NCBI GenBank assembly: GCA_026391715.1
Contig: JAPLDO010000032.1
Span: 1-64,000 of the forward strand
Direction of reading: 5' to 3'
Length of the DNA stretch: 64,000 nucleotides
Source of the DNA: Bacteroidota bacterium
Lineage (GTDB): Bacteria; Bacteroidota; Bacteroidia; Bacteroidales; FEN-979
Shown: in pieces, positions 1 through 64,000 of the stretch
Layout: each line of letters starts with the position of its first letter
How positions within the stretch are numbered: position 1 is the first letter of the stretch
Notes under the pieces: generated by a model
Told to the model about the DNA's origin: nothing
Seen by the model: only the letters and a program-made list of their open reading frames with translations
Databases searched by the model: none
Program-made: the position numbers and the translations under genes

Positions 1-2957
1 ATTCATGCGATGCCTTTACATGGAGAATTGTTCCCGAACCCGCATTGCTTGTAGTAAATACAATAGCTGACATAGTTATGCCAAAATGTTTTGGAGGCAG
101 CGATGGTTCAATCAGCAATATTCAGGTTTCCGGCGGCACTTCACCATATTATTATTTGTGGAGTACTGGCGCTACAACTAAGGATATCACTGGTTTGAAT
201 AGCGCATTGTTTACGGTAACTGTTACCGATTATCATAACTGTTGGACAACACAGAGTTTCTTTGTTGAGCAGCCCACTGAATTGGGTATTTCTTCTGTTA
301 TTGTTGACCCTGTTAAATGCTTTGGGAATGCAGACGGCGGAATTGATATAACCGTTACAGGTGGAACTCCTTCGTATAGGTATTTGTGGAGTAATTTAGA
401 AACCACACAGGATATCGGCGGATTAGTGGCTGGGACTTATGCAGTAACTGTTACAGATTTTAATTCATGTGAGCAATTCGGTTCCTGGGTAGTTAATGAA
501 CCAGATGAACTTACTATTCCTAGTTTCACCTTAATCAAACCATCTTGTAAGTCGGTTGACGACGGCGCTATTAACATCACGGTAGCAGGTGGCACAGCTC
601 CATATTATTTTGAATGGAATACCGGAGCTACAACTCAGAATATCAGCGGACTTTATGCTGGTTCATACAGTGTTATCGTTACCGATGCAAATACCTGTTT
701 TTATACCTACGGTTGGGATCTGGAAGAGCCAGGCGAAATATCCTGGAGAGGCGTGGCAGATAGTGTAACCTGTCATGGATTCAACGATGGCAAAATTACT
801 GAGACTTGGGTCAGTGGCGGTACTCCACCATATTATTATATATGGAGTAACGGAGCCACTACTAAAGATCTGACCGGACTGTATGCAGGTACTTATTCGG
901 TTACAATATCTGATTATCATTCATGCGATGCTTTTACATGGAGAATTGTTCCCGAACCTGCATTACTTGAAGTAAGTCCAATAGCTGACATAATTACTCC
1001 AAAATGCTTTGACGGTAACGATGGTTCAATCAGCAATATTCAGGTTTCTGGCGGCACTCTGCAATATCATTATTTATGGAGTACAGGCGCTACAACTAAG
1101 GATATAACTGATTTGAAGAGCGACTGGTACACTGTGACTGTTTCCGATTTCCATAATTGTACTGCTTCAAATTCCTTCTGGGTTCCCGATGCGCCATCAT
1201 GGACATTTGACATTGGTGGACCTAGTCCAGTATGCTGCAATACAAGTATGGTTAATGACACTGCAACGTATCAGGTGACTAATTTGACTCCAGGATTACC
1301 GACGCCATTAACTTATCAATGGGTTGTTACAGGAGGTATCATTGTTGAAGGTCAGAATACCCCAAAAATTAAGGTAATCTGGTCATGCTGTGGTACTGGC
1401 TATGTTTATCTTACAGTAACTCAGGGACCTCCTAATCATTGTAAGCTGACAAAGTTCAGGGAGATTATTATCACTCCTACACCTGCACCTGTTATTTCAG
1501 GCCCGATTTCAGTTATGGCTAATGATACCGCGACATATTGCGTGGTTAATGGCGATCCCACTCACTTATATTCATGGGATATAGTTGGTATTGATACTAT
1601 TCTTTCTGGTCAGGGAACAAGCTGCATCACCGTTATATGGGGCGATTATCCTCCATGTGGTTGTGGTGAAGTCTATGTTTGCGAATCAACGCCGGTTAAT
1701 CCAAATTGTCAGGGCTGTACAGGATTCACAATAGTCATCCTGCCTAGACCAGCAAATATTGATTTGGAAGGTACTGTTTACTACAAGAATATCTATGGTA
1801 CTGCGCTAAATGGTGTAACCATCAACCTGAGAGATGTAGCAACCAATTATATTGTTGCTACAACAGTCACAGGTCCAAACATGAATCCACCTGATTATAC
1901 TGGCGCTCCAGGGTACTACGCATTTACAGTTCCTAATGGAAATTATAAACTTGAAGCTTCCTTCGACGGAACATGGGGTGGAAACAATGCAACCGACGCT
2001 CTCCTGATCCAACTCGAAGCAGGTGCAGCTCCGGGAACTTATCTTAATGGGTTGTACAGGAAAGCTGCTGATGTTAATGGTAGCAACACTGTTACCGCAT
2101 TGGATGCGCTTTATGTGAAATTACGTACGGTAGGTTCGATTACTTCTTACCCGGCCGGTGACTGGAAATTCAACGATACGATTACCTCAACTCCACGAAT
2201 CCTGCCATTAGATTTCTACGGTCTCTGCTTTGGTGATGTCAACGGTTCTTATATCCCTACCGGACTGAAGGAACTTTCATTCCTTTCAACTGTTGAAGAT
2301 TTGATCCAAACAATTCCTGTTGAAGAAACATTTACCTATTCAATTCGCAGCAACACTAGCGCAAAACTTGGCGCTATGACTCTCTTCATGGGTTATGATG
2401 CCGATCGTTTCGAAGTTGTTGACATTGCTTCTCAGAATGATGAAATGAAGTATGTCATCGAAAACGGAACCGTTGCAATTGCATGGGCAGATGCCAATCC
2501 ATTATCAGTACAGAATGAAGATCAACTATTTACACTTACTGTAAAGGCGAAGGTTCCGGTTGCGGAGGCTATGCCGATCTTCAGCGTCAAAACTGGTAGT
2601 GAATTTGCCGATGGTTTTGGTAACAGGTATGATAATTTTGAACTGAAAATGTCCAAAGTTATTACACCAAATGGATCGAACGCATTCTCAATCTTTAACT
2701 ATCCGAATCCGTTCTCCGATATTACCAGGATTGTTTACACCCTACCTGAATCTGGCAATGTGAAGTTGTTGATTACCGACATGTACGGTAAAACCATCCG
2801 CACACTTGTTAATGAAACCCAAGCCGTAGGATCACACACTGTTACTGTAAATGCTGCTGATCTCAACCTTTCTACAGGCGTTTACCTGTATAGAATAGAG
2901 GTTGCCGGCGTTACAGACAACTATGTGAAAGTTAATAAACTGATCTTTGCGCGGTAG
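1..2957 (+). CDS. SprB-repeat/dockerin/cohesin-like T9SS surface protein (5' end outside window)
   Basis: The frame is open to the left edge: codons from base 3 encode SCDAFTWRIVPEP, which recurs at the end of a later repeat, so the gene begins upstream and the TTG at 45 is not its start. Five SprB-type repeats (about nt 55-1200) each carry a C-F-G-x-x-D-G-x-I motif, a GGTxPYxYxWS core and a TVTDxxxC end. Two PKD-like domains follow (about 1200-1750), then a regulatory-like beta domain, a two-part dockerin-like segment (about 1975-2150, ADVNGSNTVTALDA), a GLCFGDVNGSY linker, a cohesin-like domain (about 2290-2670) and a type A T9SS sorting domain starting at YPNPFSD. The product should be exported by T9SS and anchored or released at the surface. 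The dockerin and cohesin-like parts suggest protein-protein assembly. The partner is unknown. Confidence 0.9.
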   Translation, partial: SCDAFTWRIVPEPALLVVNTIADIVMPKCFGGSDGSISNIQVSGGTSPYYYLWSTGATTKDITGLNSALFTVTVTDYHNCWTTQSFFVEQPTELGISSVIVDPVKCFGNADGGIDITVTGGTPSYRYLWSNLETTQDIGGLVAGTYAVTVTDFNSCEQFGSWVVNEPDELTIPSFTLIKPSCKSVDDGAINITVAGGTAPYYFEWNTGATTQNISGLYAGSYSVIVTDANTCFYTYGWDLEEPGEISWRGVADSVTCHGFNDGKITETWVSGGTPPYYYIWSNGATTKDLTGLYAGTYSVTISDYHSCDAFTWRIVPEPALLEVSPIADIITPKCFDGNDGSISNIQVSGGTLQYHYLWSTGATTKDITDLKSDWYTVTVSDFHNCTASNSFWVPDAPSWTFDIGGPSPVCCNTSMVNDTATYQVTNLTPGLPTPLTYQWVVTGGIIVEGQNTPKIKVIWSCCGTGYVYLTVTQGPPNHCKLTKFREIIITPTPAPVISGPISVMANDTATYCVVNGDPTHLYSWDIVGIDTILSGQGTSCITVIWGDYPPCGCGEVYVCESTPVNPNCQGCTGFTIVILPRPANIDLEGTVYYKNIYGTALNGVTINLRDVATNYIVATTVTGPNMNPPDYTGAPGYYAFTVPNGNYKLEASFDGTWGGNNATDALLIQLEAGAAPGTYLNGLYRKAADVNGSNTVTALDALYVKLRTVGSITSYPAGDWKFNDTITSTPRILPLDFYGLCFGDVNGSYIPTGLKELSFLSTVEDLIQTIPVEETFTYSIRSNTSAKLGAMTLFMGYDADRFEVVDIASQNDEMKYVIENGTVAIAWADANPLSVQNEDQLFTLTVKAKVPVAEAMPIFSVKTGSEFADGFGNRYDNFELKMSKVITPNGSNAFSIFNYPNPFSDITRIVYTLPESGNVKLLITDMYGKTIRTLVNETQAVGSHTVTVNAADLNLSTGVYLYRIEVAGVTDNYVKVNKLIFAR

Positions 2958-2974
2958 TAAAAACCGAAACAAGT

Positions 2975-3007
2975 GGGCAACAATGAATCAGTTGCCCCTT
3001 GTTTTTT
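2975..3007 (+). terminator. Rho-independent terminator
   Basis: A perfect 7-bp stem (GGGCAAC at 2975-2981, GTTGCCC at 2991-2997) with a 9-nt loop is followed by a T run at 3002-3007. It sits 18 nt after the stop of the first gene, separating it from the next one. Confidence 0.8.
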
Positions 3008-3018
3008 ATTAAAAGAAA

Positions 3019-4071
3019 ATGAAACACTTCCAGACTGAGTCTAAAATGAAATATCAATTTGTTATTTTCTTTTTAGTTTTTCAGTGCAATTTAATGTCTG
3101 CGCAGATCGCTTCCATTTCTACAATGGAGATCTGCGCAGGCCAGGAGGTGTTTGTTCCTGTTAATGGAAACGCATTAAGTAATATAGGGGCATTGACTTT
3201 TTATATAGACTTCGACACTAATAATCTAACATTTTTATCTGTAGAAAATATTGATCTACAGTTAAGTGGAATGAGTATAAACCTGATGGTAAACCCAACC
3301 CAATTAGCATTTGCTTGGAGTAATACAGTTCCGATCAGTTTTATTAATACAAAATTGTTCGATATAAAATTTCTTTCAAATGGACAATCTTCCGTAGTCC
3401 ATTATAATACTGGCTGTGAACTTTCTGATACCGATGGAGTTGTAATCCCTGTTACATACATTGATGGTGCGATAAACTCGGGATTACCTGTTCTTTTTAG
3501 TAGTCCTCATGATACAACAGTATTTGAAAATGGAAGTGCTTCCTTCATTACTGATGCTGCAAATGCTTCCTCCTATTTATGGAGAGAAAGTCAGGACAAC
3601 GGAGTAAGTTGGATAGCATTGGACGACAATGAAATATTTTCAGGTACACACACAGGATCATTGACAATCTCACAAATACCTATAACCTTTAACAAAAATT
3701 TCTATCAATGCGTTCTATATAGGGGTATATGTCAGATAAATTCTAACCCCGCCAGATTAACCGTAGATGAATTTTCAGGCATTTCGGTTGAATCAATTTT
3801 TAAATATAAAAATTTTAGTGTTTCTCCAGTCCCTTTTCGTGAGTTTATTACCATTGAATTTACGCTTGAGAAAAAGTGCAATGTCAAAATTTCGATTATC
3901 AACATTATGGGACAACTTGTCGCGAATATCGAATTACCCTCTCAATCAGAAGGGTCTCATTATATAAAATTTAACACGCTGAACTGGCTTTCGGGCTTGC
4001 ATTTTGTCAGAATGCAACAGATATTTCCAGATAGCAAGTTTGATAGTGTTATAAAGGTTATTAGAAAATAA
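3019..4071 (+). CDS. Cohesin-like/Ig-like T9SS-sorted protein
   Basis: A 350-aa secreted protein. A signal peptide (hydrophobic stretch ending MSAQ) precedes a cohesin-like domain (about residues 30-150, with the FYIDFDTNNLTFLSVENID strand pattern and an AFAWSN strand), an Ig-like domain (about 155-250, WRESQDNGVSW...YQC) and a T9SS type A sorting domain (from about 265, ending VIKVIRK). The start at 3019 is preceded by an A-rich leader; the Met at 3046 is an alternative that shortens the n-region. It is a paralogue, with the same domain order and length, of the protein at 7278-8351. Each copy directly precedes a large multi-cohesin gene. No catalytic domain is seen; a structural or binding role is inferred. 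Confidence 0.88.
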   Translation: MKHFQTESKMKYQFVIFFLVFQCNLMSAQIASISTMEICAGQEVFVPVNGNALSNIGALTFYIDFDTNNLTFLSVENIDLQLSGMSINLMVNPTQLAFAWSNTVPISFINTKLFDIKFLSNGQSSVVHYNTGCELSDTDGVVIPVTYIDGAINSGLPVLFSSPHDTTVFENGSASFITDAANASSYLWRESQDNGVSWIALDDNEIFSGTHTGSLTISQIPITFNKNFYQCVLYRGICQINSNPARLTVDEFSGISVESIFKYKNFSVSPVPFREFITIEFTLEKKCNVKISIINIMGQLVANIELPSQSEGSHYIKFNTLNWLSGLHFVRMQQIFPDSKFDSVIKVIRK

Positions 4072-4116
4072 TAAATTTAAAATACCTAAAGTTTTAACCA
4101 CCTAAAACATGAACCT

Positions 4117-7100
4117 ATGATTAAAAAAATTACAATGTTAATATTTTTGGTATTGTTCTCTGTAACAATATCCTTAGGTCAGATGGCATCGCTGCAGTAC
4201 CAAACAGCCTATCCTAATACGACCACAAGTGTTGCGATTAATGTAGATAATTTTACCAACATTAATTCATTTACGTTCTACATTCATTATGACCCTGAGA
4301 TTTTTGACTTTATAGGTTTAAGCGACGCTTTTCCTGGCATGAATGGTATGATTGCCAATCCTAATGGTTCTGTAATAAGCATATTATGGTCTTCTCCTTC
4401 TATACCTTATTCACCGACTGGTACTTTATGTAAAATGAATTTTTTATATAAAGGAACTACTGGAATTTTAGCATTTTTACCAGGATGCGAAGTGACTCAT
4501 GGCTCTATTCCATTTCTTGTTGGATATGCTAATGGATCCGTTTCTCCTGAGTGCGCTTTGAATGATTCTAAAGCTATAATTGGTGATATTGCTGGCGCTA
4601 CAGGGGATATCTTAAGCCTGCCTGTTAACTTTTCAAATTTTCCTGATGTTGGGGCTTTTACTCAATACATTCATTATGATGTTTCTAAGCTGACATTTAT
4701 ATCCATAACTACTGGCGGCTCTTTAGTTGGAACCATTTATAGTGCAAACAATGGTGTAATAACGGTTTCCTGGGTCACTCCTCTGGCATTTCCAGGTGGG
4801 AAAAACATTAACACTATTACTCCGAACATGATGAAACTTAATTTTGAGTGTAATTTTCCCGGAAATTCAACTGTAGAATTTGGTCCTGGAGGAGTATTTA
4901 CTACTGGAAACCCTTCATTAAACAATATTGAGGTTTGTTATACTAACGGGAATGTTACCCAAACTCCAACTGTCGAATCGGCAAGCCTGCCTAACCAGAC
5001 AGGTATAGTTCAAGGCGAAGATATTTTTATACCGTTAAATCTTAATATTTCGGTCCCTGTTTCTTCTTTTACTCTTTACCTGAATTTTAATTCACCTGTT
5101 TTATCTTTTACTGGTATCCAAATCGTTAATCCTTTAAGCGCTTCAGTTATTCCAAATGTTTCGGGTAGTCTAATTACCCTTGTTTATACTGATCCGACAT
5201 CTGGTCTGATTTTGCCAGGAACGTTCCTTAATTTAAAGTTTAAATATAATGGGATAATTCCCGGGTTTGTCAACTTTATAGGAATGAGCCAGTTTACTAA
5301 CAATTTTTATCAGCCTATCAATGTGGGCTTTACAAATTCAACAGTTTCTCCTGGCGTTTCCTTGCCAAATGCAACCGTAACAATTGGAACAGTTCCCGGT
5401 AATGTAAATGATTTCGTTGAGGTGCCTATTGATATTGTTAACGGTTATCCAAACCCATTATTGGGAGCTGCAACTATGTTTATTGGTTTTGACGAGTCAA
5501 AACTATCCTTTATAGGCGCAGTGGATAATGTGCATAATGCAACTGTAAATCTCACGGGTAATCAGATCGGTATTGCATGGGTGGATCCCAGTGGGGTTAA
5601 CCTAACGGGCGCTTTCCTTAAACTGAAATTTCAATATCATGGTGGCGGCGGGAATAGTTGTGGTTCAGAGATTTATTTTAAAAATGATAATCTCACTCTT
5701 CAGCCTTGTGAACTTGCAAATAATCTTGCCCAATTTGTTCCGGGAAACTGGGTAAAGGGTGGCGTGAATCTTTCTTTGACACAACCTGTTATTAATGGAC
5801 CTCCAGCCCCACCAGCTAATTCAACAGCTTATTATTCTACTGATGTTGGCATGATTAACTATGATTGGACAGTTTCCGGTGGAACAATAGCATCAGGTAA
5901 TGGAAGTAATTCTATTACTGTTGATTGGGGGGCAGTTGGACCAGGGTTTATAACTATTGATTACAATAATGCTGGTGGATGTTCCCTTAATTATACAAAG
6001 AATATCGTGAAATTATCAGGCTCGCCAATCACAAATATTGAGGGATACGTTACTTATGACAATTTGGCATCACAAGGATTAAATGGCGTAAATATTACTT
6101 TGTATAATTCTTTAGGCGTCCAGGTCGGTAATCCCGTTTCAACACATACAAATATTGGCAATGGATTTTATAGTTTTACTGGCGTACCTCAGGATGCTTA
6201 TACGATTGTAGTTAGTCAATCAGCCCCATGGGCAGGTACTCCTGGCGTCAGCGCTCTAGATGCTTTAATTGATGAGCTTCAGACCGTTGGCTTATATAAT
6301 CCTCCCTTGTCAGGTATTCGGTTAGCTGCAGCCAATGTTGACGGAGGTTCAGCGGTTAATTCAACAGATGCTTTAAATATTAAGAAACGAATCATTGGTG
6401 AAATTTCGTCATTTCCTATAGGTGATTGGGTGTTTAATAACGGAATCATTAACGCTTTTAATAGTCCTGTTTCAAACTATAATTTTAAAGGATTATGCAC
6501 GGGCGATGTAAACGGTTCGTACAACCTTATTGGAAATAAATCGGCAACCGTTTTTGATGTAGTAGAAGACGATATTCTGACTGTTAATACTAATGAGTGG
6601 TTTACGTATAATATTAAAAGTGGAGTAAATACTCGTCTTGGCGCTATGACCTTGTACCTTTCTTATGATTATGACCGTTTTGAAATCGAGAGAGTTAGCG
6701 CCAATATGGTGGGTTTAAAATCATCTATCAAGAATGGAAATATAGTAGTAGCATGGTCTAACCCTTCAGCAAGTATGATCGGCGTTGGGGATGTGATTAT
6801 TTCTTTCCGTATTAAAGCAAAACAAACGATAACCAATCCAGGTAGTATCTTTACTATTATGACAGAATCTGAATTGGCAGATCCAGTTGCAAATGTTATA
6901 AATTCTTTTCAGTTTAATATGGCGAAGGTCATAACTAACACGAACCAATTCAGTTTTACAACTTCCCCAAATCCATTCTGCATCTCTACAAACATTTTAT
7001 TTTATCTTCCGGATGCGGGGAGAGCAAAATTTACAATAACCAATCTTGTAGGCAGGCAAATTTGTGTGCTTGTTGATGAAATTGTTTCTTCAGGTAACCA

Positions 7101-7221
7101 TGTCGTTTTATTCGATGCAACTAAATTTAATTTAACCCCTGGCATATATCTTGGAAAACTGGAGTTTGAATCGCTAAATCAAAAAGTTTCTGCCGTTAAT
7201 AAAATAATATTAACGAAATAA
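4117..7221 (+). CDS. Multi-cohesin, dockerin-bearing T9SS surface protein
   Basis: A 1034-aa protein with a signal peptide ending SLGQ. Four cohesin-like domains are tandem (about residues 22-148, 150-288, 290-415 and 416-560), each with a YIHYDxxxLxFIG or FIGFDESKLSFIG strand and an SWV/IAWVDP strand. A PKD-like domain (about 566-632), a regulatory-like beta domain and a split dockerin-like region follow (SALDALIDELQ near 712, ANVDGGSAVNSTDA near 740). Next come GLCTGDVNGSY near 792, a fifth cohesin-like domain (about 815-930) and a T9SS sorting domain (from about 945, ending NKIILTK). One protein thus carries both putative receptor and ligand modules, as in a scaffoldin. No enzyme domain is visible. 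It lies 45 nt after the small cohesin gene, likely co-transcribed. Confidence 0.9.
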   Translation: MIKKITMLIFLVLFSVTISLGQMASLQYQTAYPNTTTSVAINVDNFTNINSFTFYIHYDPEIFDFIGLSDAFPGMNGMIANPNGSVISILWSSPSIPYSPTGTLCKMNFLYKGTTGILAFLPGCEVTHGSIPFLVGYANGSVSPECALNDSKAIIGDIAGATGDILSLPVNFSNFPDVGAFTQYIHYDVSKLTFISITTGGSLVGTIYSANNGVITVSWVTPLAFPGGKNINTITPNMMKLNFECNFPGNSTVEFGPGGVFTTGNPSLNNIEVCYTNGNVTQTPTVESASLPNQTGIVQGEDIFIPLNLNISVPVSSFTLYLNFNSPVLSFTGIQIVNPLSASVIPNVSGSLITLVYTDPTSGLILPGTFLNLKFKYNGIIPGFVNFIGMSQFTNNFYQPINVGFTNSTVSPGVSLPNATVTIGTVPGNVNDFVEVPIDIVNGYPNPLLGAATMFIGFDESKLSFIGAVDNVHNATVNLTGNQIGIAWVDPSGVNLTGAFLKLKFQYHGGGGNSCGSEIYFKNDNLTLQPCELANNLAQFVPGNWVKGGVNLSLTQPVINGPPAPPANSTAYYSTDVGMINYDWTVSGGTIASGNGSNSITVDWGAVGPGFITIDYNNAGGCSLNYTKNIVKLSGSPITNIEGYVTYDNLASQGLNGVNITLYNSLGVQVGNPVSTHTNIGNGFYSFTGVPQDAYTIVVSQSAPWAGTPGVSALDALIDELQTVGLYNPPLSGIRLAAANVDGGSAVNSTDALNIKKRIIGEISSFPIGDWVFNNGIINAFNSPVSNYNFKGLCTGDVNGSYNLIGNKSATVFDVVEDDILTVNTNEWFTYNIKSGVNTRLGAMTLYLSYDYDRFEIERVSANMVGLKSSIKNGNIVVAWSNPSASMIGVGDVIISFRIKAKQTITNPGSIFTIMTESELADPVANVINSFQFNMAKVITNTNQFSFTTSPNPFCISTNILFYLPDAGRAKFTITNLVGRQICVLVDEIVSSGNHVVLFDATKFNLTPGIYLGKLEFESLNQKVSAVNKIILTK

Positions 7222-7236
7222 CCGGAAACAATGATA

Positions 7237-7267
7237 GGGAGGCTTTATAGCCTCCCTTTCTCTTTAT
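7237..7267 (+). terminator. Rho-independent terminator
   Basis: A perfect 8-bp stem GGGAGGCT/AGCCTCCC (7237-7244 and 7249-7256) with a TTAT loop is followed by a T-rich tract. It closes the first small/large cohesin gene pair, right before the second pair begins at 7278. Confidence 0.85.
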
Positions 7268-7277
7268 AAACAGATGC

Positions 7278-8351
7278 ATGAAGAAATTATCAAATTCCTT
7301 AACCATAACTATTTTGATTATGGTTTTTTTTATTTTAGTGGGGTTTAATCCCGGTCGGAGTATAATTGCTCAATCACCAATGATCTCCTTAGGAAATATT
7401 GGAATTTGTAATTATGAACCATTGCTAATTCCATTAAATGGCAAAAATTTAGCAAATATTGGAGCAATAACATTGTTTATATATTTTGATAGTGAAAAAT
7501 TAATATTTCGTTCATTGGAAAACATTAATTCAAAGATTATTGGATTGCAATTTAATGTGTTAAATAATCCTTCTTGTGTTAGTATTGTATGGAGCAATAC
7601 AAAAGGAGTTAATTTCCCAGATAACCTTTTACTATATATCAAGTTTGATGTTATAAACTCTTCTGGAATGATTAAATTCGCAATTGATAGTTGCGAGATT
7701 GCTGTTGCTAATATCCCACCGGAGATTATTCCCGTGGAATATTTAAATGGATCATTCTATTCTAAAAATCCTATTATTACTGAAAATCCTGAAAATATAA
7801 CAGTATTTTGTAATTCAAATGCTCATTTTAATATAACTTCACTTGGCTCAACAGAGTATCTGTGGCAGGCGAGTGTTGATGCTGGAAATTCCTGGATAGA
7901 TTTAGAGGATGGCGCTTCTTACTCTGGTACCACCTCTACTGATCTTGCAATTTTGAATGTTCCTGTAACTTTCAACAATAACCGCTACCGTTGTTCTGTT
8001 ACAAGAGAAAATTGTAGTCTTTATTCCACGGATGCGCTGCTTTCAGTCGATTCTTTGTCGTGGATTAGTGAAATTGGTAATTCTGGAATGGTAATTTCCA
8101 ATTTTCCTAATCCTTTTTCAGAAAGAACCCGATTATCCTATTATGTTCCAAAATCAGGAGAAGTTACGATTGATTTATTTACTTTAATCCATAATCGTGT
8201 AATTACAATTATTAAAGGATTTCACCTGACAGGGCTATACATAATTGAATTAAATTTAGTATATTTGCCCAATGAATTATACTTGTGCCAATACAAATTG
8301 GAAACTAACCAAGTTGTGGCTGTAAGAAATCGTAAAATAATTAAGAAATGA
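7278..8351 (+). CDS. Cohesin-like/Ig-like T9SS-sorted protein (paralogue of 3019-4071)
   Basis: A 357-aa secreted protein. The signal peptide ends near SIIAQ. A cohesin-like domain follows (about residues 35-160; GAITLFIYFDSEKLIFRS, then a VSIVWSNT strand), then an Ig-like domain (about 165-258; EYLWQASVDAGNSWIDL, YRCSVTRENC) and a T9SS sorting domain starting at FPNPFSERTRLSYY. Domain order, length and position in front of a large multi-cohesin gene match the protein at 3019-4071, so the two small/large pairs look like a duplicated unit. The sorting domain ends in KIIKK, as usual for the family. A binding or structural role is inferred only. Confidence 0.88.
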   Translation: MKKLSNSLTITILIMVFFILVGFNPGRSIIAQSPMISLGNIGICNYEPLLIPLNGKNLANIGAITLFIYFDSEKLIFRSLENINSKIIGLQFNVLNNPSCVSIVWSNTKGVNFPDNLLLYIKFDVINSSGMIKFAIDSCEIAVANIPPEIIPVEYLNGSFYSKNPIITENPENITVFCNSNAHFNITSLGSTEYLWQASVDAGNSWIDLEDGASYSGTTSTDLAILNVPVTFNNNRYRCSVTRENCSLYSTDALLSVDSLSWISEIGNSGMVISNFPNPFSERTRLSYYVPKSGEVTIDLFTLIHNRVITIIKGFHLTGLYIIELNLVYLPNELYLCQYKLETNQVVAVRNRKIIKK

Positions 8352-8417
8352 TAATTGTTTAAGTTTAATATATATTAACAAGTCCCTTTAAAGTAATAAA
8401 CGAAAATAATATTTACC

Positions 8418-10601
8418 ATGATGAGAAAAGGTACTTTAGTTATTCTGGCATTTTTGATCTTTAGATCACTATCTTATGGACAATATACTGCAAGTTTGCC
8501 AAACATGGTTGCAAGTCCAAATGAGAATATTGGAATGGATTTGAATGTGACCGGGTTGAATACAAATAATATTGCTTCTATACAATTTTATATTCAGATC
8601 GATCCAGCAGTATTAACATTTCAAAATGTTACAAATTTTCAGCAAGCAGGTCTGATGGTGGGTTTTATTAACGGAAACACTATTACTATAGTTTGGACAA
8701 GCGGAAGTCCTAAAAACTTTCCTAATGGAAGGCTATTAACGTTGAATTTTAAATACAATGGGCTAACTAGTCCTGTATCCTTTATACCATTGAATTGTGA
8801 AGTTGTGAAACTTGTGGGATCACCGCCAATACCTGTTATGCTTACTGGAACATTTAATAATGGGTCGGTAAGTCCATTTATGGGTAATCAGGCAAAAGCA
8901 AGGTTGGATAGTTTGTTAAATGCCCCTTTGGGGACAGATACAGTTTCTTTGAAATATACAGGTTTTATTGGAAATAATCTTTTACCTCTTTCGGTTGGCG
9001 CTATTACCCAGAGAATTTCTTATGATCAAGCAAAGCTTACTTTTGTTGGAGTAACAGGTGTGGGAAATCTTGCCACCGGGTTTAATGTAAATGTTGCTGC
9101 GGGAATTATTACTATTACCTGGACAAGTGTTGCCGGAAAGAATATTAATTATCCGGGTAATATGTTTAAGATTATTTTTAGTTATATAAATGCTTCTCCA
9201 ACAAATGTTAATTTTAGTACTGGATGTATAATAGAAACTACAGCGCCGGTTACAAATATTGTTGTTTCATATTTTAACGGTTGCGTTATACCGCCTCCGG
9301 TTGTAACATCTTATGCTTCAATAGCAAATGTAACTGGCGGAATTCAGGGGCAAACAGTAGATGTTCCATTGAACTTTTCGAGTATGCCAACCAATACATC
9401 AAATTTCAACCTGAATATTTCATTTGATAGTCCAAAGTTGTCTTTTGTTGGAATAGTTGGTACTCCCATTCAACCGGTAACTTACAATGTAAATGGAAAT
9501 TTGATTTCTTTAACGAATGCTTATCCACTAACACCTAATCCTTCAATTAATGGTCAGTTCCTTAAATTGCGATTTGTTTATATGGGTGTGGGTACAGCAA
9601 ATGTGAATTTTGCAAGCGGGTGCCAATTTTCAAATGGCGCGCCAATAGGCGTGGGTTACACAAACGGTTCTGTTTCGCCGGCTGTTGTTCTTGGTAATAA
9701 TGTAACTATTGGAACTATTGCCCCACCCGGCCCGGGAACAGTTTTAGTTCCGGTTACTTTAAGTGAAATGCCTATTAATGTTGGCGCTGTTACAATGTTT
9801 ATTGGCTTTGATGCTTCTAAGCTTATCTACACTGGCTGTACAGGAATAAATAACCCTTATGCCGCCAATGTTAATCTTAATGGCGGTATTATAAAAATTG
9901 CCTGGGCAAGTACTAACCCACCAAATCTTAACGGTTCTCCTTTTGTCAATCTCCAATTTACTTATGTGTGTGGGTCTGGAGCCTCTGGTAGCGCTGCCAG
10001 AGTTTATTTTACTGATAATGGTATTAGCGAATATTGTCGGATTGATTCTTTGTCAGGAAAAATCATTCCCTCGAACTGGCATGATGGGGGTGTAAATTTA
10101 AATGTTACTTTTAAGATTAGCGGCACACTAAAGTATAACAGTGATCCAAATTTGCGCATCCCTTTGGTTGGATACACGGTAAAGTTATTAACTATTGGAG
10201 ATGTCTTGGTTACATCAACAGTTACTGATGGTTCCGGTTATTTTGAATTTTTTACTTCTAACGGAAGTTTTAAGCTCGATGCGGCGCCTCCTTCAATATA
10301 TAATTATTACTCTGATTTGGATGACGTTTTAGCTATGTTGCAATATACTGTCGGCGAACCTATCCCTTTTTTCAATGATTTACGTTTATTAGCTGGTGAT
10401 GTGAACCAGAATGGAGACATAGATCTTGATGACGTTGTTGATGTCCTTCAGCGAGGAGTTGGTGAAAAGTTGCCTGATTATACTGCGCCTGACTGGGTTT
10501 TCAGCGTAAAACTTGTTAACTGTAGTTGTGCTGATGTTCCTAATCAAAATTTCATGGGACTAAACACTGGTAATGTTTTGGGAACCAATCCCACTCCGTA
10601 A
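8418..10601 (+). CDS. Four-cohesin protein ending in a dockerin, no T9SS sorting domain
   Basis: A 727-aa secreted protein (signal peptide ending LSYGQ). Four cohesin-like domains lie at about residues 22-150, 160-290, 298-425 and 430-550. A short regulatory-like beta domain (about 562-620) and a C-terminal dockerin-like segment follow. The dockerin has a good calcium-loop pattern, GDVNQNGDIDLDDVVDVLQ, preceded by a weaker first half (DLDDVLAMLQYTVG). Unlike its neighbours it stops after GLNTGNVLGTNPTP. The distal cohesin-like and sorting domains of the 4117-7221 protein are missing. It may be held at the surface through its dockerin rather than by its own sorting signal, or the gene may be 3'-truncated. 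The stop at 10601 is followed after 38 nt by the next start. Confidence 0.88.
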   Translation: MMRKGTLVILAFLIFRSLSYGQYTASLPNMVASPNENIGMDLNVTGLNTNNIASIQFYIQIDPAVLTFQNVTNFQQAGLMVGFINGNTITIVWTSGSPKNFPNGRLLTLNFKYNGLTSPVSFIPLNCEVVKLVGSPPIPVMLTGTFNNGSVSPFMGNQAKARLDSLLNAPLGTDTVSLKYTGFIGNNLLPLSVGAITQRISYDQAKLTFVGVTGVGNLATGFNVNVAAGIITITWTSVAGKNINYPGNMFKIIFSYINASPTNVNFSTGCIIETTAPVTNIVVSYFNGCVIPPPVVTSYASIANVTGGIQGQTVDVPLNFSSMPTNTSNFNLNISFDSPKLSFVGIVGTPIQPVTYNVNGNLISLTNAYPLTPNPSINGQFLKLRFVYMGVGTANVNFASGCQFSNGAPIGVGYTNGSVSPAVVLGNNVTIGTIAPPGPGTVLVPVTLSEMPINVGAVTMFIGFDASKLIYTGCTGINNPYAANVNLNGGIIKIAWASTNPPNLNGSPFVNLQFTYVCGSGASGSAARVYFTDNGISEYCRIDSLSGKIIPSNWHDGGVNLNVTFKISGTLKYNSDPNLRIPLVGYTVKLLTIGDVLVTSTVTDGSGYFEFFTSNGSFKLDAAPPSIYNYYSDLDDVLAMLQYTVGEPIPFFNDLRLLAGDVNQNGDIDLDDVVDVLQRGVGEKLPDYTAPDWVFSVKLVNCSCADVPNQNFMGLNTGNVLGTNPTP

Positions 10602-10639
10602 TTCATTTTCGATTTGTGATATGTAAATTCGATACAATT

Positions 10640-12691
10640 ATGAAAAACAAATTCAAATATTTTAGGAATACAACCATTATTTTATTCATGTTAGTTGTAT
10701 CTCAAATTGTTATAGGTCAGGCTCCGGTTGCAACAATTAACTATAACGCTACCGGCTTGGTTCCTGGGTCACCAATATCTGTACCACTGACGTTGACCGG
10801 GACTCAGGTTGGAAATTTATCTTTTGTGATTTCATATGACAGGGATATTCTAACTTATGTTGATTATACAACAACTTTACCGTTAGGAGCTGTTGGGAAC
10901 AATTTTTCTTATTTAGGGCAATTGTATTTGAGGGCTGCTTCTGTAAGTTCGAGCGGGGTAACTTATATAAATCAGACAATATTCACTTTTAACTTTATTT
11001 ATAATGGTGGTTCAACAAACATAAGTTTTTTTAACATTGCCGCAGCTACAAGTCAAACTGCTAATTGGTTTACATATATTAAAGCGAATCCGTATAATAT
11101 TATAAATCTGGCATCGGTTTTCAATAATGGTTCAGCAAGTGGCGAGTATGATACCCTTACATCTATTGCTGGTGGTGGTAATTGGAGTAACCCTACAACA
11201 TGGCAGGAAAACTATCCCACAGGTTTAAAAAAACCGACAAGGGCATGCAACGTAATTATTACTGCTAATGAGGTTATTGACACTGCAACTGTTTCATTAG
11301 GAAGATGTAATAATCTTACAATAAATACTGGAGGCAGGCTTACTTTACCTTTAGGAAAATCTTTAACTGTTAACGGAGCTTTTAACATCGAATCCGGAGG
11401 GTCTTTTGTTGATCAAAACCAAACAAGCGCTCTTTTTGCAACAGTAAAAAGAGCTATTTCCGGCAACTATGCTGGTGGTGGAAATCCTACGCCTACAACA
11501 ATATGGCATTATGTTTCAGCTCCTACTTCAAATGCGACAATAGGTACATTTTTGGGCTGTTTATTGAATAAATGGACAGAAAATTCCGCAGGTGGAACAT
11601 GGGATACCCTATGTCTCCCGCTAACTTTACCATTGGAGGTAGGACGAGGATATTCTGTGGCTGCATTTAACAGTTTTGGCAATGCGATTTTTTCTGGACC
11701 CCTGAATACAGGAAATATGACTATAAGCGGTTTAACTAACTCTAATCCTAACCCAGGTACTGGCAACGGTTATTATGGTTACCATCTTTTAGGAAACCCA
11801 TATCCCAGCGCTTTTAAATGGAATAATGCGGTTGTTTTGACGCCTCCGCAGGTTGATGGCGCTGTATATTTTTGGAATGGCTCTAATTATGTTGCAAAAA
11901 CACAAGCTATGGGCTATGAAATTCAAGCTGAACAAGGTTTCTTTTTTCATGTCAATGCCTCTGGTGGTTCTGTTACAATTCCAAACGGAAATCGGGTTCA
12001 TTCTGATAGCGCTTATTTGAAAAGCAGTATCGAAAACCAATTAACACTGACAGTCAATGGCAATGATTTAGTAGATGAAACTTCTGTGATATTTAATGAT
12101 CAAGCCACACAAGGGTTTGATGGAGAATATGACGCATATAAATTATTTGGTATATTTAATTGTCCTCAGATATATTCAATTCTTTCCGATAATATTTTAT
12201 CAATTAATACATTACCAGATATGATTTCTCAACCTGTTGTTCAACTTGGTTTTAAATCAGGTCTGTCCGGTTCATTTACAATAAATGCCATTGGACTCGA
12301 AACTTTTGCATCAGGGACCAATTTTTACCTGACAGACCTGTTAACAGGTAAGGTTCAAAACTTAGCGTCTAATCCGGTTTATGTATTTAACTCATCACCC
12401 GGTAATACTGAACACAGATTTGATTTGCATTTTGCACCGGTCGGGATGAATGAAACAGGTAATATTAGTAATTTAAAAATTTACTCTTTTGATAATAATG
12501 TATTTGTGAATATTGCGGATGAATTACAAGGGAGTATTATCATCTATGATTTACTTGGAATAGAAGTTGCGAAAAAAGCAATAGAGTCCAAAACTTTGAA
12601 TAAAGTCGAAATTAATTCACCTGGTGGATATTACCTTGTAAAAATAGTAACTAATAAAATTTCTGCAACTGAGAAGGTATTTATCCGATAA
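10640..12691 (+). CDS. Cohesin-like T9SS-sorted surface protein
   Basis: I place the start at the ATG at 10640 (MKNKFKYF), which gives a normal signal peptide ending VIGQ; an in-frame GTG 24 nt upstream only adds a polar tail. The mature protein has one N-terminal cohesin-like domain (about residues 18-165). A segment beginning GGNWSNPTTWQ follows, with the beta-solenoid/G8-like look common in Bacteroidota surface proteins, then a long unassigned beta-rich region (GNPYPSAFKWNN). The C-terminal sorting domain (about 600-683) ends EKVFIR. It closes the cohesin gene run and is followed by a small PID-CTERM-like gene. The function of the middle part is not recognised. Confidence 0.87.
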   Translation: MKNKFKYFRNTTIILFMLVVSQIVIGQAPVATINYNATGLVPGSPISVPLTLTGTQVGNLSFVISYDRDILTYVDYTTTLPLGAVGNNFSYLGQLYLRAASVSSSGVTYINQTIFTFNFIYNGGSTNISFFNIAAATSQTANWFTYIKANPYNIINLASVFNNGSASGEYDTLTSIAGGGNWSNPTTWQENYPTGLKKPTRACNVIITANEVIDTATVSLGRCNNLTINTGGRLTLPLGKSLTVNGAFNIESGGSFVDQNQTSALFATVKRAISGNYAGGGNPTPTTIWHYVSAPTSNATIGTFLGCLLNKWTENSAGGTWDTLCLPLTLPLEVGRGYSVAAFNSFGNAIFSGPLNTGNMTISGLTNSNPNPGTGNGYYGYHLLGNPYPSAFKWNNAVVLTPPQVDGAVYFWNGSNYVAKTQAMGYEIQAEQGFFFHVNASGGSVTIPNGNRVHSDSAYLKSSIENQLTLTVNGNDLVDETSVIFNDQATQGFDGEYDAYKLFGIFNCPQIYSILSDNILSINTLPDMISQPVVQLGFKSGLSGSFTINAIGLETFASGTNFYLTDLLTGKVQNLASNPVYVFNSSPGNTEHRFDLHFAPVGMNETGNISNLKIYSFDNNVFVNIADELQGSIIIYDLLGIEVAKKAIESKTLNKVEINSPGGYYLVKIVTNKISATEKVFIR

Positions 12692-12727
12692 TTAAATGCA
12701 TAATCTGACAATCAAAATCAAAAGAAA

Positions 12728-12982
12728 ATGAAAAAAATAAGGACTTATTTTGCCATAGTCGCCTTGATTTCTCTTCCCTTTTTTTGTGTTGCTGATAATC
12801 CCGGACCTCCTCCTCCTCCTGGCGGCGGCGGACCAGGCGGTGGAGGAACACCGGTAGGAGCGCCTATTGATGGGGGGATAGGGATCTTACTGGCGCTTGG
12901 TTTGGGTTACGGAGGTATGAAACTATTTCAGTCCCGGAAAGATAAGGACATTAATTCAGAAATGGATAAAATAGAAGAATAG
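12728..12982 (+). CDS. Small PID-CTERM-like sorted peptide
   Basis: An 84-aa protein in four parts: a signal peptide (MKKIRTYF to about CVADN), a Pro/Gly-only low-complexity stretch, the motif APIDGG followed by a hydrophobic segment (IGILLALGLGYGGMKLF), and a charged tail (QSRKDKD...). The P-I-D-G-G motif plus one hydrophobic helix plus basic residues matches the Bacteroidota PID-CTERM sorting signal as I remember it. The longer acidic tail after the basic residues is unusual. No sorting enzyme gene lies in the window. It sits 36 nt after the cohesin gene in the same direction, so it may belong to the same transcript. Confidence 0.75.
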   Translation: MKKIRTYFAIVALISLPFFCVADNPGPPPPPGGGGPGGGGTPVGAPIDGGIGILLALGLGYGGMKLFQSRKDKDINSEMDKIEE

Positions 12983-13050
12983 TCGTTTTTCATTACAAAA
13001 TTATGCTTCACTTATCCGTATGATTAGAAAGTTTTTTTTGTGATTCTCAG

Positions 13051-13085
13051 AATTGACCTTATTGTTATTTGCAATAAGGTCAATT
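13051..13085 (+). terminator. 14-bp perfect inverted repeat, possible terminator
   Basis: AATTGACCTTATTG (13051-13064) and its exact complement (13072-13085) flank a 7-nt loop. There is no clean T run, only AT-rich sequence. It lies between the PID-CTERM-like gene and the PepSY-like gene, so it could end the former transcript or act in the leader of the latter. Confidence 0.45.
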
Positions 13086-13130
13086 AATTATTATACAATT
13101 TACAATTATTCACAATTAATTTTATCGGTT

Positions 13131-13562
13131 ATGAAGAAAATTATTGCTGTATTATCATTGTTGTTTATGGGGTTTTGTGGATATTCACAGGAGTTAAAAC
13201 CTGAAATGGTTCCACAAAAAATATTAGACAGGTTTCATCACACATTTCCTCAATCGGTTGATCTCCCTGTGTCTTGGGTGAAAGAGAAAGGTGATTATAA
13301 AGCTACACTCACAATTATGGAATCTCCAGCGATAATGGTTATTGATTCACTGGGGAAAACGAAAAGAATTGAACGAAAAATCAATGAAATATATCTGCCT
13401 AAAAATGCAAAAGATTATTTGAAAAATTTAGATTCTAATTATCAGGTTATTACAGTTACAAAAATTGTAGACGAAAAGGATAAGGTAACTTATAACACTA
13501 CTGCGAAGATAAAGACCAATTTCACTTTCGACGATAAAGGAAAAATCTCCAATCCGAAATAA
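13131..13562 (+). CDS. Secreted PepSY-like protein
   Basis: The start at 13131 (MKKIIAVLSLLFMGFCGYSQ) gives a clear signal peptide; the open frame extends further upstream but only through non-coding looking sequence that includes the inverted repeat. The mature part of about 123 residues begins ELKPEMVPQKILDRFHHTFP and continues WVKEKGDYKATL, the pattern of periplasmic PepSY-like (BLIP-like) domains of Bacteroidota. One such domain is present, with a Lys-rich C-terminus. The exact role is unknown. It is convergent with the next gene, the two sharing one terminator. Confidence 0.75.
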   Translation: MKKIIAVLSLLFMGFCGYSQELKPEMVPQKILDRFHHTFPQSVDLPVSWVKEKGDYKATLTIMESPAIMVIDSLGKTKRIERKINEIYLPKNAKDYLKNLDSNYQVITVTKIVDEKDKVTYNTTAKIKTNFTFDDKGKISNPK

Positions 13563-13585
13563 AAACAGTTTCATTGTTTTTATTT
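13557..13585. terminator. Bidirectional AT-rich terminator
   Basis: A perfect 11-bp stem AAATAAAAACA/TGTTTTTATTT (13557-13567 and 13575-13585) spans the gap between two convergent genes. Each arm supplies a U run for the opposite direction. Confidence 0.7.
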
Positions 13586-15355
13586 GTTAATAATTGCTTC
13601 TGTTCCTCCGAATTTTTTATATTGATTTGCAAAGTAAATTGCAGAATCATGGTTTTTCATATCATAAAAATAATATAGACTAAGGCTTTTATATGCATCT
13701 TTCAGATCTGGTTTGTTTTTAATTGCCCTACGCCACATTGATGCGGCATTTTGTTTTTCTCCTTTTGTTATTAAAAATAATCCCATATCATAAGCGGCAA
13801 GACTGTTTGCTGAATCATTATTTAATGCTTCACTACATCGTGCAATAGCTTTATCTATTTGATTATTCTTAAAAAAAACGCAGGATGATTCTATGCAGAA
13901 AAGGACAAAGTTGGCACGTGCTTCGTTGTCACTATATCCTTGCTTAAATGCTGAAGCAAAATAGCTATACGCTTTTTCGTAGTTTTTCCTATCAGTATAA
14001 TAAATCATGCCCAAATTATATCTGAATATCGGATATGTTTTTACACTATCAGCTTTAAGAAGTAGATTCTCATAATTAGTCATATCTTTTTGCTTAAAGT
14101 AATATCTGCCCAAAAAGTAGGGAAACCATGACCTTTCCGGGGCATAATTAATAGATGAAGACCAAAAACTGACAGCATCCTTATATTTTTTTTGCTGAAT
14201 AAAATCATAAAATATAAATAAAACCAAAATAGTAAGTATAATGAAACTGTTTTGTTTACTTTTCATTTCAAACCATCTTTCTGGAAGCAGACCAAGAAGC
14301 ATTATCATGAATCCAATAGAAGGCAAATAAATACGGTGAAGAAGATATTCAAAACTGTCGTCTGCAGAGGAAAGGCGGACGAACATACTGGGAAAACAGA
14401 ATCCGAGAAACCAAACCGAACCGAAAATGATTAAAATGGTTTTCGGATGAAATTTTTGTCTAAATATAATGAACAAAAATGCGATGAAAATTAATATACC
14501 TGCAATTGTATATCCAGACGAAAACACTGGAGTTACTGGGAGATTAAACGGAAAAATAAGTCGGGTAATTGCCTCAGGAAGAAATGGCAGGTTATGCATT
14601 AAAGGTGATAATCCAACCTGATTGTCAGCCCGGTGATCAATTGTAATATCCCTCATGTAAAACCAAAAAAGAAATACACCAAACCAGGAAAGGTAAACCG
14701 GAATTCTTTTTACGGTAAAAAATTGTTCCTTTTTTATAAACATAAAAAAAATGAAAAAGAACGGGAGGAAAATGGCAGATTCCTTTGAAAAAAGCGCGCA
14801 GGAAAAAAATAATAGATGTAAAACCAGGAAATTATATTTTTGATCCTTAAAAAATTTAATTAAAAATATTATTGTCAGAATGGAATAAAGCGTTACCAGT
14901 AAATCTCCTCGCGCCGGGATCCAAAGAACAGCATGACCCATTACCGGATGAACTGAAAAAATCAATGCAATGATCAGCGATTGTGATTTGCTGAATTGTA
15001 GTAACTGTAAGAACCAAAGAAGACTCAGACATGCCAAAATGTGGTAACATATGTTCGAAAAATGATATATTGCCGGCGAATTGCCACCTATTATAGCATC
15101 TACCATGAATGATACATTCATTAATGGCCGATAATACGGACTTCTGTTTGCAAAAAAAGCATCGCTAAGGAAAGCAGCTCCAATGTTAGACAGGTTGCTC
15201 AGCTTCTCAAAGTTTCCAAGAATGAGAATATCATCATCAAAATATACAAACCCAAGCTGAATTGCTGATATATATACAATCAACGGAACAACAATAACTA
15301 AAATTACGCTGTAGCGATAAATGTCAAACCGGTTAACTTGTGCTTTTTGTTTCAT
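13580..15355 (-). CDS. TMTC-like GT-C membrane protein with C-terminal TPRs
   Basis: A 591-aa protein. About 380 N-terminal residues form many membrane helices; the C-terminal 200 residues are TPR-like (YFLGRYYFKQKD, YNLGMIYYTDRKNYEKAYSYF, AAYDMGLFLITKGEKQNAASMW). The first large loop has an acidic FDDD motif, then YYRPLMNVSFMVD and ARGDLLVTLYSI. These match positions of the same kind (NWDD, YHPLTMISLAID, ERKDVLYACFYLL) in the divergent gene at 15437. This layout is that of TMTC-type, polyprenol-sugar dependent GT-C transferases with TPRs. A glycosyltransferase role, perhaps in protein or lipid glycosylation, is inferred; donor and acceptor are unknown. Confidence 0.75.
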   Translation of the reverse strand: MKQKAQVNRFDIYRYSVILVIVVPLIVYISAIQLGFVYFDDDILILGNFEKLSNLSNIGAAFLSDAFFANRSPYYRPLMNVSFMVDAIIGGNSPAIYHFSNICYHILACLSLLWFLQLLQFSKSQSLIIALIFSVHPVMGHAVLWIPARGDLLVTLYSILTIIFLIKFFKDQKYNFLVLHLLFFSCALFSKESAIFLPFFFIFFMFIKKEQFFTVKRIPVYLSWFGVFLFWFYMRDITIDHRADNQVGLSPLMHNLPFLPEAITRLIFPFNLPVTPVFSSGYTIAGILIFIAFLFIIFRQKFHPKTILIIFGSVWFLGFCFPSMFVRLSSADDSFEYLLHRIYLPSIGFMIMLLGLLPERWFEMKSKQNSFIILTILVLFIFYDFIQQKKYKDAVSFWSSSINYAPERSWFPYFLGRYYFKQKDMTNYENLLLKADSVKTYPIFRYNLGMIYYTDRKNYEKAYSYFASAFKQGYSDNEARANFVLFCIESSCVFFKNNQIDKAIARCSEALNNDSANSLAAYDMGLFLITKGEKQNAASMWRRAIKNKPDLKDAYKSLSLYYFYDMKNHDSAIYFANQYKKFGGTEAIINK

Positions 15356-15375
15356 CTTAGAAAGTTATGAATCGT

Positions 15376-15407
15376 TAAAAGTATAAATATTTTTCAATCG
15401 CAACAAA
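15376..15407 (-). promoter_or_regulatory. Candidate Bacteroidota promoter (TTTG / TACTTTTA)
   Basis: On the minus strand TTTG (15404-15407) is 20 nt from TACTTTTA (15376-15383), one base off the TAnnTTTG consensus, and 20 nt from the start of the gene at 15355. On the plus strand TAACTTCG (15413-15420) could be a weak -7 box for the divergent gene. Confidence 0.35.
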
Positions 15408-15436
15408 TTTTGTAACTTCGCTGATGAATAAGGCTT

Positions 15437-17512
15437 ATGAGAACAACCTCCCGCATTAACACAATCCTTTCATTTCCTTTATTTTGGATTGGATTAATCA
15501 GCATTTTGACATTTATTGTATATTACCCGGCCCTGCATGGAGCATTTACGAACTGGGATGATATGGTTTACGTAAAAGAGAATCCATATATAAAAACCAT
15601 ATCTGCTGCCAATCTGAAAGCGATTTTTTCAACTAATTTTATGGGAAATTATCATCCTTTAACGATGATATCCCTGGCTATTGATTATCAGATTAGTAAA
15701 TTAAATCCGTTTGGTTTTCATCTGACTAACCTTCTTTTACATATCCTAAATTCAATACTGGTATTACTTGTAATCCGGAAACTTACGGGGAATTTATTAA
15801 TCGGAGCTTTTGCCGGTTTGATATTTGGAGTTCATGCCTTCCATGTAGAATCGGTTGCATGGATATCGGAAAGAAAGGATGTACTCTATGCTTGTTTTTA
15901 TCTATTAACATTATTATCCTATCTTGAATTTACTGGCAAATCAGGCCCAAAATGGTATCTGTTGAGTCTTTTTATATTTTTATTAGCCTGTTTATCTAAG
16001 GGTCAGGCTGTTACATTAGGAGTTACACTGGTTTTGGTTGATATTTTCTTAGGACGTAAGTGGGCTTCTTTGAAAGTTATTATTGAAAAGTTACCGTTTC
16101 TAATTATTGCATTTGTTTTTGGAGTTGTTGCCATCAAAGCACAGGCCGGCGCTGATGCTACGATTATGGCAAATTTTCCTATTCAGCAGCGGTTTGCATT
16201 TGCTTCGTACGGACTTGTGATGTATGTATTGAAACTTCTGGTTCCTTTTTCATTATCCGCTTATTACCCTTATCCAATTATTTCTGATATTGGTGAAGTC
16301 CCATTGATATATTGGTTGTGTATAATTCCTGTCATTGTTTTATTCGTAGTGTGGATTTTTTCTTATAAACAATCAAAACCAATTTTTTTTGGGATAGGCT
16401 TTTTTCTTGTGAATATTGTATTTCTCCTTCAACTCCTTCCTGTCGGGCGTGCAATAATGGCTGATCGTTATGTTTATATCCCATCTATTGGCTATTGTTT
16501 CCTTATTGGATGGTATCTTAATGATCATAAATACATTAATTCCAGTAGAATAGCTCTTTTAATCATTATCCCATATATTGCATTATTGGGTTTTCTTACC
16601 TTTCAACGAAGTCAGGTTTGGAAAAATTCCATAATCTTATGGAGTGATGTTCTGGAAAAAAACAGCCAGGTTACGATTGCATGGTATAACCGAGGTAATC
16701 TTTGTATGGATTCGGCAGATTATCATGGCGCCATATCTGATTATACTGAGTGTTTAAACGTTGACAATAAATATTGGAAAGCTTATATAAACAGAGGTAA
16801 TGCAAAGAATGAACTCAAAAATCACATCGGAGCTATCGAAGATTTCAATGCAGTTCTCAGACTTGATTCTTCTTCTTTAAGGGCTTATGTAAACCGTGCA
16901 ATGTCGTTTCAAAAGCTATTGGATTACAACAACTCTCTGAAAGATTTTAATAAGGCTATCAGTTTAAAACCGGAACAGGTTGAAATATATACGAGTCGGG
17001 CAAACCTGAAATTTGAAATGAAGGATTATCAGGGAGCTATCAGTGACCTTACCGAGGGTTTGCGCCTTAATCCTAAATATGTTGTTGGTTATTTGAACCG
17101 TGCCATAATAAAGAAAAACACCAAAGATTTCAAAGGCGCTATCGAAGATTACAATAAAGCCATTGAACTTGACCCTAAAAACAGTGATTTAATTAATAAC
17201 AGAGGAAATTTAAAGTTTCAGATAGGAGATACAAGTAGCGCACTTAAAGACTATTCGGAGAGCATTCGCATAAGTCCGGAACAATATCTCGGGTATAAAA
17301 ACCGAGGCGCTTTGAAGTTTTCCCTGGAAAAGTTTGATGAGGCATTTGCAGATTATACTATTGCGATTCGTCTTAATCCTTCTTCCGGAGAGTTACACTA
17401 TAACATGGCATTGCTTAAACAGAAGAAAAATGATCAGCTTGGCACGGCGTCTGAGTATAAAAAAGCGGTAGAATTGGATCCAATTTACGCTTCAGATGAG
17501 TTCAGGCATTAG
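15437..17512 (+). CDS. TMTC-like GT-C/TPR membrane protein, N-terminal part before an in-frame amber stop
   Basis: A 691-aa product. Residues 1-395 are polytopic membrane with GT-C type loop motifs (NWDDMVYVKENPYI, GNYHPLTMISLAID, AWISERKDVLYACFY, LPVGRAIMADRYVYIPSIGY). Residues about 410-690 hold at least seven TPR units (AWYNRGNLCMDSADYHGAI, AYINRGNAKNELKNHIGAI and similar). The TAG at 17510-17512 interrupts the TPR array. Reading on in the same frame gives 22 sense codons and then the TPR protein starting at 17579, so the original gene probably ran to 17995. The membrane/TPR design equals the TMTC family; a glycosyltransferase function is inferred. Neighbours are glycan-type genes. Confidence 0.8.
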   Translation: MRTTSRINTILSFPLFWIGLISILTFIVYYPALHGAFTNWDDMVYVKENPYIKTISAANLKAIFSTNFMGNYHPLTMISLAIDYQISKLNPFGFHLTNLLLHILNSILVLLVIRKLTGNLLIGAFAGLIFGVHAFHVESVAWISERKDVLYACFYLLTLLSYLEFTGKSGPKWYLLSLFIFLLACLSKGQAVTLGVTLVLVDIFLGRKWASLKVIIEKLPFLIIAFVFGVVAIKAQAGADATIMANFPIQQRFAFASYGLVMYVLKLLVPFSLSAYYPYPIISDIGEVPLIYWLCIIPVIVLFVVWIFSYKQSKPIFFGIGFFLVNIVFLLQLLPVGRAIMADRYVYIPSIGYCFLIGWYLNDHKYINSSRIALLIIIPYIALLGFLTFQRSQVWKNSIILWSDVLEKNSQVTIAWYNRGNLCMDSADYHGAISDYTECLNVDNKYWKAYINRGNAKNELKNHIGAIEDFNAVLRLDSSSLRAYVNRAMSFQKLLDYNNSLKDFNKAISLKPEQVEIYTSRANLKFEMKDYQGAISDLTEGLRLNPKYVVGYLNRAIIKKNTKDFKGAIEDYNKAIELDPKNSDLINNRGNLKFQIGDTSSALKDYSESIRISPEQYLGYKNRGALKFSLEKFDEAFADYTIAIRLNPSSGELHYNMALLKQKKNDQLGTASEYKKAVELDPIYASDEFRH

Positions 17513-17578
17513 CTTGGTATTAAAACAGATGATATTGAAGGGTTTCATCCCTCCCAGTTTATTGAACAGGGAAAGGGA

Positions 17579-17995
17579 ATGGAGTCGAATGGATATCTTC
17601 AGGAGGCATTAAGATTATATAAAAAAGCTGTGGAATTGAAACCCGAGTTTGCTGAAGCATGGTATAATCTTGGCAATATCTACGGTAAAACAGGGAAGTA
17701 TGCTGATGCCATGAAGTGCATGGATAACGCTATTCGCTATAAAAAGGATTATGCTGAAGCCTTGTCAAGCAGGGGAATTGCTTATGCCAGTATGGGTAGA
17801 GTGAATGAGGCTCTCAATGATTTATCCTCTTCAATAATAGCAAATCCGAAATGTGCTGCGGCATACTATAACAGGGCAATTGTATATCTAACCAATGGAA
17901 AGAGAGAATTAGCCTGTACAGATTTGAATAAAGCGATCGAACTGGGCTATACCGCCGCCTACGCAATATACCAAAAAGAGTGTCAAAAAAAGTAA
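17579..17995 (+). CDS. TPR protein, C-terminal continuation of the 15437 gene
   Basis: 138 residues of tetratricopeptide repeats (AWYNLGNIYGKTGKYADAM, ALSSRGIAYASMGRVNEAL, AYYNRAIVYLTNGKREL). It is in exactly the same frame as the upstream gene, separated only by the amber codon at 17510-17512. The bases between (17513-17578) are open and read as protein (LGIKTDDIEGFHPSQFIEQG). It most likely is the end of a single TPR array rather than a separate gene; it has no signal peptide or membrane anchor. Possible explanations are a nonsense mutation, a sequencing error or readthrough. Confidence 0.65.
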   Translation: MESNGYLQEALRLYKKAVELKPEFAEAWYNLGNIYGKTGKYADAMKCMDNAIRYKKDYAEALSSRGIAYASMGRVNEALNDLSSSIIANPKCAAAYYNRAIVYLTNGKRELACTDLNKAIELGYTAAYAIYQKECQKK

Positions 17996-17996
17996 A

Positions 17997-19433
17997 ATGA
18001 AGCCACCGACAAAGCAAAAAAAAAAAATTGCGCATTCAACTCATATTTCTGAACAAGGTTATTCAAAAAGAGAATCTTCAGATTCTTTTTTTCTGTATTC
18101 ATTTATCATCCGCAAAAGCTTTCTGATTGGCATCACCCTCGTTTTTGCCCTGATCCTAATAATTTTCCATAATTTTTTGTTTGCCAACCTGTATTATCTT
18201 TTCAAAGATATTGGCAGTGATTCTCTAAACTGGACGTATCCTTCTTTTCTTCATATATCAGAGTATCTGAGAACAGAGGGATTCCCTTTATGGTCATTCT
18301 CTCAAGGGATGGGGCAAAGTGTTGCGAATAGTCTGAATGATCCTTTTTCCTGGCTGGTTTATCTCGCAGGAGCTGAAAACCTTGCGTATGCCATGATCTG
18401 GATGGAGGCGCTGAAAATTTTGGTCACTGCCGTATTGTTTTATCATTTTCTTCGATATTGGAATTTATCCGGTGTTGCCACAGTGATAGGTACAGTTCTA
18501 TATAGCTTTAGCGGCTTTATGGTGGTTGGCAGTGGCTGGACTATTTTTTCTACTGAGGCATGTTACCTGGCGCTTTTATTACTAAGTTTTGAGCGCCTTT
18601 ATAAAAATGGTTCCTGGTACTTGTTCCCGATAGCGGTATTATTGATCACCATCCTACAACCCTTCGATCTTTATCTTTATGGCCTTTTTCTGTTTTTTTA
18701 TTTCTTCCTGCGGCATTTTACCAGTGAGGAAGTCAGCTTTAAAAAGTTTTTCAAGACCCTCGGTCAAATAATATTATTTGGTCTCCTTGGGCTAATGATT
18801 AGTTGTTTCTTTCTTGTTTTTTTTATTCAAATTATTATTGATAGTCCAAGAATTGGCGGTAATTCCTCCTATTTTACTCAATTATTTTCTCAACCTCTGT
18901 TTTTTACAGAAAAATCTATTTACTATACAACATCCATTTTACGATTGTTTCACAATGATTTAGTTGGAAATGGCAGCAAGTTTTACGGATGGTATAATTA
19001 TCTTGAAGCGCCATTGTTCTATATTGGAATTTTTCCTTTGCTTTTATTTCCGCAGATATTTTTTTTAGAGGGGCGCAGGAAAAAAATTGGTTATGCGATT
19101 TTTTCAGGGTCCTTGCTATTCCTTCTTATATTTCCATTTTTCAGATATGCTATCTGGCTTTTTTCCGGCGATTATTTCAGAGGTTTTTCACTTTTCATTT
19201 CTGTACCACTTCTTTTGATTGGGCTGTCAGCTTTCAGCGCTCTTGATAATGGAAAAAAAATAAACCCATACATACTTATCGCAACTGCTGTAATATTGAT
19301 TTTACTCCTTTATTTTCCCTATACTGGAGCTGATCAGATTATTCGGAGTGATATTCAGAGTGACGTAAGGAATTTTATTATCGTTTATACAATTATTAAT
19401 TATCATCATCGAAGCCGGGTATTTCAATTATAA
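17997..19433 (+). CDS. YfhO-like membrane protein, N-terminal part before a frameshift
   Basis: 478 residues, nearly all membrane helices after a short basic N-terminus, starting one base after the preceding stop. The loop KDIGSDSLNWTYPSF, then FPLWSFSQGMGQSVANSLNDPF and FLPI-type helices, resemble YfhO family (PF09586) GT-C-like proteins, which act in envelope glycan modification. The last residues (YTIINYHHRSRVFQL) look out of frame. The +1 frame over the same bases gives EAGYFNYKTLKERDVLSRLE, which runs on into the next open frame. The lesion therefore lies at about 19395-19412. An intact protein would be about 800 aa, the usual family size. Confidence 0.75.
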   Translation: MKPPTKQKKKIAHSTHISEQGYSKRESSDSFFLYSFIIRKSFLIGITLVFALILIIFHNFLFANLYYLFKDIGSDSLNWTYPSFLHISEYLRTEGFPLWSFSQGMGQSVANSLNDPFSWLVYLAGAENLAYAMIWMEALKILVTAVLFYHFLRYWNLSGVATVIGTVLYSFSGFMVVGSGWTIFSTEACYLALLLLSFERLYKNGSWYLFPIAVLLITILQPFDLYLYGLFLFFYFFLRHFTSEEVSFKKFFKTLGQIILFGLLGLMISCFFLVFFIQIIIDSPRIGGNSSYFTQLFSQPLFFTEKSIYYTTSILRLFHNDLVGNGSKFYGWYNYLEAPLFYIGIFPLLLFPQIFFLEGRRKKIGYAIFSGSLLFLLIFPFFRYAIWLFSGDYFRGFSLFISVPLLLIGLSAFSALDNGKKINPYILIATAVILILLLYFPYTGADQIIRSDIQSDVRNFIIVYTIINYHHRSRVFQL

Positions 19434-19452
19434 AACACTTAAGGAAAGGGAT

Positions 19453-20406
19453 GTGCTTTCACGGCTGGAAATGAATCAAAAAATCGGATATAATGATTTT
19501 GCAATTGACGCTGTTAAAAACATAAAATCGTATGATAAACAATTTTTCAGAGTAAATAAAGATTTTTCCTCCAATCCCGCAATGCATACAAGTTTTAACG
19601 ATGCAAAGGCACAGGGTTTTTTTGGAACACGTTCGTATTATTCTTTTAACCAAAAATATTACATTAGGTTTCTGGAGGAAATGCTCATAGTCAAAAAAGG
19701 AAGCGAAACAATGAGCCGCTGGTCAATCGGACTATCAGGACGACCCTTGTTGCAGATATTTGCCAGTACAAAGTATCAGTTGATTCGAGGAGCTATACTT
19801 CCGCCATTTACCATTCTGTACGATTCATTAAACATGTTTGGCGATGTTAAAGTGTTGAAAAACAGAAATTATTTACCACTTGGCTTTACATATAATAATT
19901 TTCTTCGTCTGAGTGTTTTCAGGAAGGCATCAACTCCGCAAAAGGAATTCATTCTTCAAAAAACCTGTGTTATTGATGATTCACTATCAAATTACCTTGA
20001 ATCTTTTCCCGGCTTCTCAATGATTGATACTGTTTCGCGTTATAGTATTCTAGATTTATCAAACGATGTGATAAAAAGGAAAGAGGATACACTAAATATT
20101 ACAAGATTCACTGAAAATCGTATTGAGGGAAGCGTAAATCCAAAAATCCAAAAAATCTTGTTTTTTAGTATTCCGTATGATCGCGGATGGCATGGAAAAA
20201 TTGATGGTAAAGAGGCAAACCTGTTTTTATGTAATATCGGGTTTATTGGTATGGTAATTGAACCGGGATTTCATAAAATAGATTTGTATTATCGCCCACC
20301 TTATTTTTTTGCCAGCATGATGGTTTCGGTATTCGGATTATTGATTTACCTTAGCGCGATTGCTGGTAACTGGTTTTTGATTTATCGCAAAAGAAGTAAA
20401 ACATGA
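19453..20406 (+). CDS. YfhO-like protein, C-terminal extracytoplasmic part
   Basis: 317 residues in a different frame from 17997-19433; the apparent GTG start is only the first start-like codon after the frameshift and the frame is open further upstream. It has a soluble domain ending in the motif SIPYDRGWHGKIDGKEANLFLCN, then GFHKIDLYYRPPYF and one last membrane helix. This is the typical C-terminus of YfhO family proteins. With the previous entry it forms one broken gene, or one intact gene with a sequencing error. After its stop (20407-20556) there is no credible gene, only two tiny open frames. Confidence 0.72.
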   Translation: MLSRLEMNQKIGYNDFAIDAVKNIKSYDKQFFRVNKDFSSNPAMHTSFNDAKAQGFFGTRSYYSFNQKYYIRFLEEMLIVKKGSETMSRWSIGLSGRPLLQIFASTKYQLIRGAILPPFTILYDSLNMFGDVKVLKNRNYLPLGFTYNNFLRLSVFRKASTPQKEFILQKTCVIDDSLSNYLESFPGFSMIDTVSRYSILDLSNDVIKRKEDTLNITRFTENRIEGSVNPKIQKILFFSIPYDRGWHGKIDGKEANLFLCNIGFIGMVIEPGFHKIDLYYRPPYFFASMMVSVFGLLIYLSAIAGNWFLIYRKRSKT

Positions 20407-20556
20407 ACAATTATACTCTATTTGAGAACGCCTTGGCAATGGTTATACCAGGTTTTCTTAAGTAATGATTCAAGGAAAAATATTTGAGATTACCTATTCT
20501 CAACTGCATGGGTTTATAAATTTGGCGACAACGATTTTAATGGAAAATTTCACAAA

Positions 20557-21342
20557 ATGAAAGAGTTAGAAATTTACAAAAAAGAGTGTCTGTTAGAAAT
20601 ATTAAGGTTATATAAAAAAGCAAACGCCGGACATATTGCCTCTTCACTTTCGTGCCTTGATATTTTAATTTTTTTGTATTTCAGACAGATGAGCGACCAA
20701 GATCATTTTATTCTATCAAAAGGTCATGCAGCTTTGGGCTTATATACTGTTCTTGCAGCATCAGGAAAAATTTCACAGGATGAACTGGAGACTTTTTATG
20801 AAGATGGCGCCAAACTGGCGGCTCATCCTCCATGCAGCGGATTATTAAATGGTATTGTTTTTGGGACAGGCAGTTTGGGGCATGGTTTATCACTTGCAGC
20901 CGGAAAAGCTTTATCTACTCGTTTTACCGGTAAAAACGCCAAAGTTTATTGCCTTTTATCAGATGGAGATTGCAATGAAGGATCTACCTGGGAAGCAGCA
21001 TTATTTGCCGGACATCATAAATTAAATAACCTTATTGTAATCATTGATAATAATGGACTTCAAGGGTTTGGAAGTACAATTGATATACTTGACATGACTC
21101 CCATGAAAAGCAAATGGGATGCTTTTAATTTTGATGTTTATTTAGTTGAAAACGGAAATGACCTGAAAAGTCTGCAACAAGTATTTCAATCCGTGCAATT
21201 TGACAACCCAAAGCCAAAATGTATCATTGCCAAAACTATAAAAGGCAGCGGAATATCATTCATGGAGAATAAAATGGAATGGCATTATTTACCAATGACT
21301 GATGAACAATATTCTCTGGCAATACAACAAATAACATCCTGA
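20557..21342 (+). CDS. Transketolase-like protein, N-terminal (TPP-binding) subunit
   Basis: 261 aa. It carries the thiamine-diphosphate domain of transketolase: HFILSKGHAALGLYTVL, GSLGHGLSLAAGKAL, and the metal/TPP motif SDGDCNEGSTWEAALFAGH followed about 20 residues later by DNNG. The KTIKGSG strand near the end is also typical. It has no pyrimidine-binding domain; that is supplied by the next gene, whose start overlaps this stop by one base (TGATG). Such split transketolases in glycan clusters usually move two-carbon units to make or modify unusual sugars. The substrate here is unknown. Confidence 0.88.
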   Translation: MKELEIYKKECLLEILRLYKKANAGHIASSLSCLDILIFLYFRQMSDQDHFILSKGHAALGLYTVLAASGKISQDELETFYEDGAKLAAHPPCSGLLNGIVFGTGSLGHGLSLAAGKALSTRFTGKNAKVYCLLSDGDCNEGSTWEAALFAGHHKLNNLIVIIDNNGLQGFGSTIDILDMTPMKSKWDAFNFDVYLVENGNDLKSLQQVFQSVQFDNPKPKCIIAKTIKGSGISFMENKMEWHYLPMTDEQYSLAIQQITS

Positions 21343-22256
21343 TGCGGAAGGAGTTTTCAAGAACTATTGCGAGCATATCAAGGGACGATTCCCGGATTAT
21401 ATTTCTTACCGGAGATCTTGGTTTTATGGCATTAGAGGGTGTAAGAGACGTAATGGGAAGCCGTTTTATCAATGTTGGCGTAGCTGAGCAAAATATGATA
21501 TCTCTTGCGGCTGGTTTGGCTTCCGAAGGACTCATTCCATTTTGCTACAGTATTGCTCCATTTGCCGTTTTAAGACCGGCAGAGCAATTACGGCTGGATG
21601 TTGGGCTACACAATATGAATGTGAAAATTGTTGGAAATGGAGGCGGGTATGGTTATGGGATAATGGGCGCGACGCATCATGCGCTGGAAGATATTGCGGT
21701 AGTTTCTTCATTCCAGAATTTTCACTGTTATATTCCATACTGCAACGAAGACGTTCAGGGAACAGTTCAGGCGATGTTGCGGTACGGTGGCCCTTCCTAT
21801 TTGAGGTTAGGTTTTGGCGTTGTTCCTCCTTCTCTTTTCAAAACTGATTTTGCTCCAATCAGGAAGATTGCTTCTGGTGATAAACTGACAATTGTCGGAC
21901 TTGGACCGGTAGTGTTAAATGCCTGGAAAGCCATTGAAAAACTTGAAGATCATTCTTTAGCTGACTTGTTTGCTGTTAGTGAAATGCCATTAACTCAATT
22001 ATCCGAGGAATTAATGATAAGTCTTAATCGCACGAAAAAACTTTTAGTCATTGAGGAACATGTAAGCAGGGGTGGTTTAGGAGAAAACCTTGCTTTATTT
22101 ATGGTAAAATATCAATTAAATTGTCAGTTTATTCACAGATTTGCGTTAGGCTATCCAAATGGGTTGTATGGAAGTCAAGACTATCACCAAAAATTATGTG
22201 GGTTAGATTCTCAATCTCTGTCGGCAGATATTCAAACACTTTTAAGATTATCATAG
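21342..22256 (+). CDS. Transketolase-like protein, C-terminal subunit
   Basis: 304 aa. It holds the pyrimidine-binding domain (FLTGDLGFMALEGVRD, then INVGVAEQNMISLAAGLA with the conserved Glu, GNGGGYGYGIMGATHHALED) and the C-terminal transketolase fold (VIEEHVSRGGLGENLA). It pairs with the one-base-overlapping upstream gene to form a complete transketolase-type enzyme. Position between a YfhO-like gene and an epimerase-GT2 fusion suggests a role in sugar precursor synthesis for a surface glycan rather than the pentose phosphate pathway, though the latter cannot be excluded from sequence alone. Confidence 0.88.
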   Translation: MRKEFSRTIASISRDDSRIIFLTGDLGFMALEGVRDVMGSRFINVGVAEQNMISLAAGLASEGLIPFCYSIAPFAVLRPAEQLRLDVGLHNMNVKIVGNGGGYGYGIMGATHHALEDIAVVSSFQNFHCYIPYCNEDVQGTVQAMLRYGGPSYLRLGFGVVPPSLFKTDFAPIRKIASGDKLTIVGLGPVVLNAWKAIEKLEDHSLADLFAVSEMPLTQLSEELMISLNRTKKLLVIEEHVSRGGLGENLALFMVKYQLNCQFIHRFALGYPNGLYGSQDYHQKLCGLDSQSLSADIQTLLRLS

Positions 22257-22257
22257 T

Positions 22258-24252
22258 ATGATGGATTCTATATTATACAAAAATACATGGGAATCTGAGG
22301 AAATTGAGGAAGCGGGGAAGTTATCCGGACCTGTGTTGATTGTGGGCGCTTCAGGTTTTATTGGCGCTAACCTGTTTTTTACTTTGAGCCAATTTCGTAA
22401 TGATGTTTTTGCATGTTCACGAAATCCGCAAAAATCATGGCGACTTTCAGGGGTTGATTCAAATAGGTTAATTAACACAGATATTACAAATTATGAACAG
22501 ATAAAAAAAACTGTAAATGACCTTAGACCACAAACTGTTTTTAATTTATCGGCTTATGGAGCTTATGCGAGACAGACAGATACCGAAAAAATTCATCAGA
22601 CAAATTATTTCGGGACACTCAATCTTATCCGCGCTTTATCAGAAACCGGATGCAGCGCTTTTGTGCAGGCTGGTTCTTCTTCGGAATATGGGCTCAATTG
22701 CAATTTTTCCGATGAGACATCTGAACTGATTCCAAATAGCGATTATGCAGTGACCAAGGTTAGCGCAGGTTACCTTATCAAATATTATGGCAGAGTACAT
22801 GGATTTCCCTGCATTAATTTGCGTTTATACTCGGTTTATGGTCCATGGGAAGAGCGCGACAGATTGATTCCTGTACTCATCACCAATGGTCTTAAAGGGA
22901 AATACCCGCATTTGGTGAATAAAGAAATTTCCCGTGATTTTATCTATATTGATGATTGCACCAATGCATTGGTGAAAGCAGCAACAATTGCCTGTAAAAA
23001 TTACCCGGGAGCATCCATTAATATCGCATCAGGGGTTAAAACGACTTTGGAAACCGCTGCATTTACTGCGAAAAGTATTTTTGACATTATAGAGGATCCG
23101 GATTTTGGCTCTATGGCAAATCGAAAATGGGATTTGCCGCAATGGTATGGAAATCCTGAATCAGCAAAAAAGTTGATGGGATGGCAGTTTAAAAAGCAAT
23201 TTAATGAAGGACTAAGACTGACCGTTGCATGGGAAAGAGAAGCTGAAACAAAACTTAAATATGTAACGGTCCCACTTAAAGAAAAGAAAATTTCCGCAAT
23301 TATAGCATGTTATAAAGACGACCAATCAATTCCGGTTTTATTTGAAAGGCTAACTACAGTTTTTCAGGAGTGTTTGTACGATTACGAAATTATTTTTGTT
23401 AATGATTGTAGTCCTTTTATGGATGAAGCAATAATCTATCAATTGTGTCTGAAGGATAACCATGTTATTGGAATCTCTCATTCCAGAAATTTTGGATCAC
23501 AATCGGCGTTTATCAGCGGTATGGAAATAGCTTCGGGAGATGCTGTAGTTGTATTGGATGGCGACGGACAGGATCCTCCGGAAATAATTAAAGACTTTAT
23601 TTTAAAATGGGAGGAAGGTTATGATATTGTTTATGGACAACGAATTAAGCGTAAAGCGCCATTTTACATGCAGGTTTTATACAAATGGTTTTATCGTTTA
23701 TTCAAGAATATTTCTGATATTGATATACCGGTAGACGCCGGTGATTTTTCGCTCATTGACCGAAAAGCAGTCGGGTACCTTCTCCAATTCCCTGAAAAGG
23801 ATATTTTCCTTCGGGGATTACGCGCCTGGATTGGATTCAAGCAGGTTGGAGTTCCATACATTCGTCCTGAGCGTCTTTTTGGTCGCACAACCAATAGTTT
23901 CCTGAAAAATATCTGGTGGGCAAAAAAAGGAATTTTTTCATTTAGCACAAAACCGCTCCAGTATATTCAAGCTATCGGTGTTGCTGTTTTTATTGCGACT
24001 TTAGGACTCTCCATTTTTTATATAATAAATTATTTTATCAATCCTCCACAGGGAGCCAAGGGGATAACTACAATTATTTTCCTGATGCTTGGATTAGGAG
24101 GCGTTCAACTTATTTCTATCAGCATTTTAGGCGATTATATAGGTAAAATCATTGAAGAGGTGAAGAATAGGCCTAAATTTATCAGAACTAAAATATTTTT
24201 TAATGGGGAAGAATATTCTAACCTGGATGACCTTAAAAAATCGATTAAATGA
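22258..24252 (+). CDS. NAD-dependent epimerase/dehydratase fused to a polyprenyl-phosphate-type GT2
   Basis: 664 aa, two enzymes in one chain. Residues about 20-325 form an extended SDR: GASGFIG nucleotide loop, SSSEYG serine, YAVTKVSAGY catalytic Tyr/Lys, LRLYSVYGPWEERDRLIP. Residues about 340-580 form a family 2 glycosyltransferase with a DGDGQDPPEI metal-binding motif, then two membrane helices (about 585-645), as in DPM1/ArnC/GtrB-like enzymes that charge polyprenyl phosphate. The frame is continuous; no internal start is needed. The fusion suggests the SDR makes the sugar nucleotide that the GT2 half then transfers to lipid carrier. It begins one base after the transketolase stop and overlaps the next gene by 4 nt. 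Confidence 0.88.
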   Translation: MMDSILYKNTWESEEIEEAGKLSGPVLIVGASGFIGANLFFTLSQFRNDVFACSRNPQKSWRLSGVDSNRLINTDITNYEQIKKTVNDLRPQTVFNLSAYGAYARQTDTEKIHQTNYFGTLNLIRALSETGCSAFVQAGSSSEYGLNCNFSDETSELIPNSDYAVTKVSAGYLIKYYGRVHGFPCINLRLYSVYGPWEERDRLIPVLITNGLKGKYPHLVNKEISRDFIYIDDCTNALVKAATIACKNYPGASINIASGVKTTLETAAFTAKSIFDIIEDPDFGSMANRKWDLPQWYGNPESAKKLMGWQFKKQFNEGLRLTVAWEREAETKLKYVTVPLKEKKISAIIACYKDDQSIPVLFERLTTVFQECLYDYEIIFVNDCSPFMDEAIIYQLCLKDNHVIGISHSRNFGSQSAFISGMEIASGDAVVVLDGDGQDPPEIIKDFILKWEEGYDIVYGQRIKRKAPFYMQVLYKWFYRLFKNISDIDIPVDAGDFSLIDRKAVGYLLQFPEKDIFLRGLRAWIGFKQVGVPYIRPERLFGRTTNSFLKNIWWAKKGIFSFSTKPLQYIQAIGVAVFIATLGLSIFYIINYFINPPQGAKGITTIIFLMLGLGGVQLISISILGDYIGKIIEEVKNRPKFIRTKIFFNGEEYSNLDDLKKSIK

Positions 24253-24992
24253 GCGAAGACTTCAGGCCTGTTGGCCATGCTAATCCTAAAGGTTTTTTTA
24301 GTAAAATCATATTCTTTATCAGGATGTTACTTGATTTTCAACTCCTGACAATTTATCTTGATATAAAGAAACAACTTCCGTTCTTCAAAGGAGAAGTTCT
24401 TGATGTTGGGTGCGGCCAAAGTCCATATAAATTTTTATTAATGGAGAGTCATACAAATTACCATGGTATAGACACAATTGATTCACATAAGTTTGATTAC
24501 GATAATGAAACAATAACCCATTTTAATGGTAAAGACATTCCATTTAGTGATGATAAATTTGATTGTGTGCTTTGCACAGAAGTGCTCGAACATGTTTTTA
24601 GCTACCAACAACTTGTTAATGAAATATTTCGTGTTATGAAAAAAGGTTCCAAGGGTGTTTTTACAATTCCATGGTCAGCCAGGTATCATTATATTCCATA
24701 CGATTATTACAGGTACACTCCAGCTGCACTCCAGATAATGTTCAGTTCATTTGCCACAGTTAAAATCACACCAAGAGGAACAGATTTAACAAGTATTGTT
24801 GCAAAAATTATCGTTCTTTTTTTTAGAAATGCTTATCCTTCAGAATTGTGGCGATTCATTTTTTTACCTTTCTGGATCATATTATCACCAGTACTTCTGA
24901 TTTCAATTTTCATAGGCTATTTATCAGTGCTTTTAAAAATTGGCTCAGATAGTGATCCTTTGGGTTATACAATTCTGGTTGAAAAGAGATAA
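24249..24992 (+). CDS. Class I SAM-dependent methyltransferase, membrane-associated
   Basis: 247 aa. The SAM-binding loop is VLDVGCGQSPYK, followed by motif II (HYNGID-like) and FDCVLCTEVLEHVF (Methyltransf_11 pattern). The C-terminal 50 residues are strongly hydrophobic (FIFLPFWIILSPVLLISIFIG), suggesting a membrane anchor. The ATG overlaps the upstream stop (ATGA), so translation is probably coupled. The cluster context suggests methylation of a lipid-linked sugar or glycan; the acceptor is not known. Confidence 0.82.
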   Translation: MSEDFRPVGHANPKGFFSKIIFFIRMLLDFQLLTIYLDIKKQLPFFKGEVLDVGCGQSPYKFLLMESHTNYHGIDTIDSHKFDYDNETITHFNGKDIPFSDDKFDCVLCTEVLEHVFSYQQLVNEIFRVMKKGSKGVFTIPWSARYHYIPYDYYRYTPAALQIMFSSFATVKITPRGTDLTSIVAKIIVLFFRNAYPSELWRFIFLPFWIILSPVLLISIFIGYLSVLLKIGSDSDPLGYTILVEKR

Positions 24993-25073
24993 CCTTTTTG
25001 TATTTTTGACTCTGTAAGTATCATAAACTATTTAAGAAGTAAAGAGAAATAACAAGTAACAGTCATATATTTT

Positions 25074-25784
25074 ATGGGAAGCATTAAAGACGACAGGGGA
25101 TATAATCAAGGTTTTAAACCAGGCAAAACTTTAACAATACGAACTAAGCGAAGAGGCGCCTGGATGGTTAGGCAAATGGATTCGTCGGATCATAAGGATA
25201 TTCTTGAAATTGGGTGCGGAACAGGTGAGTTGTCATCAATTCTTGCAGAAAAAACAACTCACAACGTTTTAGGAACAGATCTTTGCGCGCCTTTTATTGA
25301 CCAGGCAAAGCAAAATTACAAACTCCCAAACCTTCAATTTAAGGTATTGGATTTTCATAATCCACAGTGTCTCGGAGAAAAGAAATTTGATTACATCGTG
25401 GGAAACGGTATTTTACATCACCTTTACTATAACCTCGATAATTCCCTGAAAGCGCTGAAAAATCTACTAAAGGATGATGGGAAACTACTTTTTATTGAAC
25501 CAAATATTTATAATCCTTATTGTTTCATTATATTCGGAACCACTCCATTTTTTAGAAAAATAGCTAACCTTGAACCCGATGAAATGGCTTTTTCAGGTAA
25601 GTATATTACCCGGTTGTTGAAAAAGCAAAGCTATACTGAAATATATGTTGAATATCGTGATTTTCTATTGCCAAATACTCCGACATTTCTGGTCAATCCG
25701 ACAATTGCAATAGGCTCTGTTTTGGAAAGAATTCCAATAATACAATATTTAAGCCAATCTGTTTTTATTTCCGCGAGAAAATGA
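25074..25784 (+). CDS. Class I SAM-dependent methyltransferase
   Basis: 236 aa. SAM motif I is ILEIGCGTGELSSIL, motif II GTDLCAPFIDQAKQNY, and FDYIVGNGILHHLYY covers the post-motif II region with LLKDDGKLLFIEPN. This is the pattern of Methyltransf_11/25 domains. It is the last gene of the plus-strand glycan-type cluster, 81 nt after the previous methyltransferase, and its stop is embedded in a strong terminator stem. Substrate unknown. Confidence 0.82.
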   Translation: MGSIKDDRGYNQGFKPGKTLTIRTKRRGAWMVRQMDSSDHKDILEIGCGTGELSSILAEKTTHNVLGTDLCAPFIDQAKQNYKLPNLQFKVLDFHNPQCLGEKKFDYIVGNGILHHLYYNLDNSLKALKNLLKDDGKLLFIEPNIYNPYCFIIFGTTPFFRKIANLEPDEMAFSGKYITRLLKKQSYTEIYVEYRDFLLPNTPTFLVNPTIAIGSVLERIPIIQYLSQSVFISARK

Positions 25785-25810
25785 ATCTTCAATTTCAAAG
25801 ATTCATTTTC
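25777..25810 (+). terminator. Rho-independent terminator of the glycan cluster
   Basis: A perfect 13-bp stem (25777-25789 with 25798-25810) and 8-nt loop overlaps the stop codon of the last methyltransferase. The descending arm ends in CATTTTC. The remaining gap to 25965 holds only a short open stretch (about 25820-25925) that I cannot assign. Confidence 0.75.
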
Positions 25811-25964
25811 TTTCAACAGGTGGAGCTGAGGGGACTTTACCTATTGACATATTTACAAACATTAACGCCCACAAAGAAAATGATTCAATTAGGGTATCTT
25901 TTTTAGGAGAAGTTGACGGGTGTTGAGGCGGTATGCCAAACGAATGGGACGGGTTTTGAGGCTG

Positions 25965-28900
25965 TTATTGCTTTATAATTTTTGCCATTCCCATCTGGTC
26001 GCCCATCATTACCCGGATGATATAGATTCCGTTTGATCTGCCGGAAAGCGAAAATTCGGTTTTTCTGTCTCCCGTCAGGTTTTCATAGAGTACTTCTTCT
26101 CCCAATATGCTGTAAATTCTAACGTTTGCCTGAATATCCATAAAATCTGAATTAAGCTCAAGTGTGAATTTCCCGGTTGTGGGGTTAGGATAAACTTTGA
26201 AAATGGTAGTTTCAGTTTGAGCTGTTGCGGGTAGTTCCTCAGTAGTAAGTGTTGTATTAACAGGAGAGGCGGGGCTGGCGCAGTATGTTCCGTTGGTAGT
26301 TATGTATCCCCATAAATAACCGCCCGAAACAACAGTAGTACCAGGCATGAGGCGAATAAAATGTCCTGCGATAAGAGTTACATTGCCCCCGCTTTCTACA
26401 TTAAAATGAGAGCCGTTCCCTGCCACAGTGATGGTATTTGTGGCATTGTAACAAATGGTTGTTCCATCTCCAATGGTAATATTTTTCAGATCTCTGTTTA
26501 CCATCACTCCGGTGATTTCGATATCGTCAACAGCCCAGTAATAACCATAAGCGCCGGTATAATTCCATTTGAATTTTACGAGATTATGTCCGGCTACGCC
26601 TGCTATTTCTTGTGAAAATATTTCAGGGTTTGCTGTACTTACGGTAAAGGTTTGAATTGCTGACCAGGTAGCTCCATTATCAATGCTGAATGATAATACG
26701 CCTGATGATCCGGGCCAACTTCTGAAATAATGATGAAAACCCAGATTAACAGTCGAATAGCCGGATAAATCAAAAGGAGGTGAAATCAGGTCGGCATTTT
26801 GGGCGTACCCTGCGCCATAATTATCACTGTTTAAAAATGCATAATTTCCCGTGAGCGCGGGGGGCGGGGTTCCTGTAATAACTCCGAATTGCCAGATTTG
26901 CCCGTTTGTCTGATAATCAACCTGCGTCCAGCAACTTGGAATGATAGTCGAAGCAAAATCTTCATAAAACGGAAGTGAAAAGAGGCTACAAGGGGTTGTA
27001 ACCGTAATCGTATCCGAAGAGGATTCACACAGAAAAGCATTGTTTGAACCTTTGTTGAATACATCGGTTACGTAATACCTGAAGGTTGCTCCGGGTGATG
27101 TATTTCCAGGATATATGTCGGGATAGGTAGCGTCAGCTAAAGGAATGTGATTGATTTTGGTAAACGCGCCTGTTCCAGATTCTCCGGATGTACGATATAC
27201 ATTGTATCCAAGAAAAACGCTGCTGTCTGGTTGGTCGCCCGATAACAATCTCATGGTTTGATGGGAGCCAATGTCGCCACTGAGGCGCGCTTCATTCAGA
27301 GCAGGTGATTTGGCTGTGGCTATAGCTGCAGCAGTGGCTGTGACTGCCGGTGGCTGACCAGGTCCGATCTCTGTCATTTTCAGAGCGCCATTAACCAGCG
27401 CAAGTACTCGGAGCATACATACTCCCGGATTTGCTCCGGCTACTGTGGTGAGTTTTGACCAGGTTGTGCCGTCATAGTATGTTTCAAGGTTTTGCGCTGC
27501 ATAAGGTCCGTTCTCATCATAGCCAAGCCAGTTGGTCATTCCTATAGCCATATTCCAATGTACCATGGCATAAAATACTCCTGTAAACGGAATATCGCTT
27601 ACTGCTATGGAATCCCATGCATCGTTTGGTACGGTAAACGCATTGGTTGAGCCTAATAACGTATGCGCTGCATCGAAGAAATCAACTGTCAACTGATCTG
27701 TTCCATGCGATGGGTTATTCCAGAAGTAAAATTTCACCGCTTTGATCACTCCCTGGGTAGTTGCTGCGAGAGGGAACTCATTTCCAATCCACGCGTTATA
27801 ACCCGGATTGATACCCCAACCGTTATCCGCTGTGCCATCATCAAAAACTAACCATTCACCGTCAATAGGATTGCAGTTTGGCGCAGTCCAGGTCAAAGTG
27901 GTGTTAAGTCCACTCTGCGTTGCTGCAAGCGCAGTTGGCGGCGTGCAAACGGCATAGGTACATATATTGTCAACATACCAATGCTGGATGTTGGCAGAAT
28001 TCGCTCCATTTGCCCGGAAACGAACCTTGAACAATTGCCCTTTAACTGCGCTGACATCAATATGTTTGCCAATCCAGCCAACATTGCCGCTGTTGGCGAA
28101 TTCATCTTTTTGACGCCAACTGCCGCCGTAAAAAACCTCTACCGTTAATTTTTCGGTTGAAGTAATAAGGTTGTCAATCAATTTATAGTCAAAATCAAAC
28201 CACACTTTGCCACAAGTCCATGCAGTTGCGTCAATTAACTGGCTTTCTAAACTATAGTTATAGTTTGTCATTGCCGGCGCCTGTGAGAAGTCAGCGGCTG
28301 GCGCCGGGTTGCCAACGCCCATATTTATAGTCCAGTTACCTGCGCCGCCGGTTCCGAATTGCCAGTTATTATTGATAAAGCCGCCACTGTTCCAATCTTC
28401 ACAGAAAGGCATAGCAACGCCGGTATAATCTTGCTCAACAAAACGTAAGTTCGGCAACCCTGTATAACCGACGTAACTTCCTCCCGTGTATGCACAACCA
28501 ACAATAAGGTCCATCCAGTATGGTTGAACTTGCCCGGTGGGCGCGGTAGTTCCATAAACGTATGAATATGATGTATAACTTCCATTGTTCCCAAAACACA
28601 TTTCAAGAATAATGTTGTCGCCTGTCCATAAAAATGGAGTCTGAAGAGTAATCATTTGCCAACCTGGACCAGCAACAGAGTATGAACCTGAATAACAATT
28701 CTGCAACCCATCAACCCAACCCGAGAAAGTCGGAATTGTAGAATTCATCATATTGATGTTGAAGTTTTGCATTGTTTGCGAACTGTAGGAATATACGTTG
28801 AAACCTATACTTGTAATCAGTCCGGGAGCAGCCCCCGCAGCAATGAGTTGAGCGGAAGTATAAATAAGTTGCGTTCTGCCGCCCATCCAGTATGTTGTGT

Positions 28901-29537
28901 ATGGATAGTTGCAACTCTCAGATCCGGTTCCTACAGTTATCATTCCTGGAGGAGGATTATCGAATGCAGTGAGGTGGGAAAAATCGAGATAGCAATCATT
29001 GCCATAAGCTGACGCAAATAAAAAGGCAATGTAAAGAGTATTTTGCCCTGCGGCGCCAGCCGGCAATACCTGGCTTTTGATCTTCCAGCCTTGAACTGCA
29101 TTGTAACGGTTAAAAGTTCCGGCAGTGTTCCATGTTGCGCCATCTGTTGACCACTGAACATCAACTCTGTCGAGTACTCCGGCATATCCGTCGCTCTCCA
29201 GCCAGGCAAAGTCAACGGAAACATCAGTTAAACCTACCGTTGAAACTGGAGTAATACGTTTCAACCTGTTAAATCCGCCGCTGGCGCTAAAAGAGTTAAA
29301 CATTACGAGGTAAGCGCCGTTGTAAGCTGTATAGCCGGAAGGCCATGAGGTACTGGTAACAAATGAAATCGTGTTGCCTGCTGTAACCTCTTCTGTTACC
29401 CAACCTGTGGGTACATTGCCACTGTTTTCGAAGCTTTCGGTCATTAGCGTGATTTGTGCCATACTTTGTACAGCAAACGCTATTGTTGTTAGTAAAACAA
29501 TAAACGAAAACCGGATGGTTCTGGTAAAATTTCTCAT
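25965..29537 (-). CDS. Large T9SS-sorted adhesin-like protein with choice-of-anchor/MAM-type domains
   Basis: 1190 aa with a signal peptide ending QSMAQ. The first domain (about residues 27-190: ESFENSGNVPTGW to YLDFSHLTAFD) is a cleaved-adhesin/choice-of-anchor J type jelly roll. A second block starts GTGSESCNYPYTTYWMGG, and another MAM-like domain covers about 380-535 (PFCEDWNSGGF). A fibronectin III-like start follows (PPTALAATQSGLNTTLTWT), then a further jelly roll (about 850-1010: LPFYEDFAS, DDIEITG). The sorting domain lies at about 1110-1190 (VYPNPTTGKFTLEL to KIIKQ). These domains are typical of T9SS-exported adhesins or the non-catalytic parts of peptidases. No protease motif was found. 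Confidence 0.87.
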   Translation of the reverse strand: MRNFTRTIRFSFIVLLTTIAFAVQSMAQITLMTESFENSGNVPTGWVTEEVTAGNTISFVTSTSWPSGYTAYNGAYLVMFNSFSASGGFNRLKRITPVSTVGLTDVSVDFAWLESDGYAGVLDRVDVQWSTDGATWNTAGTFNRYNAVQGWKIKSQVLPAGAAGQNTLYIAFLFASAYGNDCYLDFSHLTAFDNPPPGMITVGTGSESCNYPYTTYWMGGRTQLIYTSAQLIAAGAAPGLITSIGFNVYSYSSQTMQNFNINMMNSTIPTFSGWVDGLQNCYSGSYSVAGPGWQMITLQTPFLWTGDNIILEMCFGNNGSYTSYSYVYGTTAPTGQVQPYWMDLIVGCAYTGGSYVGYTGLPNLRFVEQDYTGVAMPFCEDWNSGGFINNNWQFGTGGAGNWTINMGVGNPAPAADFSQAPAMTNYNYSLESQLIDATAWTCGKVWFDFDYKLIDNLITSTEKLTVEVFYGGSWRQKDEFANSGNVGWIGKHIDVSAVKGQLFKVRFRANGANSANIQHWYVDNICTYAVCTPPTALAATQSGLNTTLTWTAPNCNPIDGEWLVFDDGTADNGWGINPGYNAWIGNEFPLAATTQGVIKAVKFYFWNNPSHGTDQLTVDFFDAAHTLLGSTNAFTVPNDAWDSIAVSDIPFTGVFYAMVHWNMAIGMTNWLGYDENGPYAAQNLETYYDGTTWSKLTTVAGANPGVCMLRVLALVNGALKMTEIGPGQPPAVTATAAAIATAKSPALNEARLSGDIGSHQTMRLLSGDQPDSSVFLGYNVYRTSGESGTGAFTKINHIPLADATYPDIYPGNTSPGATFRYYVTDVFNKGSNNAFLCESSSDTITVTTPCSLFSLPFYEDFASTIIPSCWTQVDYQTNGQIWQFGVITGTPPPALTGNYAFLNSDNYGAGYAQNADLISPPFDLSGYSTVNLGFHHYFRSWPGSSGVLSFSIDNGATWSAIQTFTVSTANPEIFSQEIAGVAGHNLVKFKWNYTGAYGYYWAVDDIEITGVMVNRDLKNITIGDGTTICYNATNTITVAGNGSHFNVESGGNVTLIAGHFIRLMPGTTVVSGGYLWGYITTNGTYCASPASPVNTTLTTEELPATAQTETTIFKVYPNPTTGKFTLELNSDFMDIQANVRIYSILGEEVLYENLTGDRKTEFSLSGRSNGIYIIRVMMGDQMGMAKIIKQ

Positions 29538-29568
29538 AATGGTATGTTTGATTTAGTTAAAGATGTAT

Positions 29569-29598
29569 CAAAAGTAATCTTTTAAATTTAAAATCAAA
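29569..29598 (-). promoter_or_regulatory. Candidate promoter (TTTG-N18-TACTTTTG)
   Basis: On the minus strand TTTG (29595-29598) and a perfect TAnnTTTG box, TACTTTTG (29569-29576), are 18 nt apart. The start codon of the adhesin-like gene is 31 nt beyond the -7 box. Confidence 0.5.
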
Positions 29599-29651
29599 AG
29601 TAAAGAGGTAATTATAATTTCAGCGGGAGAAAACTGTACGTTCAAAAAAAT

Positions 29652-30575
29652 TCAAGTTACAGGTTCAAGGTTCCTGGTTCCTGGTTCCAGCATCTTTACG
29701 GCAATTGTGGTTATATCTTTTTTCAAAAACTCCGGCAACATTACCGTTACCCTGTCGCCATAAGAGAGTATCTCCTGCACCAGGTCGTAAGTACAATACA
29801 AATGCAACCTGATGCGGAGTTCTGCGGCGTTGTCGGTGATAATCTCCTGCGATTCATGTAGCGGATAACTTTTAATATACTTCCCCTGGTCAGGATCAAA
29901 GGACAGCATAATCTCTTCCGGTCGGGCATTATCCGGGTTAATCACTCCGAAACAATAGCGGAAATGACGGTTCACGTCAAAATCGGGAGGATAGTCGAAC
30001 CGGCGTGAAGTAGTCTGAAAATCAAGGACCCGGTCGAGCCCGAAAGTTTTAATACGCCTATCAGCCATATCCCTGGCAACGAGGTACCACCTTCCGCGCG
30101 ATTCTTTCAGCGCGTATGGCGCAACCTCGCGAACCGAAGGTTCTTCTTCGTCGAATTTCTGGTGTTTCAGATTGAGGACAATCCGGTTTTTGATGGCATG
30201 AAGCAGTCCGTAAAAATGATGCGTTCCTTGCGCCGCACGCTTTTCAAAATACATGAACCGACCAATATCACCCGCCACACGCAGCGAATTGAGGGTGTCG
30301 AGCGACTCAATCATGCGGTTGTTCATGTCCGATTGTTCATCATTTTCGATATAATATACCCGCTTCGAAAAATCATACGCGATTGTCACCTTAAAATTTT
30401 CACTGATCTCTTTCAAATCGCGTTGAAACGTGCGGAGCGACATTTTATGATTACGATCCTGAAGCGCCGTTTCCTGTTCCAGAAAATCGTTGATTTCGGC
30501 AAAAGTGGCATACTGACTTCTGCGCAGTTTTCTGATAATGGTAAGATACCTGAAAATATAGTCCTGCTTTGCCAT
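29652..30575 (-). CDS. WYL-domain transcriptional regulator
   Basis: I take the ATG at 30575 (MAKQDYIFRYLTIIRKL) as the start; the longer frame to 30644 adds residues overlapping the upstream gene's end. An N-terminal winged-helix/HTH region (about 1-90, with SLRTFQRDLKEIS) precedes a WYL domain (about 140-215, with RWYLVARDM) and a C-terminal WCX-like extension (about 220-300). WYL regulators bind nucleic acid ligands or fragments and act as repressors or activators. The last codons (LEPGTRNLEPVT) are encoded by a 7-bp repeat array. It is probably co-transcribed with the small gene at 30625-30945; targets unknown. Confidence 0.85.
   Translation of the reverse strand: MAKQDYIFRYLTIIRKLRRSQYATFAEINDFLEQETALQDRNHKMSLRTFQRDLKEISENFKVTIAYDFSKRVYYIENDEQSDMNNRMIESLDTLNSLRVAGDIGRFMYFEKRAAQGTHHFYGLLHAIKNRIVLNLKHQKFDEEEPSVREVAPYALKESRGRWYLVARDMADRRIKTFGLDRVLDFQTTSRRFDYPPDFDVNRHFRYCFGVINPDNARPEEIMLSFDPDQGKYIKSYPLHESQEIITDNAAELRIRLHLYCTYDLVQEILSYGDRVTVMLPEFLKKDITTIAVKMLEPGTRNLEPVT
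29662..29689. repeat. 7-bp tandem repeat (GGTTCNN x4) overlapping the WYL gene end
   Basis: Units GGTTCAA, GGTTCCT, GGTTCCT, GGTTCCA. It encodes the C-terminal residues of the WYL regulator in the opposite direction. It belongs to the same family as arrays at 33167-33223, 60813-60830, 61102-61115 and 63564-63619. Confidence 0.7.
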
Positions 30576-30624
30576 AACGAAGTATTTACTTTGAACGCCC
30601 GTTGTACAGCCAGGAGAAAATATT

Positions 30625-30945
30625 TTATCCTGTACAAACCCCACTAATTGTTGACCTGACTGGAAAACATTCCAAAGGTACGGTAATGGAAAGCATCCGT
30701 TTCAAAATACTTCCTCCGGGAATGCGCTTCCATAACTGCTCGGTTTCATCATAGTACCAATCTTCCTCCTCTCTGAGCTCAATCTCCTCGCTGTCGAAGG
30801 ATTTTCCTGACAACAGATCATCAATCACCCAGGCGCAACCGCTCCGCCGACCAACTTTGATGGCAGCTTCGATTGTATCAAATTCCCTGATTTCTACATT
30901 TTTATTAATTGCGTTTTTCCCTTTGAATAATTTCAGATAGATCAT
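30625..30945 (-). CDS. Small hypothetical protein upstream of the WYL regulator
   Basis: 106 aa, no signal peptide or membrane segment. It begins MIYLKLFKGKNAINKNVEIR, is rich in acidic residues in the middle (DSEEIELREEEDWYYDETEQ) and I do not recognise it. The start is supported by AAAGGAG seven nt upstream of the ATG, an unusually clear Shine-Dalgarno sequence for this phylum. The WYL gene starts 49 nt after its stop, so the two likely form an operon. Confidence 0.6.
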   Translation of the reverse strand: MIYLKLFKGKNAINKNVEIREFDTIEAAIKVGRRSGCAWVIDDLLSGKSFDSEEIELREEEDWYYDETEQLWKRIPGGSILKRMLSITVPLECFPVRSTISGVCTG

Positions 30946-31031
30946 TGTTTTTCTCCTTTCATTAATTGTTTTTCAATAATGAAACAAAGATATTCCGTGA
31001 CTGCGACAAAACATGACGTGGTTTGTTTGTT

Positions 31032-31130
31032 TTAGAGAAATTGTATCCTTGGAGGAAGAGGTTCATCCTTCTTTTCGATCAGTTGTTTGATGGCATGGAA
31101 AATCATTTGAACCTTTTGATCCTGTGAAGA
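31032..31130 (-). pseudogene. Possible remnant of an ORF6N-type DNA-binding protein gene (3' end)
   Basis: A short minus-strand open stretch ends at TAA (31032-31034) and reads SQDQKVQMIFHAIKQLIE, then KKDEPLPPRIQFL. This looks like the C-terminus of ORF6N/KilA-N-type proteins (pattern IFxAIRQLMxxxxxxRxxIGF). There is no upstream coding part: an in-frame stop lies just before. It would be the decayed tail of a lost gene between the nuclease gene and the small gene at 30945. Confidence 0.35.
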
Positions 31131-31151
31131 GACCGGTTATTTGCACCAGAG

Positions 31152-33002
31152 TTAATTCTGAATGTCAATGTCTCCTTCAACGGTTAGAAATATGCCGGCA
31201 TTTACAGTCAACTTGCCTCCGGGCAGAATATTGATGTTTTTCCCGGGATTGAGATTTTTATTGAGGATTACTGTTGATGTTGAACCAATAGTCACATCGC
31301 AGTTCGCGCCGATCTCCAGGCTACCAGTTCCGCTAATCAACTGGTTTGCCGCTCCGTTGAACTTTAGCAAACCGCCGGTAGGATTGAACCGGAGTGTCCC
31401 TGCATTTACCAGAAGATTTCCTTTGATGGTAACGCCGCCGGGAAAATCGAAACCGGCAAGAATCTCGTTGACAACGGTAAAATTATCAATTGCGCAAACC
31501 GCTGAACCTGTTGTAACTGTCTGGTTGAAACTAACTGCATCAATCACGAAATCGGAATATATGCGTCCGGAAAGCGATGGGACAGAATTAGTCTTATGCT
31601 TGTAAACGCTGCCTGGTTGAAAAATCACCACGCTATTAGGGCTTACCGCCCCAAAAGGAGGAAGACCCGATTCGAGGGAATAAACCGAACCTCCTGAAAA
31701 GTAAACTGAATTGAGAGCCGTTGTTCCAAAGGGAGTTCCGCTGAATCCTGTTCCCGCTGTAAACAAAGCGCCGGCGGTAAAAACGATTGAACCGGCGTCG
31801 GCAGCCGTAAAAAGGTGCGCTGCATTTTGAAAAACGATCGTTCCCGCAACAGAGCCGGAATAGCCTGCCGGTAAATTGATTGTCACAGGGTTCGCCCCCG
31901 AAATGGTAAGCGTTGAGCCGCCTGCAACTTCGAACTGCGGAGCCACAGCGCCTGTAACGCCAATAGTCACGGCGCGGGCTGCTGTATTTCCTGTTAACGT
32001 TACTGATGCGTTGTTGATAATCCGCAATCTGCCCACAACCTGAGTACTTGTAAAGTCAACCGTAACGGTGGAAACCGGCTTCAAAGCTCCATCAAAAATC
32101 AGTATATCTCCGGAAACAGGGATGGTTCTTGCCGGAGTCCAGCTTGTAGGGGATGACCAGTTGCCGGAAGTTACATTCCACGAGTATGATGCAGGTTGAG
32201 GCATATATTGCGCCCAAATCAGACCTGCATATTCAGGGTGGTCAATAAACGGATTTCTGTTGTGCTGGATATTCTTATAAATTGAATCGTTTCGGTTAAT
32301 CTCCTTCTGTGAAACCGGGTCAAGCAAACTCCATTGCAACATCATTGCCTGTGCCCAGGGAAGGAGTTGCGCGCCGCTGGCCATAGGACTTCCCGCCCAA
32401 CCGGCATCCTCGTTATAATACCGTGTTTCCATGTAAAAATAGGTGCGGGCAAAATCTCCCTTAAAATCGTCGCGCGGTTCAAAAACAATACCTGAATAGC
32501 CGGGCGTGACACAACTGCCCAGTTTGCCGCCGTTCAATGAAGTCCATGTGGCTGCGCCTACTTTTCCGTAAGGATAATTGTCGCGCATTCCATTTACTTT
32601 TCCATCAGTTGGATAAATATGGAAAATATCCGAATTCATTGGAGAAGTATCATTGAACCAGCTTTTGGGCCAGGAGTGTTCGCGGTTGTAGCAATCCCCT
32701 TCAATTGAATAGCTACCGCACTGGTCGGTAATAAAAGTATATTCATAAGGAGGCGTTCCGCCGGGGATGTCAGAGTACATGTCCCAAACCTTTCCGTTTG
32801 ACTTTTTATCAGTCTGTTTGTACCAGTTCCAAAGGGAATTATATGAAACCACGGTGTGATTATCAATAATGTTGTGAAGGGCTTGTTGTAAGGCTGTTCC
32901 GGTCAGTCCGCTGGCTGGATTATAATACCCCGAAGGAATCTGTCCATACGAGATTACAACTACTGAAAAGAAAAGCAAAAACAACAATCTTCGAATTACC
33001 AT
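31152..33002 (-). CDS. Secreted endonuclease I (EndA-type) with C-terminal beta-solenoid region
   Basis: 616 aa; signal peptide ending ISYGQ. Residues about 25-270 are an endonuclease I domain (PF04231 type): YNSLWNWYKQTD, the His-Asn nuclease core DCYNREHSWPKSWF, DIFHIYPTDGKVNGMRDNYPYG, and NRNPFIDHPEYAGLIW. This family cuts DNA/RNA with a metal. Residues about 285-616 begin YSWNVTSGNWSSPTSWTP and are beta-rich and repetitive (ASVTLTGNTAARAVTIG), as in G8/solenoid regions of Bacteroidota surface proteins. There is no recognisable T9SS sorting domain; the protein stops at GDIDIQN. A role in extracellular nucleic acid use or biofilm DNA is inferred. Confidence 0.85.
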   Translation of the reverse strand: MVIRRLLFLLFFSVVVISYGQIPSGYYNPASGLTGTALQQALHNIIDNHTVVSYNSLWNWYKQTDKKSNGKVWDMYSDIPGGTPPYEYTFITDQCGSYSIEGDCYNREHSWPKSWFNDTSPMNSDIFHIYPTDGKVNGMRDNYPYGKVGAATWTSLNGGKLGSCVTPGYSGIVFEPRDDFKGDFARTYFYMETRYYNEDAGWAGSPMASGAQLLPWAQAMMLQWSLLDPVSQKEINRNDSIYKNIQHNRNPFIDHPEYAGLIWAQYMPQPASYSWNVTSGNWSSPTSWTPARTIPVSGDILIFDGALKPVSTVTVDFTSTQVVGRLRIINNASVTLTGNTAARAVTIGVTGAVAPQFEVAGGSTLTISGANPVTINLPAGYSGSVAGTIVFQNAAHLFTAADAGSIVFTAGALFTAGTGFSGTPFGTTALNSVYFSGGSVYSLESGLPPFGAVSPNSVVIFQPGSVYKHKTNSVPSLSGRIYSDFVIDAVSFNQTVTTGSAVCAIDNFTVVNEILAGFDFPGGVTIKGNLLVNAGTLRFNPTGGLLKFNGAANQLISGTGSLEIGANCDVTIGSTSTVILNKNLNPGKNINILPGGKLTVNAGIFLTVEGDIDIQN

Positions 33003-33039
33003 AATAAAAATTTAATATTACTCAGAAACGGAAATAATT

Positions 33040-33103
33040 TTTGGCTAAAGCCAACAGTAAGCTAACAATCAATTGCCACGACCTTAAGGTCGTGGCAATT
33101 CAA
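33040..33103 (-). repeat. Two-hairpin REP-like element, copy 1
   Basis: Read on the minus strand: TTGAATTGCC, then a perfect 30-bp palindrome spanning 33071-33100, a spacer, then the short hairpin TTGGCTTTAGCCAA (33041-33054). The same order (TTGAATTGCC, hairpin, spacer, GGCTTTAGCCAAA) is found on the plus strand at 51322-51389, but with a different main stem. The element lies between two minus-strand genes. Confidence 0.65.
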
Positions 33104-33166
33104 GTTGCTGACATACCAAACTCGTAGCCAAAATTTGATTTTTACACCCACTTTTCGTAGTGGGTT

Positions 33167-33223
33167 CAACCTTGAACCCGGAACCTGAAACATGGAACCT
33201 GGAACATAGAACCTGGAACCTGG
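33167..33223. repeat. 7-bp tandem repeat array (8 units)
   Basis: On the minus strand it reads as eight 7-mers of the form CCAGGTT, CTATGTT, CCATGTT, TCAGGTT, CCGGGTT, CAAGGTT. It sits just beyond the stop of the 2004-aa gene. A small hairpin, CCCACT/AGTGGG, lies next to it at about 33147-33164. Confidence 0.75.
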
Positions 33224-33236
33224 ATTGATCGTGGGG

Positions 33237-36200
33237 TTACTTCGTCTTCACAATCTTTATAGTTTCCGTATAATTTTCGGCAACGATCTTCACAAAGTAA
33301 AGTCCCGCAGGGACATCCGTCATGCTGAATTCATGTTTCTTCTCGCCAACCATCTCTGCCTTTAGCATGCGTTCACCACGCATATCAAAAACTTCAATTT
33401 GGACATTTCCATAACTATTATTGCCCTTTTGAACCAGAGTAAAGTTTCCGCTTGTCGGATTTGGATAGAGTGTAAAAAATGGTTGTTCAACCTGAAATAG
33501 CGGCGCTTCAACGCCTGAGACAACTGCCACAGCAGGCGAACCGGTTACTCCTCCGCAGAACGGACCTGTTGGCGCAATTTTTCCAAGCATATATCCTCCA
33601 AGGTGAACCGTTGAGCCTGGAAGGTAATTGATTTTATTTCCGGCAATAAATGTAGCGTTGCCGCCGGTTTCAACCACAAAGGTTGTCGGAGTACCAGCAA
33701 CGGTAATTGTTTGCAACGCGTTGTAGCATTTGGTTTGCAAATTGCCAACGGTTTCATTCTGAACCGTAGTGTTATCGGGAATTCCATTTACAACCATTAC
33801 AACCATGTTGGAATTTGCCGGACTACCTGATACGCATGAGAGATCGGAAGTCATCGCGCATATAACCGCATCATTGTTTACCGGAATATATGTATAAGTG
33901 GAATTTACAGCTCCGGTTACAACCGAGCCGTTTACTTTCCATTGGAAAGTGGGCAAAGCGCCTCCATTTACGGGCGAAGCGGTAAATGTAACCGCCGTGC
34001 CGGAATTTACCGGATTCGCAGAGGCGACAATTGTCACGCTTGCCGCAACAGGGGTATTTACTGTAATATCGAGAGCGGATGGCGAAGTTGCGGAGCATCC
34101 GTTGTTTGTATAGTTTGCTCTCACCCATTGCGATCCGGAGCTGTTCCATGTAATAGTCATTGTGGCGCTAGTGGAACCGCCTCCCGAAGTGATAGTTCCT
34201 CCCGGTGAAACACTCCATAAATAATTGGTCATTCCTGGTTCTGTTGTATAAACATTACCTGGCGCGCCGGCGCATACAGTAGCAGGACCGCTGATTGTAG
34301 GAACGGGCAAAGCATGCACAGTCACATCAAATTGAGTTGCCATAGCGCCTGAACATCCATTCCCGTTGGTGTAATTCACCCGCAGCCACTGATTTCCCGC
34401 TGTATGCCATGTAACGATAATTGCCGCTCCGGCATTAAATGTAATTGTACCCCCGCTGGAAATCGTCCAGTTATACCCGGTCATTCCAGGTTCAGTGGTA
34501 TAAAAAAGATTACTTGTTCCAACGCAAACGCTTCCCGTTCCTGAGATAATGGGAACCGGGAGCGGCATAACAGCCATGATGATAATGTTCGATGCGGCGG
34601 GATTACCCGTTACACAAGCCTCGCTCGAAGTAACCATGCAGGATACGGCGTCGTTTTGAACAGGAATAAATGACCAGCTAAAATTGGTTGCGCCCTGAAC
34701 ATCAATATTATTTACTTTCCATTGGAAAATTGGAGAGATACCGCCATTTACCGGCGATGCGGTATAATGCACAGTTGTTCCTGAACAAACAGGATTGGCG
34801 TTAGCCGCAATGGTTATACTAACAGGCAACAAAGGATGTACAGTCATGGTCAAAATATTCGAAGTAGCCGGATTCCCGCTTACGCAGGTTTCATTTGAAT
34901 GAAGTGTGCAGGCAACTGCGTCGTTATTTGACGGAATATATGAATAGGAAGCGCTTGTTGCGCCAGGGACTATAGCCGCGTTTACTGTCCACTGAAAGCC
35001 CGGTGAAATACCTCCGTGGAAAGGAGTTGCAGTGAAATGAACAACTGTTCCGGCGCAAACAGGATTGGCGTTAGCTGCAATTGTAACGCTTACCGGCAGC
35101 AACGGATTTACCATCATTGTTACGCTATTCGAAACGGCAGGATTTCCGCTTACACATGCTTCATTTGAAGTGAGAACACAAGTTACAACATCATTATTCG
35201 TTGGAATATAAAAATAGGTTGAACTGGTGGCTCCCGGTACATCTGTGGTATTTATTTTCCACTGGAAACCCGGGGAATTACCTCCGTGTACCGGAGTTGC
35301 AGTGAAGTAAACAGTTGTTCCAGCGCAAACCGGATTTGCATTAGCCGCAATTGTTACGCTCACCGGCAGCAGCGGATTCACAGTAATAAGTATCGGATTC
35401 GATGTTGCAGGATTTCCGCTTACACAGGTTTCATTTGAAGTGAGAACGCAAATCACAACATCATTGTTGGCAGGAATGTATGAAAAAGTAGCAGTTGTTG
35501 CGCCCGGCACGATAACTGTGTTTACTGTCCAATGAAAACCTGGCGAACTACCTCCGTGAACCGGAATTGCAGTGAAGGAAACGGTTGTTCCGGCGCAAAC
35601 AGGGTTGGCGTTAGCCGCTATTGCTACGCTTACCGGCAGTAAAGGATTTACTGTCATAAGTATCGGATTAGATGTGGCAGGATTTCCGCTTACACAGGTT
35701 TCATTTGAAGTGAGAACGCAAGTTACAACATCATTGTTGGCAGGAACATAAGAAAAAGTAGCATTTGTTGCGCCCGGCACGGTAACTGAGTTTACTAACC
35801 AATGAAAACCTGGCGAAGCGCCTCCATGAACCGGAGTTGCAGTGAAGTGAACAGTTGTCCCGGCACAAACAGGGTTGGCGTCAGGCGTAATAGCGACGCT
35901 TACTGGCAGCAACGGATTAACAGTCATTACCACAGGCATGGAAGTAGCTGGATTCCCTATTGAACATGGTACATTGGATGTCATAATACATTTTACAGCA
36001 TCATTGTTTTGTGGAATGTATGACCAGGTTGAATTGGTTGCTCCCGGTACAATCACCGCGTTAACTTCCCACTGGAAAACTGGCGCTAATCCACCGTTTA
36101 CCGGCGTTGCAGTGAAATGCACATTTACTCCGGCGCAAACCGGATTTGCATCAGCAACAATGGTAACGCTCACCGGCAGCAACGGATTTACGGTCATGAC

Positions 36201-39200
36201 GACAGGATTTGACGTAGCCGGATTTCCGATAACACACGACTCATTTGAGGTAACCACACAGGTTACCACATCGTTGTTGGCAGGAGTTATTGAGAATGTT
36301 GAATTAGTCGCTCCGGGATAATCTGCCGAGTTAACTCTCCACTGATAAGCGGGGGAGGCGCCACCGTTAACTGGTATAGCTATGAAGTTGACAATTGTTC
36401 CTTCACAAACCGGATTGAAATTGGCGGACATAACCACGCTTACCGGTAATAACGGATTCACGGTAATAATAATCGGATTCGATATTGCCGGATTACCGCT
36501 CACACAGGTTTCATTTGAAGTCAGAACACAAGTCACTACATCATTATTAGTCGGAATATATGACCAGGTTGAATTGGTTGCGCCCGGCATATCAACCGAG
36601 TTAAGCTTCCACTGGAAGGCAGGCGAATTTCCTCCGTTTACCGCAGTAGCCGTAAAGCTTACTGTCATTCCCGTGCAAACCGGATTGAAATCAGCCGCAA
36701 TAGTTATACTTGCCGGCAAAAATGGATTTACCGCCATAGTCACCGTGTTTGATGTTGCCGGATTACCGCTTACACATATTTCGCTTGACGCAAGATTGCA
36801 TGTAAGATAATCGCCATTAGCCGGAATATATGAATAGCTGTCGTCGGTTGCGCCAGAAATGTACAATTCATTGATTTTCCATTGATATAGCGGCGTCAAA
36901 CCGCCATTAACACTGGATGAGGTAAAGATGACCGATGTTCCTTCGCAAACCGGGTTGGCGCTGGCGGCAATGGTTATACTTACCGGTAACAATGGATTCA
37001 CGGTTATCCCAACTTTATTGGAGATAGCGGGATTGCCGGTTCTACACGCCGTTTCGAAAACCGTAAGCAAACATGTAACGGTATCATTATTTGCCGGAAT
37101 AAATGAGAATGTAGAATTTGTAGCTCCCGGCACATCAACCGCATTTACTTTCCACTGAAAGCCAGGCGAAGTTCCGCCATTAAAGGCAGTAGCTGTGAAA
37201 TTTACATGCGTTCCAGCGCAAACCTGGCTGAAATCTGCGGCAATAATAACACTAACTGGCAACAATGGATTCACCGTTATACCAACCTTATTGGAAGTTG
37301 CCGGATTACCTGTTACACAAACCGTTTCGCTCGTGGTCAACAAACAGGATACGGTATCATTATTGACTGGAATATATGAATATGTTGAGTTGGTCGCTCC
37401 CGGAATATCAACAGCGTTCAGCTTCCATTGGAATTGAGGCGAAGCGCCGCCGTTTACCGGATATGCTGTTAAAGAAATTGCGCTGCCTTCACAAACCGGG
37501 TTTGCATCAGCGGCAATTGTTACGCTAACCGGTATCACCGGATTCACAACCATAAGCAAAATGTTGGATAGCGCTGGATTTCCGCTGACACAAATTTCAC
37601 TTGAAGTTAAGGTACAAGATAGATAATCGGCATTGAGCGGAATATATGAATAGGTGGCATTGGTGGCGCCCGAAACCTCTAATCCATTCACTTTCCATTG
37701 AAATGAAGGCGCAATGCCCCCGTTTACCGGAAAAGCCGTAAATGAAACCTGATTTCCTTCACAGGAAGGATTGGCGTCGGCGGCAATTGTTATACTCACA
37801 GGGAGTATTGGATTAACAATTATTGTGGCAACGGAAGAGTTTGCAGGTTCACAAATTCCTTGTTGAACCACTGCTCTGTAAGCGGTTGAAATGGTTAGAT
37901 TAGTCGCCGTCAATACAGGATCGGTATGGGCAATATCAAACCAATCATTGCCATTTGTTGTGAACTGCCATTTTAAAATTGTCCCGGTATAGCCGGTCAA
38001 AGTTAGTGTAACGCTGTTGGTTCCGGTACACACTGTTGCATTGCCGGCAAGTGTTCCTCCTTCACTTTGAGGAAGAACATCCCAATTGGTTGAAACATAT
38101 CCTGAATTAACACAGGCATCGCCCGACGAGGTTCGCCATGTGCGTATTTTTATCTGAGCTGGTCCCGGAGTAGTTGCAGTTAGCGGATTCCCGGGGATAT
38201 AAATTTGCCAGGAGCTTCCTGCGTCAATACTCGACTCGTAATGATCAACCGGATCAATTCCACCGGAACCGGCAGAAAAGGTTGCCGATACAGGGGCGTT
38301 CATGCATACGGCGGCAACATCGGGATTGCGGATAATGGTTGGGGCAATCAATTGATGGACGGCGCCATTCAGGTAAAATGTTGACGTTGGCGTATCAACC
38401 AGGGTTGGATAGGCAGGCGAAGGACCTTTGTAAAGACAGGAAGGACCGTTATCCGACCAGGTTAAATCAGTTGAACCGCCGTTGTAGGTGAAATTCAGGG
38501 TGAAAAGCGCCGAGTTTGCTGCCAATGATACGCCTGATGTAGAGGTGGAACTCGTCAGAGGAATTGTAATAGTTCCTGGCGTGGCGCCATTCACAGTGAG
38601 TCCCGGAAAACCGGAATTGTTGGTACAGGATTGATAAGTAAGTACGGAAGAATTATATAGCATTTTGAGAGCAAGGGAACCTATGTTGTCGAAGTTTGTC
38701 ACCGATACAGGTATGCTAATTGTAGTTCCGGGGCATGCTGCCATTACCGGCGCTTTTGTAACCGGAGCATTTCCCAGAGTAAGTGAACCGTTGATATAAT
38801 ATGTTGAGGTTGGAATGTCAATAAGAGGTTCAAAATTTCCATCGCTCCATTCACATGAAGAACCATCGTCGTCGAAGGAAATGGTTGAAGCGCCATTGCC
38901 GACCTTGGAAAAAGTGAGGTTGAAAACCACTGAATTATCCGGCAGAGTAACTCCTTGCCCGGCATACCAGCCCAGCATTATTTCTCCGGGAACATCTCCA
39001 TTCCAACTGATAAACGGTCCCATCGCCGGGCTTCCTACTGAAACGCCTGTCACACTGATGATAGCGGGATTGTAAAGAATTCTCAAACCGGCGCTCGCCA
39101 CATTGATAAAATTTGTCGCACGGATCGGGACAACTGTAGAAGCAACATTGCTATTAACCGTTCCGATTGTGGAAACAGGCGCGTATTGAGCGCTGATTTG

Positions 39201-39251
39201 TAGTGTTGTAAAAACAACAACCATCAAAGTTAAGATTGTAGATTTTTTCAC
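33237..39251 (-). CDS. 2004-aa T9SS protein: two cohesin-like domains, long Ig-like array, sorting domain
   Basis: The signal peptide ends QISAQ. Two cohesin-like domains follow (about residues 22-155 and 160-300; VPGEIMLGWYAGQG and TGSLALKMLYN-type strands). A short Ig/PKD-like region precedes twelve contiguous 90-aa Ig-like repeats (about 480-1560), each with PVSxTIAAxANPVCxGT, FQWKVN, GATNSTxSYIP and CVxGNPATSN. Two PKD-like domains (PVPTISGPATVC) and a thirteenth repeat follow. The T9SS sorting domain is at about 1920-2004 (YPNPTSGNFTLVQ to IKIVKTK). The array would form a long stalk holding the cohesin end away from the cell. The downstream neighbour gene (39333-41004) is a shorter, broken relative. 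Confidence 0.9.
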   Translation of the reverse strand: MKKSTILTLMVVVFTTLQISAQYAPVSTIGTVNSNVASTVVPIRATNFINVASAGLRILYNPAIISVTGVSVGSPAMGPFISWNGDVPGEIMLGWYAGQGVTLPDNSVVFNLTFSKVGNGASTISFDDDGSSCEWSDGNFEPLIDIPTSTYYINGSLTLGNAPVTKAPVMAACPGTTISIPVSVTNFDNIGSLALKMLYNSSVLTYQSCTNNSGFPGLTVNGATPGTITIPLTSSTSTSGVSLAANSALFTLNFTYNGGSTDLTWSDNGPSCLYKGPSPAYPTLVDTPTSTFYLNGAVHQLIAPTIIRNPDVAAVCMNAPVSATFSAGSGGIDPVDHYESSIDAGSSWQIYIPGNPLTATTPGPAQIKIRTWRTSSGDACVNSGYVSTNWDVLPQSEGGTLAGNATVCTGTNSVTLTLTGYTGTILKWQFTTNGNDWFDIAHTDPVLTATNLTISTAYRAVVQQGICEPANSSVATIIVNPILPVSITIAADANPSCEGNQVSFTAFPVNGGIAPSFQWKVNGLEVSGATNATYSYIPLNADYLSCTLTSSEICVSGNPALSNILLMVVNPVIPVSVTIAADANPVCEGSAISLTAYPVNGGASPQFQWKLNAVDIPGATNSTYSYIPVNNDTVSCLLTTSETVCVTGNPATSNKVGITVNPLLPVSVIIAADFSQVCAGTHVNFTATAFNGGTSPGFQWKVNAVDVPGATNSTFSFIPANNDTVTCLLTVFETACRTGNPAISNKVGITVNPLLPVSITIAASANPVCEGTSVIFTSSSVNGGLTPLYQWKINELYISGATDDSYSYIPANGDYLTCNLASSEICVSGNPATSNTVTMAVNPFLPASITIAADFNPVCTGMTVSFTATAVNGGNSPAFQWKLNSVDMPGATNSTWSYIPTNNDVVTCVLTSNETCVSGNPAISNPIIITVNPLLPVSVVMSANFNPVCEGTIVNFIAIPVNGGASPAYQWRVNSADYPGATNSTFSITPANNDVVTCVVTSNESCVIGNPATSNPVVMTVNPLLPVSVTIVADANPVCAGVNVHFTATPVNGGLAPVFQWEVNAVIVPGATNSTWSYIPQNNDAVKCIMTSNVPCSIGNPATSMPVVMTVNPLLPVSVAITPDANPVCAGTTVHFTATPVHGGASPGFHWLVNSVTVPGATNATFSYVPANNDVVTCVLTSNETCVSGNPATSNPILMTVNPLLPVSVAIAANANPVCAGTTVSFTAIPVHGGSSPGFHWTVNTVIVPGATTATFSYIPANNDVVICVLTSNETCVSGNPATSNPILITVNPLLPVSVTIAANANPVCAGTTVYFTATPVHGGNSPGFQWKINTTDVPGATSSTYFYIPTNNDVVTCVLTSNEACVSGNPAVSNSVTMMVNPLLPVSVTIAANANPVCAGTVVHFTATPFHGGISPGFQWTVNAAIVPGATSASYSYIPSNNDAVACTLHSNETCVSGNPATSNILTMTVHPLLPVSITIAANANPVCSGTTVHYTASPVNGGISPIFQWKVNNIDVQGATNFSWSFIPVQNDAVSCMVTSSEACVTGNPAASNIIIMAVMPLPVPIISGTGSVCVGTSNLFYTTEPGMTGYNWTISSGGTITFNAGAAIIVTWHTAGNQWLRVNYTNGNGCSGAMATQFDVTVHALPVPTISGPATVCAGAPGNVYTTEPGMTNYLWSVSPGGTITSGGGSTSATMTITWNSSGSQWVRANYTNNGCSATSPSALDITVNTPVAASVTIVASANPVNSGTAVTFTASPVNGGALPTFQWKVNGSVVTGAVNSTYTYIPVNNDAVICAMTSDLSCVSGSPANSNMVVMVVNGIPDNTTVQNETVGNLQTKCYNALQTITVAGTPTTFVVETGGNATFIAGNKINYLPGSTVHLGGYMLGKIAPTGPFCGGVTGSPAVAVVSGVEAPLFQVEQPFFTLYPNPTSGNFTLVQKGNNSYGNVQIEVFDMRGERMLKAEMVGEKKHEFSMTDVPAGLYFVKIVAENYTETIKIVKTK
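34570..37810 (-). repeat. Twelve-unit 270-bp tandem repeat inside the 2004-aa gene
   Basis: The repeats encoding the Ig-like array are about 270 bp each. Units 7-11 (roughly 34850-36200) are the most alike at the DNA level and outer units are more diverged. This suggests expansion from the middle, and likely unit-number variation by recombination. Confidence 0.8.
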
Positions 39252-39302
39252 GATACTCAGGTTTTGGTTTGTTTTAGCTTGATATTTCTGAAATTATTGT
39301 TG

Positions 39303-39310
39303 CAAATTTA
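39303..39310 (-). promoter_or_regulatory. Perfect -7 box TAAATTTG upstream of the 2004-aa gene
   Basis: On the minus strand TAAATTTG fits the Bacteroidota TAnnTTTG -7 consensus and lies about 50 nt before the start codon. No convincing -33 TTTG was seen at the right spacing. Confidence 0.4.
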
Positions 39311-39332
39311 CGGAATGTGACGTTTTAACAGG

Positions 39333-40646
39333 TTATTCCTGATATATTAATTTTTTTTGGGTGGTATACAATTTACCATCGTGGACGATCATTATGTTAA
39401 GAATTATGATACCATTTCCCTGTAAATCATCAGGAATAATAAATGAATATAGCTCTTCTCCATTAGTTTTTTCATGTTTCCGGAATGTTGTTTCACCTAA
39501 AATATTGATTAACGTCACGGTTATTTCTGACCTTTCAGGAATCCTGAATGATATTTTCGAACCTGCTGTAACAGGATTCGGATAAACCGTTAACTCCATG
39601 ATTTCTGATTCCTCGATGTTAATTCCGATAATTGGCGAAACTGTTAAGATAGCAGCGCCATCGGTGATTACTTCGGGCGTACAGAATCCATCTACGACAC
39701 AACGGTAACGGTTTCCATCCATTGTAAGCGGCGGCAGACTAATGGTAAGTGTTGGAAAAGTAGCGCCATTATAAACGCCGCCATTGATTATATCATTCCA
39801 TGAAACAATGTATTCCTGCCATTGATAAGTGAGTTCCGTTCCGGTAGCAGAAACAGTAAATGAAGCTGTTCCGGTTCCGGCTTGAACAGCCGCTGGCGAT
39901 ATTGGCTGAGCCACGATGAAAGGCGCTGAATTTACTGTCAATGGGAATGGAGGTGAAATAGCGCCATTTCCACATTCGGCGCTACCATATACCGTCGCCT
40001 CGCCGCTCAAGGCATTGGCGGTAAACGAAACAGTTATTGAATTGGTATTGGCTCCTGATGTAATCTCCGCTCCCGGCGGAAGCGACCAATGATAGGAAGT
40101 GGCATTGGGTATTGGCAAAACGCTGAATGTCACATTTGATTCTCCCTGACAAACTATTCCACCGGGCGGACCAGAAATTGAACCGGCTGCTCCCGGTAGT
40201 GGCAGTTCTGTTATTGAACCATTGAAATAGAACTGGCTCAGCGGAACATCATTCAAAACAGTATATCCTGGCGGCGGTCCATTATACTGACATGAAGCGC
40301 CGTTATCGAACCAATTCAGATTAGATAATCCTCCTCCATAGCCAAAGGTTAATGTAAACAAGGATGAACCATCGGCAAGAGTAAATCCAGGATCAGAAAC
40401 AGGCACAGTTCCTGTAACTATGATTGTGCCGGGCGTTGAAGAATTTACCGTCAATCCGGGAAAATTTGAATTATTTGTCCACGACTGGTATGTAAGGTTG
40501 GCAGCATTGTACTGGATATTAAGCGCCAGCTTTCCAATGTTATAGAAAGATCCGACCGTGACAGGAATTTCAACGGCAATTCCCGCGCATGATGCAAGGG
40601 CGGAAATTTTGGTAACAGGCGCGTCATTCGACTGAAAGGTAAGCAA
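39333..40646 (-). CDS. Cohesin-like/Ig-like T9SS protein, C-terminal part of a broken gene
   Basis: 437 residues in the frame after the break. The start shown is only the first start-like codon; the frame is open upstream (NYYFDGLLTFQSNDAPVTK). It contains one cohesin-like domain (about residues 8-150; GKLALNIQYNAANLTYQSW), PKD-like and Ig-like domains (GPPGGIVCQGESNVTFSV, YQWQEYIVSWNDI) and a T9SS sorting domain starting VYPNPVTAGSKISF. Alignment by eye with the 2004-aa protein shows that the end of a first cohesin domain, about 35 residues, is missing at the junction with the piece at 40663-41004. The gene may be inactive, or may express only a truncated N-terminal piece. Confidence 0.75.
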   Translation of the reverse strand: MLTFQSNDAPVTKISALASCAGIAVEIPVTVGSFYNIGKLALNIQYNAANLTYQSWTNNSNFPGLTVNSSTPGTIIVTGTVPVSDPGFTLADGSSLFTLTFGYGGGLSNLNWFDNGASCQYNGPPPGYTVLNDVPLSQFYFNGSITELPLPGAAGSISGPPGGIVCQGESNVTFSVLPIPNATSYHWSLPPGAEITSGANTNSITVSFTANALSGEATVYGSAECGNGAISPPFPLTVNSAPFIVAQPISPAAVQAGTGTASFTVSATGTELTYQWQEYIVSWNDIINGGVYNGATFPTLTISLPPLTMDGNRYRCVVDGFCTPEVITDGAAILTVSPIIGINIEESEIMELTVYPNPVTAGSKISFRIPERSEITVTLINILGETTFRKHEKTNGEELYSFIIPDDLQGNGIIILNIMIVHDGKLYTTQKKLIYQE

Positions 40647-40662
40647 ACCATCAAAATAATAG

Positions 40663-41004
40663 TTAGAACTGAATGTTAAATATTATCGTATTGTCGGGTA
40701 ATGTTTTACCGGGAGAAGTAAACCAGCCTAAAATAATTTCGCCAGGTACGGTGAGATTTGAGTTTAATGTTCCTCCGAGGAGAGTACCGGTAGTTACAAG
40801 TGTAGCGGTGGCTATTGAGGGATTATAAGTCAGTTTTAAACTACATGATCCGATGTTTGTAAAATTAGTTGCGGTAATGGGTATAGTTGCTATGGCGCCA
40901 AAAGTGGCAACACTCCCTGCGGTTGAAACTGGGGCGTTCTGGGCATGACAACTTGCGTAAATCACATAAAATATAGCCCATAACCATACTGATAAATTTT
41001 TCAT
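40663..41004 (-). CDS. N-terminal fragment (signal peptide + partial cohesin) of the broken cohesin gene
   Basis: 113 aa: signal peptide MKNLSVWLWAIFYVIYASCHAQ, then most of a cohesin-like domain (VPGEIILGWFTSPGKTLPDNTIIFNI) that matches residues 1-110 of the 2004-aa protein. It then meets a stop in QF*. The 39333-40646 part follows in another frame. The lesion is a deletion of roughly 100 nt plus a frame change at about 40660-40675, within an otherwise collinear paralogue. Confidence 0.7.
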   Translation of the reverse strand: MKNLSVWLWAIFYVIYASCHAQNAPVSTAGSVATFGAIATIPITATNFTNIGSCSLKLTYNPSIATATLVTTGTLLGGTLNSNLTVPGEIILGWFTSPGKTLPDNTIIFNIQF

Positions 41005-41058
41005 GGATAGCTGGGGTTTATTTTGTTAATTGATTATAAAAGTTAATCATTTCTAATG

Positions 41059-41092
41059 AAAAAAGCGGAAAGGTTTCCCTCCCCGCTTTTTT
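41059..41092 (-). terminator. Terminator after the 2253-aa gene
   Basis: AAAAAAGCGG (41059-41068) pairs with CCGCTTTTTT (41083-41092); the inner bases can extend the stem partly. It lies 17 nt past the stop of the minus-strand gene at 41110 and provides a U run on that strand. Confidence 0.75.
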
Positions 41093-41109
41093 ATCCTTGT
41101 TAAAACAAA

Positions 41110-44100
41110 TTATTGATTACGCACAACTTTAATTGTACGCATCTGTGTTTGTCCGTCGGATTTCAGGGTCAATGTGGCCATGTAAACGCCTGGTTTCAGA
41201 GAATTTGAGTTCATAATCAAAGAATGATTTCCGGCTGTTTGAACTTTATTGTCGAGCAGCGCAATCACTTTGCTTCCGAGCATATCGCGGATTTCGAGGC
41301 TAACCTCTCCGTTAGATGGCAGGTTGTAAGCAAATGTGGTTGTTTCCATAAACGGATTCGGATGGTTTGCCAAAGTGAGGCTTCCTGTTGATATAGGATC
41401 GTTGACGCTTAGAGAGGATGCGCCAAACTTATCAATGTATAACACTGCATCGTTTATCACATTTGAAAGTCCATCTGCAAGTTCATTGAGAGGATCAGCG
41501 GCAAGGCTAAAGCTAATAGTTTCATCTTTAGCAAGGGCGCTAATGATTCTGAGTTTCAGTGTCAGCATTTTTTCACCTGCTTTAACTGATAATGGATTTG
41601 TTGATGTCCAGCCAATCCTTAACTCGTCACCATAAACCGAATAACTCATCGGTGAATTATCAGCGCTTAAAGCGACGCCGGTAATTTCGACCTTATCGGA
41701 TGGGAAGTTCAGGATGAGAGAAATAGCTCCAACTTCCATAGCTGATCCAGCATAAACAGGTAGTTCAACCTCCTGATTGCTGTTAACAATCGAGGTTTCT
41801 TTGTATTTGAGGGAGAGAGATTTGCTTGCTGATTTCACGATAGGACCGGGAACAAAACTGCGGTTAAAGTCGCCAGTAACCAGTGCATAGAGGTTAATTC
41901 CTGTTACTGGACCTGATAAAGGAACAATGGTAACAGTAGGAAATTTGAGATCTGGCGAGGAGACGGGATTGACTGCGATCGTCTCTCCGGTAAGCCAGAA
42001 TGTCCATGATGGGCGGACCGACCAAGGTGGTATCCCGCTGGTCATGAAGTAGCTCTGTATTCTGGCTGCATCATTTGGATCAAGACGGTTATTCACAACA
42101 ACGTCGCCTGCATAGAACTTCACCTTTTCAATTGCAACAGGTCTGACAAACCATGAATTCACCAGCGCGGCATCAGTAACATTGATCCCGCCAACGGCAG
42201 AAGATGAAGAGGCAACTACATCGTACGTTCCCGGGCATACATTGGCAAAAGAATAATCGCCGGCGCCGGATGAGACAACTGAATGAATTGTAACGCCACT
42301 CTGCTTGAGAGCAATTGTAACATCATTCAATGGCGTATTTGCTGTGTTGTAATAGGTAACTTTACCACTGAGGGGGATAGCCTCCGGTTGAGTAACGGTG
42401 AGCGTTCCGGTAACCGGTCCGCATGTATGAGCTGTTACGCTCCACGGATAGTTTGTTCCGGCAAGAATACCTCTAAATACTCCGGTTGCATTTGTCGTAC
42501 CATTAAAAGTGTAGGAGAACGGCGCAGTTCCAACAGTTGGCGTTAAAGTGACTGTTCCGGTTCCACCAAAACATGTTATTTGAGTGGTAACTGCCGCTGA
42601 GGCTACTGGCGTTGGATAAATTGTAGCCGTTGTTGTTGTGGTTGTGGTTGACAAGATATAATTGCCTGCGTCAGCTCCGGTAAGGGTCAAAGCTGTGGCA
42701 GTTACAGTTTTTCCTGTACCTGGATTAGAATTATCAAAATTGGCTGCTCCTACTACGAGGGTAACCACATCCGAGCCAAGCACGCCGGTAAGCGTCTTGC
42801 TGCTAATCGTTGCGGTGGTGTTTCCATCATAACACTTACTATCGGCAACAACTGCGGGTGTAATGGTTTTACGGGTAATATTTGCAGTAGTTGTAGCAAC
42901 GCTGGTCAGACTGTAATTTCCCGCATCTGCGCCTGTTAAAGTTGCGCCTGCTAAGGATACAATTTTACCGACGCCAACATTCTTATCAGCATAGCTGGCA
43001 GCGCCGCCGGTCAACATTACTACATTCGTACCAAGCACACCGTTTAAAGTGCGGGTAAGGATATTTGCCGTAACTCCGTTATCATAAATTTTAGTAGCAT
43101 CAACAGTAAAGTTGCCTGTTATTCCCAACTGTGTGATAATACCACTGAGGTTGTTGGTATATGTAACTGAATAATTACTTCCACCGTTACCGTCGTTGAT
43201 TACCCATCCACTTGCCCTTATAGTTTTGCCAGAACCCACATTCTTGGAAGCATAAACCTGTGTCGGGTTTGTTACAGTAAAGTCACCAGGTTGCAAGGTG
43301 CCTTTCAGAGGTATGCCACTTGAACTCACACCGTCATTGTAAACACGATTATCAGCAACGGCAGTTACATTAATACCTTTTATTGTAATGTTTGCAGTTG
43401 TAGTTGTAACCGGAATGGTAACTGTGTAATTAACTGCATCAGCTCCGGCTAAAACAGGGGCTGTGAAAGTTACAGTTTTGCCTGTTCCAATGTTTCTGGT
43501 GTCATAGTTGGCAGCGCACGAAAGAGTAACAACATCCCCTGAAATCACACCGATTAATGGAGATGTAAGAATAGTTGCCACTGTTGTGCCATTATATTCT
43601 CTTGTTGCAGGAATGGTGAAACTGCCGGTTATTCCCAAAGCTGTGATTGCAGCAGTTGTGGTTATTGGAGTAACGTTCAGAGAATAATTGCCAATATCGG
43701 CGCCAGCCAAACTCATACCGGTTAAGGTCACTGTCTTGCCTGTTCCAACGGTTTTATTATTATAGTTGGCAACGCCACCTGTTAAGGTAACATCATCCGG
43801 TGAAATCACTCCGGTCAAAGTGCGGGTAAGAACATTTGATAAAGTTCCGGCGTCATACACTCTGGTTGCATCAACCGTAACATGACCTGTAAGACCCAGT
43901 GCGCTAATATCTGCTGTAGTTGTTGCAACGCTGGTAAGATCGTAGTTGCCCGCATCAGCGCCTGATAAAGTAGCGCCAGTTAAGGTTACTATCTTTAGGA
44001 GTCCTACATCCTTCGTGTCAAAGTGCGCAATGCCGCCGGTAAGCGTAACAACGTCGCCCAGAATCACATCATTTAAAGTACGTGTGTTAACAGTTGCCAG

Positions 44101-47100
44101 AGTTCCACCGTCATAAGTCTTATTAGCGGCAGTAAAATTACCTGTAATCGGCTTCTTTGTAACAGTTACTGTTACCAACGTGCGTGTGACGCTTTTGCAT
44201 AAAGTAACGTCATTCACTGATTCTGCCCAGGCAGAATTTGAACCAACAATAGTGCGCGCTGGCGCCACTGTTGTAGTACTACCGAATTCTGTGGTGTACC
44301 AAACTATATGCGAACCTGCCGGCGGGGTAGCCGATGCAATATGTTCCAGCCTGGTATAAGTTGCTGTGACATCAGAACCGGTAGGCGATACAGGTAGCGG
44401 ATAAGTTGCAATGGTAACCGAGCCTGCATAGTCGGAAGAAATTGATGTACAATGAGCGTCATTCAGTCCGGTTATTGAATAGGTTGTTGCGCCAATTACA
44501 GTAACGGAATGACTTTCAGGGTTGCTGAATGTTATAACAGGAGCGCCGCTATTGATGGTGTATGTCCAGGGAGCTGTACCGGTAAAATTTAATGTAAGAT
44601 TGGTTGTGGCGCCTTCGCATACGGCTGCTGGTCCACTTAAAACAGCGGTCGGTCTCGGATTACCTGTAACAGATCTATCAATATAATAGGTAGCTGCCGG
44701 GATACGGCAAAATGCAAGCCCTGTTTCATAAGAGATATATTCGCAGGCGTCAGGAGTAATTACATCCCAGGTAAGAGGAGCAGCGCCGCCTTTGTAAGTA
44801 AAGGTCAGATTAAACAGATCGGCGCCATTGGGTAAAGCATACCCTTGGGCAGGATTATATCCTCCTAATTTCAGCACTCCGGGTGAAAGCGGATTGTAAA
44901 TTACTGAAAAAATACCCGGGAAAGCCGTTGTAAAACTTTGGTAGGTAAGAACTGATTCATTAAATTGTAGGGTTAATGAAAGAACTCCGACATCGTCAAA
45001 ATTATCAACTTTTATGGGGATAATAAAATCAGATCCTACGCAGGGAGGACCAGCCGGGGCGGCAACGGTTGTAATAGTACCGATATAAATAGTTACACTG
45101 CCGGCGCTTGTATTTGAACAGCCGTTTGCATCGGTAACATTTGTTATAGACCAGGTTTTTTTAGCAGTCTGAACCGGAGAAAACTCATAATGATTTGGAA
45201 TAATGCCGGTGACAGTTACGGGTGTAGTTCCATCGGTATAGGTGATGTTCCAGGGTGATTTTCCTGTTAAAGCTACTTTTAAGTTAGCGCTTCCGCCGGT
45301 ACAAATATGCGTTTGTCCTTCAACTGTCAATGTAGCAGTAGGTAACGGATGGACAATGAGCTTAATCGTATCCTGCGCAAAAGGATATTTTTGAACGCCA
45401 AGTATAGCTACAGGCTCTATTGTCAGGTAATCATAAGTTCCAACAGGGGCTGTGATTTCGAACTCCCACACATCGGTTCCGCCGTTTCCCTGTAATGGAT
45501 CCGGACCGCTTCCCATTATTTCGGACAGCATGATCAAATTCGTAGCGGCAGGAACAAAGAATGAATTGGTTGGAGGCGCGTTATATCCCCATTTGAACTC
45601 AGTACCTGCAGGAATCAATGGAATTGAGGTGAAGCGTACATCAGCCTTGATTTCAGTATTCATATTGGCGATGGTCGGATAGACAATTGAAACCTTAAAT
45701 TTCAAAGGCTCAAAGGTTGAACAAACAGGGGTTACTTTGTCAATAATGCTCATTGAAGCATTTGCAAAAGCAAGGTTAAAGGTTTTTGTTGCAAGGAGAT
45801 TATTACATTCCGATTTTGAATTTATATAGGAAACAATATCGAGCGTTAGTGCGGAAGTCCATGCAGCGTCAAATCCGGCAACTGTAAAATCCCAGACGCC
45901 AGTTAAACCGTCATGGTCAGCAAGCGATGAAGTAACTCCGAGTACCTCACTCAAATAAACTTCAGTTTTACCCGATAAACCGTATTCCGAACCCAGAACT
46001 TCGGTTCCATTTATTTTCACACTGATAATTTTCGCTCCAACAGGGAAAGCCGAAGTTGAGATGAACTTTGCATCAGTCAGAACCGCTGGGTCGTAATCGC
46101 TGAGTCCGGATGGATAACCTGCCGTTACTGAAATGATCAACGGCGTTTTGGTAATTGTGCTCATGCTTGGTATGGGGTTTAGCGAAACAATCGGTAAACC
46201 ATTATAAGTGGTCGTGGTGAAATACCATGGACTATAAACAACACCAGTTCCAACAATTGTTGAACCCGTTCCGCACGGATTGCTTAAAATTGTCGGACCT
46301 GTGGTGGAACCATACCAGTTGCTTGCAGCGTCGAGCGCAACGGTTGAATTGATTGCCGTGGTTGCGATAAACTGAAAATCATTATCATATACAGCCACGT
46401 TAGTGCCGGTATTCAATACGCCGACGCCGAAATCATTAATATTTCCGAACTGACATCCGGTAACGCTTACGTCATTTCCTGTATTGGAAATACCGGTTAA
46501 TACATCGTTGAAGGTATTTCCGCTGATCACTGTATTACCGGCATGGTTCAGGATACCAATATCAGAACTGGTTGGCGATGTTCCTTCAATCTCATTGTCA
46601 GTGATCGAAAGCACGCCGGTCAGATTTCCGGCAACCTTTATGCCGGTGGCGTTCAGGCTTAAGAAACAGTTTGAAATGGTTCCCCCGCCTGCATTTGCTT
46701 CAACAATAATGCCATCCTGAATTGAGTTTACCAGCAATAAATTATCAAGCGTAAAGTTGCCAAACGGCGCAAAGACTTTAATTGCATAATTAATTGAAGG
46801 CGTTTTAATTGCGCCAAAAGATATTACGCCATCAAAATTCTTAATAGTTACATTGCTGGCTTTAATATCAATGTACCCCATGATATTGACGAATCCAGAT
46901 CCTGAAAGCGCCGGATCCGGCATCAGGGTGATTCCTTTATTGATCGTGAGGTTTTCATTATAATCCTTTTGAATTGAACAATAAATAGTGTGCGAATTCA
47001 GTGTCAGAGGATCATCAATCGCTCTTTGAATAGTAAGATAGCATAACCCGGTATTTGTATTTTTAACAGCCGCCATATCGCTTACTATTGGCGCCCCATA

Positions 47101-47871
47101 CATGATTCTGGGTGCGCATCCTCCTAATCGGCTTGCTCTGACTGTATAGGTATTAGTTTCACCTGTCGGAAGGCTTAGCCAGTTCATTGCATATCCGGTT
47201 CCGCTAACTGCGCTACCGTAAGCAACGTCATTTTTGAGTAATTGGTAGGATATTTTCCATTCATCGGAAGTGATAATACCCGCGTCAACAAAAGTACCAT
47301 AGTTTGAGACTTCGGAGGAAGAGAGAGTAACGCCGGCATTATACTGACAATAAATGGCAGTATCGCCGGAAAGTGTATAATTACTTCCTTGGATGCCGTA
47401 AAAACCCAGTGTCGGAGATAACGGAGTGGAATAAATCCAGACTTCACCATTTTGTCTGACGCCAGCCATTACCTTATCCAATGCGTAGTTGCTGGAAAGT
47501 AAAGCCAGATATTGAAGCTCCGTATAAACATAGACTACATAAAGTCCTTGCGTGCCAGCCACAGTTCCATAGTTGACCACGAAATTAAAAGGGTCGGTTG
47601 TGCTTGGTAAAACCAAGGTCGTTTTCGTAATGGTACCATTTGGCTTAAAATGGAGGAGGACATGATACTCGCCGACATAACCGCCAGACAAACCGAGTGT
47701 TGTGGAATTTGTGCCATTCCAACAGAAAGAACTACCCAACATGTTAAAGGGCTGTGCCATAACGCTCATACCCAGTAAGAACACCATGAAAAGGGTCAGC
47801 AATGGTTTGAAAAAGGGATGTAGCCATCTTGTTCTACTCCCAACATCATTTTGATTGTAATTTGTTTTCAT
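41110..47871 (-). CDS. Giant T9SS protein: beta-helix, cohesin, six YDG/MBG repeats, dockerin, cohesin-like, sorting domain
   Basis: 2253 aa with a long n-region before the signal helix (ends SVMAQ). An N-terminal module (about residues 42-130, GSSFCWNGTNSTTLGLSGG) also occurs in the 210-aa protein next door. A parallel beta-helix region follows (about 285-520; SNCFLSLNATGIKV, NEIEG, NTFNDV), then a cohesin-like domain (about 937-1073). Six YDG/MBG-type repeats (about 1240-1757) carry KTYDG or RVYDAG, LTGVxxxDVVTLTGG and GKTVTLTG. A regulatory-like fold and dockerin-like halves (about 1850-1945), a second cohesin-like domain (about 2030-2140) and a T9SS sorting domain from HPNPFMETTTF complete it. 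The terminal module is shared with the proteins at 1-2957 and 4117-7221. Likely an extended surface fibre; no catalytic motif seen. Confidence 0.9.
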   Translation of the reverse strand: MKTNYNQNDVGSRTRWLHPFFKPLLTLFMVFLLGMSVMAQPFNMLGSSFCWNGTNSTTLGLSGGYVGEYHVLLHFKPNGTITKTTLVLPSTTDPFNFVVNYGTVAGTQGLYVVYVYTELQYLALLSSNYALDKVMAGVRQNGEVWIYSTPLSPTLGFYGIQGSNYTLSGDTAIYCQYNAGVTLSSSEVSNYGTFVDAGIITSDEWKISYQLLKNDVAYGSAVSGTGYAMNWLSLPTGETNTYTVRASRLGGCAPRIMYGAPIVSDMAAVKNTNTGLCYLTIQRAIDDPLTLNSHTIYCSIQKDYNENLTINKGITLMPDPALSGSGFVNIMGYIDIKASNVTIKNFDGVISFGAIKTPSINYAIKVFAPFGNFTLDNLLLVNSIQDGIIVEANAGGGTISNCFLSLNATGIKVAGNLTGVLSITDNEIEGTSPTSSDIGILNHAGNTVISGNTFNDVLTGISNTGNDVSVTGCQFGNINDFGVGVLNTGTNVAVYDNDFQFIATTAINSTVALDAASNWYGSTTGPTILSNPCGTGSTIVGTGVVYSPWYFTTTTYNGLPIVSLNPIPSMSTITKTPLIISVTAGYPSGLSDYDPAVLTDAKFISTSAFPVGAKIISVKINGTEVLGSEYGLSGKTEVYLSEVLGVTSSLADHDGLTGVWDFTVAGFDAAWTSALTLDIVSYINSKSECNNLLATKTFNLAFANASMSIIDKVTPVCSTFEPLKFKVSIVYPTIANMNTEIKADVRFTSIPLIPAGTEFKWGYNAPPTNSFFVPAATNLIMLSEIMGSGPDPLQGNGGTDVWEFEITAPVGTYDYLTIEPVAILGVQKYPFAQDTIKLIVHPLPTATLTVEGQTHICTGGSANLKVALTGKSPWNITYTDGTTPVTVTGIIPNHYEFSPVQTAKKTWSITNVTDANGCSNTSAGSVTIYIGTITTVAAPAGPPCVGSDFIIPIKVDNFDDVGVLSLTLQFNESVLTYQSFTTAFPGIFSVIYNPLSPGVLKLGGYNPAQGYALPNGADLFNLTFTYKGGAAPLTWDVITPDACEYISYETGLAFCRIPAATYYIDRSVTGNPRPTAVLSGPAAVCEGATTNLTLNFTGTAPWTYTINSGAPVITFSNPESHSVTVIGATTYSITGLNDAHCTSISSDYAGSVTIATYPLPVSPTGSDVTATYTRLEHIASATPPAGSHIVWYTTEFGSTTTVAPARTIVGSNSAWAESVNDVTLCKSVTRTLVTVTVTKKPITGNFTAANKTYDGGTLATVNTRTLNDVILGDVVTLTGGIAHFDTKDVGLLKIVTLTGATLSGADAGNYDLTSVATTTADISALGLTGHVTVDATRVYDAGTLSNVLTRTLTGVISPDDVTLTGGVANYNNKTVGTGKTVTLTGMSLAGADIGNYSLNVTPITTTAAITALGITGSFTIPATREYNGTTVATILTSPLIGVISGDVVTLSCAANYDTRNIGTGKTVTFTAPVLAGADAVNYTVTIPVTTTTANITIKGINVTAVADNRVYNDGVSSSGIPLKGTLQPGDFTVTNPTQVYASKNVGSGKTIRASGWVINDGNGGSNYSVTYTNNLSGIITQLGITGNFTVDATKIYDNGVTANILTRTLNGVLGTNVVMLTGGAASYADKNVGVGKIVSLAGATLTGADAGNYSLTSVATTTANITRKTITPAVVADSKCYDGNTTATISSKTLTGVLGSDVVTLVVGAANFDNSNPGTGKTVTATALTLTGADAGNYILSTTTTTTTATIYPTPVASAAVTTQITCFGGTGTVTLTPTVGTAPFSYTFNGTTNATGVFRGILAGTNYPWSVTAHTCGPVTGTLTVTQPEAIPLSGKVTYYNTANTPLNDVTIALKQSGVTIHSVVSSGAGDYSFANVCPGTYDVVASSSSAVGGINVTDAALVNSWFVRPVAIEKVKFYAGDVVVNNRLDPNDAARIQSYFMTSGIPPWSVRPSWTFWLTGETIAVNPVSSPDLKFPTVTIVPLSGPVTGINLYALVTGDFNRSFVPGPIVKSASKSLSLKYKETSIVNSNQEVELPVYAGSAMEVGAISLILNFPSDKVEITGVALSADNSPMSYSVYGDELRIGWTSTNPLSVKAGEKMLTLKLRIISALAKDETISFSLAADPLNELADGLSNVINDAVLYIDKFGASSLSVNDPISTGSLTLANHPNPFMETTTFAYNLPSNGEVSLEIRDMLGSKVIALLDNKVQTAGNHSLIMNSNSLKPGVYMATLTLKSDGQTQMRTIKVVRNQ

Positions 47872-47914
47872 ACAACGTTTTTTAAATGATTAATGGTTTA
47901 CATATTAAGGTTTA

Positions 47915-47922
47915 CAAATATA
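47915..47922 (-). promoter_or_regulatory. Perfect -7 box TATATTTG before the giant gene
   Basis: On the minus strand TATATTTG fits TAnnTTTG, about 44 nt before the start at 47871 and just after the stop of the upstream gene at 47937. A matching -33 element is not clear. Confidence 0.4.
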
Positions 47923-47936
47923 ATAAAAAAAGCAAT

Positions 47937-48569
47937 TTAAGGTCTGATAATAACTACCAGATCGCGGGCATCTCCATTACAGGAGACTATATGATCAGCG
48001 CCATGAGGCGTAATGGAATAAATAATACAGGCGGGACGATCATCCTCAACCTGTATTGTATCACCAATTGTACTGCTCCCAGTTTTGCTAAAGCCTGAAG
48101 CTTTACCATATTTTAAAAATGCCGACCAGGTGAATACAGTTCCCTGTAAATCGGCGCGGGGAACATAGTGGATGGTTTCACCGGACTTAATTTTCAGCGT
48201 ATCTCCCATAATGAGAGTTGGAACCGGATAAATTGTGATTTTACCATTAACCGGTTTACCACGCCTCGACGGAAACCCCTTCACCGGATTTTCAAAAGCA
48301 ACCGCAGTATAGTATCCTGTCTCTTTAAAATTACCAAAAGATAAGACATTATCTTTTTCCTCAACATTTGATTGACGAACCTGAAACAGTTTATCGTTGC
48401 GATATAATGCATAATACTTGCCGGCATCTGCCCCTGAAATCCCGATACTTGTTGTTTGCCGACCATCCCCGCAAATATCGGATCCAGTCAAATCGCCAAC
48501 CTGAGCAAATATTCCGCTGGGAACACACAATAAAAATGTCAGGGCCAGCATTAAATTTTTACTTGTCAT
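47937..48569 (-). CDS. Small secreted protein with PKD-like end, sharing the giant protein's N-terminal module
   Basis: 210 aa; signal peptide ending GIFAQ. Residues about 25-105 (GSDICGDGRQTTSIGISG, then GKYYALYRN) match the N-terminal module of the 2253-aa protein in spacing of Cys, TT and the G-x-S-G turn. Residues about 115-210 resemble a Bacteroidota PKD-like domain (GTVFTWSAFLKYG, then CIIYSITPHGADHIVSCNG). There is no sorting domain. It lies directly upstream of the giant gene in the same direction with a 65-nt gap. It might be a partner or a released form; function unknown. Confidence 0.75.
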   Translation of the reverse strand: MTSKNLMLALTFLLCVPSGIFAQVGDLTGSDICGDGRQTTSIGISGADAGKYYALYRNDKLFQVRQSNVEEKDNVLSFGNFKETGYYTAVAFENPVKGFPSRRGKPVNGKITIYPVPTLIMGDTLKIKSGETIHYVPRADLQGTVFTWSAFLKYGKASGFSKTGSSTIGDTIQVEDDRPACIIYSITPHGADHIVSCNGDARDLVVIIRP

Positions 48570-48953
48570 ATATAATTGTACTCAGGTTAGCTATTAAATG
48601 TTGCATTTTTTCGCTGTCATAAAGTAATTTACCAGTCAAATTGGCGCCTATAAACAAGCTTTATTCCAAAAAATAATTAAAATTGTTATAGTCCGGCAAA
48701 ACTAATAAAAACTATGTTTAAAAAAACCTGTAAAAGTAAGTGTTTTTATAAAAGGAAAATAAGTTTCGATAATAATTCAGCCCTTCCTTTTCATGCAAAA
48801 AGGATCATTCGTTTTTTACCATAAATCCTTATGAAAAATTTTAAAACCCTTCGGGTGTCATTATGAATTAGTTGCAAAATTACAATAAATGGGTGATTTA
48901 CTTACGAAGGGCTTAGTTTTTTCTTCCTGAAATTGAAATCAAAATAAAAACGC
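48570..48953. other. Intergenic region without a recognisable gene
   Basis: 384 bp between two minus-strand genes, AT-rich. I see a weak CCCGAAGGG hairpin near 48846-48854 and a distant CGAAGGG copy at 48905-48911, but no clear terminator, promoter pair or small gene. Confidence 0.5.
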
Positions 48954-50024
48954 TTATTTTACCAGGAATGACTGTGTTGTTTTACCATAAGGTGTTTTGA
49001 ATACACAGAAATATTGTCCGGACTCATACCCCCTGGTATCTAACTCTGCATTATAAATCCCCTGACTAACCGGATGTTCTATAACAGTTTCGATCAACCT
49101 GCCCGACAGGTTAAAAATTTGCAGGGCACACTCTCCGTCACTGGTGACTGCAAAATGAATGTTGGTGACGCCTTGAGACGGATTGGGATAAATTTGTATG
49201 ATTCCATCCTGTTGGGGTTTGAATTCGCTAAGTCCAAGTCCGCCGGTTACCGACTGCCGGATTGCCTGCTGAATTGGCGCCTTATACAACGAATCGTTGT
49301 ACTTGTAAACAATCACTGCAATTTGACAATTTTCGGGAACCCATGCAGAATCGAGGCTTACCGAAACTGACTTTGTTACCGAGGCGTTTGCAGGCCAGGA
49401 AGGACCGATAAGCGAATCTCCTTTCCGCCAGAATTCCATTTTTCTCACTATGTTGTGATTAAAATAGTTCTCGCGATACGGAAGCCCTTGTACATCAGGG
49501 GTAGCACAACCGGTGTTGGTATGGTGAATGTGTTTGATATTGCCTTCAGTAACTATTACGTTGTACCAGTAAGTTCCGCTGATGTTTGCGCCAATATTTG
49601 CAGCTCTGATCTGCATGTTTACAATCCGGGTTGCAGGAACCCATGTTTTAGAAAGAAATTCGAGTTTCACCGGCGCATCGGGATTCCGGGAATACCGGCT
49701 TGCCAATGAATCCCTGACAGATGCAAACGGCACATCAAACCCCAGTCCATCAATAAAACCGCTGGGTTCATACTGCGCATTAAAAAAAGAACAAGCGCTA
49801 TCGCCTCTGTATTGTCCAAAATAAGATCCGGGACCGTGAAGCGCTAACACAATAGTGTTTGAAAATTCAGGAGAAACCCGTGCATTAACAATGGAATCCA
49901 TGCAGGAACATGGTCCGCATTCGGTGCTGGTAAGGTTGTATAACACAACATTGCGCGGATTTTGAGCAGTCAGAATAATTGCTGAAACTGCAACGAGGCA
50001 GATGGTTACGAAGATCTTTTTCAT
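48954..50024 (-). CDS. Omp28-like T9SS-sorted protein
   Basis: The start is taken at 50024 (MKKIFVTICLVAVSAIILTAQ); an in-frame TTG 18 nt upstream is the longer alternative. After the signal peptide comes a thioredoxin-like Omp28-related domain (PF11551 type): VVLYNLTSTECGPCSCMDSI with a Cys-rich C-G-P-C-S-C motif, then LHGPGSYFGQYRGDSACSFF and SGTYWYNVIVTEGNIKHIHH. The sorting domain begins YPNPSQGVTNIHF and ends TQSFLVK. Members are outer-surface proteins of Bacteroidota of unknown activity; the CxxC-like motif suggests redox or metal binding, which is inference. It follows the methyltransferase gene by 14 nt. Confidence 0.85.
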   Translation of the reverse strand: MKKIFVTICLVAVSAIILTAQNPRNVVLYNLTSTECGPCSCMDSIVNARVSPEFSNTIVLALHGPGSYFGQYRGDSACSFFNAQYEPSGFIDGLGFDVPFASVRDSLASRYSRNPDAPVKLEFLSKTWVPATRIVNMQIRAANIGANISGTYWYNVIVTEGNIKHIHHTNTGCATPDVQGLPYRENYFNHNIVRKMEFWRKGDSLIGPSWPANASVTKSVSVSLDSAWVPENCQIAVIVYKYNDSLYKAPIQQAIRQSVTGGLGLSEFKPQQDGIIQIYPNPSQGVTNIHFAVTSDGECALQIFNLSGRLIETVIEHPVSQGIYNAELDTRGYESGQYFCVFKTPYGKTTQSFLVK

Positions 50025-50038
50025 AGTTAGAGTTTTTT

Positions 50039-51283
50039 TCAAAGATACAATGTGGATTTGTCAATGCCAAATGAAATTTTATTTGCTAAATCAACAATTT
50101 CCGCTTTCGCCTGCCCAACAAATAGCTCTTCCAAATAATGTTGCTTTATGCCGAAAAACTCTTTTAATTCTCTGATACTTTCGTAATTTTTTTCTCTGTA
50201 AATCGGTTGTCCAATAATTTTTCTGCCTACTATCATTACATTTTTCTGGGTATGTTCGGTGGAGATAAATTCGAAAACCTGAGTTTTATATCCATGCGCT
50301 TCGAGAATCAGCGCGCGGATACCATCGGTGATAATCTCAGCCTGCCTCTCTTCAAGAATTCCGTGTTTCATAATATCTTTCAAAGCATTAGTAACCTTGA
50401 AATTCTTTCGAATCTGTTTATGACAACAAGGCGCGCACACAATCAGCGACGCTCCGGCTGTAATTCCTCTGAAAATAGCGTCATCGGTTGCTGTATCACA
50501 AGCGTGCAGCGCGATCAGAATGTCAATTTTTTCCAACGCTACTTCCTTGATTGTTCCGGTGATAAAATGAAGGTTAGTAAAACCTGACTTCTCTGCGATT
50601 TCATTTGAAAGTTTTACCAGTTCATCCCTCGATTCAACACCGATCATAACCGGCGACTTCCCAAGTTTTGTGGTAAGATAGTCATACAGCGCAAAGGTGA
50701 GGTATCCTTTGCCGGAGCCCATATCGGCAATTTGAAATCCATCGGGTAACTGAAGTTCCCTGATAAATGGCTCAAGAAGTTCGACGTACCTGTTTATCTG
50801 TATGTATTTGTCGCTCATCTCCCTGCGTAACTCAAAATTGGCATTGAGTATGCCCAGTTCACGAAGATAAATGTTACCAGGAGTTTCAATGATCCTCGCC
50901 TTAATACGGTCATGTTTTAATGGTGAAATGAGTTGTTCGCTAATGGAATGAACCGATAAGTTAACCTTGTTGTTTTTTGAGATAGAAAGTTGAACTGTTT
51001 CTCCCGCAGAAAAAAGGTCGGCGTTATAAAAATTCTGCTGTAGCGATTCTTTAATCAACTGTATGCCTTCATCAACAGGATAATTCTTCGTAATATCCTT
51101 AGTCGGATATCGGTAAACGACATTGAGTCTGATCCCGCTTTTCAGTTCAACCAGAGTAACGATAAGGCTTTTTAGCTCTTCCGTTCGTATCCGGGGATTG
51201 CTTATAACAAGTTTGATCAGCGTTTTCCGGCTAATGAAGAGGTGTAGTTTTTCAAAGAAATTGTCGCTCGGTTGATTATTCAT
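50039..51283 (-). CDS. SAM-dependent methyltransferase (Methyltransf_32/METTL25-like)
   Basis: 414 aa, cytosolic. The N-terminal 150 residues are unassigned. The C-terminal part has a SAM motif IADMGSGKGYLTFALYDYL, an acidic GVESRDELVKLSNEI motif, LIALHACDTATDDAI and the Cys-rich CAPCCHKQIRKNF. This H-A-C-D-T-A-T-D and C-C-H-K pattern is that of PF13679-type methyltransferases, which are thought to act on RNA or protein; substrate unknown. The gene ends 14 nt before the Omp28-like gene, so they may share a transcript without sharing function. Confidence 0.83.
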   Translation of the reverse strand: MNNQPSDNFFEKLHLFISRKTLIKLVISNPRIRTEELKSLIVTLVELKSGIRLNVVYRYPTKDITKNYPVDEGIQLIKESLQQNFYNADLFSAGETVQLSISKNNKVNLSVHSISEQLISPLKHDRIKARIIETPGNIYLRELGILNANFELRREMSDKYIQINRYVELLEPFIRELQLPDGFQIADMGSGKGYLTFALYDYLTTKLGKSPVMIGVESRDELVKLSNEIAEKSGFTNLHFITGTIKEVALEKIDILIALHACDTATDDAIFRGITAGASLIVCAPCCHKQIRKNFKVTNALKDIMKHGILEERQAEIITDGIRALILEAHGYKTQVFEFISTEHTQKNVMIVGRKIIGQPIYREKNYESIRELKEFFGIKQHYLEELFVGQAKAEIVDLANKISFGIDKSTLYL

Positions 51284-51321
51284 GATTCAAAAATTACAAG
51301 CAATAATTAGACATTTCTATT

Positions 51322-51389
51322 TTGAATTGCCTCCAGCTTTAGCTGGAGGTTGACAAATATTAAAGTCAAATGCGGCTTTAGCCAAATTT
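51322..51389 (+). repeat. Two-hairpin REP-like element, copy 2
   Basis: TTGAATTGCC (51322-51331), main hairpin CCTCCAGCT-TT-AGCTGGAGG (51330-51349), a 24-nt spacer and the hairpin GGCTTTAGCC with AAA (51374-51386). Same order as the minus-strand element at 33040-33103. It lies between two minus-strand genes. Confidence 0.65.
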
Positions 51390-51397
51390 TAAATGTA

Positions 51398-53782
51398 TCA
51401 TTTGCCATCTGAAGTCCGACTTCCTTCGTCATCACTATTTTCTTCGAAAATCCTCGGAGCATATTTATTATAAAGGAATGAGATAATCAGCAACAGGATG
51501 CCGAGTGAAATAAAGATAATGGTTTTTGAAATGGTGTCGAGGGAATCGAGGTCATAGAAAAAGAGCTTGATCAGGGTTGCGCCGAAGAGAATCATGGCGC
51601 CGAGACGCAAATGTTTTTTCTTTTTAAAAATCCCCAAAGCGATCAATATCAGAGAATAGATTCCGAAAAGAATACTTAAACCCAGTTTATAGGAGTGTTG
51701 CGAATGGGAAAGATCCATCCAGTTGATAAGTTCGTTGCCTGCGAGTGTTAGAATGGCAATGTGGAGAAGAAAATCATATTCCGTTTTAAAATCAATGCGG
51801 AGAATATCCCGTTTTACGTAGTAGTATATAGCATACAGCATCAATCCTGCAAAAAGAAATGCAACATAGCGAATCACAATATTGAAACTTCCGCGGTAAT
51901 AATATTCATGAAGATTCTGATTCACGTAGCTGTCGCGCAATTCTCCAATGGCAATTAGTCCGAAAGTTAGAAAGAGAGCCAGAAAGATCACATTCAATAT
52001 CAGATTAACAATACCAGTCGCATGATTTTTGATTATCCGGGTATTCACATAAGACAAAATGGAAAAAAAGAGCAGGGAGTAAACCATGATAGCTATTGTT
52101 CGGTACTTCACGATATCTTGATTCCAGATATACTGTGGCGAATCGAAATTGTGATTTGTATCTATCCGCGAATCAGAATAATACTGAGTAAGGCAGGAAC
52201 TGATTTCAAGGAAAAATGAAAAATAGAGGATTATGATAAGCATGGCAGGAATGGCAATATTCATAATCTTCAGCGCTGCTTTAGGGCTTGTAAGGCTTGA
52301 CGTGAATTTCCGGTTGGCGTTCAGCCAGGTTATAAATCCCAGCGATGCAGTAACAACAACCGAGGTTAGAAAGTTTATGTTGAATATGGGGAAAATGCGG
52401 GTTTCGGGTTGATCGGGCAAATATTGATTATAAACAAATGTCCAGTCGTGGATCAAACTGATAAATACGAGAAACATAAGTGGAAACGACAGCCATTCGT
52501 AAACGGCGGTTTGTTTTGTTCTTCCGAGGAAGAAAAGAAGCGCCGCTTCGGCTGCCCACAAAAGTGTGACCCACCGTCCGTCAAACTGAACGGGAATGGC
52601 AATTGTCAGAAAAACGATTGCCAATCCGCCGATGAAATAGATCAGCGTTCTGTCTGTTCGCTTATTTCGGAAAATGATTCCCCAGAAAATCAGGTGGATC
52701 GCTGAATTTGCCAGCGCAAATAGTCCCTGAAGGTCATCCGCAGTTTCATTCTGCCTTAACATCGAATAACCCAATCCATAGAAAACAGCGGAGTTTGCGA
52801 GAAGAAGCAGGATGTCTTCGAGTTCAAACATCTCTTTTTTCAGCAATTTGTAGCCCATCAGAATAACGTAAAAGATCAGGAAAAATATGGCGGCAAAAAC
52901 CAGCCCCATTGCGAAGTTCTCAGCGGGATTATATAAATTGAAAAACCATTGCATAAAAATGAGCCATGTAATAATGAAAGACGAGTATAGCAGCGGTTTC
53001 CAGTAACGTTGAATTGAAATTATCAGGATTCCTGCATTAATCAGGGTCATATAGCTGAAGAGTACCCCTACCCTGCCGCTTCCATCGGAAAGCAGGAAAG
53101 GCACTGCGTATGCGCCCACCAATCCAAAGTGGGCAATAACCTGCCTGTTGTAAAAAATGGCGGCGCCGACAGTGAAAACTGTAATAAGCGTCATGATGAT
53201 AAATACCTGAACAAGGGGAATCAGTTCGAAAAAGTTATAGGCGGCGAAGGTGATTAAATAAAAGATTGCCATTGAACCGCTCATTAAAACCGCGCTGAAA
53301 TTGTGATATTGCTTTTTCAATTTCAAGGCAAATCCAAGTAATCCGAAGCCTAAGAGATAACCGAAAATTATGCGGGTAAGCGGGCTGATAAGTTCATGAT
53401 CAATGGCGTATTTGGCGCCTATTCCAACTCCGATAATGGTAACGGCGATACCTATTTTATTGATGAGGTTTTCGCCGATAAACTTTTCTATATCCGATTT
53501 TCGCTTTGGTTTATTCTCCTCAGAAACCATTGCAGTTACAAGCGGTTCCGGTTCCTGTTCCGGTTTTAAGGCTTGCAATGTTTTTATCTCCTGAGAATCC
53601 AGAATAATTTCCGTAGGAATTTTTTCAACTTCATGTTCGCCAGGAGGGTTGGATTGCAAAGGCGTCAAAGAAATTATTTCCGCCCGCAGGTCGTCAATTT
53701 CCTTTTGAAAAGTGTCCTGACGATGTCTGAGAATTTCAAGTTTGTCAAGAAGTTGGGATAAATTTTCCGGGATTTCTGACAT
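51398..53782 (-). CDS. DUF2339 polytopic membrane protein
   Basis: The start is set at 53782 (MSEIPENLSQLLDKLEIL), since the longer frame upstream adds a Cys/Phe-rich stretch that looks non-coding. Residues 1-50 form a coiled coil, 50-105 a low-complexity linker (PEQEPEPLV), and the rest about 20 or more membrane helices (KFIGENLINKIGIAVTIIGVG starts the family domain; LLWAAEAALLFFLGR is typical). Length, coiled-coil start and the pattern of helices match DUF2339 (PF10101). The function of this family is not established. Confidence 0.85.
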   Translation of the reverse strand: MSEIPENLSQLLDKLEILRHRQDTFQKEIDDLRAEIISLTPLQSNPPGEHEVEKIPTEIILDSQEIKTLQALKPEQEPEPLVTAMVSEENKPKRKSDIEKFIGENLINKIGIAVTIIGVGIGAKYAIDHELISPLTRIIFGYLLGFGLLGFALKLKKQYHNFSAVLMSGSMAIFYLITFAAYNFFELIPLVQVFIIMTLITVFTVGAAIFYNRQVIAHFGLVGAYAVPFLLSDGSGRVGVLFSYMTLINAGILIISIQRYWKPLLYSSFIITWLIFMQWFFNLYNPAENFAMGLVFAAIFFLIFYVILMGYKLLKKEMFELEDILLLLANSAVFYGLGYSMLRQNETADDLQGLFALANSAIHLIFWGIIFRNKRTDRTLIYFIGGLAIVFLTIAIPVQFDGRWVTLLWAAEAALLFFLGRTKQTAVYEWLSFPLMFLVFISLIHDWTFVYNQYLPDQPETRIFPIFNINFLTSVVVTASLGFITWLNANRKFTSSLTSPKAALKIMNIAIPAMLIIILYFSFFLEISSCLTQYYSDSRIDTNHNFDSPQYIWNQDIVKYRTIAIMVYSLLFFSILSYVNTRIIKNHATGIVNLILNVIFLALFLTFGLIAIGELRDSYVNQNLHEYYYRGSFNIVIRYVAFLFAGLMLYAIYYYVKRDILRIDFKTEYDFLLHIAILTLAGNELINWMDLSHSQHSYKLGLSILFGIYSLILIALGIFKKKKHLRLGAMILFGATLIKLFFYDLDSLDTISKTIIFISLGILLLIISFLYNKYAPRIFEENSDDEGSRTSDGK

Positions 53783-54028
53783 GGCAATAGATTTTAGTGT
53801 TTTAATTTTGAAATTGATGTTTTTTTTGGCATAAATTACAAAATGCAAAATGCAAACAACAAATAAAAAACAAACATAAATCACTAAATTTCAAACAGGA
53901 AGAATAGACTTTATCGGTCTTGTTTTTGATTTTTGAATTTTTAAAATTTTCGAATTTATTTGTTTTTTTGTTTATTGTTCTTTGTCTTTTCTGGTTTATC
54001 CAGGTTAGGTGAATCCGGGGAAGTTCAG

Positions 54029-56104
54029 TTATTCTCCGGCTAACGTTACAGTTCCGTAAACCAACATTGATTTTCCGGGGTTGATAATCAGGTTGCCGCC
54101 GCCGGCGATGGTGAGGTTGTTGCAAACGATATTGCCAGACGCGCTGATTACGGGATTGTGGGGCGTTGCGGGGATGGTTACATTGCAAACCGACCCTGGA
54201 ACCATGCCAGCGCTCCAGTTTGCCGGATTCAGCCAATTTGAATCGCTGGCGCCAGTCCAGGTAAATTCGAGAAAGGAGGAGGGTTCCTCTGTCCATATCT
54301 CAAGAGCAGGATCGCCGAAAACATTGCAGCAAAAGTGGCACCAACGTTGGGCGCCGGGTTCGAATTCGCCCGGAAGTCCAATCCAGGGCGCTGTTCTAAT
54401 CTTGGAGATCAGGTGAGCCGTTCCGATGTGCTTTTCCGAAATTGAATCATTATATAAAGCGTTTACAAATTCCCTTTGCAGATGTTGCGATGGTCCGTCG
54501 GTTGTTCCCTGGTTGAACCAGCCATAGCGCGAATTAAAGATTCCAGCCACAAGGAAGTTGTCTATCTTCACCGATTTGGCTGCGATACAGCCCAGATCAA
54601 ACGCGCCATCGTAACAACCCTGGGTGTATAACAATTGAAAATTGTGGATTACCCCGTTCACCTGTGAAAAATTGGCATTTGTGATTTGTGAAATTCCAAG
54701 GCGCAGCATACTGGTTTCGCTTGCATGCCCGAGGTGATGGATGAATGAATTGCCGAGGTTGATTTGCGCCAACAACTGTGAGGAACTCCACTGAAAGATA
54801 TTTACTGGCGGCGGCGCGGCGGAGTCATATAGCGTTTGGATTTGATTTGAAGCGGATGGAATGCCATTGGTAAAGTAGCCGTTATCGGAATGGTCGTTGA
54901 TTAGCAGGTTCATATAATCTTTACCATAAGTAGTCGGACTGCCGGTAAGATATTCCCCTGCCAACAGCGGGCGGGAAAATTCGCCGCGAACAGGATTGGA
55001 AAGATAAGCAACCGATTTCCTGATCATTTTATGCAACTCAACAGTATCGTTAACCGTAAAACGGGCAACGGAAATTTCGGGAAGAAGATCGGCGTTATCA
55101 GCCAATTCAGCATATATATGATTTCCGTTGGCGTCGTAGTTTCCATCAAGACCGGAAAAGTAGAGGTCGGCGGGAATGTTCGAATCGGTGTATGGCGTGC
55201 CTCCCGAATTAACATAGCAATAAAAACCCCGCGCCGGAACCAATGGAGGATTTCCGGCAAGAAGGACATATTGGATACTATGGTTCTGACGTTGATTGAT
55301 AATGAAATTCCTGATCTTTTCCTGGAGGTCATATCCTGTCATGGTTGCGGAAATGCTGTCGGTTGTTACAACCCTCGCTGAAATTCCCATAGCGCCATAG
55401 AGGTTGATCAGCGGTTGAAATTCATTTTTAAACGCTGATGGAGATACGATCAGATATTGATAATTGACAGCAGGAGATTTCCGCAGGGGGTAACGCGCAG
55501 CCATTTCCGGATTCTGGGCAAGATACATTGCCGTATTTACCTTTTCATCTGATTTGATACACATTGAAAGCGCCTCTTGCGACTGAGTATCCATTTTTGT
55601 ATGAATCCTCACGGTAACTTTACTGAAATAGGACAACTGGCGCTTTGCCGGATTATACCTGACCGGTGTGAATGTGGCTAATGCAAATGCAAAGCCGTTC
55701 AGGTACTGGGTCATCAGTTTCCCTGTTGCGACAGCAGGGTAGGGTTCATCTTTTTTATATAGTTTTTCATTGATGAGAAAATTTCCTGAATCGGGTTTTG
55801 AAAGCGGTTGAACATATTGAGCCGGACAGAGTAAAAATTTTCCCGGAACGGAAACTTCATCTTCCCTGATAATCTCAAAGGAAACAGCCGCTTCGCCCGG
55901 AGGAAGCATCAGAGCCACCTTCTGCCAGGGGGCAAGCGGTTCGCCAGGAAATCCATAAAGTTTCGTGTCTTTAAAATTAAAAGTCTGGTAATTGCCTTTG
56001 GCGTTGAGGGTGTATTTACTGAAGTAATAGGTTTTTTCAACGATCCCGGCTTTTACGGCGCCGAAATTCAAAAATAAAATAGCAATTGAGAGAATGGTTT
56101 TCAT
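54029..56104 (-). CDS. C25 family (gingipain-like) cysteine peptidase
   Basis: 691 aa with a signal peptide (MKTILSIAILFLNFGAVKA). Residues about 20-200 look like a C25 propeptide domain (YGFPGEPLAPWQKVALMLPPG). The peptidase domain covers about 215-590: YLIVSPSAFKNEFQPLI, YVLLAGNPPLVPAR, DLYFSGLDGNYDANG. The catalytic pair is probably His460 in HLGHASETS, which corresponds to GHGSET of gingipains, and Cys497 in YTQGCYDGAFD. A C-terminal beta region (FTWTGASDSNWLNPANWS) follows, and the protein ends LAGE without a T9SS sorting domain, unlike most exported relatives. It may work in the periplasm or depend on another route. It is the next gene after the cytochrome operon in the same direction, 78 nt away. 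Confidence 0.88.
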   Translation of the reverse strand: MKTILSIAILFLNFGAVKAGIVEKTYYFSKYTLNAKGNYQTFNFKDTKLYGFPGEPLAPWQKVALMLPPGEAAVSFEIIREDEVSVPGKFLLCPAQYVQPLSKPDSGNFLINEKLYKKDEPYPAVATGKLMTQYLNGFAFALATFTPVRYNPAKRQLSYFSKVTVRIHTKMDTQSQEALSMCIKSDEKVNTAMYLAQNPEMAARYPLRKSPAVNYQYLIVSPSAFKNEFQPLINLYGAMGISARVVTTDSISATMTGYDLQEKIRNFIINQRQNHSIQYVLLAGNPPLVPARGFYCYVNSGGTPYTDSNIPADLYFSGLDGNYDANGNHIYAELADNADLLPEISVARFTVNDTVELHKMIRKSVAYLSNPVRGEFSRPLLAGEYLTGSPTTYGKDYMNLLINDHSDNGYFTNGIPSASNQIQTLYDSAAPPPVNIFQWSSSQLLAQINLGNSFIHHLGHASETSMLRLGISQITNANFSQVNGVIHNFQLLYTQGCYDGAFDLGCIAAKSVKIDNFLVAGIFNSRYGWFNQGTTDGPSQHLQREFVNALYNDSISEKHIGTAHLISKIRTAPWIGLPGEFEPGAQRWCHFCCNVFGDPALEIWTEEPSSFLEFTWTGASDSNWLNPANWSAGMVPGSVCNVTIPATPHNPVISASGNIVCNNLTIAGGGNLIINPGKSMLVYGTVTLAGE

Positions 56105-56111
56105 TTTCTTT

Positions 56112-56136
56112 GGGTTATGTTTGTAACCCCAAACTT
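56112..56136 (-). promoter_or_regulatory. TAAGTTTG -7 box followed by a GGGTTA/TAACCC hairpin
   Basis: On the minus strand the perfect -7 box TAAGTTTG (56129-56136) is followed by GGGTTA-caaaca-TAACCC (56112-56129), about where transcription of the C25 peptidase gene would start. No -33 TTTG found at the expected place. Could be an operator or mRNA 5' hairpin. Confidence 0.35.
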
Positions 56137-56182
56137 ACATAATAATTGCGGATAACCCGCTTATCACTTTTAATTACTAAGG

Positions 56183-57136
56183 CTAAAACCCAAATTTTTG
56201 CGCATATCTGTTGTACTTCGCCAAACCATGGCAACCGGGCAAACAAGAACCTCCGCTGTCGGTTGGGGCAAAATTGACCCTGAACTCCCATTTTCCATAA
56301 GCTACTTTATCAACAATCAGAAATTTGTTATTCGATGCGTGAGCGTCATGACAGACGGTGCAGCTTCTGCCTTTTTCGCCGGTCAGATGAACAAAGTGAA
56401 GGTTCTGTTTTCCCTGGCGGAAACCTGTTGCCGTGGTTGTTTTTGATAATTCCAGCAGATCGCTGTCGTGACATTCAAAGCAAAAAGCGAAGGTATCTTT
56501 TTTTGCCGGAGCGTAAATTCCCTTAGGATACGCGCTGATAAGCAAATAATTATATTCCGAACCATGCGCCTTATGGCAAACAGAACAACCGCCTTCAATG
56601 GCAGAATGAATTACCTTGCTTTTTGAGAGAAGCTGTTTGATATTAGTGTATTTCCTGCCAAGAATTGATAATTCTTTGTCATGACAATTCAGGCATATCT
56701 CCTTTTTCGTGGAAACAAGCAGTTTTTTTTCATCCGATGAATGGGGCGAATGGCAATTCATACACTGTTTTCCGTCGCTTACAGCAAGATGTACGACACG
56801 GAGCGTATCAATTTCCTTTTTCAATTTATCATGGCAGGTATAGCACAAATCGGGTATTTTTTTGGTAAGGAAAAGCCCTTTTGGCGATTTTTCAGGATGG
56901 TCGGGAATATTCACAAGGTGACAGCTTATGCAACTTTCTTTTAACGGCGCATGGAGAATCTTCTTTTCAACAATGGCGGTATGACATTCGGTACATTTCG
57001 GTTCAACCGATAATCTGGTATAATTATTAACCGGGTTATTATATGCTGTTTTTTCTCCGGCGAAAAAATCATTATTAATGAAGTTTATCAATAAGATGAC
57101 CGGCAGGCACATAAGAAAAAACAGACTATTTCCCAT
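56183..57136 (-). CDS. Octa/nonaheme c-type cytochrome
   Basis: 317 aa. An N-terminal hydrophobic segment acts as a signal peptide or anchor. Eight CXXCH heme sites are seen: CTECH, CISCH, CYTCH, CMNCH, CLNCH, CSVCH, CFECH and CTVCH. A ninth possible site, CLPGCH, has three residues between the cysteines. Several sites are followed by HSPHSS, HKAHGS or HDAHAS, the doubled-CXXCH signature (PF09699). The gene starts one nt after the beta-barrel gene, so they are translated together. With the barrel and the heme lipoprotein it would form a conduit carrying electrons across the outer membrane (inference). Confidence 0.88.
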   Translation of the reverse strand: MGNSLFFLMCLPVILLINFINNDFFAGEKTAYNNPVNNYTRLSVEPKCTECHTAIVEKKILHAPLKESCISCHLVNIPDHPEKSPKGLFLTKKIPDLCYTCHDKLKKEIDTLRVVHLAVSDGKQCMNCHSPHSSDEKKLLVSTKKEICLNCHDKELSILGRKYTNIKQLLSKSKVIHSAIEGGCSVCHKAHGSEYNYLLISAYPKGIYAPAKKDTFAFCFECHDSDLLELSKTTTATGFRQGKQNLHFVHLTGEKGRSCTVCHDAHASNNKFLIVDKVAYGKWEFRVNFAPTDSGGSCLPGCHGLAKYNRYAQKFGF

Positions 57137-57137
57137 T

Positions 57138-59099
57138 TTAAAACCTTCTTGAAATCTGTATATAAGTTCCCTTTAAATTGATTTTGTCGCCAATGTAATT
57201 ACGCCTGTAAACCTCAACGCCGGCTTTGATATACAACTGATAAACTACTGATGAAAATTCAAGTCTTGCGGTGATCAGATCCAGGTCTATGCCACTTCCC
57301 GATTGTTTCCGGTACATCACTTCGAGATTAAGTTTTGTCTGCTTGACAATTGTATATTCAACCTTTCCTGCAACGTCGGTATATCGTTGAAGTCTCGCTT
57401 CGGGTTCATTCAGCATCGTGTAATTTTGCATATTGCCGTTGAGAGTCATAGTCAGCTTATTCCCAAAACTCTTTTGTAGGTTTATGTAATACCTCATCAT
57501 GTTATATGGAAGAATTGAACTTTTGTAATTCTCATATTCCACGCCTCCGCTGAGTAAATTAAAAGACACGCGGAAACCGGTTATATTCTGGGTGAAATAA
57601 TTCAAAGTAATGTAATCCGTATTTTCCAGGTTGTTATAATTCTGCAAAGATAGTCGGTAATAAATATCAAATTTCCCCTTTAGCAACGAGACATTTGCTG
57701 CAAATATATGATTGTCGGCGTCGTACATATAAGAGCTTGGTTGTTTGACCCGGTAATCAATAAAAACCGTTCCATCATTGGGAATAAGTCCGCTGGGAAT
57801 CCGGCGTATTTCAATATATCTGGCTCTCTCAATTAATATATAATCGAGTCCCGGCTGGTATATTATTGTTCCGGTGACATCTTTAACAACCACAGTTTGA
57901 ATACTGATGTATGGTCGTCTTAACAATACGATTTTACTGTCGGAAAGAATATATTCTTCATTGACAATATTCAAATTAACGGAGTCGCTGGTATATTTCT
58001 GATGATACCTGAAATATCCGTAGGATAACTGTAAATGACCCCAGGGAATTTTTTTATTATAGTTTAGGTCAAATCCGGTTTTGCTGTTATATTCATCATA
58101 AACTGAATGATTCAAACTCGAATATTCAAAATAGAACCTTGAATCGAGGCTTTTAAAAAGTTTATGGCTTAAGGAGTTCATCGAAGTATTTTGCGTTAGT
58201 TTGGCAAACGACTGGTTTAGGTTGTAATAGTTATAATTGGTGGTAAAATTAAAATTTGCGGGAAGTTTAATAACAAGGTCTTCCATTGCCTGAAACCTGT
58301 TATAATTGTAATTTCCGCGTTGAAAAATATTCGAGATGGTTGTATTAAAGGTGAATATTTTCTTTTCTCCCAGGCTGATATTGCTGTTAAAATTGACCTC
58401 ATCCATGGTATTGGCTGTATAATAATTATTCTCATTGAGGTTGGAATATATTTTATGGGTATAAGCCAGGCGTTGTTTATCATATCCGGTGAATGACTGT
58501 TCGGCTCTGCCCTCAAAATGAATTTGATCCATTTGCAATACCCGATCAGCCTGAATTTCGGTTTGCAACAACTTCCTGCGATATACATTTATGGAAAGAG
58601 GAATATATTTATTGCTATAAATTATAGAACCTCCGAAATATTTATTGGTGGTTCTAATGTCTGTAAGGTTTTCTCGCTTTGCATAACTCTCGTCAAGGTT
58701 TGCAGAACCGATCACAGTAATTTTTTTCCGGGAAAAGAAGGACGTCAAAATATTCAGATGTTTTACGGTTCTAACTTCAGCCTGATCCGGCGACAACGAA
58801 AAATTATCGCGGTTTGATTCGGGCATATAACCGGCGCCGAGTTCAATTTCGCAAAAATTGGGATGGAGGAGATAGGTACTGGCATTCAATGTGATGCCGC
58901 CGCCGTAGTAGGCAGTTTGTTGCCGCTCAACAATTTTTTCGCCGCTTTGTTCCTTATCTCTGTATAAACCCCTGAAAACAAGTTCCCCTGAATACGCCCG
59001 AATACCAAAGAATTTAAAAGAATTTGGGTTATTCTGTGAAAAATTTTTCCCGGTTATGAAGAAAAAGACGAGAATAGCTATGAAATGTTTTGCTTTCAA
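57138..59099 (-). CDS. Outer-membrane beta-barrel protein of the cytochrome operon
   Basis: 653 aa; signal peptide ending KNFSQ. The body is rich in alternating amphipathic strands and aromatic residues (NYNRFQAMEDLVIKLPANF, FYFEYSSLNHSVYDEY) and ends in IQISRRF, a terminal Phe typical of barrel proteins. About 20 or more strands are plausible. I see no TonB box or plug domain. Sandwiched between a pentaheme lipoprotein and a multiheme cytochrome with gaps of 11 and 1 nt, it is the likely porin sheath of a porin-cytochrome complex. Similarity to MtrB or Geobacter porins is not obvious at sequence level. Confidence 0.8.
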   Translation of the reverse strand: MKAKHFIAILVFFFITGKNFSQNNPNSFKFFGIRAYSGELVFRGLYRDKEQSGEKIVERQQTAYYGGGITLNASTYLLHPNFCEIELGAGYMPESNRDNFSLSPDQAEVRTVKHLNILTSFFSRKKITVIGSANLDESYAKRENLTDIRTTNKYFGGSIIYSNKYIPLSINVYRRKLLQTEIQADRVLQMDQIHFEGRAEQSFTGYDKQRLAYTHKIYSNLNENNYYTANTMDEVNFNSNISLGEKKIFTFNTTISNIFQRGNYNYNRFQAMEDLVIKLPANFNFTTNYNYYNLNQSFAKLTQNTSMNSLSHKLFKSLDSRFYFEYSSLNHSVYDEYNSKTGFDLNYNKKIPWGHLQLSYGYFRYHQKYTSDSVNLNIVNEEYILSDSKIVLLRRPYISIQTVVVKDVTGTIIYQPGLDYILIERARYIEIRRIPSGLIPNDGTVFIDYRVKQPSSYMYDADNHIFAANVSLLKGKFDIYYRLSLQNYNNLENTDYITLNYFTQNITGFRVSFNLLSGGVEYENYKSSILPYNMMRYYINLQKSFGNKLTMTLNGNMQNYTMLNEPEARLQRYTDVAGKVEYTIVKQTKLNLEVMYRKQSGSGIDLDLITARLEFSSVVYQLYIKAGVEVYRRNYIGDKINLKGTYIQISRRF

Positions 59100-59110
59100 T
59101 CTCCGGTAAA

Positions 59111-59719
59111 TTATTTAAGCATTTTTCGATCATTTCCGCCATGCGGATTATGACAATTGGTGCAGTTAGCATCTGCAATATCTTTGTGCGCTTTGTTTTT
59201 CAATACCTGACCAGAGACGTGGCAAAATAAACAAAGCTCCTGCTTAGTGCGGATCAGCAATTTCTCATTTCCCGACAAATGATGCTCGTGACAGGCAGTG
59301 CAATATCCACTCTCAACGGGTCCATGTACTTTTTTAAACTTTTTACTGTAATCAACGTGGCATTTATAGCACATAGCAGGTTGTGGCGCAACAAATTTGC
59401 CCATCGTATTCTGGTCATGACACGCTCCGCATTGTTTATCTTTATACGGTTTGTGGTATTTATATTTGTCCGGTTCAGCTTTCGCGGCGATCTCTTTTTT
59501 TCCAGGCGTGGCGATTTTTTTTTGAGATTCGTTGGCTTTGACAGATGGTTTTTCGGTGGAATCAGGAACTCCATCGAAAAAAAAAGCCAGTGTTTTACGC
59601 TGGGGAACAGTGGAACAGCCGAACAAATTAAAGATCAGAAGAATTGATAAAGAAGATAATATCAGATAGCCGAATCCATTAATGTTGACTTTCAGGTTCA
59701 ACTTTTTCAACATATCCAT
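59111..59719 (-). CDS. Pentaheme c-type cytochrome lipoprotein
   Basis: 202 aa. The N-terminal helix ends in a lipobox LFGC, predicting a lipid-anchored cysteine. A charged Lys/Ala/Glu linker (about residues 60-90) precedes five heme sites: CGACH, CYKCH, CTACH, CLFCH and CTNCH, the last in CTNCHNPHGG (doubled-CXXCH style). The start lies within the end of the upstream NHL gene (41-nt overlap); MLKKLNLKVN two codons later is an alternative start. It probably sits on the periplasmic or outer-membrane face and hands electrons to the barrel-associated cytochrome. Confidence 0.85.
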   Translation of the reverse strand: MDMLKKLNLKVNINGFGYLILSSLSILLIFNLFGCSTVPQRKTLAFFFDGVPDSTEKPSVKANESQKKIATPGKKEIAAKAEPDKYKYHKPYKDKQCGACHDQNTMGKFVAPQPAMCYKCHVDYSKKFKKVHGPVESGYCTACHEHHLSGNEKLLIRTKQELCLFCHVSGQVLKNKAHKDIADANCTNCHNPHGGNDRKMLK

Positions 59720-60758
59720 ATATGTTTAATTTATCCGGTCCGAATTGGCTGGTGACCAAAATCAGATATTTCAAATCAAATCCCGGGGCGACAAATTTTG
59801 TAAAATATTGCACGTTATCATAATCAATGGTTACTTTGGCAGGCAACCATAAGTCGCCGGGACCTTTGTAATTCCCACCAAAAAACATGAGTAGCTTTCC
59901 ATTTTTGTCAAATACCTGCGTATTTTCAAATCCGGCGTCAACAACATACAGGTTCGATTCGCGGTCAACGGCAATACCTTTGGGGCGAGCGAACTGTCCA
60001 AGATTTTCGCCATAAGTTCCGACGGTTCCGATGATTTTACCGTCGTGCGAATATTTTTTTATTTTAAAATCTCCAAAGTCAGTGACATATACATTTTCAT
60101 TTGTAACAAAGATATTTGTAGGTGAAAATAGATAGTTAGAGCTATCAATATTGATATTTGGAAATTTCTTAAGTAAAGTATAATCTGCGTCATTATTGTA
60201 AACATTGATTTGATGACCGGTAATATTTACAACCCAGATTTTGTTATCGTAGATAAAGACGTCTGTCGGTTTAAAATTTTCTTTCTCGCCAAAACTTGTA
60301 AAATAATCCCCATCCGGTGTAAAAACAACAATTTGTTTACGGTCGGCGTCGGCAATAAACAAATAACCCTTTTCGTCGAGAAAACAATTAAGCGGGATTT
60401 TCAACGCTCCCTGCCCGGTTGGTATAAACTCCTTGAATGTATTGTTACTTAGATCAATGATATCAATGCCTCGCTTGAATGTATCGCATATATATATTTT
60501 CCCATTGTGAACGGTTACGCCATAAGGTTTTCCAATATTTCGCACCTCTTCTGTCCCAAGGATAAATCTTCTGAATCCTTTCCGTTTTCCGGCAACATCG
60601 GTTGAATTGCTTATCCTTGTCAGAAACTGAATCCGCGCAGTGTCGGGAGGTTGAGGGTAAATTACGAATTTTTTTCCTGATTCAATTGGATGAAGGTGTT
60701 TTGAACATGAAACTAAAAGTGAAATTGCAATTGTAAATAAAATAATTCTGTTGATCAT
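59679..60758 (-). CDS. NHL-repeat (six-bladed beta-propeller) lipoprotein
   Basis: 359 aa; lipobox LLVSCSKH after a short signal helix. NHL-type repeats fill residues about 75-310: GKPYGVTVHNGKIYICDT, LNCFLDEKGYLFIADAD, FARPKGIAVDRESNLYVVDA. First gene of the four-gene cytochrome operon. NHL propellers mediate protein contacts; such genes are found beside multiheme cytochromes in other bacteria as far as I recall. A foldback element lies about 70 nt upstream of its start and may have changed its promoter. Confidence 0.85.
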   Translation of the reverse strand: MINRIILFTIAISLLVSCSKHLHPIESGKKFVIYPQPPDTARIQFLTRISNSTDVAGKRKGFRRFILGTEEVRNIGKPYGVTVHNGKIYICDTFKRGIDIIDLSNNTFKEFIPTGQGALKIPLNCFLDEKGYLFIADADRKQIVVFTPDGDYFTSFGEKENFKPTDVFIYDNKIWVVNITGHQINVYNNDADYTLLKKFPNINIDSSNYLFSPTNIFVTNENVYVTDFGDFKIKKYSHDGKIIGTVGTYGENLGQFARPKGIAVDRESNLYVVDAGFENTQVFDKNGKLLMFFGGNYKGPGDLWLPAKVTIDYDNVQYFTKFVAPGFDLKYLILVTSQFGPDKLNIYGYVEKVEPESQH

Positions 60759-60828
60759 TTTTTTTTATTATAAACAGCGGGATAAATTGTGAGATTCTGT
60801 TTGAAAATTACAGGTTCAAGGTTCAAGG

Positions 60829-61101
60829 TTGAGTCCACTCCGAAAAGTCAAAAAAACCAATTAACTGATTTTCGTCATATAGTCCTTCATTGTACCCCAC
60901 CCCCAACCCCTCCCCAAAAAGGGAGGGGAGTGGAGCGCTAATCGGCATAATACCATGATTACCAGAACTATGGCATATTAGCACAAGCTCCCCCTTCCCT
61001 TTTTGGGGAAGGGGGTCGGGGGAAAGGGGTCTAATTGCAGGAGCAAAAGAGTGACGATTGTAGCAATGTGGCAAAAAAATGACTTTTCGGAGTGAGCTCA
61101 A
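60829..61101. mobile_element. 273-bp foldback/MITE-like element
   Basis: Terminal inverted repeats of 22 bp with two mismatches: 60829-60850 (TTGAGTCCACTCCGAAAAGT...) and 61080-61101. Inside are two C/G-rich hairpins (60907-60928 and 60990-61015) that are inverted copies of one another, so the whole element can fold back. Copies of the 7-bp GGTTCAA array lie on both sides. There is no transposase. The 92-codon open frame across it is chance. It fills most of the 460-bp gap 60759-61218. Confidence 0.65.
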
Positions 61102-61155
61102 AGTTCAAGGTTCAAGGTTTTACACTGTTTTGTGCATACAAAAGTTGAATTAAAC

Positions 61156-61182
61156 AAAAGGGCGAAGTAAATTCGCCCTTTT
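61156..61182 (-). terminator. Terminator after the tetraheme cytochrome gene
   Basis: A perfect 11-bp stem AAAAGGGCGAA/TTCGCCCTTTT (61156-61166 and 61172-61182) with a 5-nt loop, 36 nt past the stop at 61219. It is symmetrical, so it could act on either strand. Confidence 0.8.
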
Positions 61183-61218
61183 CCATATAATTCGGTTAAA
61201 ACGAATCATACGATGTTT

Positions 61219-61842
61219 TTATTTATTATGACAGGTCAGACATAAAGCGCTTGCTGCATTACTTTTCAGTAAAAGACTTGGCGGGGTGCCGGCAGCATTA
61301 TTATGGACATCGTGACACGAAGCACATTGCATTTTGCCGCTGAATAACATGTTTGCATTTATAGTTCCACCAAGACCGGACGGCGTGGTAATAGGATTGA
61401 ATAAGCCGCCATCGGTTGAAGCCAGCGCTGCGTCATAAGTAAAAGAAATTGGATGATCATTGCTCAAATCGGAAGATAGAAGGGTAGTTCCGGTAAGAAA
61501 ATGAGTGCCGCCAGTATTACCGCCAAAATTTTCGAGGGCAACTGTTCCATCGTGGCAGCTCAGGCATAATTTTGAACTGGCGTCGGGTTGTCCAACGGTA
61601 GCATTCATGGTAGCAGAAGAATAGGTTGTGAATGTTGCTGTCGTTAATTGATGATTCCATAGTGGCGCGTCGGGAAGAGTTATTGCATTATGCGGCGTAT
61701 GGCAAACCTTACAAATTTCACCGGTAGTATTCCATGTCTGGGCGCTAAAATCGTGTTTGGATCCGACAATTGTCTGCGCATTGATAACCTGCGCAAACAT
61801 AAGGAATGAGATTACGGTAAATAAGATGTTGAATTTTTTCAT
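61219..61842 (-). CDS. Tetraheme doubled-CXXCH cytochrome c
   Basis: 207 aa; signal peptide ending VINAQ. Four heme sites: CKVCHTPHN, CLSCHDGT, CASCHDVHN and CLTCHNK at the C-terminus. This is the layout of secreted cytochrome c3-type/doubled-CXXCH proteins (about 200 aa with two pairs). No lipobox, so probably periplasmic or extracellular. It is followed by a strong terminator, so it forms its own transcript, preceded by a sigma-54-like promoter and by genes for an NtrC-type regulator and kinase. Confidence 0.88.
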   Translation of the reverse strand: MKKFNILFTVISFLMFAQVINAQTIVGSKHDFSAQTWNTTGEICKVCHTPHNAITLPDAPLWNHQLTTATFTTYSSATMNATVGQPDASSKLCLSCHDGTVALENFGGNTGGTHFLTGTTLLSSDLSNDHPISFTYDAALASTDGGLFNPITTPSGLGGTINANMLFSGKMQCASCHDVHNNAAGTPPSLLLKSNAASALCLTCHNK

Positions 61843-61887
61843 GTTTTTTTCTTTTGGCGTTAGTGAAATATTTTTCGGTTAGCGTTT

Positions 61888-61903
61888 TACAACAAACGTG
61901 CCA
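61888..61903 (-). promoter_or_regulatory. Candidate sigma-54 promoter for the tetraheme cytochrome
   Basis: On the minus strand TGGCACGTTTGTTGTA matches the TGGCACG-N4-TTGCW consensus with one change (C to T in the -12 element). GG and GT are separated by the required 10 nt. Expected start of transcription is about 35 nt before the ATG at 61842. Confidence 0.55.
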
Positions 61904-61928
61904 AACGATTATAAACCATCAAACCATC

Positions 61929-62044
61929 AAACCCGACAGGTTTATGAACTATCAAATCCGACCAATATATAAATCATAAAACCCGACAGGTTTATAAACC
62001 ATCAAACCCGACAAGTTTATTATGCCTTAAAACCTGTCGGGTTT
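61929..62044. repeat. Cluster of four AAACCCGACAGGTTT palindromic repeats
   Basis: Copies at 61929-61943, 61979-61993, 62004-62018 (one change) and an inverted one at 62030-62044. Each is an interrupted palindrome (AAACC...GGTTT) and the flanks repeat TTTATAAACCATCA. They lie between the regulator stop (62097) and the cytochrome promoter. They could serve as transcription stops for the regulator or be selfish repeats. Confidence 0.7.
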
Positions 62045-62096
62045 ATAAAACGGGTCATTTCCCCCAAAATGGCTGGGTGATATAACCCCCTACAGA

Positions 62097-63512
62097 TTAT
62101 AACCGGTATTTCTTGATTTTATATCTGAGTGTATCTCTCGAAATTCCTAAAAGTTTTGCAGCTTTTGTTTGATTGTATTCAGCTTTTTCGAGCGCCTTTT
62201 GAATTACCTGCTTTTCCAGCCTGAACAATGAAAATCCATTTTCCGGGATATCAAAATTGAAAGGAGACGAAGTAATATCAGGATAAAAATTGCGATCAGG
62301 TGTTGTAACCTTATCAGATTCCTCAATAGGATGGAGATGCACAATTTCACCCGGAAGGCTTTCAGCCTGCACTGTAGTCATCGTTTCAAGGATGATAGCG
62401 CGTTCAATAACATTGCGCAACTCTCTTATATTTCCGGGCCAGTTATATTGGATAAGCAATCCAATTGCTTCCTGGCTAATACCGGCGACATTCTTTTTAA
62501 ACTGGTTGTTGTAATATTTGATAAAATTATCAGAGAGAAGCGGGATATCTTCTTTGTGATCGCGTAACGGAGGAAGGTCAATCTGAAATACCTTAAGCCT
62601 GTAATAAAGATCCTCTCTGAATTTTTTTTCCTCAACCGCCTTTTTCAAATCTTTGTTTGTTGCGGCAATAATCCTTATCTCCACTGGAATATCAGCCGTG
62701 CCTCCAACGCGCCTGACAACTCTGTTTTCAAGAACGCCAAGCAACTTAATCTGTGTAGCCATATTAACTTCGCCGATTTCATCAAGAAAAACAGTTCCGC
62801 CATCTGCGATTTCAAACAGTCCCTTTTTTTGCTGCTTAGCGTCGGTAAAAGCGCCCTTTTCATAGCCGAAAAGTTCACTTTCGAGAAGGGTTTCAGGTAA
62901 CGATGCGCAGTTGATGTTAACAAAAGGTCTATCATTTTGAGAGCTTTCATAATGGATAGCGCGCGCAAAAATGTCTTTCCCGGTTCCACTCTCGCCAAGC
63001 AGTAAAATGGTAGTGGTTTTGGTTTTTGCTATTTTTTTTGAAAGTTGAATAATCTGTTTTAATACCGGCGATTCGCCAATGATGTGATCAAAAGTAATTG
63101 TCTCCTTTTGTTGCCGTCGTAACAAATGAACCTCTTTGGCAATTGCCAGCTTTTTTTTCAGGTTGTCGAGCGCAACATCAATTTCCTCGAATGAAAATGG
63201 TTTATGAACGTATTCCCACGCGCCGGCTTTCATGGCATTTACGGCAGTGTCAATAGAGCCGAAGGCAGTCATAAACACAATTGCTGTCTCTTCATCCAGC
63301 GCTTTGATACGGTTAATTACCTCCAAACCCTGCATTTTCGGTAATCTGTTATCTGTAAATACCACATCGGGATGATGTTGTTCAAAAGCCTTGATACCCT
63401 CTTCCCCTGATTCAGCGGAAATAACCTTGTAACCCTTTGATCCGAGATGTTTTTCAAGCGACCAGCGGATTAATTTCTCATCCTCGATGATCAGAATTTT
63501 CAGTGGCTTCAT
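62097..63512 (-). CDS. NtrC-family sigma-54-dependent response regulator
   Basis: 471 aa. The receiver domain (1-120) has ILIIEDE, phospho-acceptor Asp54 in FTDNRLP, and the conserved Lys in HKPF. The AAA+ domain (about 140-375) has Walker A GESGTGKD, the sigma-54 contact loop EKGAFTDAKQQ (GAFTDA instead of the usual GAFTGA) and Walker B GGTVFLDEIGE. A Fis-type HTH closes it (about 430-471, NQTKAAKLLGISRDTLRYKI). It follows a histidine kinase gene in the same direction, so they form a two-component pair. The candidate sigma-54 promoter at 61888-61903 makes the cytochrome gene a likely target. Confidence 0.92.
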   Translation of the reverse strand: MKPLKILIIEDEKLIRWSLEKHLGSKGYKVISAESGEEGIKAFEQHHPDVVFTDNRLPKMQGLEVINRIKALDEETAIVFMTAFGSIDTAVNAMKAGAWEYVHKPFSFEEIDVALDNLKKKLAIAKEVHLLRRQQKETITFDHIIGESPVLKQIIQLSKKIAKTKTTTILLLGESGTGKDIFARAIHYESSQNDRPFVNINCASLPETLLESELFGYEKGAFTDAKQQKKGLFEIADGGTVFLDEIGEVNMATQIKLLGVLENRVVRRVGGTADIPVEIRIIAATNKDLKKAVEEKKFREDLYYRLKVFQIDLPPLRDHKEDIPLLSDNFIKYYNNQFKKNVAGISQEAIGLLIQYNWPGNIRELRNVIERAIILETMTTVQAESLPGEIVHLHPIEESDKVTTPDRNFYPDITSSPFNFDIPENGFSLFRLEKQVIQKALEKAEYNQTKAAKLLGISRDTLRYKIKKYRL

Positions 63513-63563
63513 ACATTATTGTTAGTTAATGGCTACAACGAATGGGGTAAATTGGGACATTTT

Positions 63564-63619
63564 GGTTCAAGGTTCAAAGTTCAAAGTTCAAAGTTCAAAG
63601 TTCAAAGTTCAAAGTTCAA
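63564..63619. repeat. 7-bp tandem repeat array (8 units)
   Basis: Two GGTTCAA units followed by six AGTTCAA units, in the gap between the kinase gene (stop at 63631) and the regulator gene (start at 63512). It falls within the leader of the regulator gene. Confidence 0.8.
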
Positions 63620-63630
63620 AATGTGCTGTT

Positions 63631-64000
63631 TTATCCCATTTTGAGTGTATTTCCCGGAAACGCCGGAAGTGAAATAAAAAAAGTACATCCTGTAATCATA
63701 TTGTTCTCGTACCAGATTTCGCCTTTATGCTTTTCAATGATGTCTTTGGAAATAGCCAATCCCAAACCTGTGCCTTTGGTATGAGTAGTATAGAAAGGTT
63801 TAAATATTTCATTTCCGATCTCGCGGGGGATGCCGGCTCCACTATCCTTTACGGCAATAATAATCATCTTTTTTTCTGTGTCGAACGAAGTTTTGTAGGT
63901 TATCATACCTTGTTCGGAAATGGCTTTAATAGCATTAAAGCTAAGGTTAAGAAGCACGTTTTCCAACAGTTCGTAATCAAAAAGGGTTGTTGGTATATTA
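63631..64000 (-). CDS. Sensor histidine kinase, C-terminal ATPase part (5' end outside window)
   Basis: The frame is open to the right edge (NIPTTLFDYELLENV), so the TTG at 63966 is not the start and the gene extends beyond the window. What is seen is the HATPase_c domain: N box ENVLLNLSFNAIKAI, G1 VKDSGAGIP, F box FKPFYTTHTKGTGLGLAIS with the G2 loop, then a final beta strand CTFFISLPAF. This type of kinase is usually paired with NtrC-family regulators; the next gene is one, 118 nt away. Its sensor domain cannot be seen. Confidence 0.88.
   Translation of the reverse strand, partial: NIPTTLFDYELLENVLLNLSFNAIKAISEQGMITYKTSFDTEKKMIIIAVKDSGAGIPREIGNEIFKPFYTTHTKGTGLGLAISKDIIEKHKGEIWYENNMITGCTFFISLPAFPGNTLKMG

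Follow-up and report, generated by a model that had tools for sequence, protein, structure and literature searches.

Six consecutive genes (A-F; positions 3-12691, forward strand) at the start of the 64,000-nucleotide stretch of Bacteroidales DNA analyzed here, hereafter the window, encode secreted cohesin proteins. Their products are read, with somewhat better than even confidence, as an enzyme-free cohesin-dockerin surface assembly that is exported by T9SS and follows the plan of a cellulosome, with protein E docked on protein F. The E dockerin and the F cohesin are the best-supported, likely binding pair: the two modules have a common history that is rejected by the sequences flanking them on both sides, a point absent from the preliminary description of this DNA.

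Layout of the cluster and its cassette

Since the window begins at the first base of the contig, gene A (3..2957) is cut at its 5′ end; complete copies in three relatives (L064, L067 and L068) encode 2833-3056 aa. In A, SprB repeats and PKD_6 precede a cassette delimited by profile matches: an X domain (1761-1970), a dockerin (1974-2258), a cohesin (2313-2666) and a T9SS CTD (2685-2954). Gene B (3019..4071) encodes a signal peptide, one cohesin (3103-3477), an Ig-like part and a T9SS CTD (3811-4062). Gene C (4117..7221), an optional member of the cluster when relatives are compared, carries four cohesins (4180-4548, 4567-4959, 4975-5352 and 5371-5769) and PKD_6, followed in its C-terminal half by X (6034-6228), a dockerin (6244-6525), a fifth cohesin (6583-6939) and a weak CTD (6949-7218). 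A terminator-like hairpin in the gap between C and D (7236..7257, forward strand) may set D-E-F apart from A-B-C; it is a pattern match only, in a region with a total of 10 against 7.5 expected.

Gene D (7278..8351) is a paralog of B (31% over 346 aa, 2e-51), with one cohesin (7377-7760) and a diverged CTD (8088-8348) recognized by our own HMMs and through orthologs. Gene E (8418..10601) encodes a scaffoldin-like hub with a signal peptide read by eye, four cohesins (8484-8876, 8892-9293, 9309-9680 and 9696-10097), a C-terminal X-dockerin (10116-10598) and no CTD. Gene F (ATG at 10640, to 12691) has a diverged N-terminal cohesin (about 10724-11140), a long central stretch to which no Pfam family matched, and a type A CTD (12506-12685); it closes the cluster at 12691 rather than at 12982, as previously given. 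Beyond its 3′ end lies a gene for a small protein of about 144 aa (13125..13559, forward strand), without a Pfam family and found in the same place in relatives. The order A-B-(C)-(D)-E-F-small is kept across relatives, and an E-type scaffoldin scoring 670 bits or more occurs in 15 of 19 genomes of the genus. This conservation argues against a chance origin.

Two features of the cassette are new relative to the preliminary description. The dockerin is predicted by modeling to be nested within the transthyretin-like X domain, and the X-dockerin-cohesin-CTD order that A and C have in common recurs in at least nine proteins of this genome. One of these lies on the reverse strand of the window (41113..47871; 2253 aa), where YDG and SprB repeats and a cohesin accompany a cassette at 41431-42375. 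Profile searches place cohesin genes directly downstream of it on the same strand (33240..41004): 40666-41004 and 39336-40646 may be two pieces of a single frameshifted gene, and 33240-39251 encodes two N-terminal cohesins and a CTD.

Module assignments, sorting signals and the search for enzymes

Against the PF00963 cut-off of 24.1 bits, cohesins of C (85.6) and E (87.3) score above and those of B (23.5), A (20.3) and F (16.6) below. D itself has no PF00963 match, nor any library match in domain scans, and is placed by paralogy and by its orthologs, of which one of four scanned scores 32 and three score 14.5-19.8. Among four F orthologs the scores are 25.4 (L071), 17.3 (L063), 13 (L052) and no match (L068). 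In fold searches, the modeled cohesins of the C cassette (Z 12.2, 119 residues, 2.3 Å) and of L071 F (Z 14.2, 130 residues, 2.2 Å) fall inside the cohesin fold, as anticipated in the preliminary description. The cluster belongs to the cohesin family both by profile (C, E) and by fold, and the claim of six consecutive secreted cohesin proteins stands. Foldseek also returned Gram-positive pilins (3kpt, 4hss) at low TM-scores, which have the arrangement of beta-domains in common. In very long proteins, Pfam scans missed cohesins that scored up to 37 bits in the genome search; modules were delimited with our own HMMs, whose training set included modules of the window itself.

Dockerins had been assigned to three of the six proteins, and they are recovered in A and C with PF00404 (cut-off 22.9) and in E through its orthologs. 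A scores 21.2 in the protein scan and 25.0 in the genome search, C scores 16.1, and window E has no match in either search; the nine E orthologs comprise one above the cut-off (25.6), five in the range 17-23 and three without a match. A profile built from 15 of these dockerins matches cellulosomal dockerins in the PDB (best 2.4e-11). Both AF2 models, of the C cassette and of a tethered L071 chain, have three helices in the dockerin, which fold searches barely test, as cohesin and X dominate the match lists. As judged from their sequences, the modules have the duplicated calcium loop and helix of type I dockerins; A, C and window E have a degenerate first loop, and the second mostly retains its calcium residues.

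For sorting signals the cut-offs are 23 (TIGR04183) and 27 (Por_Secre_tail). With TIGR04183, A (29.6) and F (25.4) score above, B (22.2) scores below and C, D and E have no match; with Por_Secre_tail, A (32.9) and B (27.6) score above, F (18.2) and C (9.4) below, D and E have no match, and D orthologs score 19.5-24.9. Type A sorting domains are thus clear in A, B and F and diverged in C and D, where homology alone identifies them. The earlier statement that nearly all members carry T9SS domains therefore holds for five of six but not for E: neither the window copy nor the nine orthologs scanned have a sorting domain, and the protein stops at the dockerin. Truncation of gene E is ruled out, as the same terminal motif closes each of the 14 orthologs whose ends are complete. 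Taken together, the three profiles proposed for checking the assignments (PF00963, PF00404 and TIGR04183) pass their cut-offs in some members but leave D, the E dockerin and the tails of C, D and E unmatched. SprA and PorU genes are found in the genome.

The Pfam scan of A-F found no catalytic domain, in agreement with the preliminary description, and no CBM family of the kind that characterizes a cellulosomal scaffoldin. The hydrolases of a cellulosome are likewise absent from the 15 dockerin proteins scanned in this genome, none of which has a catalytic Pfam family above cut-off; five of these run off a contig end, L006 is represented up to residue 5700 of 6192, and the paralog L011 and eight weak dockerin matches lie outside the set. 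Enzyme-named matches within it are beta-propellers (Kelch_4; NANM below cut-off) or N-terminal non-catalytic domains. In other genomes, the same X-dockerin terminates a GH18 protein (L111, an Ignavibacteriales record) and a purple acid phosphatase (L100), and so "without enzymes" is true only for the examined dockerin proteins of this genome. E and C are non-catalytic multi-cohesin scaffoldins, as a cellulosome has; the scaffold plan is cellulosome-like, yet here the enzymes fail to appear.

Shared history of the E dockerin and the F cohesin

The dockerins fall into three classes (R, D and F) that do not follow the division into two lineages, and each class comes with its own matching F cohesin. 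In a first analysis, which took the first 180 residues of F as its cohesin and counted single B/D genes under both labels, the distance matrices of the E X-dockerin and the F cohesin gave a partial correlation of 0.76 (label permutation p 0.0005). With cleaner modules from 12 genomes the value is 0.80, the top of all 190 module pairs; the refined pass had initially left out 54 of these (fewer than 40 genome pairs, mostly B), which the later count includes. Other gene junctions give 0.18 (D CTD-E cohesin 1), -0.40 (F end-small) and, for those involving B in seven genomes, 0.25 (A CTD-B cohesin) and -0.20 (B CTD-D cohesin). Adjacent modules inside one gene reach 0.74 from linkage alone.

The class pattern needs two changes on the E X-dockerin tree (15 rows) and two on the F cohesin tree (13 rows), against five for E cohesins 1-4 (15 rows) and four for the rest of F (11 rows). 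By AU tests, E cohesins 1-4 (p 2.6e-57, 8e-50 and 2.6e-6) and the rest of F (0.0024, 6e-31 and 4e-7) are incompatible with the class groupings; the E X-dockerin (5.9e-48 and 3.4e-8) and the F cohesin (4.6e-33 and 7.8e-42) are incompatible with the lineage groupings. A sliding scan places the swapped stretch from about residue 556 of E to about residue 190 of F, close to the module borders; L064 and L132 are outside the scan and the rest-of-F set, and the near-copy L065 is outside the trees. Only 11-15 clusters enter these comparisons, the named ones being metagenome-assembled. The classes vary at dockerin loop positions 10/11/17/18. This pattern suggests that the plug and socket of E and F were swapped together between relatives and fit each other.

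The B cohesin is a possible further partner of the E dockerin. Across seven two-gene genomes, among which only the window differs in class, the E X-dockerin correlates with the middle part of B (0.69) and with its cohesin (0.56); when single genes are counted twice, the values are 0.42 (p 0.002) and 0.25 (p 0.05). Pairing with the D, E or A cohesins was ruled out by the lack of correlated change. The dockerin of A changes only weakly with the E cohesins (-0.11 to 0.38; best p 0.06, first analysis), and the passenger half of the model therefore rests on co-localization. Of 108 dockerin genes, 64 have a cohesin encoded among their downstream same-strand neighbors; for genes at the same loci that lack these modules the figure is 20 of 254. 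The loci were selected because they bear cassettes, and the rows include near-copies (L064/L065). Across 61 genomes, 25 have both cassette and cohesin (E 1e-4), 4 only the cassette, 6 only a cohesin and 26 neither; outside the genus the counts are 7, 3, 6 and 26 (p 0.005), uncorrected for kinship and with a cassette that itself contains a cohesin.

Proposed assembly, alternatives and known systems

The anatomy first described can be refined to a hierarchy like that of a cellulosome: E is an array scaffoldin with a dockerin, B, D and F combine a single cohesin with a sorting domain, and A and C combine a dockerin with a sorting domain. In the proposed assembly, E would serve as scaffoldin through its four cohesins and its C-terminal dockerin nested in X. 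Having no sorting signal of its own, it would be tethered through that dockerin to the lone cohesin at the N terminus of F, the proposed anchor at the cell surface, which would itself be exported by T9SS and attached through its CTD. Proteins with the other, conserved dockerin class would be gathered by the four cohesins of E and by those of B and D, one in each; candidates are the giant A with its SprB repeats and the cassette protein C within the cluster, and cassette proteins of the Kelch, beta-helix, MAM or SprB kind encoded at other sites of the genome. Together these parts would form adhesive stalks, cross-linked into a layer that serves attachment or aggregation. A non-catalytic surface scaffold, as first envisaged, fits best, but the accompanying idea of a self-assembling layer or fiber is not supported. 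A bolder and rather doubtful extension makes the dockerin a second, indirect T9SS address tag: X-dockerin proteins without a CTD, namely E and a sharply delimited class that makes up 30 of 139 dockerin genes, would leave the cell or be held on it only via a cohesin-CTD partner, and E-F would be a private, polymorphic lock and key whose two halves are exchanged together and which ties the scaffold of each strain to that strain's cells.

The modules could instead be real but serve as mere stacking beta-sandwich spacers in large adhesins, the E/F history stemming from one recombination tract. Linked recombination is a possible source of that history, since the 3′ end of E adjoins the 5′ end of F and one tract could carry both without contact. 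Within-gene neighbors correlate almost as strongly, TMEM132 adhesion molecules are reported with a cohesin-immunoglobulin architecture, and the tethered AF2 chain (L071 X-dockerin, read-through spacer and F N-terminus; 2 of 30 rows paired) gave a pTM of 0.48 and no confident docking. Against mere spacers stand the retained second-loop calcium residues, class changes at recognition positions, a swapped block ending near module borders on both sides, other junctions without comparable correlation, the repeated adjacency of dockerin and cohesin genes, and the tendency of cassette genomes to have cohesins; we consider this explanation unlikely. Slightly less probable still is intramolecular packing in A and C, with the dockerin resting on the adjacent cohesin and the two giving a rigid membrane-proximal stalk instead of a coupling to other proteins. 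The recurrent cassette order fits such a stalk, as does the AF2 model of C 6034-6939 (pLDDT 92.4, pTM 0.90), which predicts a single rigid unit of X, dockerin and cohesin, where the face of the dockerin may be hidden in cis. Against it, the dockerin is the last module in 30 of the 139 dockerin genes whose ends are complete, and no cohesin comes after it, so that the module is employed without one there.

About as improbable as the stalk is a gliding or attachment apparatus in which A is an SprB-like adhesin held or moved by the cohesin proteins. SprB repeats occur in A and other cassette proteins, and GldJ scores above cut-off (483.7 bits) alongside SprA. The CTD of A is nevertheless type A and the genome search found no type B match on this contig, whereas the Flavobacterium johnsoniae SprB CTD is described as type B in the text available (PMC10994853); this reading also overlaps the favored assembly rather than excluding it. 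Least probable by some way is a cellulosome-like enzyme complex with its enzymes encoded elsewhere in the genome. The GH18 and phosphatase proteins with the same X-dockerin lend it some plausibility, and Ca. Stygibacter is proposed to own such a complex with T9SS-type anchoring (PMC8542988, in part), but the scan of dockerin proteins speaks against it.

In clostridial cellulosomes, an X-dockerin scaffoldin is paired with an anchoring scaffoldin (CipA-SdbA type), and the dockerin follows the X domain. The present cluster resembles them in the E cohesin array closing in an X-dockerin, in the single cohesin plus surface signal of B, D and F, in cohesin folds that match their structures and in dockerins that match by sequence profile. 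It differs in that no enzymes or CBMs were found, sorting relies on a T9SS CTD where those complexes use SLH or sortase, the X domain is predicted to enclose the dockerin, and A, C and other dockerin proteins have their own cohesin and sorting domain. Scaffoldins are described as attaching via a special dockerin to anchoring cohesins (PMC12484212, in part). Ca. Stygibacter (Cloacimonadota) likewise combines dockerin partners with a cohesin scaffoldin whose C-terminal domain is of T9SS type, but its dockerins are on GH18, GH57 and peptidases, and the accessible portion of that report describes neither a cassette nor a two-gene specificity swap (PMC8542988). In ANME archaea, scaffoldin-like proteins combine a single dockerin with as many as five cohesins, and dockerins also occur on S-layer proteins; these systems differ in being archaeal, in partners that include ABC substrate-binding proteins and in a pairing given as unknown in the text available (PMC9012536). 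SprB-type T9SS adhesins have SprB repeats and T9SS export in common with A, in which a type A CTD is preceded by the cassette.

The role of cohesins and dockerins outside cellulosomes has been called not known (PMC5244752), and their role in ANME archaea not clear (PMC9012536), in the portions of these sources available; the cluster bears on this question. Conserved and enzyme-free, it supplies a defined scaffold, a defined anchor and a probable cognate pair that occurs naturally in three classes of specificity, which makes the question addressable with a small set of purified domains. Should E ride on F, the pair would represent a T9SS route for cargo without its own signal and a source of new orthogonal calcium-dependent couplers.

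Cohesin gene cluster and its genomic setting

Genes A to F form an unbroken forward-strand series at 3-12691, which was scanned with Pfam, NCBIfam and our own profiles. Gene A (3-2957), whose 5′ end is missing at the contig start, encodes five SprB repeats, a PKD domain, a transthyretin-like domain (X), a dockerin, a cohesin and a T9SS C-terminal sorting domain (CTD). B (3019-4071) has one cohesin, an Ig-like part and a CTD; C (4117-7221) has four cohesins, PKD, X, dockerin, another cohesin and a weak CTD; and D (7278-8351) has one cohesin, an Ig-like part and a diverged CTD. E (8418-10601) carries four cohesins and ends with an X-dockerin, and F (10640-12691) has a single diverged cohesin and a CTD, with a long stretch of no assigned family between them. 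The profiles thus bear out the preliminary description of six consecutive cohesin proteins, three of which (A, C and E) also have dockerins. Its claim of sorting domains in nearly all of them holds as well, E being the sole protein without such a signal, and no catalytic family was found in A-F, as it had stated. Between C and D lies a hairpin (7236-7257) that may set D-E-F apart as a unit.

Relatives share the gene order A-B-(C)-(D)-E-F, followed by a 144-aa protein and an opposite-strand membrane protein. In the window, a conserved protein of about 144 residues without family lies directly 3′ of F (13125-13559). An E-type protein scoring at least 670 bits occurs in 15/19 genomes of the genus. 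All 14 E orthologs with a complete end stop 0-8 residues past the dockerin motif, and none of ten scanned E proteins has a CTD. An E paralog that has two cohesins but differs in its C-terminal half is cut by a contig end in fetched loci L003/L134 (3-1952; genome and contig G000:C24). Locus L064 (SACF01000052) is titled Alphaproteobacteria and is near-identical across the cluster to L065, titled Bacteroidales; the former title looks wrong.

Elsewhere in the window, two reverse-strand ORFs 20 bases apart (39336-41004) each hold part of a cohesin protein, with cohesin hits in both, which suggests a single gene split by a frameshift or assembly error. An Endonuclease I family protein with a signal-like start (31155-33002, reverse strand; PF04231, 260 bits) adjoins a second cohesin cluster. 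The window makes up the opening 64 kb of contig C19. The 5.02-Mb genome, 99% complete, encodes SprA (2609 bits), GldJ and two PorU-like proteins (1345 and 1234 bits). Its type A sorting domains number at least 150, from 150 scored out of 270 candidates. The PorU-like genes stand in tandem beside GldJ (G000:C49:4443-14454), a doubled T9SS sortase. As described in PMC10994853, the translocon binds the CTD within the 36-strand SprA barrel.

A recurring cassette with a dockerin predicted to be nested

The 300 residues preceding the CTD in A and C align end to end with seven further proteins of the genome, one of which has this stretch at 41431-42375 of the window. This cassette has the order X, dockerin, cohesin, CTD, and is preceded by variable N-terminal parts: SprB repeats, Kelch and beta-helix, MAM, GEVED and PKD. 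The alignment is matched in 29/61 genomes (E 1e-10), comprising 19/19 of the genus, 7/18 of the rest of the family and 3/24 of other families. Most cassette-bearing records (77 loci) are titled uncultured Bacteroidales or Bacteroidetes MAGs, and names such as LacPavin and Loclat suggest a lake origin for several samples. One 6192-aa protein (L006 18-18593; G000:C167) has GEVED, CARDB, ten PKD_6, a cohesin and a full terminal cassette. The gene next downstream of one Kelch/beta-helix cassette gene encodes a protein in which four cohesins precede an SLH domain, DUF6531 and RHS repeats (L002 9998-16564; G000:C59).

An AlphaFold2 model of the cassette (79 sequences; pLDDT 92.4, pTM 0.90) has a cohesin as its last third (2vn6_A: Z 12.2, 119 residues, 2.3 Å). 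Residues 1-156 align with 79/81 residues of transthyretin-like 5aq0 (Z 8.8, 1.7 Å), and residues 3-154 of a second model with 80/82 residues of 3e8v (Z 11.3, 2.0 Å). Because near-whole transthyretin-like domains align across ranges that contain the dockerin helices (residues 74-120 in the first model), the dockerin seems to be an insert in X, completed by the conserved strands behind it (GDW...GLCxGDVNGSY). Nesting is read here from aligned-residue counts and ranges of the models. In cellulosomes the X domain is not known to be interrupted. A canonical two-loop dockerin, unlike the nested kind, ends a gene cut by a contig end (L012 8293-8763; G000:C82). X-dockerin dyads are known from cellulosomes (PMC5590126).

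Shared history of the E dockerin and F cohesin

E dockerins fall into three classes, R, D and F, told apart by the second loop; classes D and F are distinct from genes D and F. The ten rows of class R mostly read GDV..LRR. Class D has LDDV in L071 and the window but IDDL in L130, and class F (L055, L063) has EDDA..FYRANG. These classes cut across two lineages defined by the E cohesins. In module distances from 14 clusters, the E X-dockerin varies most closely with the N-terminal cohesin of F (partial correlation 0.76, p 0.0005), and with cleaner modules this pair reaches 0.80, the top of 190. B gives weaker signals (0.69 and 0.56) over 7 genomes, of which only the window departs in class; these may therefore mark B as an additional partner or stem from the window's long branch. 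Trees, which are independent of the B correlation, agree with F as partner: class changes number five on E cohesins 1-4, two each on the E X-dockerin and F cohesin, and four on the rest of F. The E X-dockerin and F cohesin also have in common a further regrouping of L052, L062 and L131 (98 and 85% support). The foreign grouping is rejected in 10/10 AU tests (weakest p 0.0024), on quick trees and with groups never named from the module under test but picked once the conflict had been seen. The F cohesin is the cluster's most diverged module (mean distance 0.71), and its HLR motif occurs in 9/9 R-class genomes and 0/4 of other classes.

The simplest reading is that the E dockerin and F cohesin would be a cognate pair that must travel together. 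Plain linkage could also produce a shared history, as the two modules adjoin on the DNA and neighbouring modules within one gene reach 0.74. However, the exchanged block, which a sliding comparison of 13 E and 11 F genes places from about E residue 556 to about F residue 190, has limits near module borders; four other gene junctions gave no such signal (0.25 or less), and class differences are located at dockerin recognition positions. A tethered chain joining the L071 X-dockerin through a read-through spacer to the F N-terminus (30 rows, two paired; pLDDT 79) confirmed the F cohesin fold (Z 14.2) and did not give confident docking (pTM 0.48).

Dockerin-ended proteins and a proposed surface assembly

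Among 139 dockerin genes with a complete end in the fetched loci (at least 25 bits, near-identical ends counted once), 101 are CTD-ended, 30 dockerin-ended (at most 6 residues beyond the dockerin) and 8 different. E-type proteins make up 12 of the 30. In other genomes a GH18 protein, a purple acid phosphatase and a four-gene tandem belong to this class, so there the coupling module can be joined to enzymes. The GH18 protein (L111 8807-10450, titled Ignavibacteriales) and phosphatase (L100 7694-10456, titled Bacteroidales) end in the same X-dockerin. All four tandem genes (L113 4577-13448) end exactly at X-dockerin without a sorting domain, three having galactose-binding-like domains (PF23759).

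A cohesin is encoded by the downstream neighbour (same strand, within 600 bases) of 64/108 dockerin genes vs 20/254 genes without these modules, a count with controls from the same loci and biased by the choice of loci for the cassette. Of those neighbours, 53 are array-type and 11 cassette-type only. Across 61 genomes, 25 have both cassette and cohesin, 4 cassette only, 6 cohesin only and 26 neither; outside the genus the counts are 7, 3, 6 and 26 (Fisher p 0.005), statistics that ignore kinship and in which the cassette itself includes a cohesin.

E is likely a scaffoldin that sits on F. From co-localisation, it is plausible, at about even chances, that A, C and other cassette proteins ride as passengers on the E cohesins; the A dockerin shows at most weak correlated change with these (0.38). 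That E would leave the cell through T9SS by riding on F is a tentative and rather doubtful step. Cohesins, dockerins and T9SS signals are known kinds, as is a cohesin scaffoldin whose end is of T9SS type, in Ca. Stygibacter (PMC8542988). As far as our searches of the open-access literature reach, the enzyme-free conserved cluster, nested dockerin, recurring cassette and joint exchange of a dockerin with the cohesin next to it are new. The A-F cluster would work like the scaffold of a cellulosome, yet it is not a cellulosome; it is probably an enzyme-free surface assembly for attachment.
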